Of a stretch of 64,000 bases of DNA, positions 1-64,000 are shown one piece after another. This DNA comes from Pseudomonas sp. ADAK13 (GTDB taxonomy: Bacteria; Pseudomonadota; Gammaproteobacteria; Pseudomonadales; Pseudomonadaceae), in NCBI RefSeq assembly GCF_012935715.1, contig NZ_CP052860.1:2356001-2420000 (forward strand). The letters run 5' to 3'. The translations under genes and the position numbers were made by a program. Within the stretch, counting starts at the first letter, position 1. Each line of letters starts with the position of its first letter. Below the pieces are notes generated by a model, which saw nothing but the letters and a program-made list of their open reading frames with translations, did not search any database and was not told the origin of the DNA.

Positions 1-437
1 CGGATGCCCAGCACAAGTTCTTCCGTTTGCTGCTGACCGCAGCGGCCTACAGCGACCCGCACATGCAGGCGATGTCGGCGGTGACGTTGAAACCTACCGA
101 CGTGGCGATTTGCATTTCCCAGTCCGGCCGCTCCAAAGACCTGCTGATCACCGCCAACCTGGTGCGTGAAAGCGGCGCGACCCTGATTACCCTGTGCCCG
201 AGCCAGACGCCGTTGGCGGAGCTGTCGACCGTCAACCTGGCGATCGATGTGCACGAAGACACCGAAATCTACACCCCGCTGACGTCACGTATCGCCCACC
301 TGGTGGTGATCGACGTACTGGCGATGGGCGTGGCCATGGCGCGCGGCCCGAGCCTGGTCAACCACCTCAAGAGCGTGAAGCGCAGCTTGCGCAGCCTTCG
401 GTTGTCGCCCAAATCCGTCAAAGCCCTCGACGACTGA
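1..437 (+). CDS. MurR/RpiR-family (HexR-like) transcriptional regulator, 3' part
   Basis: The reading frame is open from the left edge, so the N-terminal HTH_6 DNA-binding domain lies outside the window. The visible 144 residues are a SIS (sugar isomerase) domain: the stretch around 'ICISQSGRSKDLL' carries the Ser-rich phosphosugar-binding loop, followed by the alternating strand/helix pattern of this fold and a basic C-terminal tail. RpiR-family regulators sense phosphosugars and control sugar catabolism; HexR controls Entner-Doudoroff genes. In P. aeruginosa a HexR-like paralogue stands next to pycR, so this is more likely that paralogue than hexR itself (inference from memory of gene order). 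Ligand and targets cannot be read from the fragment. Confidence 0.85.
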   Translation, partial: DAQHKFFRLLLTAAAYSDPHMQAMSAVTLKPTDVAICISQSGRSKDLLITANLVRESGATLITLCPSQTPLAELSTVNLAIDVHEDTEIYTPLTSRIAHLVVIDVLAMGVAMARGPSLVNHLKSVKRSLRSLRLSPKSVKALDD

Positions 438-460
438 CTCAAGGGCATACTCGGTCAAAA

Positions 461-550
461 TGTGGGAGCTGGCTTGCCTGCGATAGCGATCTGTCAGTTG
501 CCATCTTCATTGGCTGAGGCACCGTTATCGCAGGCAAGCCGGCTTCTACA
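461..550. repeat. REP/REPIN-type inverted repeat
   Basis: The left arm 'tgtgggagctggcttgcctg' (461-480) and the right arm 'caggcaagccggcttctaca' (531-550) are imperfect reverse complements separated by about 50 bases of non-conserved sequence. The same arms recur at 26788, 29676 and 38298. This is the architecture of paired REP sequences (REPINs) mobilised by RAYT transposases in fluorescent pseudomonads; no RAYT gene is visible here. Confidence 0.8.
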
Positions 551-662
551 GTTGATCGTGTTTGAGCCTCAGAAGATTCATCGTCCTGTCATCCCCGCGC
601 CGCCAAACCGTCATCGCACACGCCCATCCTGAACTCCCCGTACTCGCATTGGGAGACTCGAA

Positions 663-860
663 ATGGCTCGGCAATACGAAGAAAGCAACAGCACCGTCAA
701 GACCCGTCGCCAACAGGAAGACCAGCGCCGCATGGCCTTCCGTCGTGCAATTGAAGACCGCTGCGACCAGCGTCAATTGCAGCAGAACATCAGTGACTTT
801 CCGGAACTCCATTGGCAGGCACCCGCGGCTGCCCAGCGAAGCGCTCAGCCAGCGCGCTGA
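663..860 (+). CDS. Small basic protein, possibly PA3496-family putative envelope protein
   Basis: A 65-residue, very polar protein rich in Arg and Gln with a central 'RRQQEDQRRMAFRRAIED' segment. From memory this resembles a short Pseudomonas family annotated as PA3496-family putative envelope integrity protein, but I cannot verify this. There is no signal peptide or membrane segment. The last 23 codons run antisense to the 3' end of the convergent pycR gene, so this C-terminus is constrained by pycR coding and may be an extension. The first 45 residues lie outside pycR and look like the conserved part. Function unknown. Confidence 0.55.
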   Translation: MARQYEESNSTVKTRRQQEDQRRMAFRRAIEDRCDQRQLQQNISDFPELHWQAPAAAQRSAQPAR

Positions 861-1764
861 TCTGCAACCGCTCGCTGCGGATAAAGCCCAGGAACGCATG
901 GGCCACCGGTGACAGGCGCTTGGCCTTGGCCTGCACCAGGCACCAACTGCGGTACAGCGGCAGTTCTTCCACCGGCAGCTCCCTGAGCCCGCCGGTGGCC
1001 AGTTCCAGGTTGACCGCGTGGCGCGTCAGCAGCGCCACGCCCAACCCGGCGGTCACGCACTCGCGCTGCGCTTCGGCCGAAGACACTTCCACCGTCTGGG
1101 TGAAGTGCACACGCTTTTCCTTGAAGTACTCCTCGCACGCCATTCGCGTCCCGGAACCCGGCTCGCGCAACAGCAGCGTGTAAGGCTCCAGGTCCTGCAG
1201 GCGCAATGGCCCTTGATGACTCAGCGGATGATCGTGGGGCGCCACAGCGACGATCGGGTTGTTCAGGAACGGCAGGAATTCCAGGCCCATGTCCTGAGGC
1301 ACCATGGACATGATCACCAGGTCATCCCGGTTGTCTGAAAGCCGGCGAATCACCTGGGCGCGGTTGACCACCGTCAGGTGCAGGTTGACCTCCGGGTGCT
1401 GGCGCTTGAAGGCGGCAAACAGGTGCGGCACGAAGTACTTGGCGCTGGACTCCACCGCCAGTTTCAGCTGGCCTTGCAGCGAGCCCTGCATGTCGGAGAG
1501 CTGCATGTCGAGGTTTTCCAGGCGCCCGAAAATATCCCGGCTAGCCCGTTGCAGGGCTTCGGCCGCTTCAGTCATATAGAGCTTTTTGCCGACGTAATCG
1601 AACAACGGCTGGCCAAGCAGCTCTTCCAGCTGTTTGATTTGTAGGCTAACGGCCGGTTGCGTGAGTGACATTTCCTCGGCTGCGCGGCTGTAGGAACGCA
1701 AATCACAGACTTCATTGAAAATCTGCAATTGACGCAATGTCATACGCATCAATGACTTACGCAT
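790..1764 (-). CDS. pycR: LysR-family regulator of pyruvate carboxylase (PycR-like)
   Basis: A 324-residue LysR-type regulator. The N-terminal winged HTH covers about residues 8-66 ('LRQLQIFNEVCDLRSYSRAA', then 'TQPAVSLQIKQLEELLGQPLF') and a LysR substrate-binding domain covers about 95-300. It is divergent from pycA with 196 bp between the starts, and that gap holds a perfect 7-bp inverted repeat suited to LysR binding. In P. aeruginosa the gene in this position is pycR, reported to affect pycAB expression and virulence. The start at 1764 is preceded by a GGAAGG-like site; the internal ATGs at 1749 and 1743 are less well placed. The 3' end overlaps the convergent small gene by 71 bp. The effector is unknown. 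Confidence 0.85.
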   Translation of the reverse strand: MRKSLMRMTLRQLQIFNEVCDLRSYSRAAEEMSLTQPAVSLQIKQLEELLGQPLFDYVGKKLYMTEAAEALQRASRDIFGRLENLDMQLSDMQGSLQGQLKLAVESSAKYFVPHLFAAFKRQHPEVNLHLTVVNRAQVIRRLSDNRDDLVIMSMVPQDMGLEFLPFLNNPIVAVAPHDHPLSHQGPLRLQDLEPYTLLLREPGSGTRMACEEYFKEKRVHFTQTVEVSSAEAQRECVTAGLGVALLTRHAVNLELATGGLRELPVEELPLYRSWCLVQAKAKRLSPVAHAFLGFIRSERLQISALAERFAGQPRVPANGVPESH

Positions 1765-1800
1765 TATTAAAGCCTTCCCGCCAACCCCTGATGCGCTGAC

Positions 1801-1818
1801 TATAAGTCTTTACTTATA
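1801..1818. promoter_or_regulatory. Putative LysR operator between pycR and pycA
   Basis: TATAAGT-CTTT-ACTTATA is a perfect 7-bp inverted repeat with a 4-base centre. It contains the T-N11-A pattern typical of LysR-family sites and lies 37 bp before the pycR start and 143 bp before pycA. PycR binding here is inferred from position. Confidence 0.55.
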
Positions 1819-1960
1819 CACAGCCCAATTATTATTGATTTTTGTTAATCCCTGCGGGGGCATAGTGTGTGTCACGCGACTGCCATGAAACATTTGGTCA
1901 CGCGCCGACCCGGTTCCATCGGGTCGAAGTAGGTAGCAATCGGCTCAAGGGAATTTCCAA

Positions 1961-3376
<1,416 letters not shown>

Positions 3377-3387
3377 GGAATATAAGA

Positions 3388-5196
3388 ATGAGCAAGAAGA
3401 TCTTCGTAACCGACACCATCCTGCGCGACGCCCACCAATCGTTGCTGGCGACCCGCATGCGTACCGACGACATGCTGCCGATCTGCGACAAGCTCGACAA
3501 AGTCGGCTACTGGTCCCTGGAAGTCTGGGGCGGCGCGACCTTCGACGCCTGCGTACGCTTCCTGAAAGAAGACCCGTGGGAGCGCCTGCGCAAATTGCGT
3601 GCGGCACTGCCTAACACGCGCCTGCAAATGCTGCTGCGCGGCCAGAACCTGCTGGGCTACCGCCACTACAGCGACGACGTGGTCAAAGCCTTCGTCGCCA
3701 AGGCCGCCGTCAACGGTATCGACGTGTTCCGCATCTTCGACGCCATGAACGACGTGCGTAACCTGCGAGTGGCCATCGAAGCGGTAAAAGCCGCCGGCAA
3801 ACACGCCCAGGGCACCATTGCCTACACCACCAGCCCGGTGCACACCATCGAGGCGTTTGTGGCTCAGGCCAAACAAATGGAAGCCATGGGTTGCGACTCG
3901 GTGGCGATCAAGGACATGGCCGGCCTGTTGACCCCGTACGCCACCGGCGAACTGGTCAAGGCGCTGAAGGCCGAGCAAAGCCTGCCGATCTTCATCCACT
4001 CCCACGACACCGCCGGCCTGGCGTCGATGTGCCAACTCAAGGCCGTCGAGAACGGTGCCGACCATATCGACACCGCCATCTCCAGCTTCGCCTGGGGCAC
4101 CAGCCACCCGGGCACCGAGTCGATGGTCGCGGCCCTTAAAGGCAGCGAATTCGACACCGGCCTCAGCCTGGAACTGCTGCAGGAAATCGGCCTGTACTTC
4201 TACGCCGTGCGCAAGAAGTACCACCAGTTCGAAAGTGAATTCACCGCCGTCGACACCCGCGTGCAAGTCAACCAGGTACCGGGCGGGATGATTTCCAACC
4301 TGGCCAACCAGTTGAAAGAGCAGGGCGCGCTGAACCGCATGAGCGAAGTGCTGGCGGAAATCCCGCGGGTGCGTGAAGACCTCGGCTTCCCGCCGCTGGT
4401 GACTCCGACTTCGCAGATCGTCGGCACTCAGGCGTTCTTCAACGTGCTGGCCGGCGAGCGCTACAAGACCATCACCAACGAAGTGAAGCTGTACCTGCAA
4501 GGCGGCTACGGCAAGGCGCCGGGCACCGTGAATGAAAAACTGCGCCGCCAGGCCATCGGCAGCGAAGAGGTGATCGACGTTCGCCCGGCTGACCTGCTGA
4601 AGCCGGAAATGACCAAGTTGCGCGGGGAAATCGGCGCGTTGGCCAAGTCCGAAGAAGACGTGCTGACCTACGCGATGTTCCCGGACATCGGGCGCAAGTT
4701 CCTCGAAGAACGTGACGCCGGCACCTTGAGCCCTGAAGTGCTGTTGCCGATTCCTGAAGCCGGCGGCGTGGCCCGCGCCGGTGGTGAAGGCGTGCCCACC
4801 GAGTTCGTGATCGACGTGCACGGCGAAAGCTACCGCGTGGACATCACCGGTGTTGGCGTCAAGGCCGAAGGCAAGCGCCACTTCTACCTGTCCATCGACG
4901 GCATGCCGGAAGAAGTGGTGTTCGAACCACTCAACGAGTTCGTCAGCAGCGGCGGCAGCAAGCGCAAGCACGCCACTGCGCCAGGCCATGTCAGCACGGC
5001 GATGCCGGGCAACATCGTCGACGTACTGGTCAAGGAAGGCGACGTGGTGAAAGCCGGCCAGGCCGTGTTGATCACTGAAGCGATGAAGATGGAGACCGAA
5101 GTGCAGGCGGCCATCGCCGGCAAGGTCACCGCCGTTCACGTGGCCAAGGGCGACCGGGTCAACCCGGGCGAGATCCTGATTGAAATCGAAGGCTGA
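3388..5196 (+). CDS. pycB: Pyruvate carboxylase subunit B (carboxyltransferase plus biotin carrier; OadA-like)
   Basis: A 602-residue protein. The HMG-CoA-lyase-like TIM-barrel carboxyltransferase domain begins 'TDTILRDAHQSLLATRMRT' at about residue 8. The conserved carboxylase domain (PYC_OADA) follows, and the C-terminal biotinyl domain carries 'EAMKMETE' with the biotinylated Lys about 36 residues from the end. It moves the carboxyl group from biotin to pyruvate, giving oxaloacetate. OadA of the sodium-pumping oxaloacetate decarboxylase is closely related, but no oadB or oadG gene is present and pycA is directly upstream. The ATG at 3388 follows a GAGGAA site that overlaps the pycA stop. 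A strong terminator ends the two-gene operon. Confidence 0.93.
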   Translation: MSKKIFVTDTILRDAHQSLLATRMRTDDMLPICDKLDKVGYWSLEVWGGATFDACVRFLKEDPWERLRKLRAALPNTRLQMLLRGQNLLGYRHYSDDVVKAFVAKAAVNGIDVFRIFDAMNDVRNLRVAIEAVKAAGKHAQGTIAYTTSPVHTIEAFVAQAKQMEAMGCDSVAIKDMAGLLTPYATGELVKALKAEQSLPIFIHSHDTAGLASMCQLKAVENGADHIDTAISSFAWGTSHPGTESMVAALKGSEFDTGLSLELLQEIGLYFYAVRKKYHQFESEFTAVDTRVQVNQVPGGMISNLANQLKEQGALNRMSEVLAEIPRVREDLGFPPLVTPTSQIVGTQAFFNVLAGERYKTITNEVKLYLQGGYGKAPGTVNEKLRRQAIGSEEVIDVRPADLLKPEMTKLRGEIGALAKSEEDVLTYAMFPDIGRKFLEERDAGTLSPEVLLPIPEAGGVARAGGEGVPTEFVIDVHGESYRVDITGVGVKAEGKRHFYLSIDGMPEEVVFEPLNEFVSSGGSKRKHATAPGHVSTAMPGNIVDVLVKEGDVVKAGQAVLITEAMKMETEVQAAIAGKVTAVHVAKGDRVNPGEILIEIEG

Positions 5197-5226
5197 GTAA
5201 CAGCCTTCGAAACTACCGCTTAATCC

Positions 5227-5254
5227 TCGGGGGGGCATGTGCCCCCTTTTTTTT
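5227..5254 (+). terminator. Rho-independent terminator of pycAB
   Basis: GGGGGGC-ATGT-GCCCCC followed by a run of eight or more T, 30 bp after the pycB stop. It also lies just past the convergent autotransporter gene. Confidence 0.9.
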
Positions 5255-5266
5255 CGCCTGCACGAA

Positions 5267-6571
5267 TCAGAAGGCCAGGGTCCATTGGCCAGTCAGCCCT
5301 TGGTTGCGACTGTTGCTGCCAGCCTCGAAGGCGTAGGTCAGGCCCACGGTGTGTTGCGGCGACAGCACGAGGTCCAGCCCGGTGTGCAAGGCCAGGCTGT
5401 CACGGTCCAGGGCGGTGCCTTCAACCGTGAAGTCACTGTTGAACCCCGGTCGTTTTACCCAGGCGGAAGAGTGGCGCACGCTGCTGTCCACGTCGCCATA
5501 GAGATGCTTCCAGCGGGTGCTCAGGTGGGGTTTGAGGGCCATGTCGTTGTCCAGGGTGTAGGCGCTGGCCAGACGCACACCGAAGGTGCTGCTGAGGTTT
5601 TCCTGGGTCTGGGCGCCGACGTTCAGCGCGGTGAAACCGCCTTTTTCCTTGTAGCGGTCGCGGTGGTAACGCTGATACCCGACGCCGCCAAAAGGTTCGA
5701 CACTGAAGCTGCCCGCGTTCACCTGATAGCCCATCTCGGCAAAAGCGTTTTGGCTCTGGGCGTTGTATTTGCCGGTGGGCTGCTCGCGGTGATCAATAAA
5801 ATCAAAGTCCACGGTGCGTTTGTTCTTGCCCGCATGGCTGCTGTAGATCGCACCCAGGCGCAGTGCCAGCGGCCCGTCCTGGCGCACGGCGTACCCGCCC
5901 AGGTGCCAGCTGTCCAGTTCGCCCTTGAAGCGGTTGGCGCTCAGTTCGCTGGTGGACTTGGCACCCATCACGCCCACCCGCCAGGCAGGGTCCACGGCCC
6001 AGTCGGTACCCAGCACCAGGCCTTGGGTGCGTTGCTGCAAACCGAGGCTGCCGTGCTGCCCTTCGAGGTTGCCGGCATTGCCCAGGCCCTGGAGCCAGAA
6101 GCGGCCATGGCCCGGCGTATCGCGGTCGTCGCTCACCTGGCGCATGGCTGAAAGCAGGCTGGCGTTCAGCTGTTCCATGCTGTTTTGAGTGGCGCTGGCC
6201 AGGTTGGCATTCTGGCTGCCCGCCAGTTGCTCAAGCACCGCACCCACACGCCCTGGCTGCAGGTTGCCCAGCTCCCGGCCATAGTTTTCAAGTTGGTATT
6301 CTTCCCATTTGCTCAGTTCGCCCGATGCCAGCAGCGTATCCACGGCGTTATCCAGCACCTGGGCAACGTGCTGGCCATTACGGGTGGTTGCGTGGTCGGC
6401 GAAGTAAAAGTCCTCGCTCGGCTTGGCCGGAGCGGGGGGCTTGTGGCTGGGGGCCTGGACAAGCCACTCACTGTCTGGCTCGATCTCTGTCCGTGCCTGG
6501 GCGTATTGGAGGCTGGTGGCACCCATCGTGAGGGTGATCGCGAGCGCGAGTTGTTTCTTGATGAACGGCAT
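5267..6571 (-). CDS. Autotransporter beta-barrel protein with almost no passenger
   Basis: A 434-residue secreted protein with an N-terminal signal peptide (basic 'MPFIKKQ', hydrophobic core, 'AQA-R' cleavage about residue 27). A Pro-rich, helical linker of about 115 residues includes 'LEQLAGSQNANLASATQNSM'. A C-terminal autotransporter barrel (about 155-434) ends in Phe, as outer-membrane barrels do. The barrel closely parallels that of the 990-residue autotransporter next door (shared 'SFSVEPFGGVGYQRYHRD'-like, 'RWKHLYGDVDSS' and 'GSNSRNQGL' segments), so the two are paralogues. No beta-helical passenger is present, so it may work as a barrel alone, present only the linker, or be a degraded copy. 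The frame is intact. No protease motif seen. Confidence 0.85.
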   Translation of the reverse strand: MPFIKKQLALAITLTMGATSLQYAQARTEIEPDSEWLVQAPSHKPPAPAKPSEDFYFADHATTRNGQHVAQVLDNAVDTLLASGELSKWEEYQLENYGRELGNLQPGRVGAVLEQLAGSQNANLASATQNSMEQLNASLLSAMRQVSDDRDTPGHGRFWLQGLGNAGNLEGQHGSLGLQQRTQGLVLGTDWAVDPAWRVGVMGAKSTSELSANRFKGELDSWHLGGYAVRQDGPLALRLGAIYSSHAGKNKRTVDFDFIDHREQPTGKYNAQSQNAFAEMGYQVNAGSFSVEPFGGVGYQRYHRDRYKEKGGFTALNVGAQTQENLSSTFGVRLASAYTLDNDMALKPHLSTRWKHLYGDVDSSVRHSSAWVKRPGFNSDFTVEGTALDRDSLALHTGLDLVLSPQHTVGLTYAFEAGSNSRNQGLTGQWTLAF

Positions 6572-6682
6572 ATGAACCCGACTTCATTGATGAATTAGGC
6601 CGGGAATTTAGCGAGGTGAAGGGCAGATAAATGTCAGGCTACCGACCCTTCGTATGCGGGAGAAGTCTCTAGTGGGCGGCGA

Positions 6683-9655
6683 TTAAAAACTCATCTGCCA
6701 TTGCCCGATCAGCCCGTGATTGCGGCTATTACTGCCGATTTCACCGGTATAGCCCACACCCACCGTATGGCGGGCCGACAGGCCTACATCCAGTCCGGCC
6801 TCCAACAGCAGGCTGTCGCGGTCCAGAGCGCTGCCTTCGACATTGAATGCCGTGCCACCCATCAGGAAAGCCTGGCGCGTGCTGCTGTCCACATCACCGT
6901 AGGTGTGTTTCCAGCCGGCACTGACCCGTGGCGTGAGGCTGACGCCGTTGTCCAGTTGGCTCAGGTGGGCCAGTCGCAGGCCGAAGGTGCTGCTGAAATT
7001 GTCCTGGGTCTGCCCATCGACATGCAGGGCGGCGGCACCGCCTTTTTCGTTGTAGCTGTCGCGGTGGTAGCGCTGGTAGCCGAGGTTGGCGAACGGTTCG
7101 GCACTCAAGCGCCCACTGCCCATGGCGTAGCCCAGTTCGGCAAAGGCTTGCTGGCTGTTGGCGTCGTAGTCGCCTTTTAGGCGGTCACTGAAACCGTCGA
7201 AGGCCACGGTGCGCTTGCTGTCGCCTTGGTGCCCGCTGTACGCGGCGCCCAGGCGCAAGGCCAGTGGGCCGCTTTGACGCATGGCGTAGATGCCCGCGTG
7301 CCAGCTGTCGACGCTGCCGTCGACGCCGGTGGTGTCCAGGTCGGTCTTCGAATAACCGCCCAGCACGCCTACGCGCCAGTCGCTATCTACGGCCCAATCG
7401 GCGCCCAGCACGCTGCCCCTGGTGCGCTGGGTCAGGCCGTTGCTGCCGTGGTCGCCGTCGAGCTTGCCGTAGCTGCCGATGCCTTGCAGCCACAGACGGC
7501 CGCGAGCGTTGGGGTCGTTGAGGTTGCGCGCCTCGGCGGGTACGCCGGTGGCGGCCAATGCGGGTGTGTCTTTTTGATCAAGGCCAACGAGCAACCCGGC
7601 ACCGCCGCCCAATTGATGCATGGCGCTCAGCATGCTGCTGCCGACCTGGGCGCTGGCGCCGAGGGTGGCGCTGGTCAGGTTGGCGGTGCTGCTGCCCGCG
7701 AGTTGCTCGATGGCGGCACCGGCGCTGCTGTTGGTGGTGTTGAGCAGGGCGTTATACAGCGTGTTGTTCTTGCCCAGGCTCGCCAGGGCGTTGGCGGCGC
7801 TGGCGCCGTTGCCGCTGTTGGCGAACTGATTGAAGGCCACGTCGTTGCGGGTATAGGTCAGGCCAACCTGAGTGGGGCTGTAATCCAGCGTCGGGGTGAG
7901 GAAGGCGTAGTCGCTGGTGACCTTGCCGAACGTGCCGTTGATACTGCCGGCTTGCAGCACCGTGTAGTGGCTCTGCCACGGGTAGGTGCCGGTGCCGGGA
8001 TTGATCGCCAGGGTCGCGCCATTCAGGTAGGCGGTGCCACCGACCTGGACCGGTGCGCTGCTGCCGTCGGCATTCACGCCGTAGGCCAGGGTCGAGCCGC
8101 TGGTCATGGTCAGGTCGCGGGTGATAGTGGCGGTGCCGAGCGCCGTGTTGGTCTGCAAGGTGCCTTTGACCAACAGGCTGCCGACGCTGCCGCCACCGGC
8201 ATAAATACCGCCTTCATCGACGGTCAGGTTGCCGGCGATCCCGCCCTGGTTGATCAACTTGGCGCCGCTGAAAATCTCGCCGCCGTCGCTGAAGTCGCCG
8301 CTGCCGGTGAGGGTCCAGGTGCCTTGCTTGACGTCCAGCCATTCGAAGTTGCGACTGTCACCAAAGCTGCCGCCGGTGGCGTCGTCCATGGTCAGGCGGT
8401 CGTAGCCGGTGCCGCCGTCCACCACACCCACAAAGCGGCTGCCGCCGAGCAGGGTCAGCGTGTCATTGCCACCGCCCAAATCCAGGGCCAGGCCGTTGCT
8501 GCCGCTGATCAAGCCGGCGTTGACCACCGTGTCGGCAAATTCGCCGACGAACTTCACGCCGAAGCCGTTCAGGCCCTGGATGGTGCCGTGGTTGATCAGG
8601 GTAGTCGCGGCAAGTCCCGGGCCGTCGCTGCCATCGTCCACCAGTACGGCGTTATTGGCGCCGCTCACCAGCGCGCCCGCACCGTTGAACACGTAGCCAC
8701 CGCCGAGGGCGATGCCTTCGCTGCCGTTGGCAAAACCGTTCTTGTCGACGCCACCGGCGCCCACACCCTGGATGATCCCGTAGTTTTCGATGTGGGCGAT
8801 CTTGTCGATGTCCACGCCGTCACCGTCGCCATCGGGTTGCAGCCCGGAGTAGGCACCCGTGATGGTGCCGTAGTTGATCACGGTGCCGTCGCCGTCGGAG
8901 CCAAAGCCCGAGCCGTTGCGGCCGATCACCGTGCCGTAGTTGGTCAGCGTGGCGCCCAGGTCGGTGGTGATGCCGTGGCGCCCGCCGGAAATCAGGCCGT
9001 AGTTGGTGACCGTCACCCCGGTGGCGGAGTCGATGTCGACACCGTCGAACTTGTCATCGCGCGAGTGGGTATCGCCGGTGGAAATCTCGCCGTAGTTGGT
9101 GATGGTGGCGTTGGCACCGGTCTTCATGCCGTCGCTGGCATCGCCGCGAATCAACCCGCCGAGGCGGTTGATGATAGTGGTCGTGACGTTGGGGCTGCGG
9201 ATCGCATCCAGGTCCAGCCCTTGGCCAGTGGTGGAGCGAATGGTGCCGCTGTTGTCGATCAACAAGCTGCCGCTGGCGAAGTTGCTGTCGATGCGCAGCG
9301 CGTCGTTGGCCCCCTGGATCACCCCGCCGGCACGGTTGTAGAGGGTGTAATTGCGCGTGCCGGTGAGGTCACCGTTGCTGTCGATGGCGCGGCCGCCGGT
9401 GGAAGTGATTTTGCCGGAGTTGTCGATCACCACGCCGGCACCGCTGGTGCTGCCCGCCAGGGTAACGGCGACTTTGGAGGTGGTGATGCTGCCCGGCGCC
9501 GAAATCGTCAGCGAGTCGCTGCCACCCAGGGTTTGCCCGGTGGTGGTCGGGGTGTCGATCTGCAGGGTTTTGGGCGGAGCGGGGGCTGCGTCAGCAAAGC
9601 CGCTGCTTACCAGCAGGCCAAGGGTGAGTGCGAGGCGCTGAGGTGACGGGGGCAT
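6683..9655 (-). CDS. Autotransporter with beta-helical passenger (type Va secretion)
   Basis: A 990-residue protein with a signal peptide cleaved near 'SGFADA-A' (about 24). A passenger of about 600 residues is built of repeated Asn-Tyr-Gly rungs such as 'ITNYGEIS', 'VTNYGLISGG', 'LTNYGTVIG' and 'VINYGTITGA', a right-handed beta-helix signature. A helical linker ('AAIEQLAGSSTANLTSATLG', about 670) leads to an autotransporter barrel of about 270 residues ending in Phe. No catalytic Ser protease, GDSL-lipase or RGD motif was seen, so an adhesin or biofilm role is the best guess. It lies 111 bp upstream of the related short barrel gene on the same strand. Confidence 0.88.
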   Translation of the reverse strand: MPPSPQRLALTLGLLVSSGFADAAPAPPKTLQIDTPTTTGQTLGGSDSLTISAPGSITTSKVAVTLAGSTSGAGVVIDNSGKITSTGGRAIDSNGDLTGTRNYTLYNRAGGVIQGANDALRIDSNFASGSLLIDNSGTIRSTTGQGLDLDAIRSPNVTTTIINRLGGLIRGDASDGMKTGANATITNYGEISTGDTHSRDDKFDGVDIDSATGVTVTNYGLISGGRHGITTDLGATLTNYGTVIGRNGSGFGSDGDGTVINYGTITGAYSGLQPDGDGDGVDIDKIAHIENYGIIQGVGAGGVDKNGFANGSEGIALGGGYVFNGAGALVSGANNAVLVDDGSDGPGLAATTLINHGTIQGLNGFGVKFVGEFADTVVNAGLISGSNGLALDLGGGNDTLTLLGGSRFVGVVDGGTGYDRLTMDDATGGSFGDSRNFEWLDVKQGTWTLTGSGDFSDGGEIFSGAKLINQGGIAGNLTVDEGGIYAGGGSVGSLLVKGTLQTNTALGTATITRDLTMTSGSTLAYGVNADGSSAPVQVGGTAYLNGATLAINPGTGTYPWQSHYTVLQAGSINGTFGKVTSDYAFLTPTLDYSPTQVGLTYTRNDVAFNQFANSGNGASAANALASLGKNNTLYNALLNTTNSSAGAAIEQLAGSSTANLTSATLGASAQVGSSMLSAMHQLGGGAGLLVGLDQKDTPALAATGVPAEARNLNDPNARGRLWLQGIGSYGKLDGDHGSNGLTQRTRGSVLGADWAVDSDWRVGVLGGYSKTDLDTTGVDGSVDSWHAGIYAMRQSGPLALRLGAAYSGHQGDSKRTVAFDGFSDRLKGDYDANSQQAFAELGYAMGSGRLSAEPFANLGYQRYHRDSYNEKGGAAALHVDGQTQDNFSSTFGLRLAHLSQLDNGVSLTPRVSAGWKHTYGDVDSSTRQAFLMGGTAFNVEGSALDRDSLLLEAGLDVGLSARHTVGVGYTGEIGSNSRNHGLIGQWQMSF

Positions 9656-9741
9656 GGCGGGCGACCTTGTTTTTAGAAAGAGTCGACCTGTATAGCGGAG
9701 GTTTTTTACAGAATGATGGCGGGGAGGTGACAGCAGGCAGT

Positions 9742-9830
9742 GTTGGCCGGGCTTGCCCGCGATGGGGGTGTGTCAGTCGACATATTCATCGTCTGAACCA
9801 CCGCCATCGCGGGTAAGCCCGGCTCCTACA
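9742..9830. repeat. REP/REPIN-type inverted repeat, variant
   Basis: The arms 'ccgggcttgcccgcgatgg' (about 9748-9765) and 'ccatcgcgggtaagcccgg' (about 9804-9823) face each other around about 40 bases. They are a variant of the repeat at 461, 26788, 29676 and 38298. Confidence 0.7.
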
Positions 9831-9852
9831 GGGATGGGTGGTGTTTACAGAT

Positions 9853-10524
9853 TCAGGCTCGGCACTCCACCAGCGTCTTCAGTTGGCCCGAACCTGCCTG
9901 GTTTTCATCCGATAACCAGCGCTCAAACCCTGCTCCAATCGCCGGCCATTCCCCATCCAGGATCGAATACCACGCCGTGTCGCGGTTCTTTCCTTTCACT
10001 ACGGTGTGTTGGCGAAACACGCCTTCAAAACTGAATCCCAATCGCTCTGCCGCGTTTTTGGAGCGGGCGTTGGCGTTGTTGCACTTCCACTCCAGCCGGC
10101 GATTGCCCAGCTCAAACGAATGCTTGGCCAGCAGGTACACCGCTTCGGTGCTTTTCGGCGAGCGTTGCATCGGTGCACCGAAGGTCACGTGGCCGATTTC
10201 GATGCGGCCCTGCTCGGGCACGATGGACATCAGGCTGAGAATGCCTTGCACGTCGCCGCTGGCCTTGTCGATCACGCTGAAGAAGTACGGGTCGTTGTGG
10301 GTCGCATGGTTGTTCAGCCAGGCATCGAAGGCGGCGCGCTCGGGGAACGGGCCGTAAGGCAAATAGTCCCACAACTTCGGATCAGCACCGGGGCCTTGCA
10401 GGGCGTTGAACAGGTCATCGCCATGGCGGGCCGGGTCGAGTTTTTCCAGGCGCACGAAGCGCCCTTCGATAAGGGTGACGGTGGGCGCCGGAACGCCTTT
10501 CCAATCGGCCAATGATGTCGACAT
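9853..10524 (-). CDS. GNAT N-acetyltransferase, RimJ/RimL type
   Basis: A 223-residue GNAT protein of the Acetyltransf_3 (RimJ/RimL) kind. It has an early 'RFVRLEKLDPARHGDDLFNA' strand-helix and the core 'GRIEIGHVTFGAPMQRSPKS'. The acetyl-CoA-binding segment and 'LEWKCNNANARSKNAAERLG' (about 165-184) are typical of this subfamily, followed by 'FEGVFRQHTVVKGKNRD'. The ATG at 10524 is preceded by a GGAG site and lies 10 bp from the stop of the next GNAT gene, so the three minus-strand genes here form one operon. The acceptor could be a protein N-terminus or a small amine; the sequence does not decide. Confidence 0.88.
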   Translation of the reverse strand: MSTSLADWKGVPAPTVTLIEGRFVRLEKLDPARHGDDLFNALQGPGADPKLWDYLPYGPFPERAAFDAWLNNHATHNDPYFFSVIDKASGDVQGILSLMSIVPEQGRIEIGHVTFGAPMQRSPKSTEAVYLLAKHSFELGNRRLEWKCNNANARSKNAAERLGFSFEGVFRQHTVVKGKNRDTAWYSILDGEWPAIGAGFERWLSDENQAGSGQLKTLVECRA

Positions 10525-10534
10525 GCTGCTCTCC

Positions 10535-10981
10535 TTAAAGACCTTTGCGAAACTGGATAAAGCCGGGGCGTTCGGCAATGCGTTCGTACAGCTGGATGGC
10601 GGTGGCATTGGTCTCGTGGGTCAGCCAGTGGACCTTGCAGCAGCCGTCCGCCTTGGCGGTGGCGTAGACGAATTCGATCAGTTTGCGACCCACCCCGGTG
10701 CCGCGCTGGGCCGGGTCTACCAGCAAATCCTGCAGGTAGCAGGAGTTCTCGATGCTCCAATTGGAACGGTGGTAGATGAAGTTGACCATACCCACGGCCT
10801 TGCCGTCCTGCCAGGCCAGGGCCGAATGGGTGGGCTCATTGGCGTCGATTAGGCGTTGCCAGGTGCTCTGGCTGACGGCGTCCGGCAACTCGGTATTGTA
10901 GAAGCGCAGGTAGGCCTGCCACAGGGGCAGCCACGCGGCGTGGTCGGCGGCAGTGACTGGGCGGATCTCGATCTGGCTCAT
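10535..10981 (-). CDS. GNAT N-acetyltransferase
   Basis: A 148-residue GNAT protein. It starts 'SQIEIRPVTAADHAAWLPLW', and the acetyl-CoA motif A is 'LQDLLVDPAQRGTGVGRKLI' (about residues 85-104), with the R/Q-x-x-G-x-G/A core intact, followed by 'NATAIQLYERIAER'. This layout is common in small-molecule (amine/amino-acid) acetyltransferases. The ATG at 10981 overlaps the stop of the upstream FMN-binding gene as ATGA, indicating translational coupling. Substrate unknown; the partner genes suggest polyamine or amine stress (inference). Confidence 0.88.
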   Translation of the reverse strand: MSQIEIRPVTAADHAAWLPLWQAYLRFYNTELPDAVSQSTWQRLIDANEPTHSALAWQDGKAVGMVNFIYHRSNWSIENSCYLQDLLVDPAQRGTGVGRKLIEFVYATAKADGCCKVHWLTHETNATAIQLYERIAERPGFIQFRKGL

Positions 10982-11613
10982 GTTGGCTCCTTGGGAATAA
11001 AGCGGGCGAGGGTCTGGTCGCGTACGTCGGTGCTGGCCGCCAGTCCTTCGCGAACACCGGCAATGTCGGCGGCACTGCGGTTCTGGCTGAGTTTGCGCTT
11101 GCCTTCCAGGCGCTGGATCGGCAGGGCAAAGCCGACAATGGCCTTGAGCATGCCGTCGATGTAGTCGGCCGGGGCGTCGCTGACTTTCCAGGGCTGGGCG
11201 CGCGGGGATTCGTGGCGGTCCGTCAGGGCGGTGACCAGGCTGAGCAGGCGGTCGGCGTCGGTGAAGACGTCGGCGGTGCCGTAGGCGTGTACCGCGATGT
11301 AGTTCCAGGTCGGCACGACTTTGCCGTGTTCGGCCTTGGCCGGGTAAAACGCCGGGCTGATGTAGGCCTCGGCGCCGGCAAAAATCACCAGGGCCTCGCT
11401 GCCATTCTGCAAGTCTTGCCACTGCCGGTTGGCTTTGGCCAGGTGCCCGTACAGCGTGCCGTTGGGGCCTTCGTCGGGATTCAGCAGCAGCGGCAAGTGA
11501 CTGGCCTGCAGGCCTTGCTCGCCAAAGGTGATCAACTGCGCCAGGCGGGTGTGGCGGATCAGTTGCTGGATTTCGGGCAAGTCATCGAGGGCAAAGGCGC
11601 GTGGTGTGTACAT
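10978..11613 (-). CDS. FMN-binding negative regulator, PaiB family
   Basis: A 211-residue protein of the PaiB/FMN_bind_2 split-barrel family: it starts 'MYTPRAFALDDLPEIQQLIR', has the conserved 'HLAKANRQW' and 'YISPAFYPAK' segments, and 'VVPTWNYIAVHAYG' (about 99-112). In Bacillus the paiAB pair couples a GNAT acetyltransferase with PaiB in negative control of protease and sporulation genes; here too a GNAT gene is coupled directly (ATGA). The ATG at 11613 follows an AAGGAA site; the open frame upstream has no such site. It is divergent from the MocR-type gene, with 104 bp between them holding both promoters. Confidence 0.85.
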   Translation of the reverse strand: MYTPRAFALDDLPEIQQLIRHTRLAQLITFGEQGLQASHLPLLLNPDEGPNGTLYGHLAKANRQWQDLQNGSEALVIFAGAEAYISPAFYPAKAEHGKVVPTWNYIAVHAYGTADVFTDADRLLSLVTALTDRHESPRAQPWKVSDAPADYIDGMLKAIVGFALPIQRLEGKRKLSQNRSAADIAGVREGLAASTDVRDQTLARFIPKEPT

Positions 11614-11717
11614 GAAGATTTTCCTTGGCGAATGCCTGCATCCTAGGCAGGCTATTGGTTCGATGTAAGAGCCATCTGTGCTCCATTTCATAGGTCCAAT
11701 TTGCCGGAGCGTGTGCC

Positions 11718-13265
11718 ATGCCCCCGTTAGAGCCGCCGCTGTCGTTCAACCCTGCCGGCATCGAGCTGGACCGCCGCCAGGGCCTCACGCGCCAGCTGTA
11801 CCAGGCCCTGCGCCAGCGGGTACTGGACGGGCGGCTGGTCAGTGGCACCCGGCTGCCGGCCAGCCGTGACCTGGCAGCGGCGCTGTCGATTTCCCGTAAC
11901 AGCGTGGTTCGCGCCTACGATCAGCTGTATGCCGAAGGCTTCATCGAAGGGCGGGTGGGCGATGGCACCTATGTGGCGCAACTGCCGCAGACACCCCTCA
12001 GCTCCAAAAAACTATCCACAAAAGTATCCACAGGGTTATCAACAGGCTTATCCCCAGGGTTATCCACAAAACGCCCGGATTTACCTGTAATTTCATCCAG
12101 TCAAGTTATCCACAGTGCGGCCCTGGGGCGGGTAGAAAACAACCATTTGCCGTTGCCGCCGACCGGTCCTCCGCGGGCGTTTCGCGTGGGTATTCCGGCG
12201 TTCGACCTGTTTCCCTTCGACGTCTGGGCCAAGCTGAATGCGGCTTTCTGGCGCAAGCCGGACCTGCAGCAGCTGTGTTATGGCGACCCGGCAGGGGATG
12301 AGCGCTTGCGGGGGCTGATCGCTGCCTATTTGCGCAGTTCCCGGGGCATGCACTGCACGGCTGAACAAATAGTGATCACCAGCGGCGCGCAGCAGGCAAT
12401 CAGCCTTTGTGCACAGCTGCTGGTGGCGCCGGGGGATGGGGTGGCGGTGGAAAACCCGGGTTACCGTGCGGCAGGCCATGCGTTCGCACTTGCCGGGGCA
12501 AAACTCCACGGGGTGGCCGTGGACAGTGAAGGCATTGATTGCTCGGCGCTGAACGCCATCGACAGTTGCCGCCTGGCCTATGTCACGCCCTCGCACCAAT
12601 ACCCGATGGGCGTGGTCATGAGCCTGGCCCGGCGTCTGGAATTGCTGGCCTGGGCCGAGCGCACCGGCGGCTGGATCATCGAGGACGACTACGACGGCGA
12701 ATACCGCTACAGCGGCGCGCCGTTGGCGCCTCTGGCGGCGCTGGATCGCAGTGGGCGAGTGCTCTATGTCGGCACGTTCGGCAAGGTCGCGTTTCCGGCG
12801 TTGCGCCTGGGTTACCTGGTGCTGCCGATGGCACTGGTGCAGCCCTTCGCCCGGCGTCGGGCGGTGGATGTGCGCCATTCCGAGGTCAGCACCCAGGCGG
12901 TGATGGCCGAGTTCATGGCTTCCGGGCACTTCCAGCGGCATGTGCGGCGCATGCGTCGCGCCGCCTTGAGCCGGCGCAACGCGTTACTGGCCGAATGGCC
13001 ACAGGGTGTCGACGGTGTGGGCAGCGTGCCAGCGGTGGCGGCGGGGCTGCATTTGACGATACCGGTGCAAGGGCTGGAGCGCGAGCAGGCATTGATCGCG
13101 AAAGCGGCTGGCGTCGGGGTGGAAATCAACGGCCTGAGCAATTATTGGTTGCCGGATTCCGTCACGCCGCAGGATCGGCGTGCCGGCCTGGTGTTGGGCT
13201 TCGCGGCCGTGCCCGAGGCGCAGATCAGCCAGGCGCTGGCACGGTTGCGCCTGGCCTGGCAATAA
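11718..13265 (+). CDS. MocR/PdxR-type regulator (GntR HTH fused to PLP aminotransferase fold)
   Basis: A 515-residue MocR-family protein. The GntR winged helix is at about 10-85 ('LTRQLYQALRQRVLDGRL', 'SRDLAAALSISRNSVVRAYD'). A linker runs about 95-150, and a fold-type I aminotransferase domain covers about 155-510 with 'TSGAQQAI', 'EDDYDGEYRY' and the PLP lysine region 'VGTFGKVAFPALRLGYLVLP' (K about 356). Such proteins sense PLP or a PLP adduct and regulate a divergent gene, here the paiB-GNAT-GNAT operon (inference). The linker is encoded by a 12-bp tandem repeat reading Ser-Thr-x-x, in which each DNA unit is a DnaA-box-like nonamer. The gene ends 6 bp from the convergent toxin-like gene. 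Confidence 0.9.
   Translation: MPPLEPPLSFNPAGIELDRRQGLTRQLYQALRQRVLDGRLVSGTRLPASRDLAAALSISRNSVVRAYDQLYAEGFIEGRVGDGTYVAQLPQTPLSSKKLSTKVSTGLSTGLSPGLSTKRPDLPVISSSQVIHSAALGRVENNHLPLPPTGPPRAFRVGIPAFDLFPFDVWAKLNAAFWRKPDLQQLCYGDPAGDERLRGLIAAYLRSSRGMHCTAEQIVITSGAQQAISLCAQLLVAPGDGVAVENPGYRAAGHAFALAGAKLHGVAVDSEGIDCSALNAIDSCRLAYVTPSHQYPMGVVMSLARRLELLAWAERTGGWIIEDDYDGEYRYSGAPLAPLAALDRSGRVLYVGTFGKVAFPALRLGYLVLPMALVQPFARRRAVDVRHSEVSTQAVMAEFMASGHFQRHVRRMRRAALSRRNALLAEWPQGVDGVGSVPAVAAGLHLTIPVQGLEREQALIAKAAGVGVEINGLSNYWLPDSVTPQDRRAGLVLGFAAVPEAQISQALARLRLAWQ
12012..12114 (+). repeat. 12-bp tandem array of DnaA-box-like nonamers inside the MocR gene
   Basis: Nonamers matching TTATCCACA start at 12012 (CTATCCACA), 12024 (GTATCCACA), 12036 (TTATCAACA), 12048 (TTATCCCCA), 12060 (TTATCCACA, perfect) and 12106 (TTATCCACA, perfect). 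The first five are spaced exactly 12 bp and all six point the same way. TTATCCACA is the established DnaA-box consensus. The array encodes the Ser-Thr-Gly/Lys-Leu repeats of the inter-domain linker. DnaA binding is inferred. Confidence 0.75.
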
Positions 13266-13271
13266 CCCGGC

Positions 13272-16200
13272 TCAGGTGGCGGGCGCGGGGGCCTTGCCCA
13301 AGAACAGTGACCGGGCCAGGTGCGGGCCGATTTTGGCGCGATAGATGGCCCGGCGTAGCTGTACGGACATGCCTTCATATTCTTCGAAGGCGCCCCCTAG
13401 CCGACGTTGTTCCGGGGTTTTCAGGTGGGCCACAATGTATGCCTCGTTGGGCGCATTCAGGCTTGCGTAGTGAAAGTGGGCATACCACAGCGCCCGGCTG
13501 GTTTTCTGGTCGCGTATCTCGTACTCCTGCATGAAATCCTTTTTCGGGCCTTTGAGCCTCCGGCGAACACCTGACGCATGAATGGTCACCTCTCCTTCGG
13601 TGGACAACAGTTCTATATGGGCGGCCGTGGGCAGGCGATTCTTGAGCATGTCGAGCCTGACGCGCCGACCTGTGCGGTAGAGCTTTTTCACGGCCTCATC
13701 AAGTTGTCGGTTCATCGCTTCGGAGGCGATATTGTCGGTTTCGTTAGTGGCGTTGGCGGCTTGCTCGACGACGCGCTTGGCCTGTTCCAGGGTTTGCGCC
13801 CGGCGCTCGAATTTTTCCTCGATCTCCACCGGCAGCCGTTGGGGTTGGTCAGCCTTTGCGGTGGTACGCTCGATAAAAGCATCGACATCGTCCAGCAATG
13901 CCTGGGCCTCTTTCAGGCTGTTGGGCACGCTTACGGCAGGTGCACGAGTGGCGGGCGGGGACGGGTGCGCGTGTTCTACCCAGTTGCCTGAATCCTTTTT
14001 GTGAAAGGTGGCAATGACCTTATGGGTCAGGGGTTCCTTGATGTCTACAAAGTCGGGATCGTTTTCGCGAGGTTCACCGACGACCACACCCTTGAAGCGA
14101 GTCTTGATGACCGTCTTTTTGGGCCGGGCAGATGCGCTTGATGACGCGCCTGCCTCGGCTCTGGCGTCCTTGGCTTTGCGTTCCCGCAGCGCAGAGCTCA
14201 GAGACTGCATGGCCCGTTGGGCGTACTCGTCGATCTGTTTGCGCAGGTCCTCCACCGAATCCTTCACTATCAGCTCGGGGTATTCGCCTGGCAGATCCAG
14301 CAGATTCTGGTTGATCAAGGTGAATTGATCGGCGACGTCATCCAGCGCCTCGATGTGCGCGTCCAGGTCGAGTTCAGCCCGCGTCTCCACCAGCTCACGG
14401 GAACTCTGGACGGTGAGTTGGGCGGCCTGGACAATGTCGTTGATGCTGTTGCGCGCCTCAGTCATGTCTGCGGTGCTGTTCTCCTGGAGGCACAGGGTGC
14501 GAGCGAGTGAAATACGGAAACCCTTCAAGTCATCCAGGTCAAACTGCGGCAGGTTTTCGCGGGTGCGCAGTTCCAGCTTTACCCCCTCGGCGCCCAGTTC
14601 CCTGAGGTATTTGAAGCGCGAACGAACGTACTCCAGCTGGGTGATCATATTCAGGGTTTTATCGGCCACGCGCCGACGGGCGAAGACCTCCTGCGGGTCA
14701 CTGTCCATACCCTGTCCGCTGGCGGCCAGGTCTTTTTGGAAATCCGTCACTTGTTCGTTGATGCCGGCTTGCGCAATGAGCAACTGGCTTTCCAGGTAGT
14801 TGAGCATGCGTTTCGAATAGTCCGGCACAGCGTCGAGCAGGTTCAATGACTTCAGTTGGGCGATCGGTGCGTCGTACTCCCCCCGACGTTTATCCAGCGT
14901 GGCAATGAAGGTGGTGAGTGCGCTGGCGGACGTGCCGGGTGATGCGGCTCTGCTGACGCTACGGGCGGCCTCAAGCGCGGCACTTTCTTTGGCTTCCTGG
15001 CGGTCGAACGCCTCCAGTTGTTCACGCAGCCCGGTAATCGTGACGGGTTTGAGCCGCTGGCCTTTCTTCATCCGGCTGCGAAACCCTGCGCCGCGCAGGC
15101 GCAGGCGTGTATCGATAAACCATTGGCCCACGCGGTTGTTGACCAACACCGGGCCCAGGCGCTCGGGCTGTTTGGCGTCGATGATCATCGCCGTATCGTT
15201 TTCGTCCACTTGCACCTTGAACCAGCGTTCGCCCACCGGCGCATACCACTGATCATTGAGCGGGTAGAGGTGCTGGTGCGAGCCAGGCTGGGTTTGCTGC
15301 GCGCCCAGTGTTTCGGGGCGCGTGACGCTGAAGCTGTCGAGGGTCTTTTTCAGGCTCAACGGCTTGCGGGTCAAGGCGCCGAGGGTGTGCAGCGAAAGCT
15401 CGTGGCCGCCGGGCAGGTCGGGTGTCTGGATATCCGGTAGCTGAGTCGTGGGCAGTTGGCTTGCCGTTTCGGTCGTGGGGAATGTTTCCGGAGCGCCCAC
15501 GACGGGTTTCTCGGCCCGCACAGCTGACGGCTGACGGCTGGCCAGGTGCAACGCCAGGGCCATGCCCAGGTTGAGGAAAATGTCGGTCAAGGCGGACCAT
15601 TTGGCCTCGCTGTCGCCACGTTCGCTGGCGTCGATGGCTTCCTGCACGTCATTGATCAGTTGGCCGATCCAGGCCGCAGTGCCAACGGTTTTGCCCAAAA
15701 AGGGCAGGGCGGCATTGAAGATCGTCCAGCCGGCCCGTTTGAAACTTTCCCAGCGGGATTCTGCGTTGGACACCGACTGCTTGTCGGCGAGGTCCACCAG
15801 TGCCTTCGCGTTGGCGGCGAACAGCGCCGCCAAATCGTCGTCGTGGAGGGTCTGGCTGCCGAGAATGACCGGCCCGGTCATGCTCAACGCCAGCCACGGC
15901 TCTACCACCAGCGCGGACAAGGTCCTGGGCGAAGCAAGGAGGGCGCCGGGAAACACAAACTGTGCGTAGTCGGAACGCACGCTGTCGGGTAGCCAGGCCA
16001 ACACCGACTCGCGCAGTTCGGTGGATTGTTTGATGGCGTAAATCAGGTTGTTCGGTGAGGCGAACTGCATCAACTGTCTCGTGGCCTGGGGGCGATACAA
16101 GAGGCAGGGGCCGTTGGCCGGGTTCTGCGGGCCTATGACGAACATGTTGCTGACCTGATCGGCGGCCTGGCTGGTGCGGCGCGTGGGAATAAACGCCAGG

Positions 16201-17915
16201 GGCCGAATGACCACGGTGTAGCCGTTCACGCGGCGCAGGTTGGGGTCGGATGCCATGGCCGCGCAGACATAACGGTAGCCTTGCTCATCCACACCGTACT
16301 GGCTGCGAATCTTGTATTGCAGCGCCAGCAACGGCAGTTGCAGGCGCAGTTGATCGGTATAGAGGGTTTGCCGCGCCAGTGACTGCACCGGGTCGTCGAG
16401 CAGGGTGGTTTTGACCAGCTTGGGATATTGATCGCCAATGTTCACTTGGGTGATCAGGTCTTGCAGGTACGTCACGCTCATCCAGCTCGGCAGGCTACGA
16501 CCATCGTTGTACTGCGCGACCTTGTTGCCCAACGGCAGCGCGATCAGGTTTTGCAGGGCCAGTTCTTCGAGGCTGAAGGTGACGGTGCTGGTCAGGCCGG
16601 GGGCGGTGAATAACCCCCAGACGACCTGGCTGGTCACGGTAATTTGCACGAGCCTGAGCTTGAGCATCAGTTGCTGGCTGAGTTGAGTACCATTTGCCAC
16701 CAGGCCCAGGTCGGTTTTCTGGGCGGGTGTCAGGGTCTTGGCCATGGCGTCGGCGATGGCCTGCAGGGCGTAGTCGCCAATCAGCGGAATGCTGTCCTGG
16801 TAGGTTTTATTGCCGGTGCGGTTATTGAGTGCGGCGATATCGAACAGGTAGCGGCTATAGCGGGACAGGTCGGCAGAGCTTGCGGTGTTCAACCAATCGG
16901 GCAGGGCATCGCTGATTTTTTCCAGCTTGTCCCTGTCGTCCGACGACAACTGCCCGAACTCCAGTTGCCCACGCTCGGCGATCTCATCGTTGGTCCCCAG
17001 GGACGGGGTCCCCGGGGCGATTCTGCCAATGGCATCGAGTTGCAGGCCGATAAGGGCGCAGGCCTGGTACTCGAAAAAATCCCCCTGGGGTTCGTAGAGC
17101 CGCCATTGCAGCGCTTTATCCTCGGGGTTGGTCGCTTGCAGGACCAGCGCCTTGCCCAGGTCGTCCAGGCTGTCGAACGGTTGGTACCCGTTGGCAATCG
17201 AGTACGTGAGGATCATCGTGTGTTGGTCATGGGTGCCGATCAGGATGGCGAGCGCGGCGAGGCTGATGTGTCGGGTATGGGGACCTTGGTCGATATCGAT
17301 GTCGATCAGGTAGGCCCGGCTGCGGTATTTGTCATTGGGCAGGCGCACGGCGTAATCCGGGTACAGGAATACGTTCTTCGCCATGGCACATTCGTCCTCG
17401 CCCCAACCCACGGAGTCCTTGATATCCCAGGCATTGCGCAAGGCGTTGGCGAAGGCCTGCCAGCGAGTGCCCCGGGGGCCATCGGTCTGGTTCCAGAACT
17501 CCAGTTGTTGTTCCTGATACGCGATGAACAGCAGCGGAGCACATTCATTGATCAGCCGGGCGATGGCGTCGATACGCACCGGCAGGTGGATGTCCGGGCC
17601 GCTGGCGGCGCGGTCGGTCAGGTAGTGCTCACCGTCGATGTACACCACTGGTTTGTTGGAAACGGCGCGCCGTGCGAGTGCGCCGGTGACCGACTCGTGA
17701 TGAGGCAAGCCGGGCACGACCTGGTCATTGACGATTAACCAGACTGGCGAGACGACAACGGCCAGGTCCGGGTCGATATCCAGTTCGGGATACAGCTCCT
17801 TCAACGCCGGCCGCAAAATTTTTGCAGCCACTTCGCGGATGGACGGGCCGGTGGTCAATTGGGTCAGCAGCGAATTGCCGTTGAGGGATTCTAATTCGGT
17901 GGAGGGCTGAGGCAT
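13272..17915 (-). CDS. Large DUF6543/dermonecrotic-toxin-like protein
   Basis: A 1547-residue protein. I recognise the layout of the large Pseudomonas proteins carrying the DUF6543 'dermonecrotic toxin N-terminal' domain, mainly from the segment 'LPDWLNTASSADLSRYSRYL' (about residue 340) followed by 'DSIPLIGDYALQAIADAM'. Two hydrophobic stretches at about 730-790 ('AALPFLGKTVGTAAWIGQLI', 'IFLNLGMALALHLA') could enter a membrane. After a Pro/Thr-rich hinge (about 810-850) comes a long charged, helical region (about 960-1400), and the end 'VQLRRAIYRAKIGPHLARSLFLG' is of a kind I recall in this family. No signal peptide, secretion tag, catalytic motif or immunity gene is evident. An effector or toxin role is inferred; the activity is unknown. 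Confidence 0.7.
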   Translation of the reverse strand: MPQPSTELESLNGNSLLTQLTTGPSIREVAAKILRPALKELYPELDIDPDLAVVVSPVWLIVNDQVVPGLPHHESVTGALARRAVSNKPVVYIDGEHYLTDRAASGPDIHLPVRIDAIARLINECAPLLFIAYQEQQLEFWNQTDGPRGTRWQAFANALRNAWDIKDSVGWGEDECAMAKNVFLYPDYAVRLPNDKYRSRAYLIDIDIDQGPHTRHISLAALAILIGTHDQHTMILTYSIANGYQPFDSLDDLGKALVLQATNPEDKALQWRLYEPQGDFFEYQACALIGLQLDAIGRIAPGTPSLGTNDEIAERGQLEFGQLSSDDRDKLEKISDALPDWLNTASSADLSRYSRYLFDIAALNNRTGNKTYQDSIPLIGDYALQAIADAMAKTLTPAQKTDLGLVANGTQLSQQLMLKLRLVQITVTSQVVWGLFTAPGLTSTVTFSLEELALQNLIALPLGNKVAQYNDGRSLPSWMSVTYLQDLITQVNIGDQYPKLVKTTLLDDPVQSLARQTLYTDQLRLQLPLLALQYKIRSQYGVDEQGYRYVCAAMASDPNLRRVNGYTVVIRPLAFIPTRRTSQAADQVSNMFVIGPQNPANGPCLLYRPQATRQLMQFASPNNLIYAIKQSTELRESVLAWLPDSVRSDYAQFVFPGALLASPRTLSALVVEPWLALSMTGPVILGSQTLHDDDLAALFAANAKALVDLADKQSVSNAESRWESFKRAGWTIFNAALPFLGKTVGTAAWIGQLINDVQEAIDASERGDSEAKWSALTDIFLNLGMALALHLASRQPSAVRAEKPVVGAPETFPTTETASQLPTTQLPDIQTPDLPGGHELSLHTLGALTRKPLSLKKTLDSFSVTRPETLGAQQTQPGSHQHLYPLNDQWYAPVGERWFKVQVDENDTAMIIDAKQPERLGPVLVNNRVGQWFIDTRLRLRGAGFRSRMKKGQRLKPVTITGLREQLEAFDRQEAKESAALEAARSVSRAASPGTSASALTTFIATLDKRRGEYDAPIAQLKSLNLLDAVPDYSKRMLNYLESQLLIAQAGINEQVTDFQKDLAASGQGMDSDPQEVFARRRVADKTLNMITQLEYVRSRFKYLRELGAEGVKLELRTRENLPQFDLDDLKGFRISLARTLCLQENSTADMTEARNSINDIVQAAQLTVQSSRELVETRAELDLDAHIEALDDVADQFTLINQNLLDLPGEYPELIVKDSVEDLRKQIDEYAQRAMQSLSSALRERKAKDARAEAGASSSASARPKKTVIKTRFKGVVVGEPRENDPDFVDIKEPLTHKVIATFHKKDSGNWVEHAHPSPPATRAPAVSVPNSLKEAQALLDDVDAFIERTTAKADQPQRLPVEIEEKFERRAQTLEQAKRVVEQAANATNETDNIASEAMNRQLDEAVKKLYRTGRRVRLDMLKNRLPTAAHIELLSTEGEVTIHASGVRRRLKGPKKDFMQEYEIRDQKTSRALWYAHFHYASLNAPNEAYIVAHLKTPEQRRLGGAFEEYEGMSVQLRRAIYRAKIGPHLARSLFLGKAPAPAT

Positions 17916-18004
17916 GCAGGCATTCCTTGCTGGCAGAAGAGCGATCGGAGTGCCAGAAAGTAGCGGTGCCTGCCGGGGGGCGGGTAGTAGTTAACTGTGC
18001 AACG

Positions 18005-18034
18005 TGTGGCGAGGGACCCATTGCCCTCGCCACA
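18005..18034. repeat. Inverted repeat of the 'TGTGGCGAGGG' class
   Basis: TGTGGCGAGGG (18005-18015) and CCCTCGCCACA (18024-18034) form a perfect 11-bp stem. The same arm type recurs at 32901, 41229 and 46167. It lies between the potF-like stop and the toxin-like gene start; without a T-run it is more likely a repeat than a terminator. Confidence 0.7.
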
Positions 18035-18040
18035 GGTGCG

Positions 18041-19132
18041 TCAGGTCCCGGATTTGATCTTGGTCCAGGCCCGGGTGCGGGCGCGCTCGGCATCACGGCC
18101 CAGGGGTTTCAGGGTGTAGAGCGTGGCCATGGCCGCTTCGGTGGGGTACAGGTTGGGGTTGTTGCGAATCGCCGGGTCCACCAGGTTGGTGGCGTCCTTG
18201 TTGGGGTTGGGGTAGCCGACAAAGTCGCTGATCGGCGCAATCACCCCGGGTTGCAGCAAGTAGTTGATGAAGGTGTAGGCGTCCTCCGGGTCTTTGGCAC
18301 CTTTGGGAATTGCGAGCATGTCGAACCAGATCGGCGCGCCTTCCTTGGGCAGGCGCATGTCCACGGTCACGCCGTTCTTCGCTTCTTTGGCGCGGTTGGC
18401 GGCCTGGGAGAAGCTGCCGGAATAACCGACTGCCACACAGATGTCACCGTTGGCGATGTCCGCCATGTATTTGGAGGAGTGGAAGTAGGTGATGTACGGA
18501 CGGATCTTCATCAGCAAGGCTTCGGCTTTCACGTAGTCCTTGGGGTCGCTGCTGTTGGGGTCCAGCCCGAGGTGTTGCAGGGCCAGCGGCAGAATTTCCG
18601 ACGGTGAGTCCAGCAGGGCCACGCCGCACTGTTTGAGCTTGCTGATGTTCTCTTCGTTGAAGATCAGGTCCCAGCTGTCCACCGGCGCATTGGCGCCCAG
18701 CGCAGCCTTGACCTTGTCCGGGTTGAAGCCGATCAGGATGGTGCCGTACATGTAGGGCACGGCGAATTTGTTGCCGGGATCGTTGGCCTCGATCAGCTTC
18801 ATCAGCTTGGGATCGAGGTGGTTCCAGTTGGGCAGCTTGCTGCGGTCCAGGGGCTGGAACACCGAGGCTTCGATCTGCTTGGCCAGGAACACGTTGGACG
18901 GCACCACCACGTCGTAGCCGGAGTTACCGGTGAGCAGCTTGGCTTCCAGGGCTTCGTTGGTGTCGAAGATATCGTAGACCAGTTTGATCTTCGGGTTCTG
19001 GGCCTTGAAGTCTTCCAGGGCCTTGGGGGTGATGTAGTCGAACCAGTTGTAGACCCGCAAGGTAGTTTCTTCGGCGTGTGCCACGCCGCTGAACACTGCG
19101 GCGCACAGGACCAGATGCTTGAGCATGTTCAT
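18041..19132 (-). CDS. Polyamine ABC transporter substrate-binding protein, PotF-like
   Basis: A 363-residue periplasmic binding protein with a signal peptide ('MLKHLVLCAAVFSGVAHA-E', cleavage about 20). It has the PotF/PotD start 'TLRVYNWFDYITPKALEDF', the conserved 'GYDVVVPSNVFLAKQIEA' and 'VPYMYGTILIGFNPDKVKAA', and the later 'AVGYSGSFSQAANRA'. The family binds putrescine or spermidine for an ABC importer. No permease or ATPase gene is present, so it must use a transporter encoded elsewhere or act as a sensor. Its ATG overlaps the acetylpolyamine amidohydrolase stop (ATGA at 19129-19132), tying the two into one operon; an acetylated polyamine ligand is the natural inference. Confidence 0.87.
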   Translation of the reverse strand: MNMLKHLVLCAAVFSGVAHAEETTLRVYNWFDYITPKALEDFKAQNPKIKLVYDIFDTNEALEAKLLTGNSGYDVVVPSNVFLAKQIEASVFQPLDRSKLPNWNHLDPKLMKLIEANDPGNKFAVPYMYGTILIGFNPDKVKAALGANAPVDSWDLIFNEENISKLKQCGVALLDSPSEILPLALQHLGLDPNSSDPKDYVKAEALLMKIRPYITYFHSSKYMADIANGDICVAVGYSGSFSQAANRAKEAKNGVTVDMRLPKEGAPIWFDMLAIPKGAKDPEDAYTFINYLLQPGVIAPISDFVGYPNPNKDATNLVDPAIRNNPNLYPTEAAMATLYTLKPLGRDAERARTRAWTKIKSGT

Positions 19133-20163
19133 GATGCTGCCCCCTCAAAACCTTCCAGAACGTTGACGGCGTTGATGCCGATTTCTTCGACGGCGTAACC
19201 GCCTTCCATCACAAACAGGGTCGGCTTGCCCAGTTGGGCGATGCGGGCGCCCATGGCGAGGTAGTCCGGTCTGTCGAGCTTGAACTGCGAGATGGGGTCG
19301 TCCTTGAACGTGTCGACGCCCAAAGACACCACCACGACGTCGGCGCCATAGCGCTGGATCTCATTGCAGGCCTGCTCCAGCGCCGCGCTCCAGGTAGCCC
19401 AGCCCGAACCGGCTGGCAGCGGGTAGTTGAAGTTGAACCCTTCACCCGGGCCTTCCCCCAGCTCATCGGCATAACCGAGGAAGAACGGAAACTCCGCTTC
19501 CGGGTGGCCGTGAATCGAGGTGAACAGCACATCGCTGCGCTCATAGAAAATTGATTGGGTGCCGTTGCCGTGGTGGTAATCCACGTCAAGGATCGCGACC
19601 TTCTTGTGGCCCTGGTCGAGAAACGCCTGGGCGGCGATGGCGGCGTTATTGAGGTAGCAATAGCCGCCCATCAAGTCGCTGGCGGCGTGATGGCCGGGCG
19701 GTCGACACAGGGCGAACGCACTGCGGGCGCCTTGCTGGATGGCCTGTTGGGCGGTCAGTGCAACCTGCGCTGCGCTGTAGGCCGCTTGCCAGGTGCCGGC
19801 GGTAATGGGCGCGCCGCCGTCGAAGCTGTAATAGCCGAGTTGGCCGTGCAGGCTGGTGGGAATCACCTTGCGCAAGGTGCGGGCGGGCCAGGTGTAGGGC
19901 AGCAAGTCGCCGTCCTGGTTGAATGCTGTCCAGCGTTGCCAGGCGCTCTTGAAGAAGTCCAGGTAGGCCGCGCTGTGGATGCGTTGCAGCGGAGCCAGGC
20001 CAAAATCCACGGGCGCGAGCACCGGGCCCAGTTCGCGGTCCTTGACCCGTTGCAGCACATGGTCGGCGCGGGAGGGCATTTCAAAGCAGGGCATCAGTTG
20101 CCCGTCCATCAGTTCGCAGCGGCCGTGGTGCAGGTGGTGATCGTCCGAGTAGATCGTCAGCAT
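19129..20163 (-). CDS. aphA: Acetylpolyamine amidohydrolase (histone-deacetylase family)
   Basis: A 344-residue zinc hydrolase of the class II HDAC/acetylpolyamine amidohydrolase fold. It shows the active-site His pair in 'CRPPGHHAA' (about residues 154-162), the zinc ligands of 'LDVDYHHGNGTQSIFYER' (about 190-207), 'SIHGHPEAEFPFFLGY' and 'EGGYAVEEIG' near the end. Members hydrolyse N-acetylputrescine, N-acetylcadaverine and related compounds, freeing polyamines for catabolism. The P. aeruginosa AphA/AphB enzymes are the closest characterised relatives I know, and one of them also sits beside a PotF-like gene. It is first in a two-gene operon with the binding protein. Confidence 0.87.
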   Translation of the reverse strand: MLTIYSDDHHLHHGRCELMDGQLMPCFEMPSRADHVLQRVKDRELGPVLAPVDFGLAPLQRIHSAAYLDFFKSAWQRWTAFNQDGDLLPYTWPARTLRKVIPTSLHGQLGYYSFDGGAPITAGTWQAAYSAAQVALTAQQAIQQGARSAFALCRPPGHHAASDLMGGYCYLNNAAIAAQAFLDQGHKKVAILDVDYHHGNGTQSIFYERSDVLFTSIHGHPEAEFPFFLGYADELGEGPGEGFNFNYPLPAGSGWATWSAALEQACNEIQRYGADVVVVSLGVDTFKDDPISQFKLDRPDYLAMGARIAQLGKPTLFVMEGGYAVEEIGINAVNVLEGFEGAAS

Positions 20164-20296
20164 ATTGTTGTTCTCCGCAGGCTGTATCGGTGCAGGCAGT
20201 CTTGCGGCGGGCGGGGTTTATGAGAACGGCAGGAGCGGCCAAAAGGGGATAAATACGGCCAATGTGTATGACCGCAATTCGCCCCTCAATGGGGCG

Positions 20297-21289
20297 TCAT
20301 GCGCGAAATTGGCTCGGCGCTACGCCGCTCCAGCGCACAAACGCGTGGCGGAAACTTGCGGTTTCGCTAAACCCCAGTGCTTCGGCAATCCGGTAGATCG
20401 GCAGCTCGTCCTCGCCCAGCAGCTGCTTGGCCCGCTCGAAGCGTAGCTCGTCGAGCAGTTCCTGGTAGCTGCAACCCTGGTCGTGCAGGTGTCGGCGCAA
20501 GGTACGTGCCGAGCAGTTCATCTGTTGGGCCAACCCCTCAAGGCCCGGCGCCGCCTGCAATTGGCTGGCGAGCACTTGGCGAATCCGGCCCAGCCACGCC
20601 TGGCGCCCGGTGAACTCCAGGTTCTGCTTGCGGCAACGCTCGGCCATGGCCTGGTGGGTGACGGCGTCGGCCAGGGGTAACGGCTGGTCCAGCCAGTGCT
20701 TGTCGAACGCAAAGGCATTGGCGGTGGCTTGAAACTGCAACGGGCAGTCGAAGCGCTCGCGGTAACGCGCCTGATAGTCCGGCGCGTCGTATTCAAAGCG
20801 CGCACCGCGCAATGGCAGCGGATGGCCGAGCAGGTCGTCGCAGATGACTTTCAATGAGACCAGGCAGAACTCGACGTTGAAGGTTTCCAGCGCCGGGTTC
20901 TCCCGATAATCACTGGCGCTGAACCAGATGCGCTCGCCGTCCTCCACCAGGCTCAGCTCGAAAAGTGTTCCCAACAGCGCCGGATAACGCAGGGCCAAAC
21001 GTAAAGCGTCACCGAAGGTGGCACTGGTGAGCAGGGCGTAGCCGAGCATGCCGTAGGACGAAACGTGCATGCGCCGGCCCAGTTCCAGGCCGATATCCCG
21101 CTGCAGCGCCACGGCGTTGGCACACACGCGCATCTCCTGGTTGGTGGTGATGCGCGTGTCGGCACGGCTCAAGTCCGCCGGGCAGATGCCGCTGCCTTCG
21201 AGCAACGCGTCGCCGGGCAGGCCCTGGTCCTTGAAGGTGCCAAGCACCAGGGAGACGGCGTTGAGGGTGGTGAGGTGGGAGTGCAGCAT
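20297..21289 (-). CDS. AraC-family transcriptional regulator (Arabinose_bd type)
   Basis: A 330-residue regulator. The N-terminal Arabinose_bd-type sensor domain (about 20-205, with 'GYALLTSATFGDALRLALRY') is followed by a C-terminal double-HTH AraC domain (about 235-328: 'LEGLAQQMNCSARTLRRHLH', then 'PIYRIAEALGFSETASFRHA'). This is the OruR/ArgR-like class that controls amino-acid or polyamine catabolism in pseudomonads. Neighbours are the acetylpolyamine operon and the asparaginase gene, both on the same strand; either could be a target. The gap to aphA (20164-20296) shows no strong terminator. Confidence 0.87.
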   Translation of the reverse strand: MLHSHLTTLNAVSLVLGTFKDQGLPGDALLEGSGICPADLSRADTRITTNQEMRVCANAVALQRDIGLELGRRMHVSSYGMLGYALLTSATFGDALRLALRYPALLGTLFELSLVEDGERIWFSASDYRENPALETFNVEFCLVSLKVICDDLLGHPLPLRGARFEYDAPDYQARYRERFDCPLQFQATANAFAFDKHWLDQPLPLADAVTHQAMAERCRKQNLEFTGRQAWLGRIRQVLASQLQAAPGLEGLAQQMNCSARTLRRHLHDQGCSYQELLDELRFERAKQLLGEDELPIYRIAEALGFSETASFRHAFVRWSGVAPSQFRA

Positions 21290-21339
21290 GGGTGCTTCCA
21301 GCCAGGGGATGGCTGGAAGCGGAGCAAGTTATATGCCGG

Positions 21340-22326
21340 TCAGCTCAGCTCGCCACACAGGTCGAGCTCCACCAGGCGCCGGATTTCGGCATTCCCCAGC
21401 CCGGCGCCGATCAGCGCATTGAGCTTGCCGAATGCCGCTTCGCGGGTCATGCCGCCGCCCGACAACACGCCCACGCCGCGCAAGCGGCTGCCGGCTTCGT
21501 ACACATCCAGCTCTACGCCGCCTTCATGGCACTGGGTGATGGCGACGACGACCACGCCCTGGTCCTGCGCGCGCTGGAGGCTGGCAAGGAACTCGGGGTT
21601 GTCGCTGGGGCCAGTGCCGCTGCCGAAGCATTCCAGCACCAGCGCTTGAATACCGCTGTCGATCAACGCGTCCAATTGCGCGGCGGCGATGCCCGGCACC
21701 AGTGGCAGCACACCCACATTGGCCAGCGCCTTGGCCTGGCGGTAATGCAGCGCCGCCGGAACCAACTCGGCTTGGGCCACGCCGCCGTTACGCTGCAACG
21801 CGGCAAACGGGTGGCGACCAAAACTGCGGATTTTCGCGCAACGGGTCGGGGCCATCAGTGCACCGTGGAAGTACAGTTGCACACCCGGCGCCAGGCCTGC
21901 GCCCAAGGCCACCAGCGCGCCGCTGACGTTTTCCCAGGCATCGCTGTCGGGTACGCCGGCGGGCAGCATCGAGCCGGTAAACAGCACCGGCGCCGGCAAG
22001 CCCAGCAACTGGAAGCTCATGGCCGCCGCGCTATAGGCCAGGGTGTCGGTGCCGTGCAGGATCAGCACGGCGTCGCAGCCGGCATCCACCGCTTCGATCA
22101 CCGCCACACGCAAGCGCTGCCAGTAGGCGGGCGTCATGTTGGCGCTGTCGATCAGTGGCGACATTTCCCGGAAGCGCCAGGCAGGGACGTTGATATGGGG
22201 TTGGCTGGCGAGGAACTCGCTCATGCGCGCTTCAAAACCCGAAGCGGGTGCCAGGCCGTTGGCGCTGGCCTGCATGCCGATGGTGCCACCGGTGTAGAGC
22301 ACCATGATGTTAGTAGCTGGGGACAT
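21340..22326 (-). CDS. ansA: L-asparaginase
   Basis: A 328-residue asparaginase. The first catalytic Thr is in 'VLYTGGTIGM' (about residues 9-18) and the second Thr-Asp pair in 'LILHGTDTLAYSA' (about 87-99), with a conserved Lys in 'RCAKIRSFGRHPF' (about 160-172). There is no signal peptide, so it is cytosolic (type I-like). It turns asparagine into aspartate and ammonia; aspartase, encoded upstream on the same strand, continues to fumarate. A terminator-like hairpin separates it from the symporter gene, so it may be transcribed at lower level or from its own promoter. Confidence 0.88.
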   Translation of the reverse strand: MSPATNIMVLYTGGTIGMQASANGLAPASGFEARMSEFLASQPHINVPAWRFREMSPLIDSANMTPAYWQRLRVAVIEAVDAGCDAVLILHGTDTLAYSAAAMSFQLLGLPAPVLFTGSMLPAGVPDSDAWENVSGALVALGAGLAPGVQLYFHGALMAPTRCAKIRSFGRHPFAALQRNGGVAQAELVPAALHYRQAKALANVGVLPLVPGIAAAQLDALIDSGIQALVLECFGSGTGPSDNPEFLASLQRAQDQGVVVVAITQCHEGGVELDVYEAGSRLRGVGVLSGGGMTREAAFGKLNALIGAGLGNAEIRRLVELDLCGELS

Positions 22327-22344
22327 CGAAGAATCTCCTGAACG

Positions 22345-22388
22345 AAAAACGCCGCCGGGCCCAGAGCATGCCCAAGGCCGGGCGGCGT
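22345..22388 (-). terminator. Terminator after the symporter gene
   Basis: Read on the minus strand, ACGCCGCC (from 22388) and GGCGGCGT form a GC-rich stem with further pairing inside, followed by TTTTCGTT. It lies between the symporter stop and the asparaginase start and would end, or partly attenuate, transcription into ansA. Confidence 0.75.
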
Positions 22389-22412
22389 GTCATCTATCTA
22401 GGCGTGCGACGC

Positions 22413-23864
22413 TTAGCGCTGCGCTTGAGCGTTCAGCTCTGCCGTTGCTTGAGCGGCAGGTTCCGGCTTCACCGGATTGGCCGGCCAGGCCTTGCGGTCC
22501 AGGTCTAGGTCCGGGAACTTGCTGGAATCAAACACCGGGGTCTTGATGCCCGCAGCACGCTGGCCGTCGTAGTCATTCAGGATGCGCATGGCGATCTTGA
22601 ACAGGAACGCCAGGGCGAACAGGTTGACGAACGCCAGCATGGTCATGGTGATGTCGGCGAAGGCAAACACGGTGCTCAGGTTCTCGATGGAACCCCAGAA
22701 AATCAGCACCAGCACCAGCGCGCGGTAGCCCATCAACACCTTGCGGTTGTCGCCCACAATGAAGCGCAGGTTGCTCTCGCCGAGGTAGTAGTTGTACATG
22801 ATCGAGGTGAACACGAACAACGCCAGGGCCACCGAGATGAACATCCGGCCCCAGTCACCGACCACCGCCGCCAGGGAGTTCTGGGTCAGGGCAATGCCGT
22901 CGCCTTCGAAGCCCGGGGTGTAGAAACCGGAAAGCAGGATCAGCAACGCGGTGCAGGTGCAGATCACGAAGGTGTCGAGGAACACGCTGAACGCTTGCAC
23001 CACGCCTTGGGCGATCGGGTGTTCAACCGAGGCCACTGCGGCCACGTTAGGCGCACTGCCCAGGCCGGCTTCGTTGGCGAACACGCCGCGTTTCACGCCC
23101 ATGATGATCGCGCTGCCCACCAGGCCACCGAAGGCTTGGTCGAGGCCGAAAGCGCTCTTGACGATGGTCGCGAGCATGGCCGGCACGTGGTCGAATTGCA
23201 GCACGATCACGTACAGGGTCACGGCGATGTAGACCAGGGTCTTGACCGGCACCAGCAGGTCGGCGATCGAGGCGATACGCTTGATCCCGCCGATGAACAC
23301 CAGGCCCAGCAGCACGGCCAGGGCCAGGCCGGTGTAGGTGGTGTCCAGGCCAAACGCATTGTTCAGCGAGTGAGTCACGGCGTGGGCTTGCAGACCGTTG
23401 AAGGCGAAACCGAAGGTCACCAGCAGCAGGAACGCCATCACCATGCCCAGCCAGCGTTTTTGCAGGCCGTGCTGAATGTAGTAAGCCGGGCCGCCACGGT
23501 AGGTGCCTTCAGCGTCGGTGCGCTTGTAGAGTTGGCCGAGGGAGCACTCGATAAAGCTCGAAGACATGCCCACCAGTGCGGTAACCCACATCCAGAATAC
23601 GGCGCCCGGGCCACCCAGGGTCACGGCAATGCCGACGCCTGCGATGTTGCCGGCACCCACGCGCCCGGCGAGGCTGAGCATCAGCGCCTGGAACGAGCTG
23701 AGTTGGCCGGTGCTGCTTTTCAGGCTGTCGCGAAACACCGAAAACATGTGGAAAAAGTGACGCAACTGAACGAAACGCGAGCGGATCGTGAAGTAACCAC
23801 CGAGCCCGACAATGAGCACGATCAATACTTTCCCTGAGAGGAAGTCGTTGATGACTTCTAGCAT
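22413..23864 (-). CDS. Sodium:alanine symporter family (AGCS) transporter
   Basis: A 483-residue integral membrane protein with about ten or eleven hydrophobic segments. AGCS signatures are clear: 'LAGRVGAGNIAGVGIAVTLGGPGAVFWMW', the motif in the substrate/Na+ site (about residues 65-93), 'GVKRGVFANEAGLGSAPNVAA' (about 258-278) and 'VQAFSVFLDTFVICTCTA'. The ATG at 23864 has a GAGGAA site upstream; the longer open frame adds 25 unlike residues. Family members import alanine, glycine or related amino acids with sodium. Its place between aspartase and asparaginase suggests an amino acid feeding that route (asparagine, aspartate or alanine). Confidence 0.88.
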   Translation of the reverse strand: MLEVINDFLSGKVLIVLIVGLGGYFTIRSRFVQLRHFFHMFSVFRDSLKSSTGQLSSFQALMLSLAGRVGAGNIAGVGIAVTLGGPGAVFWMWVTALVGMSSSFIECSLGQLYKRTDAEGTYRGGPAYYIQHGLQKRWLGMVMAFLLLVTFGFAFNGLQAHAVTHSLNNAFGLDTTYTGLALAVLLGLVFIGGIKRIASIADLLVPVKTLVYIAVTLYVIVLQFDHVPAMLATIVKSAFGLDQAFGGLVGSAIIMGVKRGVFANEAGLGSAPNVAAVASVEHPIAQGVVQAFSVFLDTFVICTCTALLILLSGFYTPGFEGDGIALTQNSLAAVVGDWGRMFISVALALFVFTSIMYNYYLGESNLRFIVGDNRKVLMGYRALVLVLIFWGSIENLSTVFAFADITMTMLAFVNLFALAFLFKIAMRILNDYDGQRAAGIKTPVFDSSKFPDLDLDRKAWPANPVKPEPAAQATAELNAQAQR

Positions 23865-24164
23865 GGAGTGTTCCTCGCTGATTTTTCTAATGGCAAACGC
23901 AGGACGGTCCGACGCATCGTTTAGCACCAGGCAGTGCACGACGCTTCGACCCCAATCCTTTTGCGGGTGTTGTTATTCATGCGGTTTCGCGCTTCCCAGG
24001 GTCTCGTTACCGACGACCGCTGACGCGAAGAGGGGCGGCACTATACCTAGGAGTGTGTGATCCGTCTGCACGAGGCGATTAAAGGTTTCAGCCAAGGCGT
24101 TACGGGCAAGGCGGGTTTGTGGGGCGATCTTGGAGTTTTTATTGGCGTCATTTCACAACCTTGA
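23865..24164. other. Intergenic region upstream of the symporter gene
   Basis: This 300-bp gap (the full gap to aspA is 392 bp, including the aspA terminator) must hold the symporter promoter. The stretch around 24010-24060 is less GC-rich, but I see no motif I can name. Confidence 0.5.
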
Positions 24165-24205
24165 GGCAAAAAAAAGGGCCTGAAGAACGAGCCTTCAGGC
24201 CCTCA
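24165..24205 (-). terminator. Rho-independent terminator of aspA
   Basis: On the minus strand, GGGCCTGAAG (24202-24193) pairs perfectly with CTTCAGGCCC (24185-24176) and is followed by a T-run (24175-24167), about 52 bp after the aspA stop. Confidence 0.92.
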
Positions 24206-24256
24206 AAAGGTGAGAGGTGTCTAGTCCCTCAACCTGGTGAGCGGTGCAACAAACGC

Positions 24257-25681
<1,425 letters not shown>

Positions 25682-25862
25682 GACGGAAATCATCTCGATA
25701 TGGACCCGGGCTAGGCCGGAACGCTGTGAATGCTAGGCTTGCGGGAGGTTTTGGGCCAATGCTGTTAAACACTGGCCTATGCATAAACGGCATAATGTCG
25801 GTGTGACCCCGTTACCATGACGGACGTGTGTGCCAAAATGGTGCGTGCCCCGGGAGGATGTG

Positions 25863-26786
25863 ATGAACCTTGAAAGCAAATGGCTGGAAGACTTTAGCGC
25901 CCTGGCTGCCACTCGCAGCTTCTCCCAGGCGGCGGAGCGGCGCTTTGTCACCCAGCCGGCGTTCAGTCGGCGCATCCGCAGCCTGGAGGCGGCGCTGGGG
26001 CTGACCCTGGTCAATCGCTCGCGCACGCCGGTCGAACTCACGGCGGCGGGGCAGTTGTTCCTGGTCACCGCGCGTACCGTGGTCGAGCAGCTCGGCGAGG
26101 TATTGCGCCACCTCCATCACCTGGAAGGCGGGCAGGGCGAAGTCATGCAGGTGGCGGCGGCGCACTCCCTGGCGCTGGGCTTCTTCCCGCGCTGGATCGC
26201 CCAGCTGCGTAATGAAGGATTGAACATCGCCACCCGGTTGGTCGCCACCAACGTCGGCGACGCCGTGCATGCGCTGCGCGAAGGCGGCTGCGACTTGATG
26301 CTGGCGTTCTACGACCCGGACGCTGCGATGCAGATGGACCCCGAGATCTTCCCGTCGCTGCACCTGGGCAACACCGAGATGCTGCCGGTGTGCGCCGCCG
26401 ATGCCGACGGCAAGCCGCTGTTCGACCTCGAAGGCGAAGGCAGTGTGCCGCTGCTGGCCTACAGTGCCGGCGCCTTTCTCGGGCGTTCGGTAAACCTGTT
26501 GCTGCGCCAGCGGGCGCTGCGCTTCACCACCATTTACGAAACCGCCATGGCCGACAGCCTGAAAAGCATGGCCCTCGAAGGCCTGGGCATTGCCTGGGTG
26601 CCGCAGCTGAGCGTGCGCGCCGAGTTGGCGCGGGGCGAATTGGTGGTGTGCGGCGGCCCGCAATGGCATGTGCCGCTGGAGATTCGTTTGTACCGCTGCG
26701 CCCTGGTGCGCAAGGCGAATGTGCGGTTGCTGTGGCGCAAGCTGGAAGGGGGTGCGGCGCAGAATCCGGCGGCTGAACGCGGTTAA
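25863..26786 (+). CDS. LysR-family transcriptional regulator
   Basis: A 307-residue LysR-type regulator: N-terminal HTH ('WLEDFSALAATRSFSQAAER', 'TQPAFSRRIRSLEAALGLTL') and a substrate-binding domain from about residue 90, with 'MALEGLGIAWVPQLSVRAEL' near 240-259. The ATG at 25863 sits behind GGGAGGATG. It is divergent from aspA (181 bp between starts), so it probably controls aspA and perhaps the other asparagine/aspartate genes; this is inference from position, as no operator repeat was clear. Confidence 0.88.
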   Translation: MNLESKWLEDFSALAATRSFSQAAERRFVTQPAFSRRIRSLEAALGLTLVNRSRTPVELTAAGQLFLVTARTVVEQLGEVLRHLHHLEGGQGEVMQVAAAHSLALGFFPRWIAQLRNEGLNIATRLVATNVGDAVHALREGGCDLMLAFYDPDAAMQMDPEIFPSLHLGNTEMLPVCAADADGKPLFDLEGEGSVPLLAYSAGAFLGRSVNLLLRQRALRFTTIYETAMADSLKSMALEGLGIAWVPQLSVRAELARGELVVCGGPQWHVPLEIRLYRCALVRKANVRLLWRKLEGGAAQNPAAERG

Positions 26787-26787
26787 A

Positions 26788-26876
26788 TGTGGGAGCTGGC
26801 TTGCCTGCGATTGGGGTGGGTCAGCGCCTGAAATGTTGGCTGATACACCGCTATCGCAGGCAAGCCAGCTCCTACA
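26788..26876. repeat. REP/REPIN-type inverted repeat
   Basis: The arms 'tgtgggagctggcttgcctg' (26788-26807) and 'caggcaagccagctcctaca' (26857-26876) face each other. Same family as the element at 461. It starts 2 bp after the LysR stop and could protect the mRNA end. Confidence 0.82.
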
Positions 26877-26978
26877 GGGTTTTGCGGTGTTTTCGCTGAC
26901 CTGAAAGTCAATAAAACCGCTACTTTGCGCCACTGGACAGATGGTCATTCCAGGGGCTGTTTATCTGCATTATTACGG

Positions 26979-27064
26979 TATACTGCGCGGCCTTCGGCCG
27001 GTCCAACCGGCCTTAATTCGTACACCAAGCCACGCCGGATTTCCCGCGTGGCTTGTTGTTTTTT
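26979..27064 (+). promoter_or_regulatory. purE leader: -10-like TATACT, two competing hairpins and an intrinsic terminator
   Basis: TATACT at 26979-26984 is a good -10 element. The segment GGCCG (26996-27000) can pair with the upstream CGGCC (26988-26992), or, within GGCCGGT (26996-27002), with ACCGGCC (27006-27012), but not both. A perfect 9-bp stem AAGCCACGC/GCGTGGCTT (27027-27035/27046-27054) with GTTGTTTTTT after it forms a Rho-independent terminator 38 bp before purE. A terminator between promoter and gene suggests attenuation. No known purine riboswitch was recognised. The rest of 26877-26978 holds nothing I can name. Confidence 0.6.
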
Positions 27065-27102
27065 GACGCGCCTGCGGGCGCCCAGAGAGAAGAGGCACGA
27101 CG

Positions 27103-27594
27103 ATGAGTGCATTGGTTGGCGTGATCATGGGCTCCAAGTCCGATTGGTCCACCCTTAGCCACACCGCCGATATGCTGGAAAAACTCGGCATTCCCTACGA
27201 AGTGAAGGTGGTTTCCGCCCACCGCACTCCGGATTTGCTGTTCCAGTATGCCGATGAAGCAGAATCCCGTGGCATCGAGGTGATCATCGCCGGTGCCGGC
27301 GGTGCAGCTCACCTGCCAGGCATGTGTGCAGCCAAGACTCACCTGCCCGTGCTGGGCGTGCCGGTGCAGTCGTCGATGCTCTCGGGCGTGGATTCGCTGT
27401 TGTCCATCGTGCAGATGCCCGCCGGTATTCCGGTGGCCACCCTGGCGATCGGCAAGGCCGGCGCGATCAACGCAGCATTGCTGTCCGCCAGCATCCTCGG
27501 TGCCAAGCACCCGCAGTTCCATGCGGCGCTGAAAAAATTCCGGGCTGAGCAGACAGACAGCGTCCTGGACAATCCAGACCCACGCATTGCCTGA
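27103..27594 (+). CDS. purE: N5-carboxyaminoimidazole ribonucleotide mutase
   Basis: A 163-residue class I PurE. '[12 protein letters not shown]' opens the protein, then 'VVSAHRTPD' (about residues 41-49) with the catalytic His, '[15 protein letters not shown]' (about 65-79) and '[20 protein letters not shown]'. It converts N5-CAIR to CAIR in purine synthesis, working with PurK, whose gene starts 11 bp after the purE stop. The ATG follows an AGAAGAGG site. Confidence 0.95.
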
Positions 27595-27605
27595 GGTTGT
27601 TGACG

Positions 27606-28691
27606 ATGAAAATCGGTGTAATCGGTGGCGGCCAACTGGGCCGCATGCTGGCCCTGGCGGGTACGCCGCTGGGGATGAACTTCGCTTTCCTGGACCCGGC
27701 GCCAGACGCCTGCGCGGCGGCGCTGGGTGAACACCTGCGGGCTGACTACAGCGACCCGGACCACCTGCGCCAACTGGCCGATGAAGTCGACCTGGTGACC
27801 TTCGAGTTTGAAAGCGTCCCGGCTGAAACCGTGGCCTTCCTGTCGCAGTTCGTGCCGGTGTACCCGAGCGCCGAAGCCTTGCGCATCGCTCGCGACCGCT
27901 GGTTCGAGAAGAGCATGTTCAAGGACCTGGGCATCCCGACGCCGGCCTTCGCCGACATCCAGTCCCAAGACGACCTGGACGCTGCAGTCGCCTCTATCGG
28001 CCTGCCGGCCGTGCTGAAAACCCGCACCCTGGGTTACGACGGCAAGGGCCAGAAAGTCCTGCGCAGCGCTGCCGATGTGGTCGGTACCTTCGCCGAGCTG
28101 GGCAGCGTCGCTTGTCTGCTGGAAGGCTTCGTGCCGTTCACCGGTGAAGTCTCGCTGATCGCCGTGCGTGCCCGCGATGGCGAAACCCGCTTCTATCCGT
28201 TGGTGCACAACACCCACGACAGCGGCATCCTCAAGCTGTCCGTGGCCAGCACCGATCACCCGCTGCAAGCCCTGGCCGAAGATTATTCGAGCCGAGTGCT
28301 CAAGCAGCTGGATTACGTCGGCGTGATGGCGTTCGAGTTCTTTGAAGTCGACGGTGGCCTGAAAGCCAACGAAATCGCCCCGCGCGTGCACAACTCCGGG
28401 CACTGGACCACCGAAGGCGCCGAGTGCAGCCAGTTCGAAAACCACCTGCGGGCGGTGGCGGGCTTGCCGTTGGGCTCCACGGCCAAGGTCGGCGAGAGCG
28501 CGATGCTCAACTTCATCGGCGTGGTGCCGCCGGTTGAGCGTGTGATCGCGATCGATGACTGCCACCTGCATCATTACGGCAAGGCCTTCAAGGCTGGGCG
28601 CAAGGTCGGCCACGCCAACCTGCGTTGCAAGGACCGCGCGACGCTGCAAGCGCAGATCCTCAAGGTCGAAGCGCTGATCGCCGAGCAATAA
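27606..28691 (+). CDS. purK: N5-carboxyaminoimidazole ribonucleotide synthase
   Basis: A 361-residue ATP-grasp enzyme that makes N5-CAIR from AIR, bicarbonate and ATP, directly before PurE in the pathway. It starts 'KIGVIGGGQLGRMLALAG'. It has 'VLKTRTLGYDGKGQ' (about residues 136-149) in the ATP-binding region and 'FFEVDGGLKANEIAPRVHNS', which carries the Mg/ATP ligands. I chose the ATG at 27606, which has TGAGGT at the purE stop; a TTG 9 bp earlier is possible but poorer. purE and purK form one operon. Confidence 0.95.
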   Translation: MKIGVIGGGQLGRMLALAGTPLGMNFAFLDPAPDACAAALGEHLRADYSDPDHLRQLADEVDLVTFEFESVPAETVAFLSQFVPVYPSAEALRIARDRWFEKSMFKDLGIPTPAFADIQSQDDLDAAVASIGLPAVLKTRTLGYDGKGQKVLRSAADVVGTFAELGSVACLLEGFVPFTGEVSLIAVRARDGETRFYPLVHNTHDSGILKLSVASTDHPLQALAEDYSSRVLKQLDYVGVMAFEFFEVDGGLKANEIAPRVHNSGHWTTEGAECSQFENHLRAVAGLPLGSTAKVGESAMLNFIGVVPPVERVIAIDDCHLHHYGKAFKAGRKVGHANLRCKDRATLQAQILKVEALIAEQ

Positions 28692-28795
28692 CCCAAAGCG
28701 GGGCGGGAACCATTGGTACCCGCCACCCTCTGATTGCAGGAAGCCAAAGTCTGACTAGGCTTTGACTGAGTTCACTTCATTCAGAGGGAAATGCC

Positions 28796-29041
28796 ATGGG
28801 TATCATTGGAACCATCTTTATCGGCTTGATCGTTGGCCTGCTGGCGCGTTTCCTGAAGCCAGGCGACGACAGCATGGGCTGGATCATGACCATCCTGCTG
28901 GGTATCGCCGGTTCGCTGGTTGCAACCTATGGTGGCCAGGCACTGGGTATCTACCAGGCGGGCCAGGGCGCAGGCTTTATCGGTGCACTGATCGGTGCGA
29001 TCGTGTTGTTGGTGATCTACGGTCTGCTGAGAAAGAAGTAA
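28796..29041 (+). CDS. GlsB/YeaQ/YmgE-family stress-response membrane protein
   Basis: An 81-residue, very hydrophobic protein with three membrane segments and the family pattern 'GLIVGLLARFLKPG' then 'GWIMTILLGIAGSLVATYGG' and 'GFIGALIGAIVLLVIYGLLR'. This transglycosylase-associated/YeaQ family is linked to general and envelope stress in other bacteria; its molecular action is not known. The ATG follows AGAGGGAA. It appears monocistronic, with an inverted repeat after it. Confidence 0.88.
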   Translation: MGIIGTIFIGLIVGLLARFLKPGDDSMGWIMTILLGIAGSLVATYGGQALGIYQAGQGAGFIGALIGAIVLLVIYGLLRKK

Positions 29042-29053
29042 TTTAGCGACCAG

Positions 29054-29082
29054 GCCCTCTGCGCTGCGCAGGCGCAGAGGGC
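29054..29082 (+). terminator. Strong inverted repeat after the GlsB-like gene
   Basis: GCCCTCTGCGC (29054-29064) and GCGCAGAGGGC (29072-29082) form a perfect 11-bp stem, 13 bp after the stop. There is no T-run, so it may be a weak terminator or mRNA-end stabiliser. Confidence 0.5.
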
Positions 29083-29119
29083 TAGAATGCCGGCACTGTA
29101 ATCCTTGCCGAGCCTCTCC

Positions 29120-29656
29120 ATGCGCCGTCTTCTGTTGACTCTCCTCTTGCTGGGCTGTGGCCTGGCGCACGCTGGCGAACTGCCGGAAACCGACTGGCTG
29201 GAACTGATGCCCAAGTCGGACCAGAAAGCCCTCGAAGAAATGCCCGAAATCGACCACAACTCCCCGGAAGCCCAAGGCACCTTCACGGCCAAGGGCGGCC
29301 TGAAGCAGAGCAAGGGCTTGCCGGCGGTGATGTATTCGACCAAGACCGTGGCCGCCATGAACGGCAAGAACATCCGCATCGGCGGCTACCCCGTGCCACT
29401 CGAAACCGACGCCAAGGGCCGCAGCACGCTGTTCTTCCTGGTGCCTTACCCGGGCGCGTGCATCCACGTGCCGCCACCGCCGCCCAACCAGTTGGTGCTG
29501 GTGCGTTATCCCAAGGGGTTGAAGCTGGATGATATCTACACGCCGCTGTGGGTGACGGGCACGCTGAAGGTGGAGAAGGTCAACAACGACCTGGCCGATG
29601 CGGCCTATGCGCTGGATGCGGGGAAGGTGCGGGTGGTCAAAGAGTCGGACTTGTAA
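29120..29656 (+). CDS. DUF3299-family exported protein
   Basis: A 178-residue protein with a signal peptide or lipoprotein leader ('MRRLLLTLLLLGCGLAHAGE'). There is a Cys in the leader, but the AHA-G end fits ordinary signal-peptidase cleavage better. The mature part has the DUF3299 features: 'RIGGYPVPLE', 'FFLVPYPGACIHVPPPPPNQ' with a conserved Cys and His, and 'YTPLWVTGTLKVEK'. DUF3299 proteins are periplasmic and often lie near ABC-export or metal-handling genes; the function is unknown. The ATG at 29120 begins the leader exactly; a TTG 15 bp earlier adds nothing. Confidence 0.8.
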   Translation: MRRLLLTLLLLGCGLAHAGELPETDWLELMPKSDQKALEEMPEIDHNSPEAQGTFTAKGGLKQSKGLPAVMYSTKTVAAMNGKNIRIGGYPVPLETDAKGRSTLFFLVPYPGACIHVPPPPPNQLVLVRYPKGLKLDDIYTPLWVTGTLKVEKVNNDLADAAYALDAGKVRVVKESDL

Positions 29657-29675
29657 GCCGCGACGCCATTCAAAA

Positions 29676-29765
29676 TGTGGGAGCTGGCTTGCCTGCGATG
29701 AGGGCCTGACAGTCGACATCTCTGTCGCCTGACACTCCGCTATCGCAGGCAAGCCAGCTCCCACA
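29676..29765. repeat. REP/REPIN-type inverted repeat
   Basis: The arms 'tgtgggagctggcttgcctg' (29676-29695) and 'caggcaagccagctcccaca' (29746-29765) are perfect reverse complements over 20 bp. Same family as at 461, 26788 and 38298. It separates two convergent genes. Confidence 0.85.
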
Positions 29766-29776
29766 TTTGATTGGGT

Positions 29777-30676
29777 TTACAGGGCGATACCGCTGATGCT
29801 CACACCCAGGGTATGGCTTTCGCCCGGCGCGAGCGTTACCGCATCGTCCAGCACATTCGCGGTCTCGATGCAGAGCATGCCCTGCCAGCCGTCGTCGGCC
29901 ATGTCGCTGAAGGCCTTGGCGCGTTCGGTCCACGGGTTCCAGATCACCGTCGAGCGCGAGCCTGTGCTGCTGAGCTGAACACGGCGCTGCCAGTCTTTGT
30001 CGACAATGTTCAGCTGCGCCGGCGTGTCGAGGTAGATGCGGTCGGTCTCGGCGGTGAAGTGCAACAGCCCGGATTGTTGCTTGTGGGTCCAGCCGTCGGC
30101 GGTATCGATATAGGCCAGGCCGTCCAAACCTTCGACCTGCACATTGCGCACATCGCTGACCGCAAAGTAGCTGTGCAGTGCCTGGCTGAGGCTGACGGTC
30201 TCGGTGCCACGGTTATGGCTGGTCAGGCGAATGTGCAACTGATCATCCAGCAGGAGGCTCATCTTCAGGTCGACCTGATGGGGCCAGCCCGGGAAGCCAC
30301 CTTCGGGCACCGGCAGTTCCAGCTCCACGCGCAGTGCTGTGCCTTCAGCTTCAACGCCCACCAACGCCCAGTCGGCGGTCCGCACGAAACCATGCGCGCC
30401 CGCCGGCTCGTCACCCTGATACATGGCCTTGACGCTCTGCGGGTTGCGGTCGAATACACCAAACCACGGCCAGCACACCGGCACACCGGTGCGAATGCCT
30501 TTGCCTTTCTTGAACACCACGTCGTCGTTGGGCCAGATCAGCGGCTTTTCGCCGGTGCGCTGGTAACTGACGATATGTGCGCCTTGCTGGGCCACCACCA
30601 ATTCGGCGCCGTTATGGCGGATGCGCCATGCGTTCAGCTCATCCAGTTTGACGGTTTCAACGTTGGGTGTAGACAT
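29777..30676 (-). CDS. yeaD: D-hexose-6-phosphate mutarotase (aldose 1-epimerase family)
   Basis: A 299-residue galactose-mutarotase-fold protein of the YeaD/YMR099c group, which interconverts alpha and beta anomers of glucose-6-phosphate and similar sugars. Visible features are 'GVPVCWPWFG' (about residues 62-71), 'AHGFVRTADWALV' with a catalytic-site His, 'ALHSYFAVSDV' with the second His, and 'IWNPWTERAKAFSDM' followed by 'MLCIETANVLD' with the acidic catalytic residue. The ATG at 30676 is preferred to a GTG two codons earlier. It lies 58 bp downstream of the thioesterase gene on the same strand. Confidence 0.9.
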   Translation of the reverse strand: MSTPNVETVKLDELNAWRIRHNGAELVVAQQGAHIVSYQRTGEKPLIWPNDDVVFKKGKGIRTGVPVCWPWFGVFDRNPQSVKAMYQGDEPAGAHGFVRTADWALVGVEAEGTALRVELELPVPEGGFPGWPHQVDLKMSLLLDDQLHIRLTSHNRGTETVSLSQALHSYFAVSDVRNVQVEGLDGLAYIDTADGWTHKQQSGLLHFTAETDRIYLDTPAQLNIVDKDWQRRVQLSSTGSRSTVIWNPWTERAKAFSDMADDGWQGMLCIETANVLDDAVTLAPGESHTLGVSISGIAL

Positions 30677-30734
30677 AGGCACGCGCTCTCAATGGCAGAC
30701 AATGGGGCAATGGACCGTCAAAACGTCGCGATGT

Positions 30735-31139
30735 TTAACGCGCCCGCGACGGAACCGACCTGGTGCGACCGCTGCCGTCGATGGCAACGAACACAAACAC
30801 CGCCTCGGTGACCTTGCGCCATTCGCTGGACAGCGGGTCGTCGCTCCACACTTCGACCATCATCTGGATCGAGCTGCGGCCGATTTCCAGGGCCTGGGTA
30901 TAGAAGGACAACTGTGCGCCGACTGCCACGGGCACCAGGAATGCCATGCGGTCGATCGCTACGGTCGCCACGCGGCCACCGGCAACCTTGCTCGCCATGG
31001 CCGTGCCGGCCAGGTCCATCTGCGCGACCAGCCAGCCGCCGAAGATGTCGCCGAAACCGTTGGTTTCACGCGGGAGTGCGGTGATTTGCAGGGCGAGATC
31101 GCCTTGCGGGATAGGATCTTCTTGTTCGAGTTCGATCAT
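30735..31139 (-). CDS. Acyl-CoA thioesterase, YciA-like hot-dog fold
   Basis: A 134-residue single hot-dog domain. 'ALPRETNGFGDIFGGWLVAQ' (about residues 21-40) is the conserved N-terminal motif with the catalytic Asn/Asp region of YciA-type hexameric thioesterases, followed by 'MDLAGTAMASKVAGGRVATV' and 'VEVWSDD'. These enzymes hydrolyse short- to long-chain acyl-CoA. It is probably co-transcribed with the mutarotase gene downstream. Confidence 0.87.
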   Translation of the reverse strand: MIELEQEDPIPQGDLALQITALPRETNGFGDIFGGWLVAQMDLAGTAMASKVAGGRVATVAIDRMAFLVPVAVGAQLSFYTQALEIGRSSIQMMVEVWSDDPLSSEWRKVTEAVFVFVAIDGSGRTRSVPSRAR

Positions 31140-31596
31140 GCCGGTGCCTCTGACCCGTGACGCTTCATGGGTATTTCAAGTGGATAGCCGTCTTCTGGAA
31201 AAACGTTTCAGCACCAACATACACCGCTCGATGCGTTTCTCGTAAGGCGTACTAAAGGGAAACTCTGCCAAATCGGCTGGCGGGCCGCCAACGGCGTTTT
31301 GGCACAGCAGCCCCTCAAGGATGCGGGTCTGGCGCTTGCAATGGCCGAGTATATCGAGCCGTCGGCGCCACGACGACCTCCTGCGGCTCATTTGGTCGGT
31401 AAATAGACGCTGTATCGCGGCTTTTTCCGGCAACTGTGCTCCTGCTCATGTTAATTGCACGTCTGCGACGGGAATATTTCGCTCATCTGAACTGTTAACT
31501 GCTCAACGCTGTGCTTTTTCAAGCGATTTGCTATCTTGCCAAGCCTGCCGCAAGTCCCGGGCTTGCCGTCCTGACTACTATAAGAGAAGCCTTGCC
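31140..31596. other. Intergenic region between thioesterase and MFS genes
   Basis: A 457-bp gap between divergent genes, so it should hold two promoters. It is less GC-rich near 31400-31530. The only open frame of note (31176-31433, minus) has biased Arg content and no family resemblance, and I do not call it. I see no RNA gene, repeat or named motif. Confidence 0.5.
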
Positions 31597-32886
31597 ATGT
31601 CCTCCGTGCCCGCAAGCAGCGCGCAACCTTCGCGCCCGCTGACCCGCAACGACTACAAAACCCTGTCGCTGTCTGCCTTGGGCGGGGCGCTGGAGTTCTA
31701 CGACTTCATCATTTTCGTGTTTTTCGCCACGGTGGTCGGAAAGCTGTTCTTTCCCGCCGACATGCCCGAATGGCTGCGCTTGATGCAGACCTTCGGCATC
31801 TTCGCTGCGGGCTACCTGGCGCGGCCGTTGGGCGGGATTATCATGGCGCACTTCGGCGACCTGCTGGGGCGCAAGAAGATGTTCACCCTGAGCATCTTCA
31901 TGATGGCCGTGCCGACCCTGATCATGGGCCTGCTGCCCACCTACGCACAGATCGGCCTGTGGGCGCCGATCCTGCTGTTGCTGATGCGCGTGATCCAGGG
32001 CGCAGCGATTGGCGGTGAAGTGCCGGGCGCCTGGGTGTTCGTGTCCGAGCACGTGCCGCCGCGTCATATCGGTTATGCCTGCGGTACCCTGACCAGCGGC
32101 CTGACGGCGGGCATCCTTTTGGGGTCGCTGGTGGCTACCGCCATCAACACCCTCTATAGCCCGGAGCAGGTGTCGGATTACGCCTGGCGGATTCCTTTCC
32201 TGTTGGGCGGTGTGTTTGGCCTGCTGTCGGTGTACCTGCGCCGCTGGCTGCATGAAACCCCGATCTTCGCCGAGATGCAGCAGCGCAAGACCCTGGCGGC
32301 TGAACTGCCCTTGCGCGCGGTGTTGCGTGATCACCGTGGGGCCATCGTGCTGTCGATGCTGCTGACCTGGTTGCTCTCGGCCGGCATCGTTGTCGTCATC
32401 CTGATGACCCCGACTGTGTTGCAGACCGTCTACCACTTCAGCCCGACTGTTTCGCTGCAAGCCAACAGCCTGGCCATCGTTACCCTGAGCATTGGTTGCA
32501 TCATTTCAGGCGCCCTGGCGGACCGCTTCGGGGCGGGCCGTGTGCTGATCGCCGGTTGCGCATTGCTGCTGGCAACTTCCTGGACGCTGTACCACAGCCT
32601 CGCCAATCATCCTGACTGGCTGTTCCCGCTGTATACCCTGACCGGCCTGTTTGTGGGCACGGTCGGCGTGGTGCCCTACGTGATGGTGAAAGCCTTCCCG
32701 CCAGTGGTGCGCTTCAGCGGTCTGTCGTTCTCCTACAACGTGGCGTACGCGGTGTTCGGCGGCCTGACGCCGCTGGTGGTGTCGCTGCTGATGAAGGAAA
32801 GCCCGATGGGCCCGGCGTACTACGTGGCAGTGATCTGCACCATGGGCATGCTGGTGGGTGCTTATCTGTGGAAGCGCGGGCGCTAA
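31597..32886 (+). CDS. MFS transporter, metabolite:H+ symporter (MHS) type
   Basis: A 429-residue, 12-helix major facilitator. The loop 2-3 signature appears as 'GDLLGRKKMFTLSIFMMAVP' (about residues 88-107), the start 'LSALGGALEFYDFIIF' is typical of the MHS subfamily (citrate, dicarboxylates, proline/betaine, alpha-ketoglutarate), and loop 8-9 has 'GALADRFGAGRVL'. The substrate cannot be read; an organic acid is likely. ATG 31597 was chosen over the longer frame because it begins the recognisable protein. Confidence 0.87.
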   Translation: MSSVPASSAQPSRPLTRNDYKTLSLSALGGALEFYDFIIFVFFATVVGKLFFPADMPEWLRLMQTFGIFAAGYLARPLGGIIMAHFGDLLGRKKMFTLSIFMMAVPTLIMGLLPTYAQIGLWAPILLLLMRVIQGAAIGGEVPGAWVFVSEHVPPRHIGYACGTLTSGLTAGILLGSLVATAINTLYSPEQVSDYAWRIPFLLGGVFGLLSVYLRRWLHETPIFAEMQQRKTLAAELPLRAVLRDHRGAIVLSMLLTWLLSAGIVVVILMTPTVLQTVYHFSPTVSLQANSLAIVTLSIGCIISGALADRFGAGRVLIAGCALLLATSWTLYHSLANHPDWLFPLYTLTGLFVGTVGVVPYVMVKAFPPVVRFSGLSFSYNVAYAVFGGLTPLVVSLLMKESPMGPAYYVAVICTMGMLVGAYLWKRGR

Positions 32887-32900
32887 CTTACGAATACCCT

Positions 32901-32930
32901 TGTGGTGAGGGAGCTTGCTCCCTCACCACA
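32901..32930. repeat. Palindromic repeat of the 'GTGGNGAGGGAGC' class
   Basis: TGTGGTGAGGGAGC-TT-GCTCCCTCACCACA is a perfect 14-bp stem with a 2-base centre, 14 bp after the MFS stop. It is the sister of the element at 41229. Confidence 0.85.
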
Positions 32931-33052
32931 GATTTTGCTCGGCAACCCTTACAGAGTGTTTCCAACGAACTGCTCCATTCGCCTTAACCTCCTCGCAAGC
33001 CCCCGGATTTATTGAACTGCCCCTTCCTGTCAGGTTTTTCATGAATGATGGC

Positions 33053-33086
33053 CTTTCATCTAATTGTCATATTACGGACATAGAGT
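33053..33086 (+). promoter_or_regulatory. Pho box and -10 of pstS
   Basis: CTTTCAT-CTAA-TTGTCAT (33053-33070) matches the Pho-box half-site CTGTCAT twice at 11-bp spacing, with one mismatch in each half. TAGAGT at 33081-33086 is placed as a -10, 10 bp downstream, as in PhoB-activated promoters. It lies 78 bp before pstS. Confidence 0.82.
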
Positions 33087-33148
33087 GTTCACACGGCCTA
33101 CCGATACTTGGCCCCGATCCAATTATCCCTATCTGCTAGGAGCAAGGC

Positions 33149-34138
33149 ATGAAACTTAAACGTTTGATGGCGGCAATGACTTTTGTCGCTGCTGGCGTTG
33201 CGACCGCTAACGCGGTAGCCGCTGGTGTTGACCCGGCCATTCCGGCTTATGTGAAGACCACTGGTGTGTCGGGCAACCTGTCCAGCGTTGGTTCCGATAC
33301 CCTGGCAAACCTGATGACCCTGTGGGCTGAGGGTTACAAAAAGGAATACCCGAACGTCAACATCCAGATTCAGGCCGCCGGCTCCGCCACTGCACCTCCT
33401 GCGCTGACTGAAGGCACCTCCAACCTGGGCCCGATGAGCCGCAAGATGAAGGACACCGAACTGGCTGCCTTCGAGCAGAAGTACGGCTACAAGCCAACCG
33501 CTATCCCGGTTGCCGTGGATGCCCTGGCCGTGTTCGTGCACAAGGACAACCCGATCCAGCACCTGACCATGGAACAAGTCGACGCGATCTTCTCCTCGAC
33601 GCGTCTGTGCGGCGCCAAAGCTGACGTCAAGACCTGGGGCGACCTGGGCGTGACCGGCGACCTGGCCAACAAGCCAGTGCAACTGTTCGGTCGTAACTCG
33701 GTATCCGGCACCTACGGCTACTTCAAGGAAGAAGCCCTGTGCAAAGGCGACTACAAACCTAACGTGAACGAACAACCAGGTTCGGCGTCGGTTGTGCAGT
33801 CCATCAGCTCCTCGCTGAACGGCATCGGTTACTCGGGCATCGGTTACAAAACCGCCAGCGTGAAAACCGTGGCCCTGGCCAAGAAAGGCAGCACTGACTT
33901 CATCGAAGACAGCGAAGAAAACGCCCTGAACGGTAAATACCCGCTGTCGCGCTTCCTCTACGTTTACGTCAACAAAGCCCCGAACAAGCCTCTGGCCCCG
34001 CTGGAAGCCGAGTTCGTGAAGCTGGTTCTGTCCAAACAGGGCCAGGAAGTGGTAGTGAAAGACGGCTACATCCCGCTGCCAGCCAAAGTTGCCGCCAAGG
34101 CACTGGCTGACCTGGGCCTGAAAGAAGGTGGCAAATAA
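33149..34138 (+). CDS. pstS: Phosphate ABC transporter substrate-binding protein
   Basis: A 329-residue periplasmic phosphate-binding protein with a signal peptide ('[20 protein letters not shown]', cleavage about residue 24). The phosphate-binding loops are seen in '[12 protein letters not shown]' (about 46-57) and '[18 protein letters not shown]' (about 180-200), with two Cys (about 153 and 197) that could pair. It delivers phosphate to PstCAB. The Pho box upstream and pstC, pstA, pstB and phoU downstream fix the assignment. pstC has its own Pho box, so pstS can be made in excess. Confidence 0.93.
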
Positions 34139-34276
34139 GCCGCCGGTAAACTTGTCTTGAGCCGGGGTTTAGCCGCGGTTCAAGGCCTGGGCGGGGTCTG
34201 CAGGACCTGGACCTCGCCTCCCATTTTTCAGTCTGCTGCCAGCTACGCTGCGCGGCGGATTTCTTGCGTCACTGCA

Positions 34277-34310
34277 TTGTCATCTTTCTGTCATACAGGA
34301 TCGCTAGGGT
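34277..34310 (+). promoter_or_regulatory. Pho box and -10 of pstC
   Basis: TTGTCAT-CTTT-CTGTCAT (34277-34294) is a near-perfect PhoB site (13 of 14 half-site bases). TAGGGT at 34305-34310 sits 10 bp further as a -10. This gives pstCAB-phoU a promoter separate from that of pstS. Transcription would start close to the pstC ATG, so the leader is very short. Confidence 0.85.
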
Positions 34311-34316
34311 GTGCGC

Positions 34317-36602
34317 ATGAATGATCTGGCCAATTCCACCATGACGACGACTTCTCCCCCCAAGCGCATTGATTTCAATACGCCTGAGCTGCAACGCAAG
34401 CGCCGAATCCGCGCGCTCAAGGATCGCCTGACCCGCTGGTACGTGCTGATTGGCGGCCTCGCCGTGCTGGGCGCGATCACCTTGATCTTCTTCTTTCTTG
34501 CCTATGTAGTCGCGCCGCTGTTCCACGGCGCCAACCTGACCAAGGAAGAGGCCCTGACGCCGGCCTGGCTGCAGGACGCCGGCAAGCCGCTGATGATTTC
34601 CATGGAAGAACAGAACCAGGTCGCGATGCGGGTTTCCGACAAGGGCCAGGCACTGTTCTTCAGCGTTGATACGGGGGCCGAACTCAAGCGCGTTGACCTG
34701 CCATTGCCGGCCGGTGTGACAGTTGCTTCCATTGGTGAAGACCAGCCGGGCAGCCCGCTGGTGATCCTCGGCCTGTCCAACGGCCAGTCCCTGGTGTTCC
34801 GCCATACCTATAAAGTGTCGTACCCGGACGGCAAGAAGACCATCTCGCCCGCCATTGAATACCCTTACGGCGAAACGCCGATCGTCCTCGACGAACAAGG
34901 TCGCTCCCTTGAGCACGTAGCCTTGAATGCTACCGACTCGACGCTGGTGGTGGCCGGTTCCAGTGGCGCCCATCTGAACGTGCTGTCTATCAGCCGTGAA
35001 GAAAACATGATGACCGAGGAAGTCACCACCGAGCAGAAGCGCATCGAACTGCCGCAAATGACCGAGCCGGTGAAAGCCATTTTCGTCGATCCGCGCCAGC
35101 AGTGGCTGTACGTGATCAACGGCCGCGCCCAGGCCGACGTGTTCAGCCTGCGGGACAACAGCCTCAACGGTCGATACAAATTACTGGAAGACGGCGTTGC
35201 GCAAGTCACCGCCAGTACCCAACTGGTGGGCGGCATCTCGCTGATCATCGGTAACTCCAGCGGTGGCCTGGCGCAGTGGTTCATGGCCCGTGACCCGGAC
35301 GGCGAACAGCGTCTGAAGCAGATTCGTACTTTCCAGATGGGCACCGCGCCTATCGTTGAAATCACCGCTGAAGAACGTCGCAAAGGCTTCACCGCCCTCG
35401 ACGCCTCCGGCAAGTTCGGCGTGTTCCACAGCACCGCCCACCGTACGCTGCTGGTGGACCCGGTGGTCGAGGGCACCGGGATCTTCGGCATGTCGCCACG
35501 GGCCAACCGGGTGATCGTCGAAGCCGGCGGCAAGCTGCAACCGCTGCTGCTGGACAACCCGCACCCGGAAGTGTCCTGGAGCGCGTTGTGGAGCAAGGTC
35601 TGGTACGAAAACTACGACGAGCCTAAATACGTCTGGCAATCGACCGCCGCCAACACCGACTTCGAACCCAAGATGAGCCTGGCCCCGCTGACCTTCGGCA
35701 CCCTGAAGGCCGCGTTCTACGCCATGCTGCTGGCGGCGCCACTGGCGGTTGCCGCTGCGATCTACACCGCTTACTTCATGGCCCCGAGCCTGCGCCGCAA
35801 GGTCAAGCCGGTGATCGAGTTGATGGAAGCGATGCCGACAGTAATCCTCGGCTTCTTCGCCGGCCTGTTCCTGGCGCCGTATGTGGAAGGGCATCTGCCG
35901 GGGATTTTCAGCCTGCTGATGCTGCTGCCGATCGGCATCCTGGTGGCCGGCTTCATCTTCAGCCGCCTGCCGGAGTCGATCCGCCTGCGGGTTCCGGATG
36001 GCTGGGAAAGCGCGATCCTGATCCCGGTGATCCTGTTTGTGGGCTGGCTCTCGCTGTACATGAGCCCGTACCTGGAAACCTGGTTCTTTGGCGGCGACAT
36101 GCGCATGTGGATCTCCCACGACCTGGGCATCACCTACGACCAGCGCAACGCCCTGGTCGTCGGCCTGGCCATGGGTTTTGCGGTGATCCCGAACATCTAC
36201 TCCATCGCCGAAGACGCCGTGTTCAGCGTGCCGCGCGGCCTGACCCTGGGCTCGTTGGCCCTGGGCGCCACGCCATGGCAGACCATGACCCGCGTGGTGA
36301 TCCTGACCGCCAGCCCGGGCATTTTCTCGGCGCTGATGATCGGCATGGGCCGTGCGGTGGGTGAAACCATGATCGTGCTGATGGCCACCGGTAACACGCC
36401 GGTGATGGAGATGAACCTGTTTGAAGGCCTGCGCACCCTGGCGGCCAACGTCGCGGTGGAAATGCCCGAGTCGGAAGTCGGCGGCAGCCACTACCGCGTG
36501 CTGTTCCTCTCGGCGCTGGTGCTGCTGCTGTTCACCTTCATCATGAACACCCTCGCCGAGCTGATCCGTCAGCGTCTGCGCAAGAAATACTCGTCGCTTT
36601 AA
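34317..36602 (+). CDS. pstC: Phosphate ABC transporter permease, large form
   Basis: A 761-residue PstC, more than twice the length of the E. coli protein (about 320). After the first membrane segment (about 43-64) comes a periplasmic region of about 390 residues with beta-propeller-like features ('PVKAIFVDPRQQWLYVINGR'-type blades). The usual permease core follows (about 460-755), with the EAA-like loop 'LTLGSLALGATPWQTMTRVV' that contacts PstB. Large PstC/PstA pairs are known from Pseudomonas and Vibrio. A later in-frame ATG at 34341 is possible given the promoter position. It is 15 bp from pstA. Confidence 0.93.
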   Translation: MNDLANSTMTTTSPPKRIDFNTPELQRKRRIRALKDRLTRWYVLIGGLAVLGAITLIFFFLAYVVAPLFHGANLTKEEALTPAWLQDAGKPLMISMEEQNQVAMRVSDKGQALFFSVDTGAELKRVDLPLPAGVTVASIGEDQPGSPLVILGLSNGQSLVFRHTYKVSYPDGKKTISPAIEYPYGETPIVLDEQGRSLEHVALNATDSTLVVAGSSGAHLNVLSISREENMMTEEVTTEQKRIELPQMTEPVKAIFVDPRQQWLYVINGRAQADVFSLRDNSLNGRYKLLEDGVAQVTASTQLVGGISLIIGNSSGGLAQWFMARDPDGEQRLKQIRTFQMGTAPIVEITAEERRKGFTALDASGKFGVFHSTAHRTLLVDPVVEGTGIFGMSPRANRVIVEAGGKLQPLLLDNPHPEVSWSALWSKVWYENYDEPKYVWQSTAANTDFEPKMSLAPLTFGTLKAAFYAMLLAAPLAVAAAIYTAYFMAPSLRRKVKPVIELMEAMPTVILGFFAGLFLAPYVEGHLPGIFSLLMLLPIGILVAGFIFSRLPESIRLRVPDGWESAILIPVILFVGWLSLYMSPYLETWFFGGDMRMWISHDLGITYDQRNALVVGLAMGFAVIPNIYSIAEDAVFSVPRGLTLGSLALGATPWQTMTRVVILTASPGIFSALMIGMGRAVGETMIVLMATGNTPVMEMNLFEGLRTLAANVAVEMPESEVGGSHYRVLFLSALVLLLFTFIMNTLAELIRQRLRKKYSSL

Positions 36603-36617
36603 GAAAGGTAGAAGTCT

Positions 36618-38288
36618 GTGAAACAGAACTCCCTGAATGGATGGTTCAAGAGCGGCGCCCCGGGCGTCTGGATCAGCGGTGGCGCGGTGTCCATCGCGGT
36701 CATCATGACCATTGGTTTGCTGGCCGTGATTGCCGTGCGTGGCCTGGGCCACTTCTGGCCGGCCGACCTGATCCAGGCCAACTACAACGTGCCGGGCCAG
36801 GAAAACCACATTGTCATCGGCGAAGTGGTGCAGAAAGAAGAAGTGCCCCGCGAGCGCCTGAAAAGCGCCGGCTTGCCGGTGCCGGACCAGGGCCCGGAGT
36901 TCATGACCCGCGAGCTGATCAAGGTCGGCAACCGTGACTTGAACGGCAACGACTTCACCTGGATCGTCGGCGAGTGGCTGACCAACCAGACCAAGCCTGC
37001 CGAGCTGATGACCATCGAGCGTCGTGAGTGGGGCAACTTCTACGGCACCCTGGTCAACGTCAAACAGGACGGCAAGGTCATCGCTGAAGGCGAGGCCGCC
37101 TGGCCGGAACTGCAAGCCCGTGTCGACCGCGTCAACAAGCTCGCGGCCCAGCTCAAGACCCTTGAGAAGTCCGACATCGGCGCGATCAACGCCGGCCTCG
37201 AACGGATCCGCCTGCACGGTCGCAAGCTGGAGCTGGAAGGCAAGCTGGACGCCACCGCCCAAGCCGACATGGACAGCGGCCGCGCCGAGCTGAACAACCG
37301 CTACAAAGACATCGAAGCCCGCCTGGCGGACCTGCACACCCAGTTCAACCGCGACAGCCTCACCGCTCGCGATGGCAACGGCAAAGAAATCGAAATCGGC
37401 ATCGGCAAGGTGGTGCACGCTTACCAGCCGAACGCCATGGGCTACCTGACCAAGGTCGGCTTCTACTTCAGCAAGGTCTGGGAATTCCTCAGTGACGACC
37501 CACGGGAAGCCAACACCGAAGGCGGGATCTTCCCGGCGATCTTCGGCACCGTGATGATGACCCTGATCATGGCGATGATTGTGACCCCGTTCGGCGTGCT
37601 GGCAGCGGTGTACCTGCGTGAATACGCCAAGCAGAACACCCTGACCCGCATCATCCGCATCGCGGTGAACAACCTGGCCGGTGTGCCTGCCATTGTTTAC
37701 GGCGTGTTCGGCCTCGGCTTCTTCGTTTACGTACTGGGCGGCTCGCTCGACCGGCTGTTCTTCGCCGAAGCCTTGCCGGCACCAACCTTCGGAACGCCTG
37801 GCCTGCTGTGGGCGTCCCTGACCCTGGCGCTGCTGGCGGTGCCGGTGGTGATCGTGGCCACCGAAGAAGGCCTGGCGCGGATTCCCCGCACCGTGCGTGA
37901 AGGCTCTTTGGCACTGGGCGCAACCAAGGCGGAAACGCTGTGGAAGATCGTGCTGCCCATGGCCAGCCCGGCGATGATGACCGGCATGATCCTGGCCGTG
38001 GCCCGTGCTGCCGGTGAAGTGGCGCCGCTGATGCTGGTAGGTGTGGTGAAACTGGCGCCGTCGCTGCCGGTGGACGGCAACTACCCGTACCTGCACCTGG
38101 ACCAGAAGATCATGCACCTGGGCTTCCATATCTATGACGTCGGCTTCCAGAGCCCCAACGTCGAGGCCGCACGGCCGCTGGTGTACGCCACCGCGCTGTT
38201 GCTGGTGCTGGTGATTGCCACGCTTAACCTGTCGGCGGTGTGGATTCGTAACCACCTGCGCGAGAAGTACAAGGCGCTGGACAGTTAA
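36618..38288 (+). CDS. pstA: Phosphate ABC transporter permease, large form
   Basis: A 556-residue PstA, against about 296 in E. coli. A membrane segment at about 18-40 is followed by about 250 periplasmic residues, partly helical and charged ('LQARVDRVNKLAAQLKTLEK'), then the permease domain (about 300-550) with the EAA loop 'VREGSLALGATKAETLWKIV'. The start is GTG at 36618 behind AAAGGTAGAAG. The enlarged periplasmic part matches that in PstC, and the two probably form a shared structure above the channel (inference). Confidence 0.93.
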   Translation: MKQNSLNGWFKSGAPGVWISGGAVSIAVIMTIGLLAVIAVRGLGHFWPADLIQANYNVPGQENHIVIGEVVQKEEVPRERLKSAGLPVPDQGPEFMTRELIKVGNRDLNGNDFTWIVGEWLTNQTKPAELMTIERREWGNFYGTLVNVKQDGKVIAEGEAAWPELQARVDRVNKLAAQLKTLEKSDIGAINAGLERIRLHGRKLELEGKLDATAQADMDSGRAELNNRYKDIEARLADLHTQFNRDSLTARDGNGKEIEIGIGKVVHAYQPNAMGYLTKVGFYFSKVWEFLSDDPREANTEGGIFPAIFGTVMMTLIMAMIVTPFGVLAAVYLREYAKQNTLTRIIRIAVNNLAGVPAIVYGVFGLGFFVYVLGGSLDRLFFAEALPAPTFGTPGLLWASLTLALLAVPVVIVATEEGLARIPRTVREGSLALGATKAETLWKIVLPMASPAMMTGMILAVARAAGEVAPLMLVGVVKLAPSLPVDGNYPYLHLDQKIMHLGFHIYDVGFQSPNVEAARPLVYATALLLVLVIATLNLSAVWIRNHLREKYKALDS

Positions 38289-38297
38289 GTGGGCACC

Positions 38298-38384
38298 TGT
38301 GGGAGCTGGCTTGCCTGCGATGCCGGCGACTCGGTTGAACAGGTACACCGCGGTGATGCCATCGCAGGCAAGCCAGCTCCCACA
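38298..38384. repeat. REP/REPIN-type inverted repeat inside the pst operon
   Basis: The arms 'tgtgggagctggcttgcctg' (38299-38318) and 'caggcaagccagctcccaca' (38364-38383) are perfect 20-bp reverse complements. The element lies between pstA and pstB, within one transcription unit. Confidence 0.85.
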
Positions 38385-38463
38385 GGGTTAGCGCTAGACA
38401 CAGATTTTGAGTAAGCCGCCCCGGCGGTTCAACGAAACGAATTGGTAGCACAGGGAGCATCCC

Positions 38464-39297
38464 ATGCAACAAGACACTCATTCCCACGGCATCAACATGT
38501 CAGCCCTGGGTCGCGACAAGCAGAGCCTGAGCCTGGCCCAGGAAACCGTGGCCATCGAAGTGCCGGGCCTGAGCCTGTACTACGGCGACAAGCAGGCGCT
38601 GTACGACGTCAGCATGAACATCCCCAAGCAACGCGTGACCGCCTTCATCGGCCCGTCCGGCTGCGGCAAGTCGACCTTGCTGCGCACCTTCAACCGGATG
38701 AACGACCTGGTGGACGGCTGCCGCGTCGAGGGCGCCATCAATCTGTACGGCACCAACATCTACCGCAAGGGCGAAGACGTGGCCGAGCTGCGTCGCCGAG
38801 TGGGCATGGTGTTCCAGAAGCCGAACCCGTTTCCCAAGACCATCTATGAAAACGTGGTCTACGGCCTGCGCATCCAGGGCATCAACAAGAAGCGCATCCT
38901 CGACGAAGCCGTTGAGTGGGCACTGAAAGGCGCGGCGCTGTGGGACGAGGTCAAGGACCGCCTGCACGAGTCGGCCCTCGGTTTGTCCGGCGGCCAGCAG
39001 CAACGTTTGGTGATCGCGCGCACCATCGCCGTGGAGCCTGAAGTACTGCTGCTCGATGAACCGTGCTCGGCACTCGACCCGATCTCCACGTTGAAAGTCG
39101 AAGAGCTGATCTACGAACTGAAATCCAAGTTCACCATCGTGATCGTGACCCACAACATGCAACAGGCGGCGCGGGTTTCCGACTACACCGCGTTCATGTA
39201 CATGGGCAAGCTGGTGGAATTTGGCGACACCGATACCCTGTTCACCAACCCGGCGAAGAAGCAGACCGAAGACTACATCACCGGTCGCTACGGCTAG
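38464..39297 (+). CDS. pstB: Phosphate ABC transporter ATP-binding protein
   Basis: A 277-residue ABC ATPase: Walker A 'GPSGCGKST' (about residues 63-71), Q-loop '[12 protein letters not shown]', signature 'LSGGQQQRL' and Walker B '[13 protein letters not shown]', and the switch His in '[13 protein letters not shown]'. It has a polar N-terminal extension of about 30 residues before the usual start. It powers phosphate import with PstC and PstA and takes part in signalling to PhoR through PhoU. Confidence 0.95.
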
Positions 39298-39369
39298 CAG
39301 CTGGCAGGTTGCACACTGAACTGATGCTGCGGTCGACCGCACCTTACCGGACGTTCCAAGGACGCCAAC

Positions 39370-40131
39370 ATGATTAGCAAAGAAGGCCTTACCCATCACA
39401 TCTCCGCGCAGTTCAACGCCGAGCTTGAGGAAGTGCGCAGCCACCTCCTGGCCATGGGCGGGCTGGTGGAGAAGCAAGTCAACGATGCGGTCACCGCGCT
39501 GATCGAGGCCGACTCGGGCCTGGCCCAGCAAGTGCGCGAGATCGATGACCAGATCAACCAGATGGAACGCAACATCGACGAAGAATGCCTGCGCATCCTG
39601 GCCCGTCGTCAGCCGGCGGCGTCCGACCTGCGTTTGATCATCAGCATCTCCAAGTCCGTGATCGACCTGGAGCGCATCGGCGACGAAGCCACCAAGATCG
39701 CCCGCCGCGCCATCCAGTTGTGCGAAGAAGGCGAAGCGCCGCGCGGTTACGTCGAAGTGCGCCACATCGGCGACCAGGTGCGCAACATGGTCCGCGACGC
39801 CCTCGACGCGTTTGCCCGCTTTGACGCCGAACTGGCGTTGTCGGTGGCGCAGTACGACAAGATCATCGACCGCGAATACAAGACTGCGCTACGCGAGCTG
39901 GCGACCTACATGATGGAAGACCCGCGCTCTATCTCGCGGGTGTTGAGCATCATCTGGGTCCTGCGTTCGCTGGAGCGCATCGGCGACCACGCGCGCAATA
40001 TCTCGGAACTGGTGATCTACCTGGTGCGGGGTACCGACGTGCGGCACATGGGCCTCAAGCGCATGAAAGCCGAAGTTGAAGGCACTGCCGATCAAATCCC
40101 TAATGTTCCGGGCGTTCCTGACGATAAGTAA
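39370..40131 (+). CDS. phoU: Phosphate signalling protein PhoU
   Basis: A 253-residue all-helical protein with two PhoU domains, each a three-helix bundle. The metal-binding E/DxxxD patterns are seen in 'SVIDLERIGDEATKIARRA' (about 97-115) and 'VLRSLERIGDHARNISELVI' (about 198-217). It links PstSCAB to the PhoR kinase and holds the Pho regulon down when phosphate is ample. It is the last gene of the pst operon, followed by a terminator. Confidence 0.95.
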   Translation: MISKEGLTHHISAQFNAELEEVRSHLLAMGGLVEKQVNDAVTALIEADSGLAQQVREIDDQINQMERNIDEECLRILARRQPAASDLRLIISISKSVIDLERIGDEATKIARRAIQLCEEGEAPRGYVEVRHIGDQVRNMVRDALDAFARFDAELALSVAQYDKIIDREYKTALRELATYMMEDPRSISRVLSIIWVLRSLERIGDHARNISELVIYLVRGTDVRHMGLKRMKAEVEGTADQIPNVPGVPDDK

Positions 40132-40148
40132 GATTGCCCGAGAAATAA

Positions 40149-40178
40149 ACGCCCGGCCTTTGGTCGGGCGTTTTCGTT
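40149..40178 (+). terminator. Rho-independent terminator of the pst-phoU operon
   Basis: ACGCCCG (40149-40155) pairs with CGGGCGT (40165-40171), followed by TTTTCGTTT, about 18 bp after the phoU stop. Confidence 0.88.
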
Positions 40179-40298
40179 TGTGGCGTACGAATTTTGCGCG
40201 GCGGGGAAACGTAAAGTCCTGGCGTGACTGAAGAGTTTTGGCGAAATGCCATCAGCGAAGCGTTATGCTTGCCGGGGTTTTTATAGGATGAAGGGTCG

Positions 40299-41198
40299 AT
40301 GAGCAAAGTCAGTGTGTTGGTGGTGGATGACGCCTCGTTTATTCGCGACCTGGTGAAGAAGTGCCTGCGCAACTACTTCCCGGGGATCAAGATCGAAGAT
40401 GCGGTGAACGGCAAAAAGGCCCAGGCCATCCTGATGCGCGAAACCTTCGACATGGTGCTGTGTGACTGGGAAATGCCGGAAATGTCCGGCCTGGAACTGC
40501 TGACCTGGTGCCGCGAGCAGCCTCATCTGAAAGCCATGCCGTTCGTCATGGTGACCAGCCGTGGTGACAAGGAAAACGTGGTGCAGGCGATCCAGGCCGG
40601 GGTTTCCGGCTACGTCAGCAAGCCCTTCACCAACGAGCAGCTGCTGAACAAGGTCAAGCAGGCGCTGAACAAGATTGGTCGCCTCGACGCGTTGATCGCC
40701 AGCGCGCCGACCAAGATGAACTCGGCGTTCGGCAACGACTCCCTCAGCGCCCTGACGGGCGGCAAGCCTGAAGCAGTAAAGCCGGCTCCGGTGGCCGCAC
40801 CCAGCAAAGGCTTGCTCAACAGCCCGCCGGTGCAGGCCGCTCCGACCGCATCGCCTGCCAGCGGTCGTGGCCAGGGCCAGTTGCGCCTGTCCAGCGGCAC
40901 CCAGCAATGTGTGATCAAGGCCTTGAGCATCAAGGAAGCGCTGCTGGTGGTGCGTCGCGGCGAAGTCCTGCCTCAGGTACTGGAAAGCGCCGTGCTCGAC
41001 CTGGAGCAGGGTGAAAATGCCGAGGTGGCGCGCCTTAACGGCTACCTGCACGCCGTCGTGGCCTACGAGCCCAAGCCGGACAGTGATTGGCTGCAACTGA
41101 CCTTCCGGTTTATCGACCAGGACGCGCAGAAGCTCGATTACATCTCGCGGCTGATCGCTCGCGGCACCGCGCAGAAGCATTTTGTGCCGGGTGCGTGA
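40299..41198 (+). CDS. Response regulator with REC domain and PilZ-like C-terminal domain
   Basis: A 299-residue protein. The CheY-like receiver domain (about 1-122) starts 'SVLVVDDASFIRDLVKKCLR' and has the phospho-acceptor Asp in 'MVLCDWEMPEMSG' and the conserved Lys in 'VSKPFTNEQLL'. A Pro/Ala-rich linker (about 140-188) follows. The C-terminal domain (about 192-290), 'LRLSSGTQQCVIKALSIKEA' to 'FRFIDQDAQKLDYISRLIAR', ends like a PilZ domain but lacks the RxxxR and D/NxSxxG c-di-GMP motifs, so it may not bind the nucleotide. It is conserved near phoU in Pseudomonas (from memory). No cognate kinase is adjacent. Confidence 0.85.
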   Translation: MSKVSVLVVDDASFIRDLVKKCLRNYFPGIKIEDAVNGKKAQAILMRETFDMVLCDWEMPEMSGLELLTWCREQPHLKAMPFVMVTSRGDKENVVQAIQAGVSGYVSKPFTNEQLLNKVKQALNKIGRLDALIASAPTKMNSAFGNDSLSALTGGKPEAVKPAPVAAPSKGLLNSPPVQAAPTASPASGRGQGQLRLSSGTQQCVIKALSIKEALLVVRRGEVLPQVLESAVLDLEQGENAEVARLNGYLHAVVAYEPKPDSDWLQLTFRFIDQDAQKLDYISRLIARGTAQKHFVPGA

Positions 41199-41228
41199 CC
41201 TGGCAGTCATTTCAGGCCAACGTTTTAC

Positions 41229-41260
41229 CTGTGGCGAGGGAGCTTGCTCCCTCGCCACAG
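41229..41260. repeat. Palindromic repeat of the 'GTGGNGAGGGAGC' class
   Basis: CTGTGGCGAGGGAGC-TT-GCTCCCTCGCCACAG is a perfect 15-bp stem. Same class as the element at 32901. Confidence 0.85.
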
Positions 41261-41338
41261 GGGCAGTGGACGGTTCACATAGCACTGTCATGATCCCTTG
41301 TTAGCCTGCCATTCAGTCGTCCCTGGCAGGCCAACCCC

Positions 41339-41989
41339 ATGCTCGCGCGCTCACTGCTGTTCTGTGGATTGTTAATCACCGCCCCGTCGGCGATGTCCAT
41401 GACCCTCTACAAATCCATCGACGCCGACGGCGCCGTGGTTTTCAGTGACCGGTACACGCCCGGGGCGCAGGCGTTTGTGTATCAGGAGCGGGTGATGCCC
41501 AAGCCTGCATATCCTGCGCAACCTGTTTCCTATCGCTATCCATTGCCCTGGCGCGGCGGCCCGTTCCGACTCACTCAAGGCCCGAACGGCACCTTCAGCC
41601 ACTCCGAGCTCAAAAGCCGCTATGCGATGGATATCGCCATGCCTGAAGGCACGCCGATCATCGCGGCGCGCGCAGGCGTGGTGCTGAAAACCGAGAACGC
41701 CCAGGCCGGGCGCGGCGGCGACCCATCGGGCAATTTCGTGCGGGTGCAGCACGATGACGGTACTCAAGGCGTGTACCTGCACCTCAAGCAAGGGTCGGTC
41801 AGCGTCAGGGAAGGGCAACGCGTGGCGGTGGGCAGCCCGTTGGCGCTGTCGGGCAATACCGGCAACAGCAGCGGGCCGCATCTGCATTTTGTGGTGCAGC
41901 GCACGACGGCGTTGGGGCTGGTGTCGATTCCGTACGAATTCAACCAGCCGGTGCAGGCGTTGCCCAACTTTGCGTTGGGCACGCGGTAA
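41339..41989 (+). CDS. M23-family metallopeptidase (LytM-like), exported
   Basis: A 216-residue protein with a signal peptide (about 1-20), a short N-terminal part with the DUF4124-like 'LYKSIDADGAVVFSDRY', and an M23 peptidase domain (about 95-200). The domain shows 'HSELKSRYAMDIAMPEGTPI' (zinc-site His and Asp), 'VRVQHDDGTQGVYLHL' and the 'GPHLHF' zinc motif (about 182-187). Both HxxxxxxxD and HxH ligands are present, so it is probably an active peptidoglycan endopeptidase acting in the periplasm. Confidence 0.88.
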   Translation: MLARSLLFCGLLITAPSAMSMTLYKSIDADGAVVFSDRYTPGAQAFVYQERVMPKPAYPAQPVSYRYPLPWRGGPFRLTQGPNGTFSHSELKSRYAMDIAMPEGTPIIAARAGVVLKTENAQAGRGGDPSGNFVRVQHDDGTQGVYLHLKQGSVSVREGQRVAVGSPLALSGNTGNSSGPHLHFVVQRTTALGLVSIPYEFNQPVQALPNFALGTR

Positions 41990-41998
41990 GGCTTTTTT

Positions 41999-42091
41999 AG
42001 GAGCGAGCTTGCTCGCGAAAAACCTGAGGGCGCTGCCGGGTGTCAGGATCCCAGCGTTATCGTTAAGTCCTTCGCGAGCAAGCTCGCTCCT
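41999..42091. repeat. Long inverted repeat, 'GGAGCGAGCTTGCTCGCGAA' class
   Basis: AGGAGCGAGCTTGCTCGCGAA (41999-42019) and its reverse complement (42071-42091) are perfect 21-bp arms around 51 bases. Each arm also contains its own palindrome, GCGAGC-TT-GCTCGC. It separates two convergent genes and belongs to another Pseudomonas dispersed-repeat class. Confidence 0.85.
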
Positions 42092-42105
42092 GCAGGGGGC
42101 GTGCC

Positions 42106-43446
42106 CTAGTCGAGCAACAGCACCTTGGCCAACACGATCTTCGGCCCTTTCATCTTCTTGATGATGATCCGCAAGCCTTCGACTTCCAGCACTTCTTCCT
42201 CTTCCGGCACCCGTTTCAGGGTGTCGTAGATCAGCCCTGCCAGGGTCTCGGCTTCGATGTGGTCCAGGTCGACGCCCAGCAGGCGCTCCACCTTGAACAG
42301 CGGCGTGTCACCACGCACCAGCAGCTTGCCCGGCTGATAGGCCAGGATGCCGCGCTCGGCCTTGCGGTGTTCGTCCTGGATGTCGCCCACCAGCACTTCC
42401 AGCACGTCTTCCATGGTCAGGTAGCCGATGACCTTGCCGTCGGCTTCTTCCACCAGGGCAAAGTGCGCGCCGCCCTTGCGGAACTGCTCCAGCAGTTGTG
42501 ACAGCGGCATGTGGCGCGATACGCGCTCCAGCGGGCGAGTCAGCTCGGCCAGGTTGAACGACTCGGGGATGTGGTCCAGGGCCGCCAGTTCCAGCAGCAG
42601 GTCCTTGATGTGCAGCAGGCCGACGAACTCGTTACGCACCGCGTCGTACACCGGGTAGCGGCTGAACTTGTGGCGGCGGAACAACGCCAGGATTTCCTTG
42701 AGCGGGGCGTTGAAGTCCAGGGTCACCAGGTCTTCCCGGGAGTTGGCCCAGTCCACCACTTCCAGCTCGCCCATTTCCACGGCGGAGGCCAGTACACGCA
42801 TGCCCTGGTCGCTCGGGTCCTGGCCACGGCTGGAGTGCAGGATCAGTTTCAGTTCTTCACGGCTGTAATGGTGCTCGTGGTGCGGGCCGGGCTCGCCTTG
42901 GCCGGCGATGCGCAGGATGGCGTTGGCACTGGCGTTGAGCAGGTAGATCGCCGGGTACATGGCCCAGTAGAACAGGTACAGCGGCACGGCGGTCCACAGC
43001 GACAGCAGCTCGGGCTTGCGAATCGCCCAGGACTTGGGCGCCAGCTCACCGACCACGATGTGCAGGTACGAGATCACGAAGAAGGCGGCAAAGAACGACA
43101 CGCCCTTGATCACTTCCGGCGATTGCACGCCGATCGCGCCCAGCAACGGTTCGAGGATGTGCGCAAAGGCCGGTTCACCGACCCAGCCCAGGCCCAGGGA
43201 GGCCAGGGTGATGCCCAACTGGCAGGCCGACAGGTAGGCGTCAAGCTGGCTGTGTACGGTGCGCAGGATCTGCCCGCGCCAGCCGTTTTTGTGGGCGATG
43301 GCCTCGACCCGGGTCGAGCGCAGTTTGACCATGGCAAATTCCGCCGCAACGAAGAAGCCGTTGAGCAGTACCAGGATCAGTGCAAAAAGAATCATGCCGA
43401 AGTCGGCGAAGAGTGTCGCGAGGGTGATGCCAGGGGAAGGGTCCAT
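42106..43446 (-). CDS. CNNM/CorC-HlyC family membrane protein (hemolysin-like)
   Basis: A 446-residue protein: N-terminal CNNM (DUF21) membrane domain with four hydrophobic segments (about 15-200, 'LVLLNGFFVAAEFAMVKLRS'), a CBS pair (about 220-345, 'RHKFSRYPVYDAVRNEFVGL'), and a C-terminal CorC_HlyC domain (about 360-440). This family is linked to magnesium/cobalt transport or efflux; direct haemolysin activity is not expected. The ATG at 43446 begins the recognisable protein; the upstream frame extension is unlike the family. Confidence 0.88.
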   Translation of the reverse strand: MDPSPGITLATLFADFGMILFALILVLLNGFFVAAEFAMVKLRSTRVEAIAHKNGWRGQILRTVHSQLDAYLSACQLGITLASLGLGWVGEPAFAHILEPLLGAIGVQSPEVIKGVSFFAAFFVISYLHIVVGELAPKSWAIRKPELLSLWTAVPLYLFYWAMYPAIYLLNASANAILRIAGQGEPGPHHEHHYSREELKLILHSSRGQDPSDQGMRVLASAVEMGELEVVDWANSREDLVTLDFNAPLKEILALFRRHKFSRYPVYDAVRNEFVGLLHIKDLLLELAALDHIPESFNLAELTRPLERVSRHMPLSQLLEQFRKGGAHFALVEEADGKVIGYLTMEDVLEVLVGDIQDEHRKAERGILAYQPGKLLVRGDTPLFKVERLLGVDLDHIEAETLAGLIYDTLKRVPEEEEVLEVEGLRIIIKKMKGPKIVLAKVLLLD

Positions 43447-43570
43447 GATGGGGTTTTGCGGGTTCCGTCTAATCAAAAAGGGTGAGCAGGTGGGCCTGAA
43501 AGGCAGGCACAAGTCAGCCAATGTAGCGGCTGACGGGGCGCTTGCCTAGTGGCGGCTGCCGGGTGGAGGG

Positions 43571-44893
43571 TCACTCGTCCTGATGAGTAACCCGTGAACG
43601 CGTCATCTGGGTCGGCGGGAAATGACAGGTGAAGGTACTGCCATGGCCCAGCACGCTGCTGATTTCCAGCCGTGCGCGATGGCGCAGCAGCACATGTTTG
43701 ACGATAGCCAGGCCGAGTCCCGTGCCGCCGGTGTTGGAGTTGCGGCTGGAGTCGACGCGGTAGAAGCGTTCGGTGAGGCGCGGCAAGTGCTTGGCGTCGA
43801 TGCCCATCCCGGAGTCCTGCACGCTGAGGTGGGCGCCCTGGTCGTCGGCCCACCAGCGGATGCGGATATTGCCCTTGTCCTGGGTGTATTTGACGGCGTT
43901 GAACACCAGGTTGGAAAACGCGCTGCGTAGTTCGCCTTCACTGCCCTTGAGCAGGATCGAGGGGTCGGCTTCGAGGGTAATCTGCTGTTCCCGCTGCCCG
44001 GACAAGGCCTGGGCGTCGCTCTTGATGGTCTGCAACAGGCTTTGCACCGGTACCGGATGGTTGTCCGACGGGTAATCAGTGGCTTCCAGCTTGGCCAGCA
44101 ACAGCAGGTCATTGAGCAGCGTTTGCATGCGCCCGCCTTGCTGCTGCATCTGCTGCAGGGCGCGGGTCCAGCGCGGGTTCACGTCTTCGACGTTGTCGAG
44201 CAGCGTCTCCAGGTAGCCGCAGATCACCGTCAGCGGGGTGCGCAGTTCATGGGAGACGTTGGCGACGAAGTCCTTGCGCATCTGTTCCAGCTGATGGATA
44301 CGCGTGACATCGCGCACCAGCATCAAATGTTCGTTATTGCCGTAGCGCGTCAGGTACAGCTGGATGCGCACGCGGTCGTTGGTCGGTGACGGGATTTCCA
44401 GGGCTTCTTCGTAGTTGTCCTGCTCGAAGTATTCCTTGAAGCGCGGGTGACGCACCAGGTTGGTCACCGGCTGGCCGCTGTCCTGGGGCGTCTTGAGGCC
44501 CAGCAGGGTCTCTGCGGCGCGGTTCCACCATTCCAGGTTGCCGTCGCTGTCGAGCATGATCACCGCGTCTTTCAGCGCGGCCGTAGACTCCTGCACCCGG
44601 TCGATCACCGCTTGCAGGCGCCCGCGCACGCGTTGGTCGCGGCGTTGCAGGTGGTAGATGCTGTCGAACACCTCGCCCCACAGGCCGTAGCCGTCGGGTG
44701 GCGCTTCGTCGGGTTTGTGCTGGCGCAGCCACTCGTGAAGGCGCAGCAATTGCTTGAGGGTCCAGCCCAGGTAAAGGCCCAGGCCGACGGCCAGGCTCCA
44801 GCCGTAATAGCCGCTGACCAGGCCCACCAGCAGGCAGCCGGTGATCAACAGGAGCATGTGGCGGATCAGGGTGCCATGCCAGTTTTGGTTCAC
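43571..44893 (-). CDS. phoR: Phosphate-regulon sensor histidine kinase
   Basis: A 440-residue PhoR. Two N-terminal membrane segments (about 10-45) and a DUF3329-type linker precede a PAS domain (about 95-205, 'AVIMLDSDGNLEWWNRAAET'). The DHp domain has the phospho-His in 'FVANVSHELRTPLTVICGYL' (H about 215), and the HATPase domain shows 'NLVFNAVKYT' and 'DSGMGIDAKHLPRLTERFYR', then 'GTGLGLAIVKHVL'. It phosphorylates PhoB under phosphate starvation. It starts 43 bp after phoB on the same strand. Confidence 0.95.
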   Translation of the reverse strand: MNQNWHGTLIRHMLLLITGCLLVGLVSGYYGWSLAVGLGLYLGWTLKQLLRLHEWLRQHKPDEAPPDGYGLWGEVFDSIYHLQRRDQRVRGRLQAVIDRVQESTAALKDAVIMLDSDGNLEWWNRAAETLLGLKTPQDSGQPVTNLVRHPRFKEYFEQDNYEEALEIPSPTNDRVRIQLYLTRYGNNEHLMLVRDVTRIHQLEQMRKDFVANVSHELRTPLTVICGYLETLLDNVEDVNPRWTRALQQMQQQGGRMQTLLNDLLLLAKLEATDYPSDNHPVPVQSLLQTIKSDAQALSGQREQQITLEADPSILLKGSEGELRSAFSNLVFNAVKYTQDKGNIRIRWWADDQGAHLSVQDSGMGIDAKHLPRLTERFYRVDSSRNSNTGGTGLGLAIVKHVLLRHRARLEISSVLGHGSTFTCHFPPTQMTRSRVTHQDE

Positions 44894-44936
44894 TTAAACA
44901 CGCGTCCTTTCAGCTGTCTGGGCAGTTCGCTGCGGC

Positions 44937-45626
44937 TCAGCCTTTGGTTGAAAACCGGTAGCCGGTGCCGCGCACGGTTTGTACCAGATTCTCGTAAGCG
45001 TCGCCCAAGGCTTTGCGCAGGCGGCGGATATGCACGTCGACGGTACGCTCTTCCACATACACGTTGCCGCCCCAGACCTGGTCCAGCAATTGGCCGCGGG
45101 TGTAGGCGCGTTCCTGGTGGGTCATGAAAAATTGCAGCAGGCGGTATTCGGTGGGGCCCATCTCGGCAGGCTTGCCGTCGATGGTCACGCGGTGGCTGAT
45201 AGGGTCCAGCAGCAGGCCGCCGACTTCGATAGGCGCTTCGCCATCGGTAGGGCCGGCGCGGCGCAGCACGGCTTTCAGACGGGCGACCAGTTCCCGTGGG
45301 GAAAAGGGCTTGGTGATGTAGTCATCGGCGCCGACTTCCAGGCCCTGGATCTTGTTGTCCTCTTCACCCTTGGCGGTGAGCATGATGATCGGGATATCCC
45401 CGGTCAGCTCATCGCGCTTCAGGCGACGGGCCAGCTCGATGCCGGAGGTGCCGGGCAGCATCCAGTCCAGCAGGATCAGGTCCGGCTTGCGGTCGACGAT
45501 AATGGCATGGGCCTGCTGGGAGTTCTCCGCCTCCAGGCAGTCATAGCCGGCCATTTCCAACGCAACGGCGATCATCTCGCGAATGGGCGCTTCGTCGTCA
45601 ACGATCAGAATGCTCCTGCCAACCAT
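44937..45626 (-). CDS. phoB: Phosphate-regulon response regulator
   Basis: A 229-residue OmpR-family regulator. The receiver domain starts '[20 protein letters not shown]' with the phospho-Asp in '[13 protein letters not shown]' (about residue 54) and Lys in '[14 protein letters not shown]'. The winged HTH (about 130-228) has '[20 protein letters not shown]' and '[13 protein letters not shown]'. It binds Pho boxes such as those before pstS and pstC. The ATG at 45626 is preceded by AAGAGGA. Pho-box-like sequences in its own promoter suggest autoregulation. Confidence 0.95.
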
Positions 45627-45637
45627 GCTAAATCCTC

Positions 45638-45696
45638 TTGTCATTTAACTGTCTTGCGCCGCATTAGATAACGGAATTATTGCAGTCGTGTGACAG
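45638..45696. promoter_or_regulatory. Two facing Pho-box-like sites around one AT-rich core
   Basis: On the plus strand TTGTCAT-TTAA-CTGTCTT (45638-45655) matches 12 of 14 Pho-box half-site bases, with TAGATA (45665-45670) placed as -10. On the minus strand CTGTCAC-ACGA-CTGCAAT (45696-45679) matches 11 of 14, with the core TATCTAAT (45670-45663) as -10 for phoB. The two would fire towards each other through the same core: minus to phoB, plus to the small exported protein at 45779. Confidence 0.55.
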
Positions 45697-45778
45697 TAAT
45701 TTAGTCGCTCGGGCAATCGGCGCCTCTCTGGACTACGCTTTGGGTCCGAATCCTGACAACCACAAAAGGAAGGTCCCC

Positions 45779-46159
45779 ATGACTCACAGTACTTTTTCCT
45801 GGAAAGCCCTGCTGGTAACGGCCGCGTTGACGCTGCCGGCACTGGCGGTTGCGGCGGAGCCCGGGATGGCGAAGGGCGGGATGCTGGTGGACCACAAGGG
45901 CATGACCCTTTACACCTTCGACAAAGACAAGGATGGCAAGTCCAACTGCAACGGAGACCCCTGCGAAACCAACTGGCCGCCCCTGAAGGCGGAATCCACG
46001 GATAAACCGGCCGGCAAATGGACGGTCATCACCCGTGAGGATCAGACCAGTCAGTGGGCGTATGAGGGCAAGCCGGTTTATACCTTTAAGAATGACAAAG
46101 CGGCAGGCGACAAGTCTGGAGACGGTAAAGGCGACGTCTGGCACGTCATCAAACCCTGA
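45779..46159 (+). CDS. COG4315-family secreted-repeat protein
   Basis: A 126-residue exported protein: signal peptide 'MTHSTFSWKALLVTAALTLP', cleavage about 26 ('AVAA-E'). Two copies of the secreted repeat (Lipoprotein_15/PF03640) follow: 'LVDHKGMTLYTFDKDKDGKS' with 'CNGDPCETNWPPL' (a Cys pair), then 'WAYEGKPVYTFKNDKAAGDK' with 'GDVWHVI'. There is no lipobox. The family is common in Pseudomonas and its function is unknown. It lies divergent from phoB and a plus-strand Pho-box-like site stands 124 bp upstream, so it may respond to phosphate (inference). Confidence 0.85.
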   Translation: MTHSTFSWKALLVTAALTLPALAVAAEPGMAKGGMLVDHKGMTLYTFDKDKDGKSNCNGDPCETNWPPLKAESTDKPAGKWTVITREDQTSQWAYEGKPVYTFKNDKAAGDKSGDGKGDVWHVIKP

Positions 46160-46166
46160 TCACGGC

Positions 46167-46191
46167 TGTGGCGAGGGGACGTGCCCCTCGC
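46167..46191. repeat. Short inverted repeat, 'GTGGCGAGGGG' class
   Basis: GCGAGGGGC-like arms (GCGAGGGG at 46171-46178 and CCCCTCGC at 46184-46191) form an 8-bp stem between two convergent genes. It could serve as a bidirectional terminator but lacks a T-run. Confidence 0.6.
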
Positions 46192-46197
46192 CCTTGA

Positions 46198-47088
46198 TCA
46201 CTTGAAGGCGTAGTCCGCCACAATTCCGACAAAAATCGCCAACCCGGCCCAGTGGTTGTGCAAAAACGCCTTGAAGCATTTGAGCCGGTCCTTGTCCCGT
46301 GTGTACCAGAACTCCCAGGCAAAACACCCGGCCGCCGCCAGCAAGCCCAGGTGGAACCAGCCACCCAACTCAAAGCGCATCCCCGCCAGCCACAGGCAAG
46401 CCAGGGCCAGGCCCTGCAACGTCAGGATGATCACCCGGTCGGCCTCGCCAAACAGAATGGCGGTGGATTTGACCCCGATTTTCAGGTCGTCATCGCGATC
46501 GGTCATGGCGTAGTACGTGTCGTAGCCCACCGTCCACAACAGGTTGGCGATGTACAGCAGCCAGGCAGCGGCGGGCAGGCTGCCCGTCTCGGCGGTGAAC
46601 GCCATCGGCATGCCCCAGGAAAACGCTGCGCCCAATACCACCTGCGGGTAATAGGTGTAGCGCTTCATGAACGGGTAGCTGGCCGCCAGCGCGAGGCCGC
46701 CCAGGGACAGCCAGATCGTCATGGAGTTGGTCAGCAGCACCAGCAGGAAACTGATGAACATCAGCACCGCGAAGAACACCAGTGCCTCTTTCGAGCTGAT
46801 CTTGCCGCTCACCAGCGGGCGCTGTTCGGTGCGTTTCACATGGCCGTCGACTTTGCGGTCGGCCCAGTCATTAATCACGCAACCGCCGGCCCGGGTGAGT
46901 ATCACGCCGAGCACAAAGATCAGGATATTGAGCAGCGATGGCGAACCCTTGCCGGCAATCCACAGCGCCCACAGCGTGGGCCACAGCAGCAGATAAATGC
47001 CGATGGGCTTGTCCATGCGGGTCAACTGAATGAAGTCCCAGGCCCTTGGGTTCAAGTGATTCAGGGATTTGAGCAGGCGCTGATACAT
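46198..47088 (-). CDS. ubiA: 4-hydroxybenzoate polyprenyltransferase
   Basis: A 296-residue membrane prenyltransferase with about eight or nine hydrophobic segments. The two Asp-rich prenyl-diphosphate motifs are '[19 protein letters not shown]' (about residues 69-87) and '[20 protein letters not shown]' (about 187-206). It joins 4-hydroxybenzoate to the polyprenyl chain in ubiquinone synthesis, the step after UbiC. The ATG at 47088 shares a base with the ubiC stop (TGATG), so the pair is translationally coupled. Confidence 0.95.
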
Positions 47089-47651
47089 CAGCAATTCTCC
47101 GGGTGGTCGTGCACGGCTTGCCACAAGGTCGGCAGGAAGATCTCGGCCACCAGCACGCTCAGCGGCCCGCGATCAAAACGCGAGCGGCGTGCCCACAGGT
47201 GATCGGCCTGGTCCGCCACGGGCAGCCATTCCCGTGGGTAACGGCATACCTCGATGGCCTGGCGCGTGAAGGCGTGGTCACAAAACAACAACTCCCCCAG
47301 CGACCGGCTACCCAACTCATCCATGTGCAAACCATCATCCTGCAACGCGCTGCGGGCCGCCACGCTGCGGGCAAACACCCAGGGCTGGCCGTGGCCGCGC
47401 AAATACACCTCGCGCACCCAGCCGATGCTGGCGGCGGGCAAGTCCAGGGTGGCGCATTCGTCGTCACGCAGTGGCTGCCAGCCTTCGAACAGCGGCGTCA
47501 CGCTGAAACCATCGCTGGACAGGCGCGTCAGGCGCCGGGTCAGCGAACCTTCATCGAACAGCCAGTCGAGTGTCAGCGGCGCGGGCAGTGGGCTCAGAAG
47601 GCTCTGGGTCAGCCATCGGCAAGCATCGGGAAGGGCGTTTGAATGCGGCAC
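47088..47651 (-). CDS. ubiC: Chorismate--pyruvate lyase
   Basis: A 187-residue chorismate lyase. It has '[20 protein letters not shown]' (about residues 77-96), with the conserved Arg that binds chorismate carboxyl groups, then 'LGELLFCD' and '[20 protein letters not shown]' near the end with the catalytic-region Glu. It makes 4-hydroxybenzoate for UbiA. It stands divergent from the rubredoxin gene; the 195-bp gap between them shows no feature I can name. Confidence 0.92.
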
Positions 47652-47846
47652 GGAGGGTCATTATTGGCAGTTAATGAGGCGGCGAGCTTACCATGGCGCC
47701 CTGGACTTTTGCCGGAGCGCGCCAGGCTCATGCGTCGATCATGCTTGCATCTGCGGCTGCTGATCAGTACAAAACGCCCTGAGCCGCACGGCAAGGTTGC
47801 ATCTATCGACCGTGGGCCAACGCGCCTGGACCTGAGGAAACAAGCA

Positions 47847-48014
47847 ATGAAGAAGTGGCAATGTGTCGTCTGTGGCCTGATCTACGACGAAAAAGACGGA
47901 TGGCCGGATGACGGCATCGCTCCGGGCACGCTGTGGCAGGACGTCCCGGAAGACTGGCTGTGCCCGGACTGCGGCGTGGGCAAAATGGATTTCGAAATGA
48001 TCGAAATCGGCTGA
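47847..48014 (+). CDS. rubA: Rubredoxin
   Basis: A 55-residue rubredoxin with both iron-binding knuckles: 'CVVCGLIYD' (Cys 6 and 9) and 'CPDCGVGK' (Cys 39 and 42), plus the conserved '[15 protein letters not shown]'. It carries single electrons from the NADH-dependent reductase encoded next to alkane hydroxylases or oxidative-stress enzymes. ATG 47847 has TGAGGAAA upstream. It is 29 bp from the reductase gene. Confidence 0.95.
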
Positions 48015-48043
48015 AACCAGAATTTAACTACAAGGAGAAAGGA

Positions 48044-49192
48044 ATGAACGCACCTGTCGTGATCGTCGGCACGGGCTTGGCCGGTTACAACCTGGCTCGG
48101 GAGTTTCGCAAGCTCGATAGCGAAACCCCGCTGTTGCTGATCACCGCAGATGACGGGCGCTCCTACTCCAAGCCCATGCTCTCCACGGGCTTTGGCAAGA
48201 ACAAGGAAGCCGACGGCCTGAGCATGGCGGAACCGGGCGCCATGGCCGAGCAGTTGAAAGCCGAAGTGCGCACCCACACCCGCATCAGCGGCATTGACCC
48301 GGGCCACAAGCGCTTGTGGATCGGTGAGGAAGCGGTGGTCTACCGCGACCTGATCCTGGCCTGGGGCGCAGAAACCGTGCGGGTGCCGGTACAGGGTGAC
48401 GCCGCTGACCTGATTTTCCCGATCAACGACCTTGAAGATTACGCGCGCTTCCGTGCGGCGGCGGCCGGTAAACGCCGGGTGCTGCTGCTGGGCGCCGGGC
48501 TGATCGGCTGCGAGTTCGCCAACGACCTGATCCTGGGCGGCTACGAGATCGACCTGGTGGCGCCGTGCGAGCAAGTCATGCCGACCCTGCTGCACCCGGC
48601 GGCGGCCGCAGCGGTGCAGGCCGGCCTGGAAGGCCTGGGAGCGCGCTTCCACCTGGGCCCGGTGCTCAATCGCCTGCAACGCAACGCTGACGGCCTGGAA
48701 GCCCATCTGTCTGACGGTGAAGTGATCCAGTGCGACCTGGTGGTGTCTGCCATCGGCCTGCGCCCGCGTGTCGACCTGGCCGCTGCGGCGGGCTTGCAGA
48801 TCAACCGCGGGATCATGGTCGACCGCCACCTCAAGACCTCCCACGCCAACATCTACGCCCTGGGCGACTGTGCCGAGGTCGATGGCTTGAACCTGCTGTA
48901 TATAATGCCGCTGATGAGCTGCGCCCGCGCCCTGGCCCAGACCCTCGCGGGCAACGCGACCGCCGTCAGCTACGGCCCGATGCCCGTCACGGTAAAAACC
49001 CCGATCTGCCCGCTGGTCGTCTCGCCACCGCCACGAGGCACCGAAGGCGTCTGGAGCGTCGAAGGGCAGGGCGCCGACATCAAGGCCCTGTGCCGCGACG
49101 CCAGCGGGCGCCTGCTGGGCTACGCACTGACAGGCACTGCCGTGATGGAAAAACTCGCCCTCAACAAAGAACTTCCACCGTTGCTGGCGTAA
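48044..49192 (+). CDS. Rubredoxin-NAD(+) reductase
   Basis: A 382-residue FAD/NAD(P)-dependent oxidoreductase. The FAD-binding '[20 protein letters not shown]' is at the start. The NAD-binding GxGxxG is in '[20 protein letters not shown]' (about 147-166). The second FAD motif is '[14 protein letters not shown]' (about 268-281), and a C-terminal rubredoxin-binding domain follows. It reduces rubredoxin with NADH. It forms an operon with rubA, with AAGGAGAAAGG before the ATG. Confidence 0.92.
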
Positions 49193-49383
49193 ATAGCGGT
49201 CGTTCTGTCGGATTAAGCATCATTTTGACCGTAGAAAGGTCGCCGTGAGACTGGCGCAGGCCCCGATGGCATGCCATCCTCACTCCCGTCTGCCGCAGAG
49301 TAGAGCCTGCGGCGCCTTGGGCGCTGCTCCGATAGAGAGCAGCACGGACATAACAACAAAAAACCGTCAAAGAGGCTTCACTT

Positions 49384-49659
49384 ATGCGTAAACCAGAACT
49401 CGCAGCCGCTATTGCAGAAAAAGCAGACCTGACCAAAGAACAGGCCAACCGCGTACTCAACGCCGTACTTGAAGAAATCACCGGCGCGCTGCATCGCAAG
49501 GACAGCGTCACCCTGGTGGGCTTCGGCACCTTCCTGCAGCGCCACCGCGGCGCCCGCACCGGCAAAAACCCGCAAACCGGCGAGCCGGTGAAAATCAAGG
49601 CGAGCAACACCGTTGCGTTCAAGCCAGGCAAGTCGCTTAAAGACAGCGTCAATCCGTAA
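49384..49659 (+). CDS. hupA: HU-family DNA-binding protein
   Basis: A 91-residue HU/IHF-family protein: 'RKPELAAAIAEKADLTKEQA' helix pair, 'VTLVGFGTFLQRHRGARTGK' beta-arm with the DNA-intercalating 'NPQTGEPVKI' tip (about residues 59-68), and 'FKPGKSLKD' at the end. It is a homologue of HU-alpha/HupA, a nucleoid protein that bends DNA without sequence preference. The 191-bp leader has a palindrome, GATGGCATGCCATC, near 49265. A clear terminator follows. Confidence 0.93.
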   Translation: MRKPELAAAIAEKADLTKEQANRVLNAVLEEITGALHRKDSVTLVGFGTFLQRHRGARTGKNPQTGEPVKIKASNTVAFKPGKSLKDSVNP

Positions 49660-49703
49660 GTCATGTAGAACGCGCTACGCACATGCGAGTGTGAGCGCGG
49701 GAT

Positions 49704-49744
49704 GAAAAATGGGCACGCCGACTGGGTCGGGTGCCCATTTTTTG
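49704..49744 (+). terminator. Rho-independent terminator of hupA
   Basis: AAAAATGGGCAC (49705-49716) pairs with GTGCCCATTTTTT (49731-49743), an A-run/T-run hairpin that can work in both directions. Confidence 0.92.
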
Positions 49745-49841
49745 TTGGCGTCAAATGCCTTTTCTTACTTGGCCGGATGAGTCGTGGCTGAGTGATTGCA
49801 GCGCGTAGACGTCGATAACTTATCTTTCCCCTTTGTGTTGC

Positions 49842-50606
49842 CTAAGCATCCTGAAGAAGTGAAATAAATCGTGTGGTGAATTCCGCGCCTTCATAATCTT
49901 CTAGGTTGTCAGTGTTGAAAATGGCACCTCGTTGAGTTGTGAGCTTCAGCAGTCGTCGCTTTAATATTTTATTGATCTGGCTTTCAGGTTCAGAAGATAT
50001 GACAGTGAGTGCTTTTTTTGCACGGGCTGCCACGTCCTTGAAAAAAATGTGCTTGGCCTCAGTGGGAGGAGTGATGTTTTCTAAGTTGCAGTTTTCAAAG
50101 GTTACATAATCGAGTTTGCAAAGTTCAAAGTCGGCAGAAAGTGGGGTGTGGGCCTGGTCTGATATGAAATTTACTTCCTGGAGTTTTCCAATGAATTTAA
50201 TATTGGTGAGATTTTTTGCGTTAAACGAGTTATCAATGATTTTGCATTGAGAGAAGGTGCAGTTGGCAAAGGTGCAATCCTTCAATGACGCTTCTCGAAA
50301 GTTGCATTTCACAAACGTGCAGTTCTCAAATTTGCTATTGCTGAAACCTGACGCTTGAAAGTCCGTATTCTTGAACGAGCAATGGGTCAAGGATGTTTTA
50401 TTGAAGAATCGCGAGCCGGAAAAGTCAGCTTTCTCAAAGTCGCAATTTTCCAGAACACATTGATCAAAAATCGGATCGCAGAGTTTCGCGTTTTTCAGTT
50501 TGCAACCACTGATGAGTTCGTTTTCAAAGCGTGTTTTTTTAGGCAAAACGAGTCCGTCCTGCTCAACACCGGACAGTACTTTTGATGGAATTTTTTCACT
50601 CACCAT
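49842..50606 (-). CDS. Pentapeptide-repeat protein, probable immunity to the RHS toxin
   Basis: A 254-residue protein. Residues about 30-150 follow the pentapeptide-repeat pattern with Phe or Leu every fifth position and Cys or Ser/Thr before it (for example 'ENCDFEKADFSGSRFF', 'NSKFENCTFVKCNFRE', 'DCTFANCTFSQCKI'), about 20 repeats of a right-handed quadrilateral helix. A charged C-terminal part of about 60 residues follows ('INKILKRRLLKLTT'). No signal peptide. Its ATG overlaps the RHS stop by 7 bp, so it is co-translated with the effector. The gene is clearly AT-richer than its neighbours, a sign of transfer with the toxin tip. Immunity function is inferred. Confidence 0.8.
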   Translation of the reverse strand: MVSEKIPSKVLSGVEQDGLVLPKKTRFENELISGCKLKNAKLCDPIFDQCVLENCDFEKADFSGSRFFNKTSLTHCSFKNTDFQASGFSNSKFENCTFVKCNFREASLKDCTFANCTFSQCKIIDNSFNAKNLTNIKFIGKLQEVNFISDQAHTPLSADFELCKLDYVTFENCNLENITPPTEAKHIFFKDVAARAKKALTVISSEPESQINKILKRRLLKLTTQRGAIFNTDNLEDYEGAEFTTRFISLLQDA

Positions 50607-53600
50607 AATATTCCTTCATAACCATTGCCCCAGTCCCCGTAACGCCGCTGATGCGTGCCTCTTTTCCAGTCAGCCTTCGTCGTGAGATCCCACCAGGTTT
50701 TAGTTTTAGTTTCATACACATCGGGTAGACGTTGCCCTGATTTTGATACCTCCAAATGCCCCAATGATGGGTCATTTTTCACTCTGGTTTTGAAGTCTGC
50801 ATCTATTCTCTGCCCTACATACCGACGATAGCGTGAACGTGCTTGTCCGAGATCACCTCTGTCATAGGCTCTTTTTACTGCTGCTCTTTGTTTCGGGGTC
50901 AAGGACCTTTGCGGGTTACTGTAAACGGCCTTTCTAGCGGCGTTGGCGTGTGCCTGAAGCTTGCTAGTGGTTGCGCCGCAAGGTGCCCACCCCAACGGAT
51001 CGATCCATCCCGAAGGATTAGGAGAATACTGATAAAGGTTAAAACCTCCTGCCAGCCCGATAGGGTCAGGCGTTGTAAAACGCCCCACATCCGGATCATA
51101 AAACCGAAATGTATTGAAATGCAGCCCCGTCTCTCGGTCCAGGTACTGTCCCTGAAACCTTAGATTCTGCTCTTCAAGGTAGTAAGGCTCGCGAACCTCC
51201 TCCGACGTATTGCCCCACACTTGGTAGCTGGCCTGCCAGAGGGTGTGTCCATCGGTCTCTGTCAACTGCTCAGGGAGCCCGTTCAGATCATTGTGGTAGT
51301 AGCGAATTTTTTGCAGCGACCCGGTACCGTCTATTCGGGCCAGAGGCGCGTAGCTTTCCCCTTCATAAACATAAAGGCTGGTCTGGCTGTGTTTGTGTTC
51401 CTGCAATAGGCGTAAACCATCCCAGATGAAACGCGTCTGTCCCAGTGGATTGCCATTGTCGTCATGCTCTGTTTTTTCGACGCGTCGCCCCAGTGGGTCA
51501 TAGCTCATCTTGACCACGCTGCCGCTCTCATTTCGCACTTCAACCAGGCGACTTTCAGCGTCGTAGGCAAAGCGCTGAAAACCCCGGATGCCACTGCGTT
51601 TTTCGATCATACGACCCAAGGTATCGTATCGATAACGCTTGTCCTGATAGGTGAGCAGCCGGTTATGCCGTACTAGGCCTCCCTGATGCGGGCTATCCAG
51701 CAGGTTGGCTGCGGCGTCATAGGCGTAGGTTTCGCTCCTTCCCACTTGGTGGCAGACAAGAATCCGGTCGGTACTGTCGTAACCCAAGTGCTCTTGACGA
51801 TCATGAACACGGTCAACACGCCGACGCCCGATCAGGTTATCGCTGGGATCGTAGCTGTAGTCAGTTTCAACCAACGGCGGCAACTGCCACGGTTGATCAA
51901 TACTGCGGCGCTGGCGCGAGCGAACCCTTCCACTGCGGTCATACGCGGTGTTCGTTCTGAGTTGACCTTGAGTGCGCTGCACTTCGCGATGCAGACGATC
52001 ACGCTCAAAGTCGCTGATGACCTTCCCATCGAGATTCAACTGATGCAGGTGACCGCTGCCGTAGTAGAGGCGGTTCAGCCATCGACCGTCGGGCAACTGG
52101 GTCTGAATCAGGTTTCCCAATTCGTCGTAGTGATGCTGCAAGGAGCCCGCTGTGCTTTGCTCCTGCAGCAGTTGCCCCAGCGCGTCGTAGCTGAAACCCA
52201 GTCGCTGCTGCTGACCGTCAAGCGCGGTGAACGTGACGCCGAGCAGTTGATCGTTCAGATCATGTTCGTAGACGGTGGTGCCGTCGGCGGTGACTTTGCT
52301 GACCAGGCGTCCAACCGGATCTCGCTGAAACTGGTGTGACAACGGCGCTACCGGTTCGCCTTCGGTTCCCGGCAGGTAGTCGACGGCGACGACATCATCC
52401 AGCGGGTCATAGGTGTAGCAGCGCCGACTCTGGTCGAGGTCTTGCTGCTGAACCATGCGGTCGCACGCATCCCACTCAAAGCGATAGCTTTCGCCGTTCT
52501 CATTGGTAAGTTTGCGCAGTCGCCCATACGCGTCGTGATCGAACATGACTGTGCGGTTGTGCGCGTCCCAGCGTTGTTTGACCTGGCCACGCAGGTCATA
52601 GGCATAGCGCGTGGTGCTACCGGCCGGGTCGACATGGGCCGTGAGATAACCGCTGGCACTGCGTTGGAACTGCTCCACGCGACCATCCGGGAGCTGGCAT
52701 TCCAGCAATAGCCCCTCGGGTCCGTACCGGTAGCGAACCGACTCACCTTCCGCATTGGTCTGCACCACCAGATTGCCGAAAGCGTCGTATTGATAACGGG
52801 TGGGATAACCCGAGCAATCCACCGCTTCGACCAGTTGGCTCCATTCGTTCCAATGCAGCGTTTTGGTTTTTTCGGTGGCATCGATGATGCGCACCGGCTG
52901 GCCGAACCCGTCATAGACATAGCGTGTGCTGTTGCCCAGTGGGTCGATTTCCTCGATACAGTTGCCACGCTGGTCGTAGCGATAATGCCAACTGTTGCCT
53001 GCCGGGTCGGTTTCCACCTGGGGCAATGCCCAATGTTCCAACCACTGTGTGCCGCTGGTTCTGGACAGTGGATCGATCACCGCGCTCAGGTTGCCGGACT
53101 CATCGTAATTGAAGCGCCACTGGCCGTTTTGTGGATCAATCGCGCCGAGCAACAGGCGATCTTCGTTCCATTCGAATTGCCAGGTATGGCCCAGGTTGTC
53201 GACGTAGCGGGTGATCTGGTACTGAGGGTTCCAATGCCGGGTGCTGACGCGCATCAGGCCGTCGGTCACCCGGGTAATGCCGGCGTCGAGATGGTAGTCG
53301 AAGCTGTATTCATCGCCTGCGTCTGTCCAGTGGCGACTCACGCGCCACTCTTCACCGTGGGGCCCGGACACTGCTGCCCATTGATAGAAGCAGCGCAGGC
53401 CACCCGGCAACTGGTGTTCGACCATTCGCCGGCCGTGGTCATAAGCAAAGCGTCGACGGGTTGTACCTTGCACGTCCAACACTTCAGCCAGGTCGCCGTT
53501 GCTGTCATAGCGGTAACTGACGAGCACATCGCTGCGCGCGTCGAAATGTTCCTGGCGCAGGTAACGCCGTTCGATGTGGCTCACGCGCCGTGGGTGTTCG

Positions 53601-54982
53601 GCCGAGTAGTTCAGCTCGACGTGCATCAAGTCATGGGTGTCGCGCAGGCGATGCAGCCGGCCCAGAGTGTCGTAGTCGAGAAAGATCCGCCCTTCATTGC
53701 GATCACCCAGCAGCTGCAGACGCATCTGCGCGCTGTTCAGCGGGTCGGGCTCGAACAGTCGATACAGGCCGTCGATGCTCTCGATCAATACCGCGCCGTC
53801 GGCACTGCGCCTGACCGCAAGGCCTTGGCCCGGGTCGAACGCTCCGCCGGACAACGGGATGTAGCCGATCTCCAGGCGGCGCCCTTGCTCATCGATGTAG
53901 GCCAGGTTTTCGTCTGCATCTACCTCGATCGACACTTCATACGCAACGCTCCAGCCCGCACCAAAGAGGCCGTCCTGGCGTGTGTCGAGGCTGCTGTAGA
54001 AGCGCTGCCAATCTATCGGGAGCAAGCCCGGCAGCACGAAATCCAGCTCTTCATCCCCGCCCAGAATCTTGGCCCCGGTGGCACTGTGAACCGGATTGGG
54101 CGAGCCATTCATGGCGCTCTTGAGAGCCGAAGTGACCTTGCTGGTTGCGTATGATATGGCGCCACCCACCAGCAAACCACCGACCAGGCACGGCAGCTTG
54201 GTCCAGAAGCATTTCAGGTTGCCCCGCAACGCCATCACCACGGCAATTGCCAGGCCTACGCCCGGCGTTTTTCCGCTGCGAATTTCCTGCACCACGATGG
54301 TCCCGCCGCCGATGCGCACATCCGGCGAGATCAGGCCCGGGGCTGTACCAATCTTGGCGTCGCACGTACTGCGATCGCCACTGCGCGCCGCAGGCTGGCC
54401 GTTGATGAACACCGAGCTGGAACCCTCCGCAATGAATTGCAGGGGCATCGGCGGGTGCTTGTTGCACGCCACGGTATCCAGCGGGCAAGGCTCGGTGCCG
54501 GGCGCGGGCGAGGCGACGGTCGGGCGCCACATTTGTGAGAAAAACTCCCCGGCCATGTCCAGGAAGCTGGGCGCCGGTGGCTCGCTGGGCGCGACCGGCA
54601 CGGCCGTCATCTTGCCGGCGGCGCGGGCGGCCTTTTTGCCATTGATGAAGACGTCGTCCGAGCCGCTGGTGATGAAGGCGTCGATCACCGGCGGGAACAC
54701 CCAGTTGGCGGCTGACTCGCACCAACTGGATATTTTCAGATCAGCCCCTGTGAGCCCCGCGGTAATGCCTACGACTGCACCCACGACCAACACCAGGGCA
54801 ACGCCGCCGGTAGCGATAGTCGCACCGGTTGTGATGGCAACAGCCGCCGCCACCGCCAGGCAGCCCACAGTGGTGATCGCCGCATAGGCTGCCACTTCCA
54901 GTACACCGCCGAGAATATCGGCCATCACCGAGGTGTGCAGCAGTGCGTCGCCTTCGCGGGCAGCCCACAGGTCTTCACTCAT
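50600..54982 (-). CDS. Type VI effector: prePAAR/PAAR-RHS protein with C-terminal toxin
   Basis: A 1460-residue polymorphic toxin. The prePAAR motif 'AAREGDALLHTS' (residues 7-18) is followed by two hydrophobic segments (about 28-75) and a PAAR domain (about 95-235, 'GSDDVFINGKKAARAAGK', 'GSSSVFINGQPAARSGDRST'). A DUF6531/RHS shell (about 300-1330) has many YD repeats and the core end 'LNFNTFRFYDP'-like, then 'PDPIGLAGGFNLYQYSPNP' and the 'DPLGW' cleavage site (about 1328-1332). The last 128 residues are the toxin tip, with 'QRLPDVYETKTKTWWDLTT' near 1417-1435, which looks like a PD-(D/E)xK-type nuclease core (tentative). The Eag chaperone upstream guards the membrane helices; the pentapeptide gene overlaps the stop. 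Confidence 0.92.
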   Translation of the reverse strand: MSEDLWAAREGDALLHTSVMADILGGVLEVAAYAAITTVGCLAVAAAVAITTGATIATGGVALVLVVGAVVGITAGLTGADLKISSWCESAANWVFPPVIDAFITSGSDDVFINGKKAARAAGKMTAVPVAPSEPPAPSFLDMAGEFFSQMWRPTVASPAPGTEPCPLDTVACNKHPPMPLQFIAEGSSSVFINGQPAARSGDRSTCDAKIGTAPGLISPDVRIGGGTIVVQEIRSGKTPGVGLAIAVVMALRGNLKCFWTKLPCLVGGLLVGGAISYATSKVTSALKSAMNGSPNPVHSATGAKILGGDEELDFVLPGLLPIDWQRFYSSLDTRQDGLFGAGWSVAYEVSIEVDADENLAYIDEQGRRLEIGYIPLSGGAFDPGQGLAVRRSADGAVLIESIDGLYRLFEPDPLNSAQMRLQLLGDRNEGRIFLDYDTLGRLHRLRDTHDLMHVELNYSAEHPRRVSHIERRYLRQEHFDARSDVLVSYRYDSNGDLAEVLDVQGTTRRRFAYDHGRRMVEHQLPGGLRCFYQWAAVSGPHGEEWRVSRHWTDAGDEYSFDYHLDAGITRVTDGLMRVSTRHWNPQYQITRYVDNLGHTWQFEWNEDRLLLGAIDPQNGQWRFNYDESGNLSAVIDPLSRTSGTQWLEHWALPQVETDPAGNSWHYRYDQRGNCIEEIDPLGNSTRYVYDGFGQPVRIIDATEKTKTLHWNEWSQLVEAVDCSGYPTRYQYDAFGNLVVQTNAEGESVRYRYGPEGLLLECQLPDGRVEQFQRSASGYLTAHVDPAGSTTRYAYDLRGQVKQRWDAHNRTVMFDHDAYGRLRKLTNENGESYRFEWDACDRMVQQQDLDQSRRCYTYDPLDDVVAVDYLPGTEGEPVAPLSHQFQRDPVGRLVSKVTADGTTVYEHDLNDQLLGVTFTALDGQQQRLGFSYDALGQLLQEQSTAGSLQHHYDELGNLIQTQLPDGRWLNRLYYGSGHLHQLNLDGKVISDFERDRLHREVQRTQGQLRTNTAYDRSGRVRSRQRRSIDQPWQLPPLVETDYSYDPSDNLIGRRRVDRVHDRQEHLGYDSTDRILVCHQVGRSETYAYDAAANLLDSPHQGGLVRHNRLLTYQDKRYRYDTLGRMIEKRSGIRGFQRFAYDAESRLVEVRNESGSVVKMSYDPLGRRVEKTEHDDNGNPLGQTRFIWDGLRLLQEHKHSQTSLYVYEGESYAPLARIDGTGSLQKIRYYHNDLNGLPEQLTETDGHTLWQASYQVWGNTSEEVREPYYLEEQNLRFQGQYLDRETGLHFNTFRFYDPDVGRFTTPDPIGLAGGFNLYQYSPNPSGWIDPLGWAPCGATTSKLQAHANAARKAVYSNPQRSLTPKQRAAVKRAYDRGDLGQARSRYRRYVGQRIDADFKTRVKNDPSLGHLEVSKSGQRLPDVYETKTKTWWDLTTKADWKRGTHQRRYGDWGNGYEGILW

Positions 54983-54996
54983 TGCTCAGACTCGAC

Positions 54997-55431
54997 TCAG
55001 GGCGTGGCGACGAAGTTGAGCGTGCTCTTGAGCGTCGCCCAATGTGCCGCCTCGGCAGGCCCCAGGGGCTGCGTCTTGACGTAGCTCAAGGCAATCAGGT
55101 TGCGTGTGCCGGGTATCTGCATCGCCAGCTGATATTGGTAAATAGTGTCGCTGCCTTTGTTGAAACGGTTCTGAACTTCAAAGGCGTCGATGTCCTGCGC
55201 CGTTCCTACTTTGACGGCTTGGGCCGTCGAGTAACGAAGGTCCTTGACCTGCTGTTCGAGCTTTTTCAGCTGGCCTTCGAAGTTGTCTTGCAAGGTCTCG
55301 CCATCGGCCAACGGGCTGCGGCTCACCACCAGCGTGGTGCCCAGCTTGGCGAACTTGAGAATGTTGATCGAGGTGTCCTGTACCTCTGCATCGGGCAGGG
55401 TGAATCGGGCTTCGTTGATCAGGTAATTCAT
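54997..55431 (-). CDS. Eag-type chaperone (DcrB/DUF1795 family)
   Basis: A 144-residue DcrB-like protein: 'INEARFTLPDAEVQDTSINI' at the start, 'LVVSRSPLADGETLQDNFEG' (about residues 34-53) and 'ALSYVKTQPLGPAEAAHWAT' near the end. No signal peptide. DUF1795 proteins encoded beside PAAR-transmembrane effectors are Eag chaperones (EagR/EagT6), which shield the N-terminal membrane helices and help load the effector onto VgrG. It lies between vgrG and the RHS gene, 15 bp from each, exactly as expected. Confidence 0.88.
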   Translation of the reverse strand: MNYLINEARFTLPDAEVQDTSINILKFAKLGTTLVVSRSPLADGETLQDNFEGQLKKLEQQVKDLRYSTAQAVKVGTAQDIDAFEVQNRFNKGSDTIYQYQLAMQIPGTRNLIALSYVKTQPLGPAEAAHWATLKSTLNFVATP

Positions 55432-55446
55432 GGTGGAGAAATCTCG

Positions 55447-57393
55447 TTATTGACCAGCACCGGGCTTGCCGGGAAATTTTGACTCGACGGCGGACTTGAT
55501 CGTGCCTTGCACGCCCTGAGCGCCGGGGGAGGTGCCCTTGTCGCTGCCCAGGTTGATGTCCAGTTTGCCTTTTGTCTGGATCTTGCTGCTGCCCGAGGAA
55601 AACAGGTTGAACGAGCCACAGGTCAGATTGATGTCTCCACCGGCCTTGAGCTCAATCACACTGTCGCCACACACCAGGCGAATACTGTCGCCAGCCTCGA
55701 TGGTGTAGGTCGTGGCGGCACTGTCAGACTTGGCCCCGCCCACCAGCACGGTGTCGTTGTTGCGCACGACCCGCAGGCGATTGGAGCCAATGGTCACCGT
55801 CTCGTTGTGGCCGATAGTCTTATTGCGGTCATGCCCCACCGAATGGCTTTCATCCACCTCCACCACGATGTCCTGATTCCGCTCGGCATGGATGTACAAC
55901 TGTTCCAGCCCCTTCTTGTCCTCCATGCGGATTTCATTGAAGTTGGCCGGCGTACCGCCTTTGCTGGAGCGGCTTTTCATCCCGCTTTGGGTGGCATTTT
56001 CCGGCAAGTCGTAAGGCACGGTCTGCTCGGCGTTGTACACCCTCCCGGTGATGATCGGCCGGTCCGGATCGCCTTCCAGGAAGCTCACTATCACTTCCTG
56101 GCCGATCCGTGGAATCTGCATCGAGCCCCAGTTTTTCCCGGCCCAGGACTGCGACACGCGAATCCAGCACGAGCTGTTTTCGTTGGACTGGTCGTGGCGG
56201 TCCCAATAGAAGTGCACCTTCACCCGGCCATATTGGTCGGTCCAGATTTCCTCGCCCTTGGGGCCCACCACCAGTGCCGTTTGCGGGCCTTTGACGATGG
56301 GCCGGTAGGTGTTGGCCAGCGGTCGAAAGCTCTGCTGCGCATCGATGCAGGTGAGGGTGCTTTCGAACTGGGCCGAGGCCGCACCCGCGCCGCTTTCGAG
56401 GCTTTCCTGGGCGATGTAGTAGCGGGCGCCGACGATCAGGTATTCGCGGTTCTGGTCGCGGCGGCTGAAGCCGGTGAGGCTGAACAGATGGCCGGAACCC
56501 AGGCCCCGTGCGTTGCCGCTGAATTCGACTTGTTCGTGCAGGGTTTGCAGGGCTTCGATGCGGGTGCGTGCGTAGTGTTCGCCGTCTTCGCTTTTGACGT
56601 AGGTGCCGGGGTAGTCGTACAGCGGGTAGTCGCCGGCGGTGTGCGGTCGCGGCATGGCCGAGCGCACGTCGATGCTGGCGCTGGGGCGCTGGAAGTCGTA
56701 GTCGTTGAGCTCAAGGGAGCCGGGCTGTACTTCCTGCGCCAGGTGCCAGTTGTGCATATGGTCGCGCTCGCGCTGCTGCTCGTCCTTGGGGTAGTACGGC
56801 ACCGAGGCGTAGCCGGGCACGTTGGCGTGGGCGCCGTAGGCGTCGGCCAGCACCAGCACGTGGCGGTCCTGCTCGTGGCGGAAGAAGTAGTAGATACCTT
56901 CCTGTTCCATCAGGCGGCTGACGAAATCGAAGCTGGTCTCGCGGTACTGCACGCAGTATTCCCACTCGCGGTACGGCCGGCTCAAGGCGTCTTCGAAGTC
57001 GGAAAAACCCAGGTCGCGAAACACCTGCTTGATGATCTGCGGGATGCTCAGGTTCTGGAAAATCCGGCAGTCGGACGTGCGGCTCAGCAGCCACAACCAC
57101 GGGCGCAGGGTCACCTGGTAACTGGCGAACTGGCCCTGGTCGATGTTCTGGCTGCAGCGCGCCACGATACCGTGGAAGTGCCGCTCGCCACCGTCCGCCA
57201 GTTGCAGGTTCAGGCTCATCGGCTTGCCCAGCAACTGGTTGAGGTCGATGTTGGCGTCCAGCGAGGTCAGCTGCAATTCGAAGTTGAACAGCCGGCCCAA
57301 CTCTTCGCCGCCGCCCATTTCATTGAGCAGCAGCACATCCGGCCCCAGTGGGCTGGTGATCTTGGCCAGGCGTGACGATTGGTTGAATAGCAT
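55447..57393 (-). CDS. vgrG: Type VI secretion tip protein VgrG
   Basis: A 648-residue VgrG: gp27-like base (about 1-380, 'DYPGTYVKSEDGEHYARTRI'), gp5-OB domain (about 385-470, 'VHFYWDRHDQSNENSSCWIR', 'WAGKNWGSMQIPRIGQEVIV'), and a repetitive beta-helical spike (about 490-600) ending in 'LKAGGDINLTCGSFNLFSSG'. The tail after the spike is short, so there is no fused effector domain. It forms the needle tip on which the PAAR-RHS protein sits. It starts 3 bp after the clpV stop. Confidence 0.93.
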   Translation of the reverse strand: MLFNQSSRLAKITSPLGPDVLLLNEMGGGEELGRLFNFELQLTSLDANIDLNQLLGKPMSLNLQLADGGERHFHGIVARCSQNIDQGQFASYQVTLRPWLWLLSRTSDCRIFQNLSIPQIIKQVFRDLGFSDFEDALSRPYREWEYCVQYRETSFDFVSRLMEQEGIYYFFRHEQDRHVLVLADAYGAHANVPGYASVPYYPKDEQQRERDHMHNWHLAQEVQPGSLELNDYDFQRPSASIDVRSAMPRPHTAGDYPLYDYPGTYVKSEDGEHYARTRIEALQTLHEQVEFSGNARGLGSGHLFSLTGFSRRDQNREYLIVGARYYIAQESLESGAGAASAQFESTLTCIDAQQSFRPLANTYRPIVKGPQTALVVGPKGEEIWTDQYGRVKVHFYWDRHDQSNENSSCWIRVSQSWAGKNWGSMQIPRIGQEVIVSFLEGDPDRPIITGRVYNAEQTVPYDLPENATQSGMKSRSSKGGTPANFNEIRMEDKKGLEQLYIHAERNQDIVVEVDESHSVGHDRNKTIGHNETVTIGSNRLRVVRNNDTVLVGGAKSDSAATTYTIEAGDSIRLVCGDSVIELKAGGDINLTCGSFNLFSSGSSKIQTKGKLDINLGSDKGTSPGAQGVQGTIKSAVESKFPGKPGAGQ

Positions 57394-57396
57394 TGT

Positions 57397-60075
57397 TTAT
57401 GCCGCGTCGCTGAAGTCGTAGTGCAATTCGTTATCCCGTGTGCTGATGCGCACGCCTGCCAGTGCCTTGCCTTCGAGCATGCGGGTGAGGAATTCGCGGC
57501 TCATGTCCGGCAGCAGGCTGTTGGTCAGGAGGGTGTCGATCATCCGCCCGCCGCTCTCCGTCTCGGTGCAGCGGGACACGATCAGGTCTACCACATCGTC
57601 GTCGTAGTTGAAGTCGACCTTGTGGGTGTTCTCCACGCGCTTTTTGATGCGGTTGAGTTGCAGGCGGGTGATCGCTTTCAGCATCTCGTCGCTCAGCGGG
57701 TAGTACGGAATGGTCACCAGGCGGCCGAGCAGCGCCGGCGGAAAAATCTCCAGCAGCGGCTGGCGCAGGGCCTTGGCGATTTCCTCTGGCTCGGGGATGT
57801 TCGCCGGGTCCTTGCAGACCCGGGAAATCAGCTCGGTACCGGCGTTGGTGGTCAGCAGGATCAAGGTGTTCTTGAAGTCGATGACCCGGCCTTCGCCGTC
57901 TTCCATCACGCCCTTGTCGAATACCTGGAAGAAGATCTCGTGCACGTCCGGGTGGGCTTTTTCCACCTCGTCCAGCAGCACCACGCTGTAGGGTTTGCGC
58001 CGCACGGCTTCGGTCAGCACGCCGCCTTCGCCGTAGCCGATGTAACCCGGTGGCGCGCCCTTGAGGGTGGACACGGTGTGGGCTTCCTGGAACTCGCTCA
58101 TGTTGATGGTGATCACGTTCTGCTCGCCGCCGTACATGGCTTCGGCCAGGGCCAGGGCGGTTTCGGTCTTGCCCACGCCGGAGGTGCCGGCGAGCATGAA
58201 CACGCCAATCGGCTTGCTTGGGTTGTCGAGGCCGGCGCGGGAGGTCTGGATGCGCTTGGCGATCATCTGCAAGGCATGGTCCTGGCCGATGATGCGTTTC
58301 TTCAGGTGCTGGTCGAGGTTGAGCACCGTCTCCAATTCGTTGCGGGCCATGCGGCCCACCGGGATGCCGGTCCAGTCGGCGACCACCGAGGCCACGGCCT
58401 GGTAATCCACGGTGGGCAGGATCAGCGGGGTTTCACCTTGCAGGGTGCTGAGGCGCTGTTGCAGGTCCACCAGCTTGGCACGCAGTTCATCGCTTTCGTT
58501 GTTACCCGCATCGCTGTCCACGACACCGGCTTTTTCACGCAACGTCGCACGGGTGGCGAGCAGCTCGTCCACCAGGGTTTTCTCTTCGGCCCAGCGGGTT
58601 TCAAGCGTCGCCAGGCGCTCGCGTTCGGCGCTGAGCAGCGCTTCGCTGTTGGTCTGACGCGCACCGATGGCGATGCCGATTGCATGCTCGCGGGCGATGA
58701 TTTGCAGCTCGGTCTCCAGCGCCTCGATACGCCGGCGGCTGTCGTCGACCTCCGCCGGCACCGCGTGCAGGCTGATGGCGACGCGGGCGCAGGCAGTGTC
58801 CAGCAGGCTGACGGATTTGTCCGGCAACTGGCGTGCCGGGATGTAGCGGTGGGACAGCTTCACCGAGGCTTCCAGGGCTTCATCGAGGATCTGCACCTGA
58901 TGGTGTTTTTCCATGGTCGAGGCCACGCCGCGCATCATCAGCAGCGCCTTGTCTTCCGACGGCTCGGCCACTTGCACCACCTGGAAACGGCGGGTCAGGG
59001 CCGGGTCCTTTTCGATGTGCTTCTTGTACTCGGCCCAGGTGGTGGCGGCCACGGTACGCAAGGTGCCGCGGGCCAGTGCAGGCTTGAGCAGGTTGGCCGC
59101 GTCACCGGTGCCGGCGGCGCCACCGGCACCCACCAGGGTGTGGGCTTCGTCGATAAACAGGATGATCGGTTTCGGCGAGGCCTGGACGTCTTCGATGACC
59201 TGGCGCAGGCGCTGCTCGAACTCGCCTTTCATGCTGGCGCCGGCTTGCAGCAGGCCCACGTCCAGGCTGCGCAGTTCCACATCTTTCAGTGCCGGCGGTA
59301 CGTCACCGGCGACGATGCGCAGGGCGAAACCTTCGACCACGGCGGTCTTGCCGACGCCGGCTTCACCGGTCAGGATCGGGTTGTTCTGGCGCCGACGCAT
59401 CAGGATGTCCACCAGTTGGCGGATCTCTTCGTCACGCCCCACGATCGGGTCGAGCTTGCCGCTGCGGGCCTGTTCGGTCAGGTCGACGGTGAAGCGCTTG
59501 AGGGCTTCCTGCTTGCCCATGGCGCTGGGGGCCATGGCGCCGCTGGCTTCGCCGGGCACCGCGCCGGCGTTGAAACCGTCGCTGGCACTCAAGGCATTTT
59601 CGGGCGAGTCGCCGACGTATTCATCGAAGCGCTCGCTCAGGGCTTCGGCCTTGATCTTGTCGAACTCCCCCGACAACCCCAGGAGCGCGTGGCGCAGGCT
59701 CGGCGTCTTGAGAATCCCCAGCACCAGGTAACCGGTGCGCACCTGGCTTTCGCCAAACATCAGGCTGCCGTAGACCCAGCCACGTTCGACGGCTTCTTCC
59801 ACGTGGGACGACAGGTCGGTGATCGACGTCGAGCCACGGGGCAGGCGGTCCAGGGCTTCGGTCAGGTCGCGGGCGAGGCGTGCCGGCTCGACGTTGAACT
59901 GACGAATGATGCGGTGCAGGTCCGAGTCCTGCAGTTGCAGCAACTGGTGAAACCAGTGGGCCAGTTCCACGTACGGGTTGCCCCGCAGCTTGCAGAACAC
60001 GGTGGCGGCTTCGATGGCCTTGTAGGCCACGCTGTTGAGTTTGCCGAACAGTGCGGCGCGACTGATTTCACCCAT
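57397..60075 (-). CDS. clpV: Type VI secretion ATPase ClpV (TssH)
   Basis: An 892-residue class 1 AAA+ ATPase that disassembles contracted TssBC sheaths. The N-terminal ClpN domain (about 1-160) has an extra helix typical of ClpV. NBD1 has Walker A 'GEAGVGKT' (about 231-238) and Walker B 'ILFIDEAH'. The middle domain is helical (about 420-550). NBD2 has 'GTSGVGKTE' (about 626-634) and 'VVLLDEVEKAHPD'. The 5' end overlaps tssG by 8 bp. ClpB is similar but lacks this context. Confidence 0.95.
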   Translation of the reverse strand: MGEISRAALFGKLNSVAYKAIEAATVFCKLRGNPYVELAHWFHQLLQLQDSDLHRIIRQFNVEPARLARDLTEALDRLPRGSTSITDLSSHVEEAVERGWVYGSLMFGESQVRTGYLVLGILKTPSLRHALLGLSGEFDKIKAEALSERFDEYVGDSPENALSASDGFNAGAVPGEASGAMAPSAMGKQEALKRFTVDLTEQARSGKLDPIVGRDEEIRQLVDILMRRRQNNPILTGEAGVGKTAVVEGFALRIVAGDVPPALKDVELRSLDVGLLQAGASMKGEFEQRLRQVIEDVQASPKPIILFIDEAHTLVGAGGAAGTGDAANLLKPALARGTLRTVAATTWAEYKKHIEKDPALTRRFQVVQVAEPSEDKALLMMRGVASTMEKHHQVQILDEALEASVKLSHRYIPARQLPDKSVSLLDTACARVAISLHAVPAEVDDSRRRIEALETELQIIAREHAIGIAIGARQTNSEALLSAERERLATLETRWAEEKTLVDELLATRATLREKAGVVDSDAGNNESDELRAKLVDLQQRLSTLQGETPLILPTVDYQAVASVVADWTGIPVGRMARNELETVLNLDQHLKKRIIGQDHALQMIAKRIQTSRAGLDNPSKPIGVFMLAGTSGVGKTETALALAEAMYGGEQNVITINMSEFQEAHTVSTLKGAPPGYIGYGEGGVLTEAVRRKPYSVVLLDEVEKAHPDVHEIFFQVFDKGVMEDGEGRVIDFKNTLILLTTNAGTELISRVCKDPANIPEPEEIAKALRQPLLEIFPPALLGRLVTIPYYPLSDEMLKAITRLQLNRIKKRVENTHKVDFNYDDDVVDLIVSRCTETESGGRMIDTLLTNSLLPDMSREFLTRMLEGKALAGVRISTRDNELHYDFSDAA

Positions 60076-61111
60076 GCTCTGGATTCCTTGAGGTGTTGGC
60101 GTGTTCGGCGTAATGCCGGGCCAGGATTAGGTCGTTGGCGTCGTGCCCGGGTTGGCCGAGCCAGGTGTTGAAGCCCAGACGGAACTGGCCATTGAGTTGC
60201 AGCGCCGGCACTTCGGGTTGTTGCAAAACCAGGTTCAGGTCCCAGTCCAGTTCATGGCCCAGGTATTCGGCGACCCAGGCCACCAGCTCGTTGAACGGCT
60301 GGCTGCCGGGCAACATGCCCATGTAGTCATCGAGCGTCAGTGGGCCGAGGCGGATACGGAATTTGTGCTGGCGGTCCCACACATGGCTGCCCAGGCAAAA
60401 GTCCACGCCCAACTGATTGGCGCTGACACTCACACGGCTGCGCTCGGGCAGTTCCAGCCATTGGCCGACGTACTCTTCGATCTCCACCGGCAGGCCGAAG
60501 TACTCACCGAGAATCGCCTTGAGGCCATCCGGGTAGCGGGTTTGCGCCGACAGATGGCCGCTGTAATGCAGTTTCGCCGTGTCGGGGATCAGGCCCTGGT
60601 TGAGCAGGCTCGGTGTACCGCGACCGCTCAAGGCGGCGAGGCGCGCCGACCAGTAATCATCGTCCGGGCGGTCATGGCTGACGGTGGGTCGCGCCTCGGC
60701 CCAAGCCCGATAAAACAGGGTCAGCAGACGGTGGTGGAACACATCCAGGAAGCGCTTGCTGGTGCTGTCGGCGTTGTTGCGCTGGCGCTCGCGCACGTAC
60801 TCGGTAATGTGCAGCGGCAGCGGGCCGTTGGGGCCACCGAGGCCAAAAAAGAACTGCTCCAGCCGTGCCGGTTTGCCTTCAGCGCCGGGTTCGACCGACG
60901 CCAGTGTGGCCGGGGCAAAGGTGCAATCGGCCTGCTGCCCGAGGCGCAACGGATCATCTGCCAGGCGCAGGGAATGCCCCAGGCGCGGCAGGTCTTGCGA
61001 TTCGCACTCGATACGGCGCAGCGCCTGGAAGAAGTCATATTCCCAGGGCTCCTGATGCATCGCATCCAGGGTACTCACAGGGTCGGACGGCGTCCGGGCT
61101 TGGCTTTCCAT
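60068..61111 (-). CDS. tssG: Type VI baseplate subunit TssG
   Basis: A 347-residue TssG: the conserved 'EPWEYDFFQALRRIECE' region (about residues 21-37), 'FFFGLGGPNGPLPLHITEYV' (about 86-105), and 'GSHVWDRQHKFRIRLGPLTL' (about 240-260). It is a wedge component with TssF, TssE and TssK. The ATG at 61111 lies 37 bp inside the end of tssF; a later ATG at 61060 (residue 18) would remove the overlap, so the start is not certain. Confidence 0.92.
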   Translation of the reverse strand: MESQARTPSDPVSTLDAMHQEPWEYDFFQALRRIECESQDLPRLGHSLRLADDPLRLGQQADCTFAPATLASVEPGAEGKPARLEQFFFGLGGPNGPLPLHITEYVRERQRNNADSTSKRFLDVFHHRLLTLFYRAWAEARPTVSHDRPDDDYWSARLAALSGRGTPSLLNQGLIPDTAKLHYSGHLSAQTRYPDGLKAILGEYFGLPVEIEEYVGQWLELPERSRVSVSANQLGVDFCLGSHVWDRQHKFRIRLGPLTLDDYMGMLPGSQPFNELVAWVAEYLGHELDWDLNLVLQQPEVPALQLNGQFRLGFNTWLGQPGHDANDLILARHYAEHANTSRNPEHG

Positions 61112-62934
61112 CGCATGATCTCGCCGCGTTCGGTGGTACGGATCACCGTCTCGGTAAAACTGTTGATCGACACGTAGCGTGCCAGGAACCGTTCAAACAC
61201 CGCACCGAGCAGGAACACGCCGGTACCGCGGAACGCGTTTTCATCAAATTCCAACGTTATTTCCAGGCCCCGGCCAAACACGATCGGGCCGGGCATCGGC
61301 AGGCGGCGGGTCACCGCTTTGCTGCGGACCTCGCGCAGGCCTTCGATCTGCAGTTGCAGGGCGGCGTCGTTGCTGTCGCCATACAGGCGCAGCAGCTCGC
61401 GCAGTGCGGCGGCGCCCTGGCCTTGCTCGCTCAGCGACAAGTAGTTCAACGACAACTGGCTGATCAGGCGCCAGGCCTTGGCGTCATGGGCATGGCTGGC
61501 GCGCGGGCGGCTCGGCCCGGCGACGCAGCGCACCGCCAGCACCGGCGCGCTGTCGGCCAAGGTGAAGTCAGTTTTGCCATTGCCTACGCTCATGAACAGC
61601 GGCAAATCGCGGTTGGTGCACAGCGCAGTCACGCCGAGTTGGCGCAGGTCATGGCGGTATGGCGCTTGCTGGCTGTCCACCAGGCTGACGAAGGTTTCGC
61701 TGCCCACGTAGGTGGAGCGCGGCCCGTTGCGGCGTTGGTCGCTCGACAACACGCGGGGTTCGCGGCGTACCGTGTAGTAAGCCTGGTCACGACCGTAGCG
61801 CGACGGATCGCGCACGGCGTAGAACGGCAAAAATGGCTGCTCCGGGCCGGTGCCGTGGCCCGTGATACCGCTGAGGGAGTGAATCTCGAAATCCATCGGC
61901 CGGGTGCGGTCGGCAATCACGTGGTGTTCGTTGACCCGCTCGGACAAGTGAATCCGGTCCACCCGCTTGGGAAACAGGTTGATCGCCGGCGTGCAGAACG
62001 GCACGAATTGCGCCTTGCCGACGCTGCCTTCCAGGCTCGGATCGTGACGGTCGAACAGCACAATCAGTTCCAGCTCCTGGCCGTCGCAGCGTTTTACCGC
62101 GCGGCTCAGTTCCGCGAACTCGACGAACAAAAAACGGTGGGGCAGGGCGAAGTATTCCTGAAGCAGGCGATAGCCCTGAAAGGCGCGCGGCACCACCGGC
62201 ATCGCGGCATCGGCGTCGTCAAAACCCCGGGAGCGCAAGGCATCCGGCGGCAGGCGTTCCACCCAATCACCGCCGGGCTTGCGCGCGAACACCGCACAGG
62301 CATTGCCCAGCAGTTGTTCGTAGAGGCGGAACGGTTGTTCGTCGGCACCGCTGAGGTACAGCGGCAAGTTATCCAGCGCGAGGCTGTTGAACGGTAACTC
62401 GGCGCCGGTACGCAGGGTCAGGCGCAGGCCGGCCTTGGCCTTGGGTTCACTGGCGGCCAGGCGCCCCAACACTGCGGACGGGTTGCCGAAGTATTCGGCC
62501 TGGGCGACTTGCAACGGCCATAACGTCACCGGGTGAGCGGTGCGGTACTCGCAGCAGGTCTGGGTTTCGCGGCCCAGTGCGGCGCGCAATACCGTATCGC
62601 GGGGCAGCGGAAAACCGCTGGCCAGGGAGCCTTCATCGGGATCGGCCTGCAACTGCACCACGGTCATCGACGGGGTCGGTGCCAGGTAGTGCGGGTAGGC
62701 GATTTCCAGCAGGTTGTGGGTGAAGGTCGGGTACTCGGCGTCGAGCTTGAGCTGTACCCGCGCCGTGAGATAAGCAAAACCTTCGAGCAAGCGTTCCACG
62801 TACGGGTCGGCGCAGTCCATGCCGGACAGGGTCAGCCGACTGGCGATCTTCGGGTATTCCTTGGCGAACTCTGCGGCGCTTTCGCGCACGTGGTGCAGTT
62901 CCTGGTTGTACAGCTCCAGCAGGCGCGGGTTCAT
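61075..62934 (-). CDS. tssF: Type VI baseplate subunit TssF
   Basis: A 619-residue TssF: start '[20 protein letters not shown]' with '[12 protein letters not shown]' and '[20 protein letters not shown]' (about residues 40-60), and the C-terminal '[10 protein letters not shown]'. It is the main wedge protein of the baseplate. The ATG at 62934 overlaps the tssE stop (ATGA), giving translational coupling; the longer frame upstream is antisense-like and lacks family resemblance. Confidence 0.93.
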
Positions 62935-63449
62935 GGGCGCCTCCGCTGGTCGGCGTTCACCACACGCACATGGCCGGACTCCAGGTCCAGGTCGGTTTGC
63001 AGCAACAGGCGCAACGGCACCGGCTGCGCCCACAGGTCGCCCTCTATCTCGAAACTCAGGGCGTTATGGTTCATTTCGCCATGGCCGACGCGTGCCTTGA
63101 CCCGCAGGGTATGGCGCAGGATACGTGGCTCGAAGGTGGCGATAGCCTGTTGGATCAAGGCTTCCAGGGCACTCACATCGACACTGGAGACACTGTTGCC
63201 CGCCAGCGCCGGCAGCCCGTAATTGACCACCGACGTACCGGCGGGCGTGTGCAGCGTGGCATCGGCGTTGAGCAATGAAGTGGTGTTGAGCAGCCACGTC
63301 AGGTCACGCAGCACCGAGGCTTTCAATTGGCTCAGGGACAGCACGCGTTTGTCGGCGCTTTCCTTGGGATTGGTCGGGTCATCGTCGGTCAACCGGTCCA
63401 GCAGGGACGGTTGCAGGCGATCGCGGGAAGCAATTTCAGTTACCACCAA
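62931..63449 (-). CDS. tssE: Type VI baseplate subunit TssE (gp25-like)
   Basis: A 172-residue gp25-like protein: '[14 protein letters not shown]' at the start, '[20 protein letters not shown]' (about residues 42-61), '[11 protein letters not shown]' and a C-terminal '[19 protein letters not shown]' that carries the conserved EPR motif. It nucleates the tail sheath. It lies 75 bp after hcp, with a strong hairpin in between and no tagJ gene. Confidence 0.93.
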
Positions 63450-63491
63450 AGCAGCTCCACGGACGGGTTGCGAGAGGAACAGGGGGCTTGC

Positions 63492-63514
63492 AGCCGCCGC
63501 CTGGGGCGGCGGCT
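63492..63514 (-). promoter_or_regulatory. Strong hairpin between hcp and tssE
   Basis: AGCCGCCGCC (63492-63501) and GGCGGCGGCT (63505-63514) form a perfect 10-bp stem with a 3-base loop. Without a T-run it is more likely an mRNA-stabilising or partial-termination element that raises hcp expression over tssE (inference). Confidence 0.6.
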
Positions 63515-63524
63515 ACAGGGGCAA

Positions 63525-64000
63525 TCAGCGTTTGGTGTTGGAGCGAATGTTCCAGCCGAACTTGATCGCGCCGCCGTCTTTGGTGCCGTCGGCTTTCTGT
63601 GGCTGGTAGTCCACCATCACCTGGGCAAAGTTCAGGGTGACGTTTTCGGTCAGGCGATCATCGCTGCCCGAACCGCCGGTGCTCAGGGAAGTCACCAGCA
63701 CTTCTTCCAGGTTGATGATCATGTACTCGACCTGGCTTTCACCGCCGGCCTTGCGCACGGTCAGGGTGACCTTGTCGATGTGCTTGCCGCTGGCGCAGTG
63801 CATCATCAGGTTCGGCGAGGCCTTGTCGACGTACTTGGTCAGCGACAGGTCCTGGATATTCACCTTGCCCGCGCCGCCGCCACCGCCCACGTGCATGTTG
63901 CCGGACTGGGCCATGCCCCAGCTCCAGTTCAGTACGTCGATTTCGTCCTTGTGGGCCTTGTCCATGGACTCGCCCTTGATGTCGCCGATCTTGATGAAAA
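63525..64000 (-). CDS. hcp: Type VI secretion tube protein Hcp, cut by the window edge
   Basis: The frame is open to the right edge. The visible 158 residues begin 'FIKIGDIKGESMDKAHKDEI' and include 'WSWGMAQSGNMHVGGGGGAG', 'LSLTKYVDKASPNLMMHCAS' and 'FAQVMVDYQPQKADG', all typical of Hcp1-type proteins (usual length about 160-170, so only the first few residues are missing). It forms the hexameric rings of the tube and is also secreted. The next ATG inside (63965) is not the start. Genes for the sheath (tssB, tssC) would lie beyond the edge. Confidence 0.93.
   Translation of the reverse strand, partial: FIKIGDIKGESMDKAHKDEIDVLNWSWGMAQSGNMHVGGGGGAGKVNIQDLSLTKYVDKASPNLMMHCASGKHIDKVTLTVRKAGGESQVEYMIINLEEVLVTSLSTGGSGSDDRLTENVTLNFAQVMVDYQPQKADGTKDGGAIKFGWNIRSNTKR

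Follow-up and report, generated by a model that had tools for sequence, protein, structure and literature searches.

The DNA analysed here (the window) is a stretch of 64,000 nucleotides from the chromosome of Pseudomonas sp. ADAK13 (genome G000 among those compared). Positions 11718..13265 of its plus strand form an open reading frame for a MocR-type regulator of 515 amino acids, in agreement with the initial annotation: the GntR-type helix-turn-helix (PF00392, residues 24-86) and the aminotransferase-like domain (PF00155, residues 187-425) both score over the Pfam cut-offs. The NCBIfam model of PdxR (NF052282) is also matched, at 420 bits versus a cut-off of 320, which gives the regulator's family name rather than a tested function. 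A large gene with a ToxA_N domain (PF20178) adjoins the regulator on the minus strand at 13272-17915, and an FMN_bind_2 gene (PF04299; 10978-11691, minus strand) is divergently oriented across a gap of 26 bp and is followed by GNAT-type open frames. The FMN_bind_2 gene is a possible regulatory target. The two domains of the protein are joined by a low-complexity, LST-rich linker (11970..12180, plus strand), which measures from GTYV to FRVG mostly 65-77 residues in those orthologues that carry the array described below (99 residues in L045; L036 and L046 were unparsed, and L044 is without the first anchor).

Domain borders place inside this linker, where the annotation had put it, an array of six nonamers resembling binding sites (boxes) of the initiator DnaA, which begins 294 bp downstream of the regulator's start codon. 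A recount of the window positions bore out the original description of five nonamers at 12-bp steps and a sixth 46 bp further on, two of them perfect and four with one mismatch, all on the plus strand. Box 1 (CTATCCACA, 12012..12020) and box 4 (TTATCCCCA, 12048..12056) have at most one mismatch in 43 and 44, respectively, of the 45 parsed orthologues; the final six bases of box 2 (GTATCCACA, 12024..12032) are TCCACA in 45 of 45; and box 3 (TTATCAACA, 12036..12044) is the most degenerate, with at most one mismatch in 5 of 45. Boxes 5 (12060..12068) and 6 (12106..12114) are both perfect here (TTATCCACA), start 46 bp apart, and are perfect in 46 and 40, respectively, of the 47 orthologues with the array. 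The window contains 12 nonamer matches at one mismatch or fewer versus 5.62 (sd 2.28) in shuffled sequences, 12 being reached by 0 of 100 shuffles, and has no second cluster comparable to the array in the same scan. The G000 genome (7.3 Mb) was ranked for clusters by pattern searches and by a full count in the 300 kb around oriC: box pairs at 12-bp phase (at most three mismatches) occur at 22 places genome-wide, and four successive pairs together are found at the array locus alone. The G+C content is 45% in the array and 65% in the host gene.

Orthologues of the regulator were drawn from 54 genomes of the same genus. The five-box array is present in 47 of them (array score of at least 38 of 45) and absent in seven (L048-L054, array score 19-25), which still keep the regulator, with a linker of 45 residues. 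Box 6 is altered in seven orthologues, being one base off in L010 and having drifted from its position in L035, L037, L042, L043, L046 and L047. Across 398 same-genus genomes, the exact pair box 5-N37-box 6 was found in 238 and a reversed-pattern control had no match; among the exact-pair places listed, one lies outside the locus, namely the second of those in G164. All seven orthologues without the exact pair that were taken from the top-scoring rows retain the run of five boxes and depart by a single base in box 5, in box 6 or in each of the two, so 238 genomes is the minimum for the array. An orthologue of the regulator at E ≤ 1e-150 is present in 375 of the 398 genomes and absent at that threshold from 23 (16 of the 385 that are at least 90% complete). 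Because 7 of 54 orthologues are without the array and 23 of 398 genomes without an orthologue, the array is not indispensable. A three-box same-strand pattern gave 15 matches in 11 of 18 complete genomes, every one of them at the array locus, and its reversed control gave one match, in G041; of the seven complete genomes unmatched, G010, G018, G034 and G046 carry an array too degenerate for the pattern. In a scan of named genomes for the nonamer pair, at least 119 stretches were found and 80 were tested with the regulator by tblastn (E ≤ 1e-40); the 27 matching stretches comprise all 26 with Pseudomonas titles and one Paucimonas-titled MAG. In bacteria the nonamer pair is thus not confined to this locus, and many of its other occurrences may be due to chance.

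The annotation had offered, as an alternative, that the repeats resemble DnaA boxes by chance of codon choice. This is untenable: the nonamers are conserved, they are written in rare codons, random recoding does not produce them, and the out-of-frame box 6 is kept. Codon statistics were taken from 46 parsed orthologues, 45 of them with the array (L033 and L047, in which the array is present, and six array-less orthologues were unparsed). Boxes 1-5 are read as TTA TCC ACA (LST) and box 6 as GTT ATC CAC AGT (VIHS); because box 6 is read in a different frame from boxes 1-5, the only motif common to all boxes is one of DNA, and box 6 keeps its nonamer at the fixed 46 bp despite its frame. In the 45 parsed array genes, rare codons fill the boxes: leucine is encoded by TTA in 113 of 172 cases within boxes versus 87 of 2649 in the rest, threonine by ACA in 202 of 207 versus 56 of 701, and serine by TCC in 158 of 199 versus 233 of 1432. 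Random synonymous recoding of the 45 genes reached the observed count of boxes (at most one mismatch) in 0 of 45,000 trials, the mean per gene being 4.58 as observed versus 0.23 after recoding. Entropy at third codon positions is 0.05 in box 5 against a gene mean of 1.15, which ranks third of 483 windows. At box 2 the residues vary (VST, LST, PST, IST or SST) around the fixed TCCACA. The alignment of orthologues, which the annotation had named as a check, thus favoured the DNA: the nonamers, the 12- and 46-bp phasing and the place near oriC are conserved, and the encoded residues vary. On this sequence evidence, the boxes do not arise as a side effect of protein coding and are under selection at the DNA level. 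The locus appears to be a genuine, dual-coded DnaA-box array that has been conserved, with a DNA element superimposed on the coding sequence of the linker.

The array was also said to be origin-proximal, and this holds: dnaA of G000 lies at 2248116-2249612 on the minus strand, with 118 kb between its 5' end and the regulator gene. The distance was measured exactly in 47 array genomes: in 45 of them the gene lies to the 5' side of dnaA, 40-160 kb away, and the median for all 47 is 91 kb. The exceptions are G161, where the array is 133 kb from dnaA on the opposite side, and G029, where it is 1.33 Mb away. A pair of perfect boxes lies about 24.5 kb from the array in G029, much as in G000, so the whole stretch was probably moved by rearrangement. 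These distances come from 17 of 21 genomes (G012 and G014, which have no orthologue, G041, which has no array, and G052, in which dnaA is split over contig ends and the array is about 68 kb from an end, were left out) and from 47 more that were hand-picked from exact-pair rows on contig C1, 64 placed genomes in total. For 17 of the 64, the distance (41-240 kb, ±50 kb) was obtained by wrapping around a genome whose length was rounded to 0.1 Mb; these stand outside the count of 45 in 47. The 64 are not a random sample, because all of them carry the array. Among complete genomes without the array, G041 alone was examined; its regulator orthologue and dnaA are about 1.36 Mb apart.

Perfect boxes are crowded around oriC. 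G000 has 168 copies of TTATCCACA versus 18 of the reversed word; the 300-kb stretch between 2.15 and 2.45 Mb has 45 perfect boxes, all within 2.216-2.369 Mb and two of them in the array, and 100 kb sampled elsewhere have none. A strand bias of the perfect boxes to the right of oriC, considered from 100 of the 168 places listed, was rejected on a direct count, which shows both strands. The zone of perfect boxes in G000 runs from 2216836 to 2368114, and window positions 1-12114 are its outer end. Such zones, which reach about 30-60 kb out from dnaA in one direction and about 120-160 kb in the opposite one, perfect boxes being scarce just beyond, were also seen in G049, G003 and G005 and, mirrored, in G161, and perfect boxes crowd near oriC in the array-less G041 as well. 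Outward from the array, perfect boxes are missing from the 82 kb to 2.45 Mb in G000, from 112 kb in G049 and from the 49 kb examined in G161; the next one lies 64 kb out in G005 and 1.1 kb out in G003. In most of these genomes the array forms the outer limit of the box-rich zone.

Within the oriC-proximal zone of G000 the array is the tightest cluster, its six boxes (at most one mismatch) all lying on one strand and spanning 103 bp. Upstream of dnaA, six boxes span 273 bp on mixed strands, and the word TTATCCACA occurs there four times. A third cluster in G000 (2258323-2258611) has six such boxes in 289 bp about 9 kb from dnaA, and box clusters are also found in G049 and G003, at about 5 kb from dnaA, and in G041, at about 7 kb; these are perhaps the second origin-like region of pseudomonads. 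The array of G049 has five boxes in 103 bp and its dnaA region six in 273 bp. G003 has only three array boxes at one mismatch or fewer versus seven upstream of dnaA, so in at least one species another cluster is richer than the array. An alignment of G000 with G049 shows 24 of the 45 oriC-proximal perfect boxes of G000 unchanged at the corresponding place and the rest changed or unalignable; the array therefore belongs to a wider oriC-proximal set. Many of the 24 kept boxes lie in long open frames (the frames having been found mechanically).

By its sequence and positional features, the array is predicted to work like an oriC-proximal DnaA-box cluster, with several boxes clustered outside oriC and yet near it (118 kb in G000). 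A close parallel in kind is the set of DnaA-box clusters (DBCs) of Bacillus subtilis, which are described as lying near oriC and are thought to lower free DnaA (Okumura 2012; PMC5295017). The B. subtilis clusters likewise lie outside the origin; the array differs in being one tight, directional 12-bp run in a reading frame, and in its conservation throughout much of a proteobacterial genus. In Escherichia coli, boxes are reported to be dense near oriC and DnaA to be titrated on the chromosome (Olivi 2025, PMC12371093). Boxes crowd near oriC in Pseudomonas too, but the E. coli enrichment, for which titration is proposed in that report, is broad and statistical, whereas in Pseudomonas the array is a distinct element conserved in sequence, accompanied by further conserved boxes within open frames. 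With closely spaced boxes of differing strength on a single strand, the array resembles the DnaA-oligomerising region of oriC (the left half in E. coli; also L065 and L066, below), from which it differs in having no AT-rich neighbour, in being far from dnaA and in lying inside a gene. Identity as an origin was rejected: inspection found GC-rich flanks and no AT-rich unwinding element adjoining the array, and dnaA is 118 kb away. The host protein fits the MocR/PdxR-type regulators by domain content; to our knowledge no DnaA-box array has been described elsewhere in that family, and none appears among the papers listed by a literature search.

Similar spacing was found outside the genus. Same-strand triples at 12-bp phase occur in 18 of 244 genomes across the order (5 of 244 for the reversed control), and in none of the four genomes from other genera of the same family. 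In L065 and L066, from another family, such triples lie at about 1480-1710 in an AT-rich intergenic region upstream of dnaA, a gene assignment supported by DnaA domains, and this region is probably oriC. Triples at 12-bp phase were also observed inside glyS (about 1501-1533 in L057, L058 and L059, all three sampled genomes of one genus in a further family; glycyl-tRNA synthetase beta by PF02092 for L057 and L059), and a run of CTATCCACA at 12-bp phase lies in a SPOR-domain open frame of another family (L061:1477-1557).

We consider it probable, with moderate confidence, that the coding-embedded array takes up DnaA soon after initiation, through predicted binding, cooperativity and titration. 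Because the array is close to oriC (roughly 50-160 kb), at usual fork speeds it would be copied within minutes of initiation; the new copies would take up DnaA, and this uptake would help to prevent immediate re-initiation. The two perfect boxes, 5 and 6, would anchor DnaA, from which a cooperative head-to-tail run of ATP-DnaA would spread across the weaker boxes, from 4 to 1, an arrangement that direct repeats are reported to favour (PMC10316083). No match to SeqA was found in any of 10 genomes, the E. coli control being positive, which leaves room for titration. The corresponding search for Dam gave one match over the cut-off in the 10 genomes (G049) and six below it. Putative Hda-like short DnaA homologues turned up in the search for DnaA, which indicates that other controls of initiation exist. 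It counts against titration that the array's two perfect and four weaker boxes join 43 other perfect boxes in the same 300 kb, that some members of the genus have no array or no such gene, that G003 has a richer cluster elsewhere, and that 1.33 Mb separate the array from dnaA in G029. The location within a gene counts against it too, as strong transcription through datA abolishes the datA effect in E. coli (PMC5010248).

Uptake need not be the whole activity: if the array is an element of the datA type, DnaA assembled on it would stimulate hydrolysis of the ATP bound by DnaA (DDAH), a possibility that we find doubtful. The E. coli datA region, which we take to lie at 94.6-94.7 min, has four boxes at one mismatch or fewer within about 250 bp, and the array likewise gathers several boxes in a short stretch at a conserved distance from oriC. 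Directional boxes would suit head-to-tail ATP-DnaA, and the array has a conserved position to one side of oriC, which is also reported of datA (PMC5010248). However, datA is described as non-coding and dependent on an IHF site (PMC4585315), with its boxes dispersed on both strands, whereas the array is coding and its layout, with every box on the same strand, is unlike that of datA. The strict IHF consensus WATCAANNNNTTR is present within 350 bp of box 5 at none of 47 loci, although real sites can be degenerate. The annotation had suggested a DnaA-binding locus of the datA or DARS kind, DARS being the element that promotes release of ADP from DnaA via a core of three boxes. Its first half, as a prediction of binding, is supported by the conserved nonamers, phasing and position; its second half so far is not, and the array was not filed as datA because it is coding, within a frame (11718-13265) that is open in the orthologues listed, and because no strict IHF site was found.

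DnaA is a known transcription factor, and when bound to the array, which is in the coding region and 294 bp past the start codon, it might block elongation or otherwise control the regulator gene, linking that gene to replication. This seems unlikely, for there is no box at one mismatch or fewer between window positions 1823 and 12011, which include the regulator's promoter region, and such control needs no conserved gene dosage near oriC, yet the position is conserved. It is improbable that DnaA on the array acts as a structural landmark that marks the outer edge of the origin domain for organisation or segregation: the next perfect box is indeed far out in G000, G049, G005 and G161, but G003 has one only 1.1 kb further out and the array of G029 is remote from dnaA altogether. 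Binding of some other protein, such as the regulator itself, in whose gene the sites are located, would make the match to the DnaA consensus a coincidence; this is highly improbable, given that the two strongest boxes are letter-perfect copies of the word found four times upstream of dnaA and that the seven array-less orthologues retain the regulator. Expansion of the linker by tandem duplication, with a likeness to DnaA boxes from codon choice only, would account for a low-complexity, LST-rich linker with 12-bp repeats, and has next to no chance of being correct, being already contradicted by the rare codons, the recoding trials, the out-of-frame box 6 and the genus-wide spacing.

Early uptake of DnaA by the array may be one part of a larger scheme, in which Pseudomonas times replication largely by initiator titration on conserved, coding-embedded, oriC-proximal boxes, and the array in the MocR-type gene is the strongest discrete element, a dual-coded, datA-like ATP-DnaA filament device. 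We put this forward tentatively, as a possibility that falls short of being probable. Among the titles and abstract openings listed by searches of the open PMC library, outside which most subscription journals lie, none reports a DnaA-box array of this sort in Pseudomonas. The control that limits pseudomonads to one round of replication per cycle, with no SeqA in 10 genomes, seems to be poorly defined. The array could be erased by synonymous changes with the protein untouched, which offers a direct test of replication control. Its conservation suggests that reading frames can harbour conserved DNA for replication control, which would escape searches limited to non-coding sequence.
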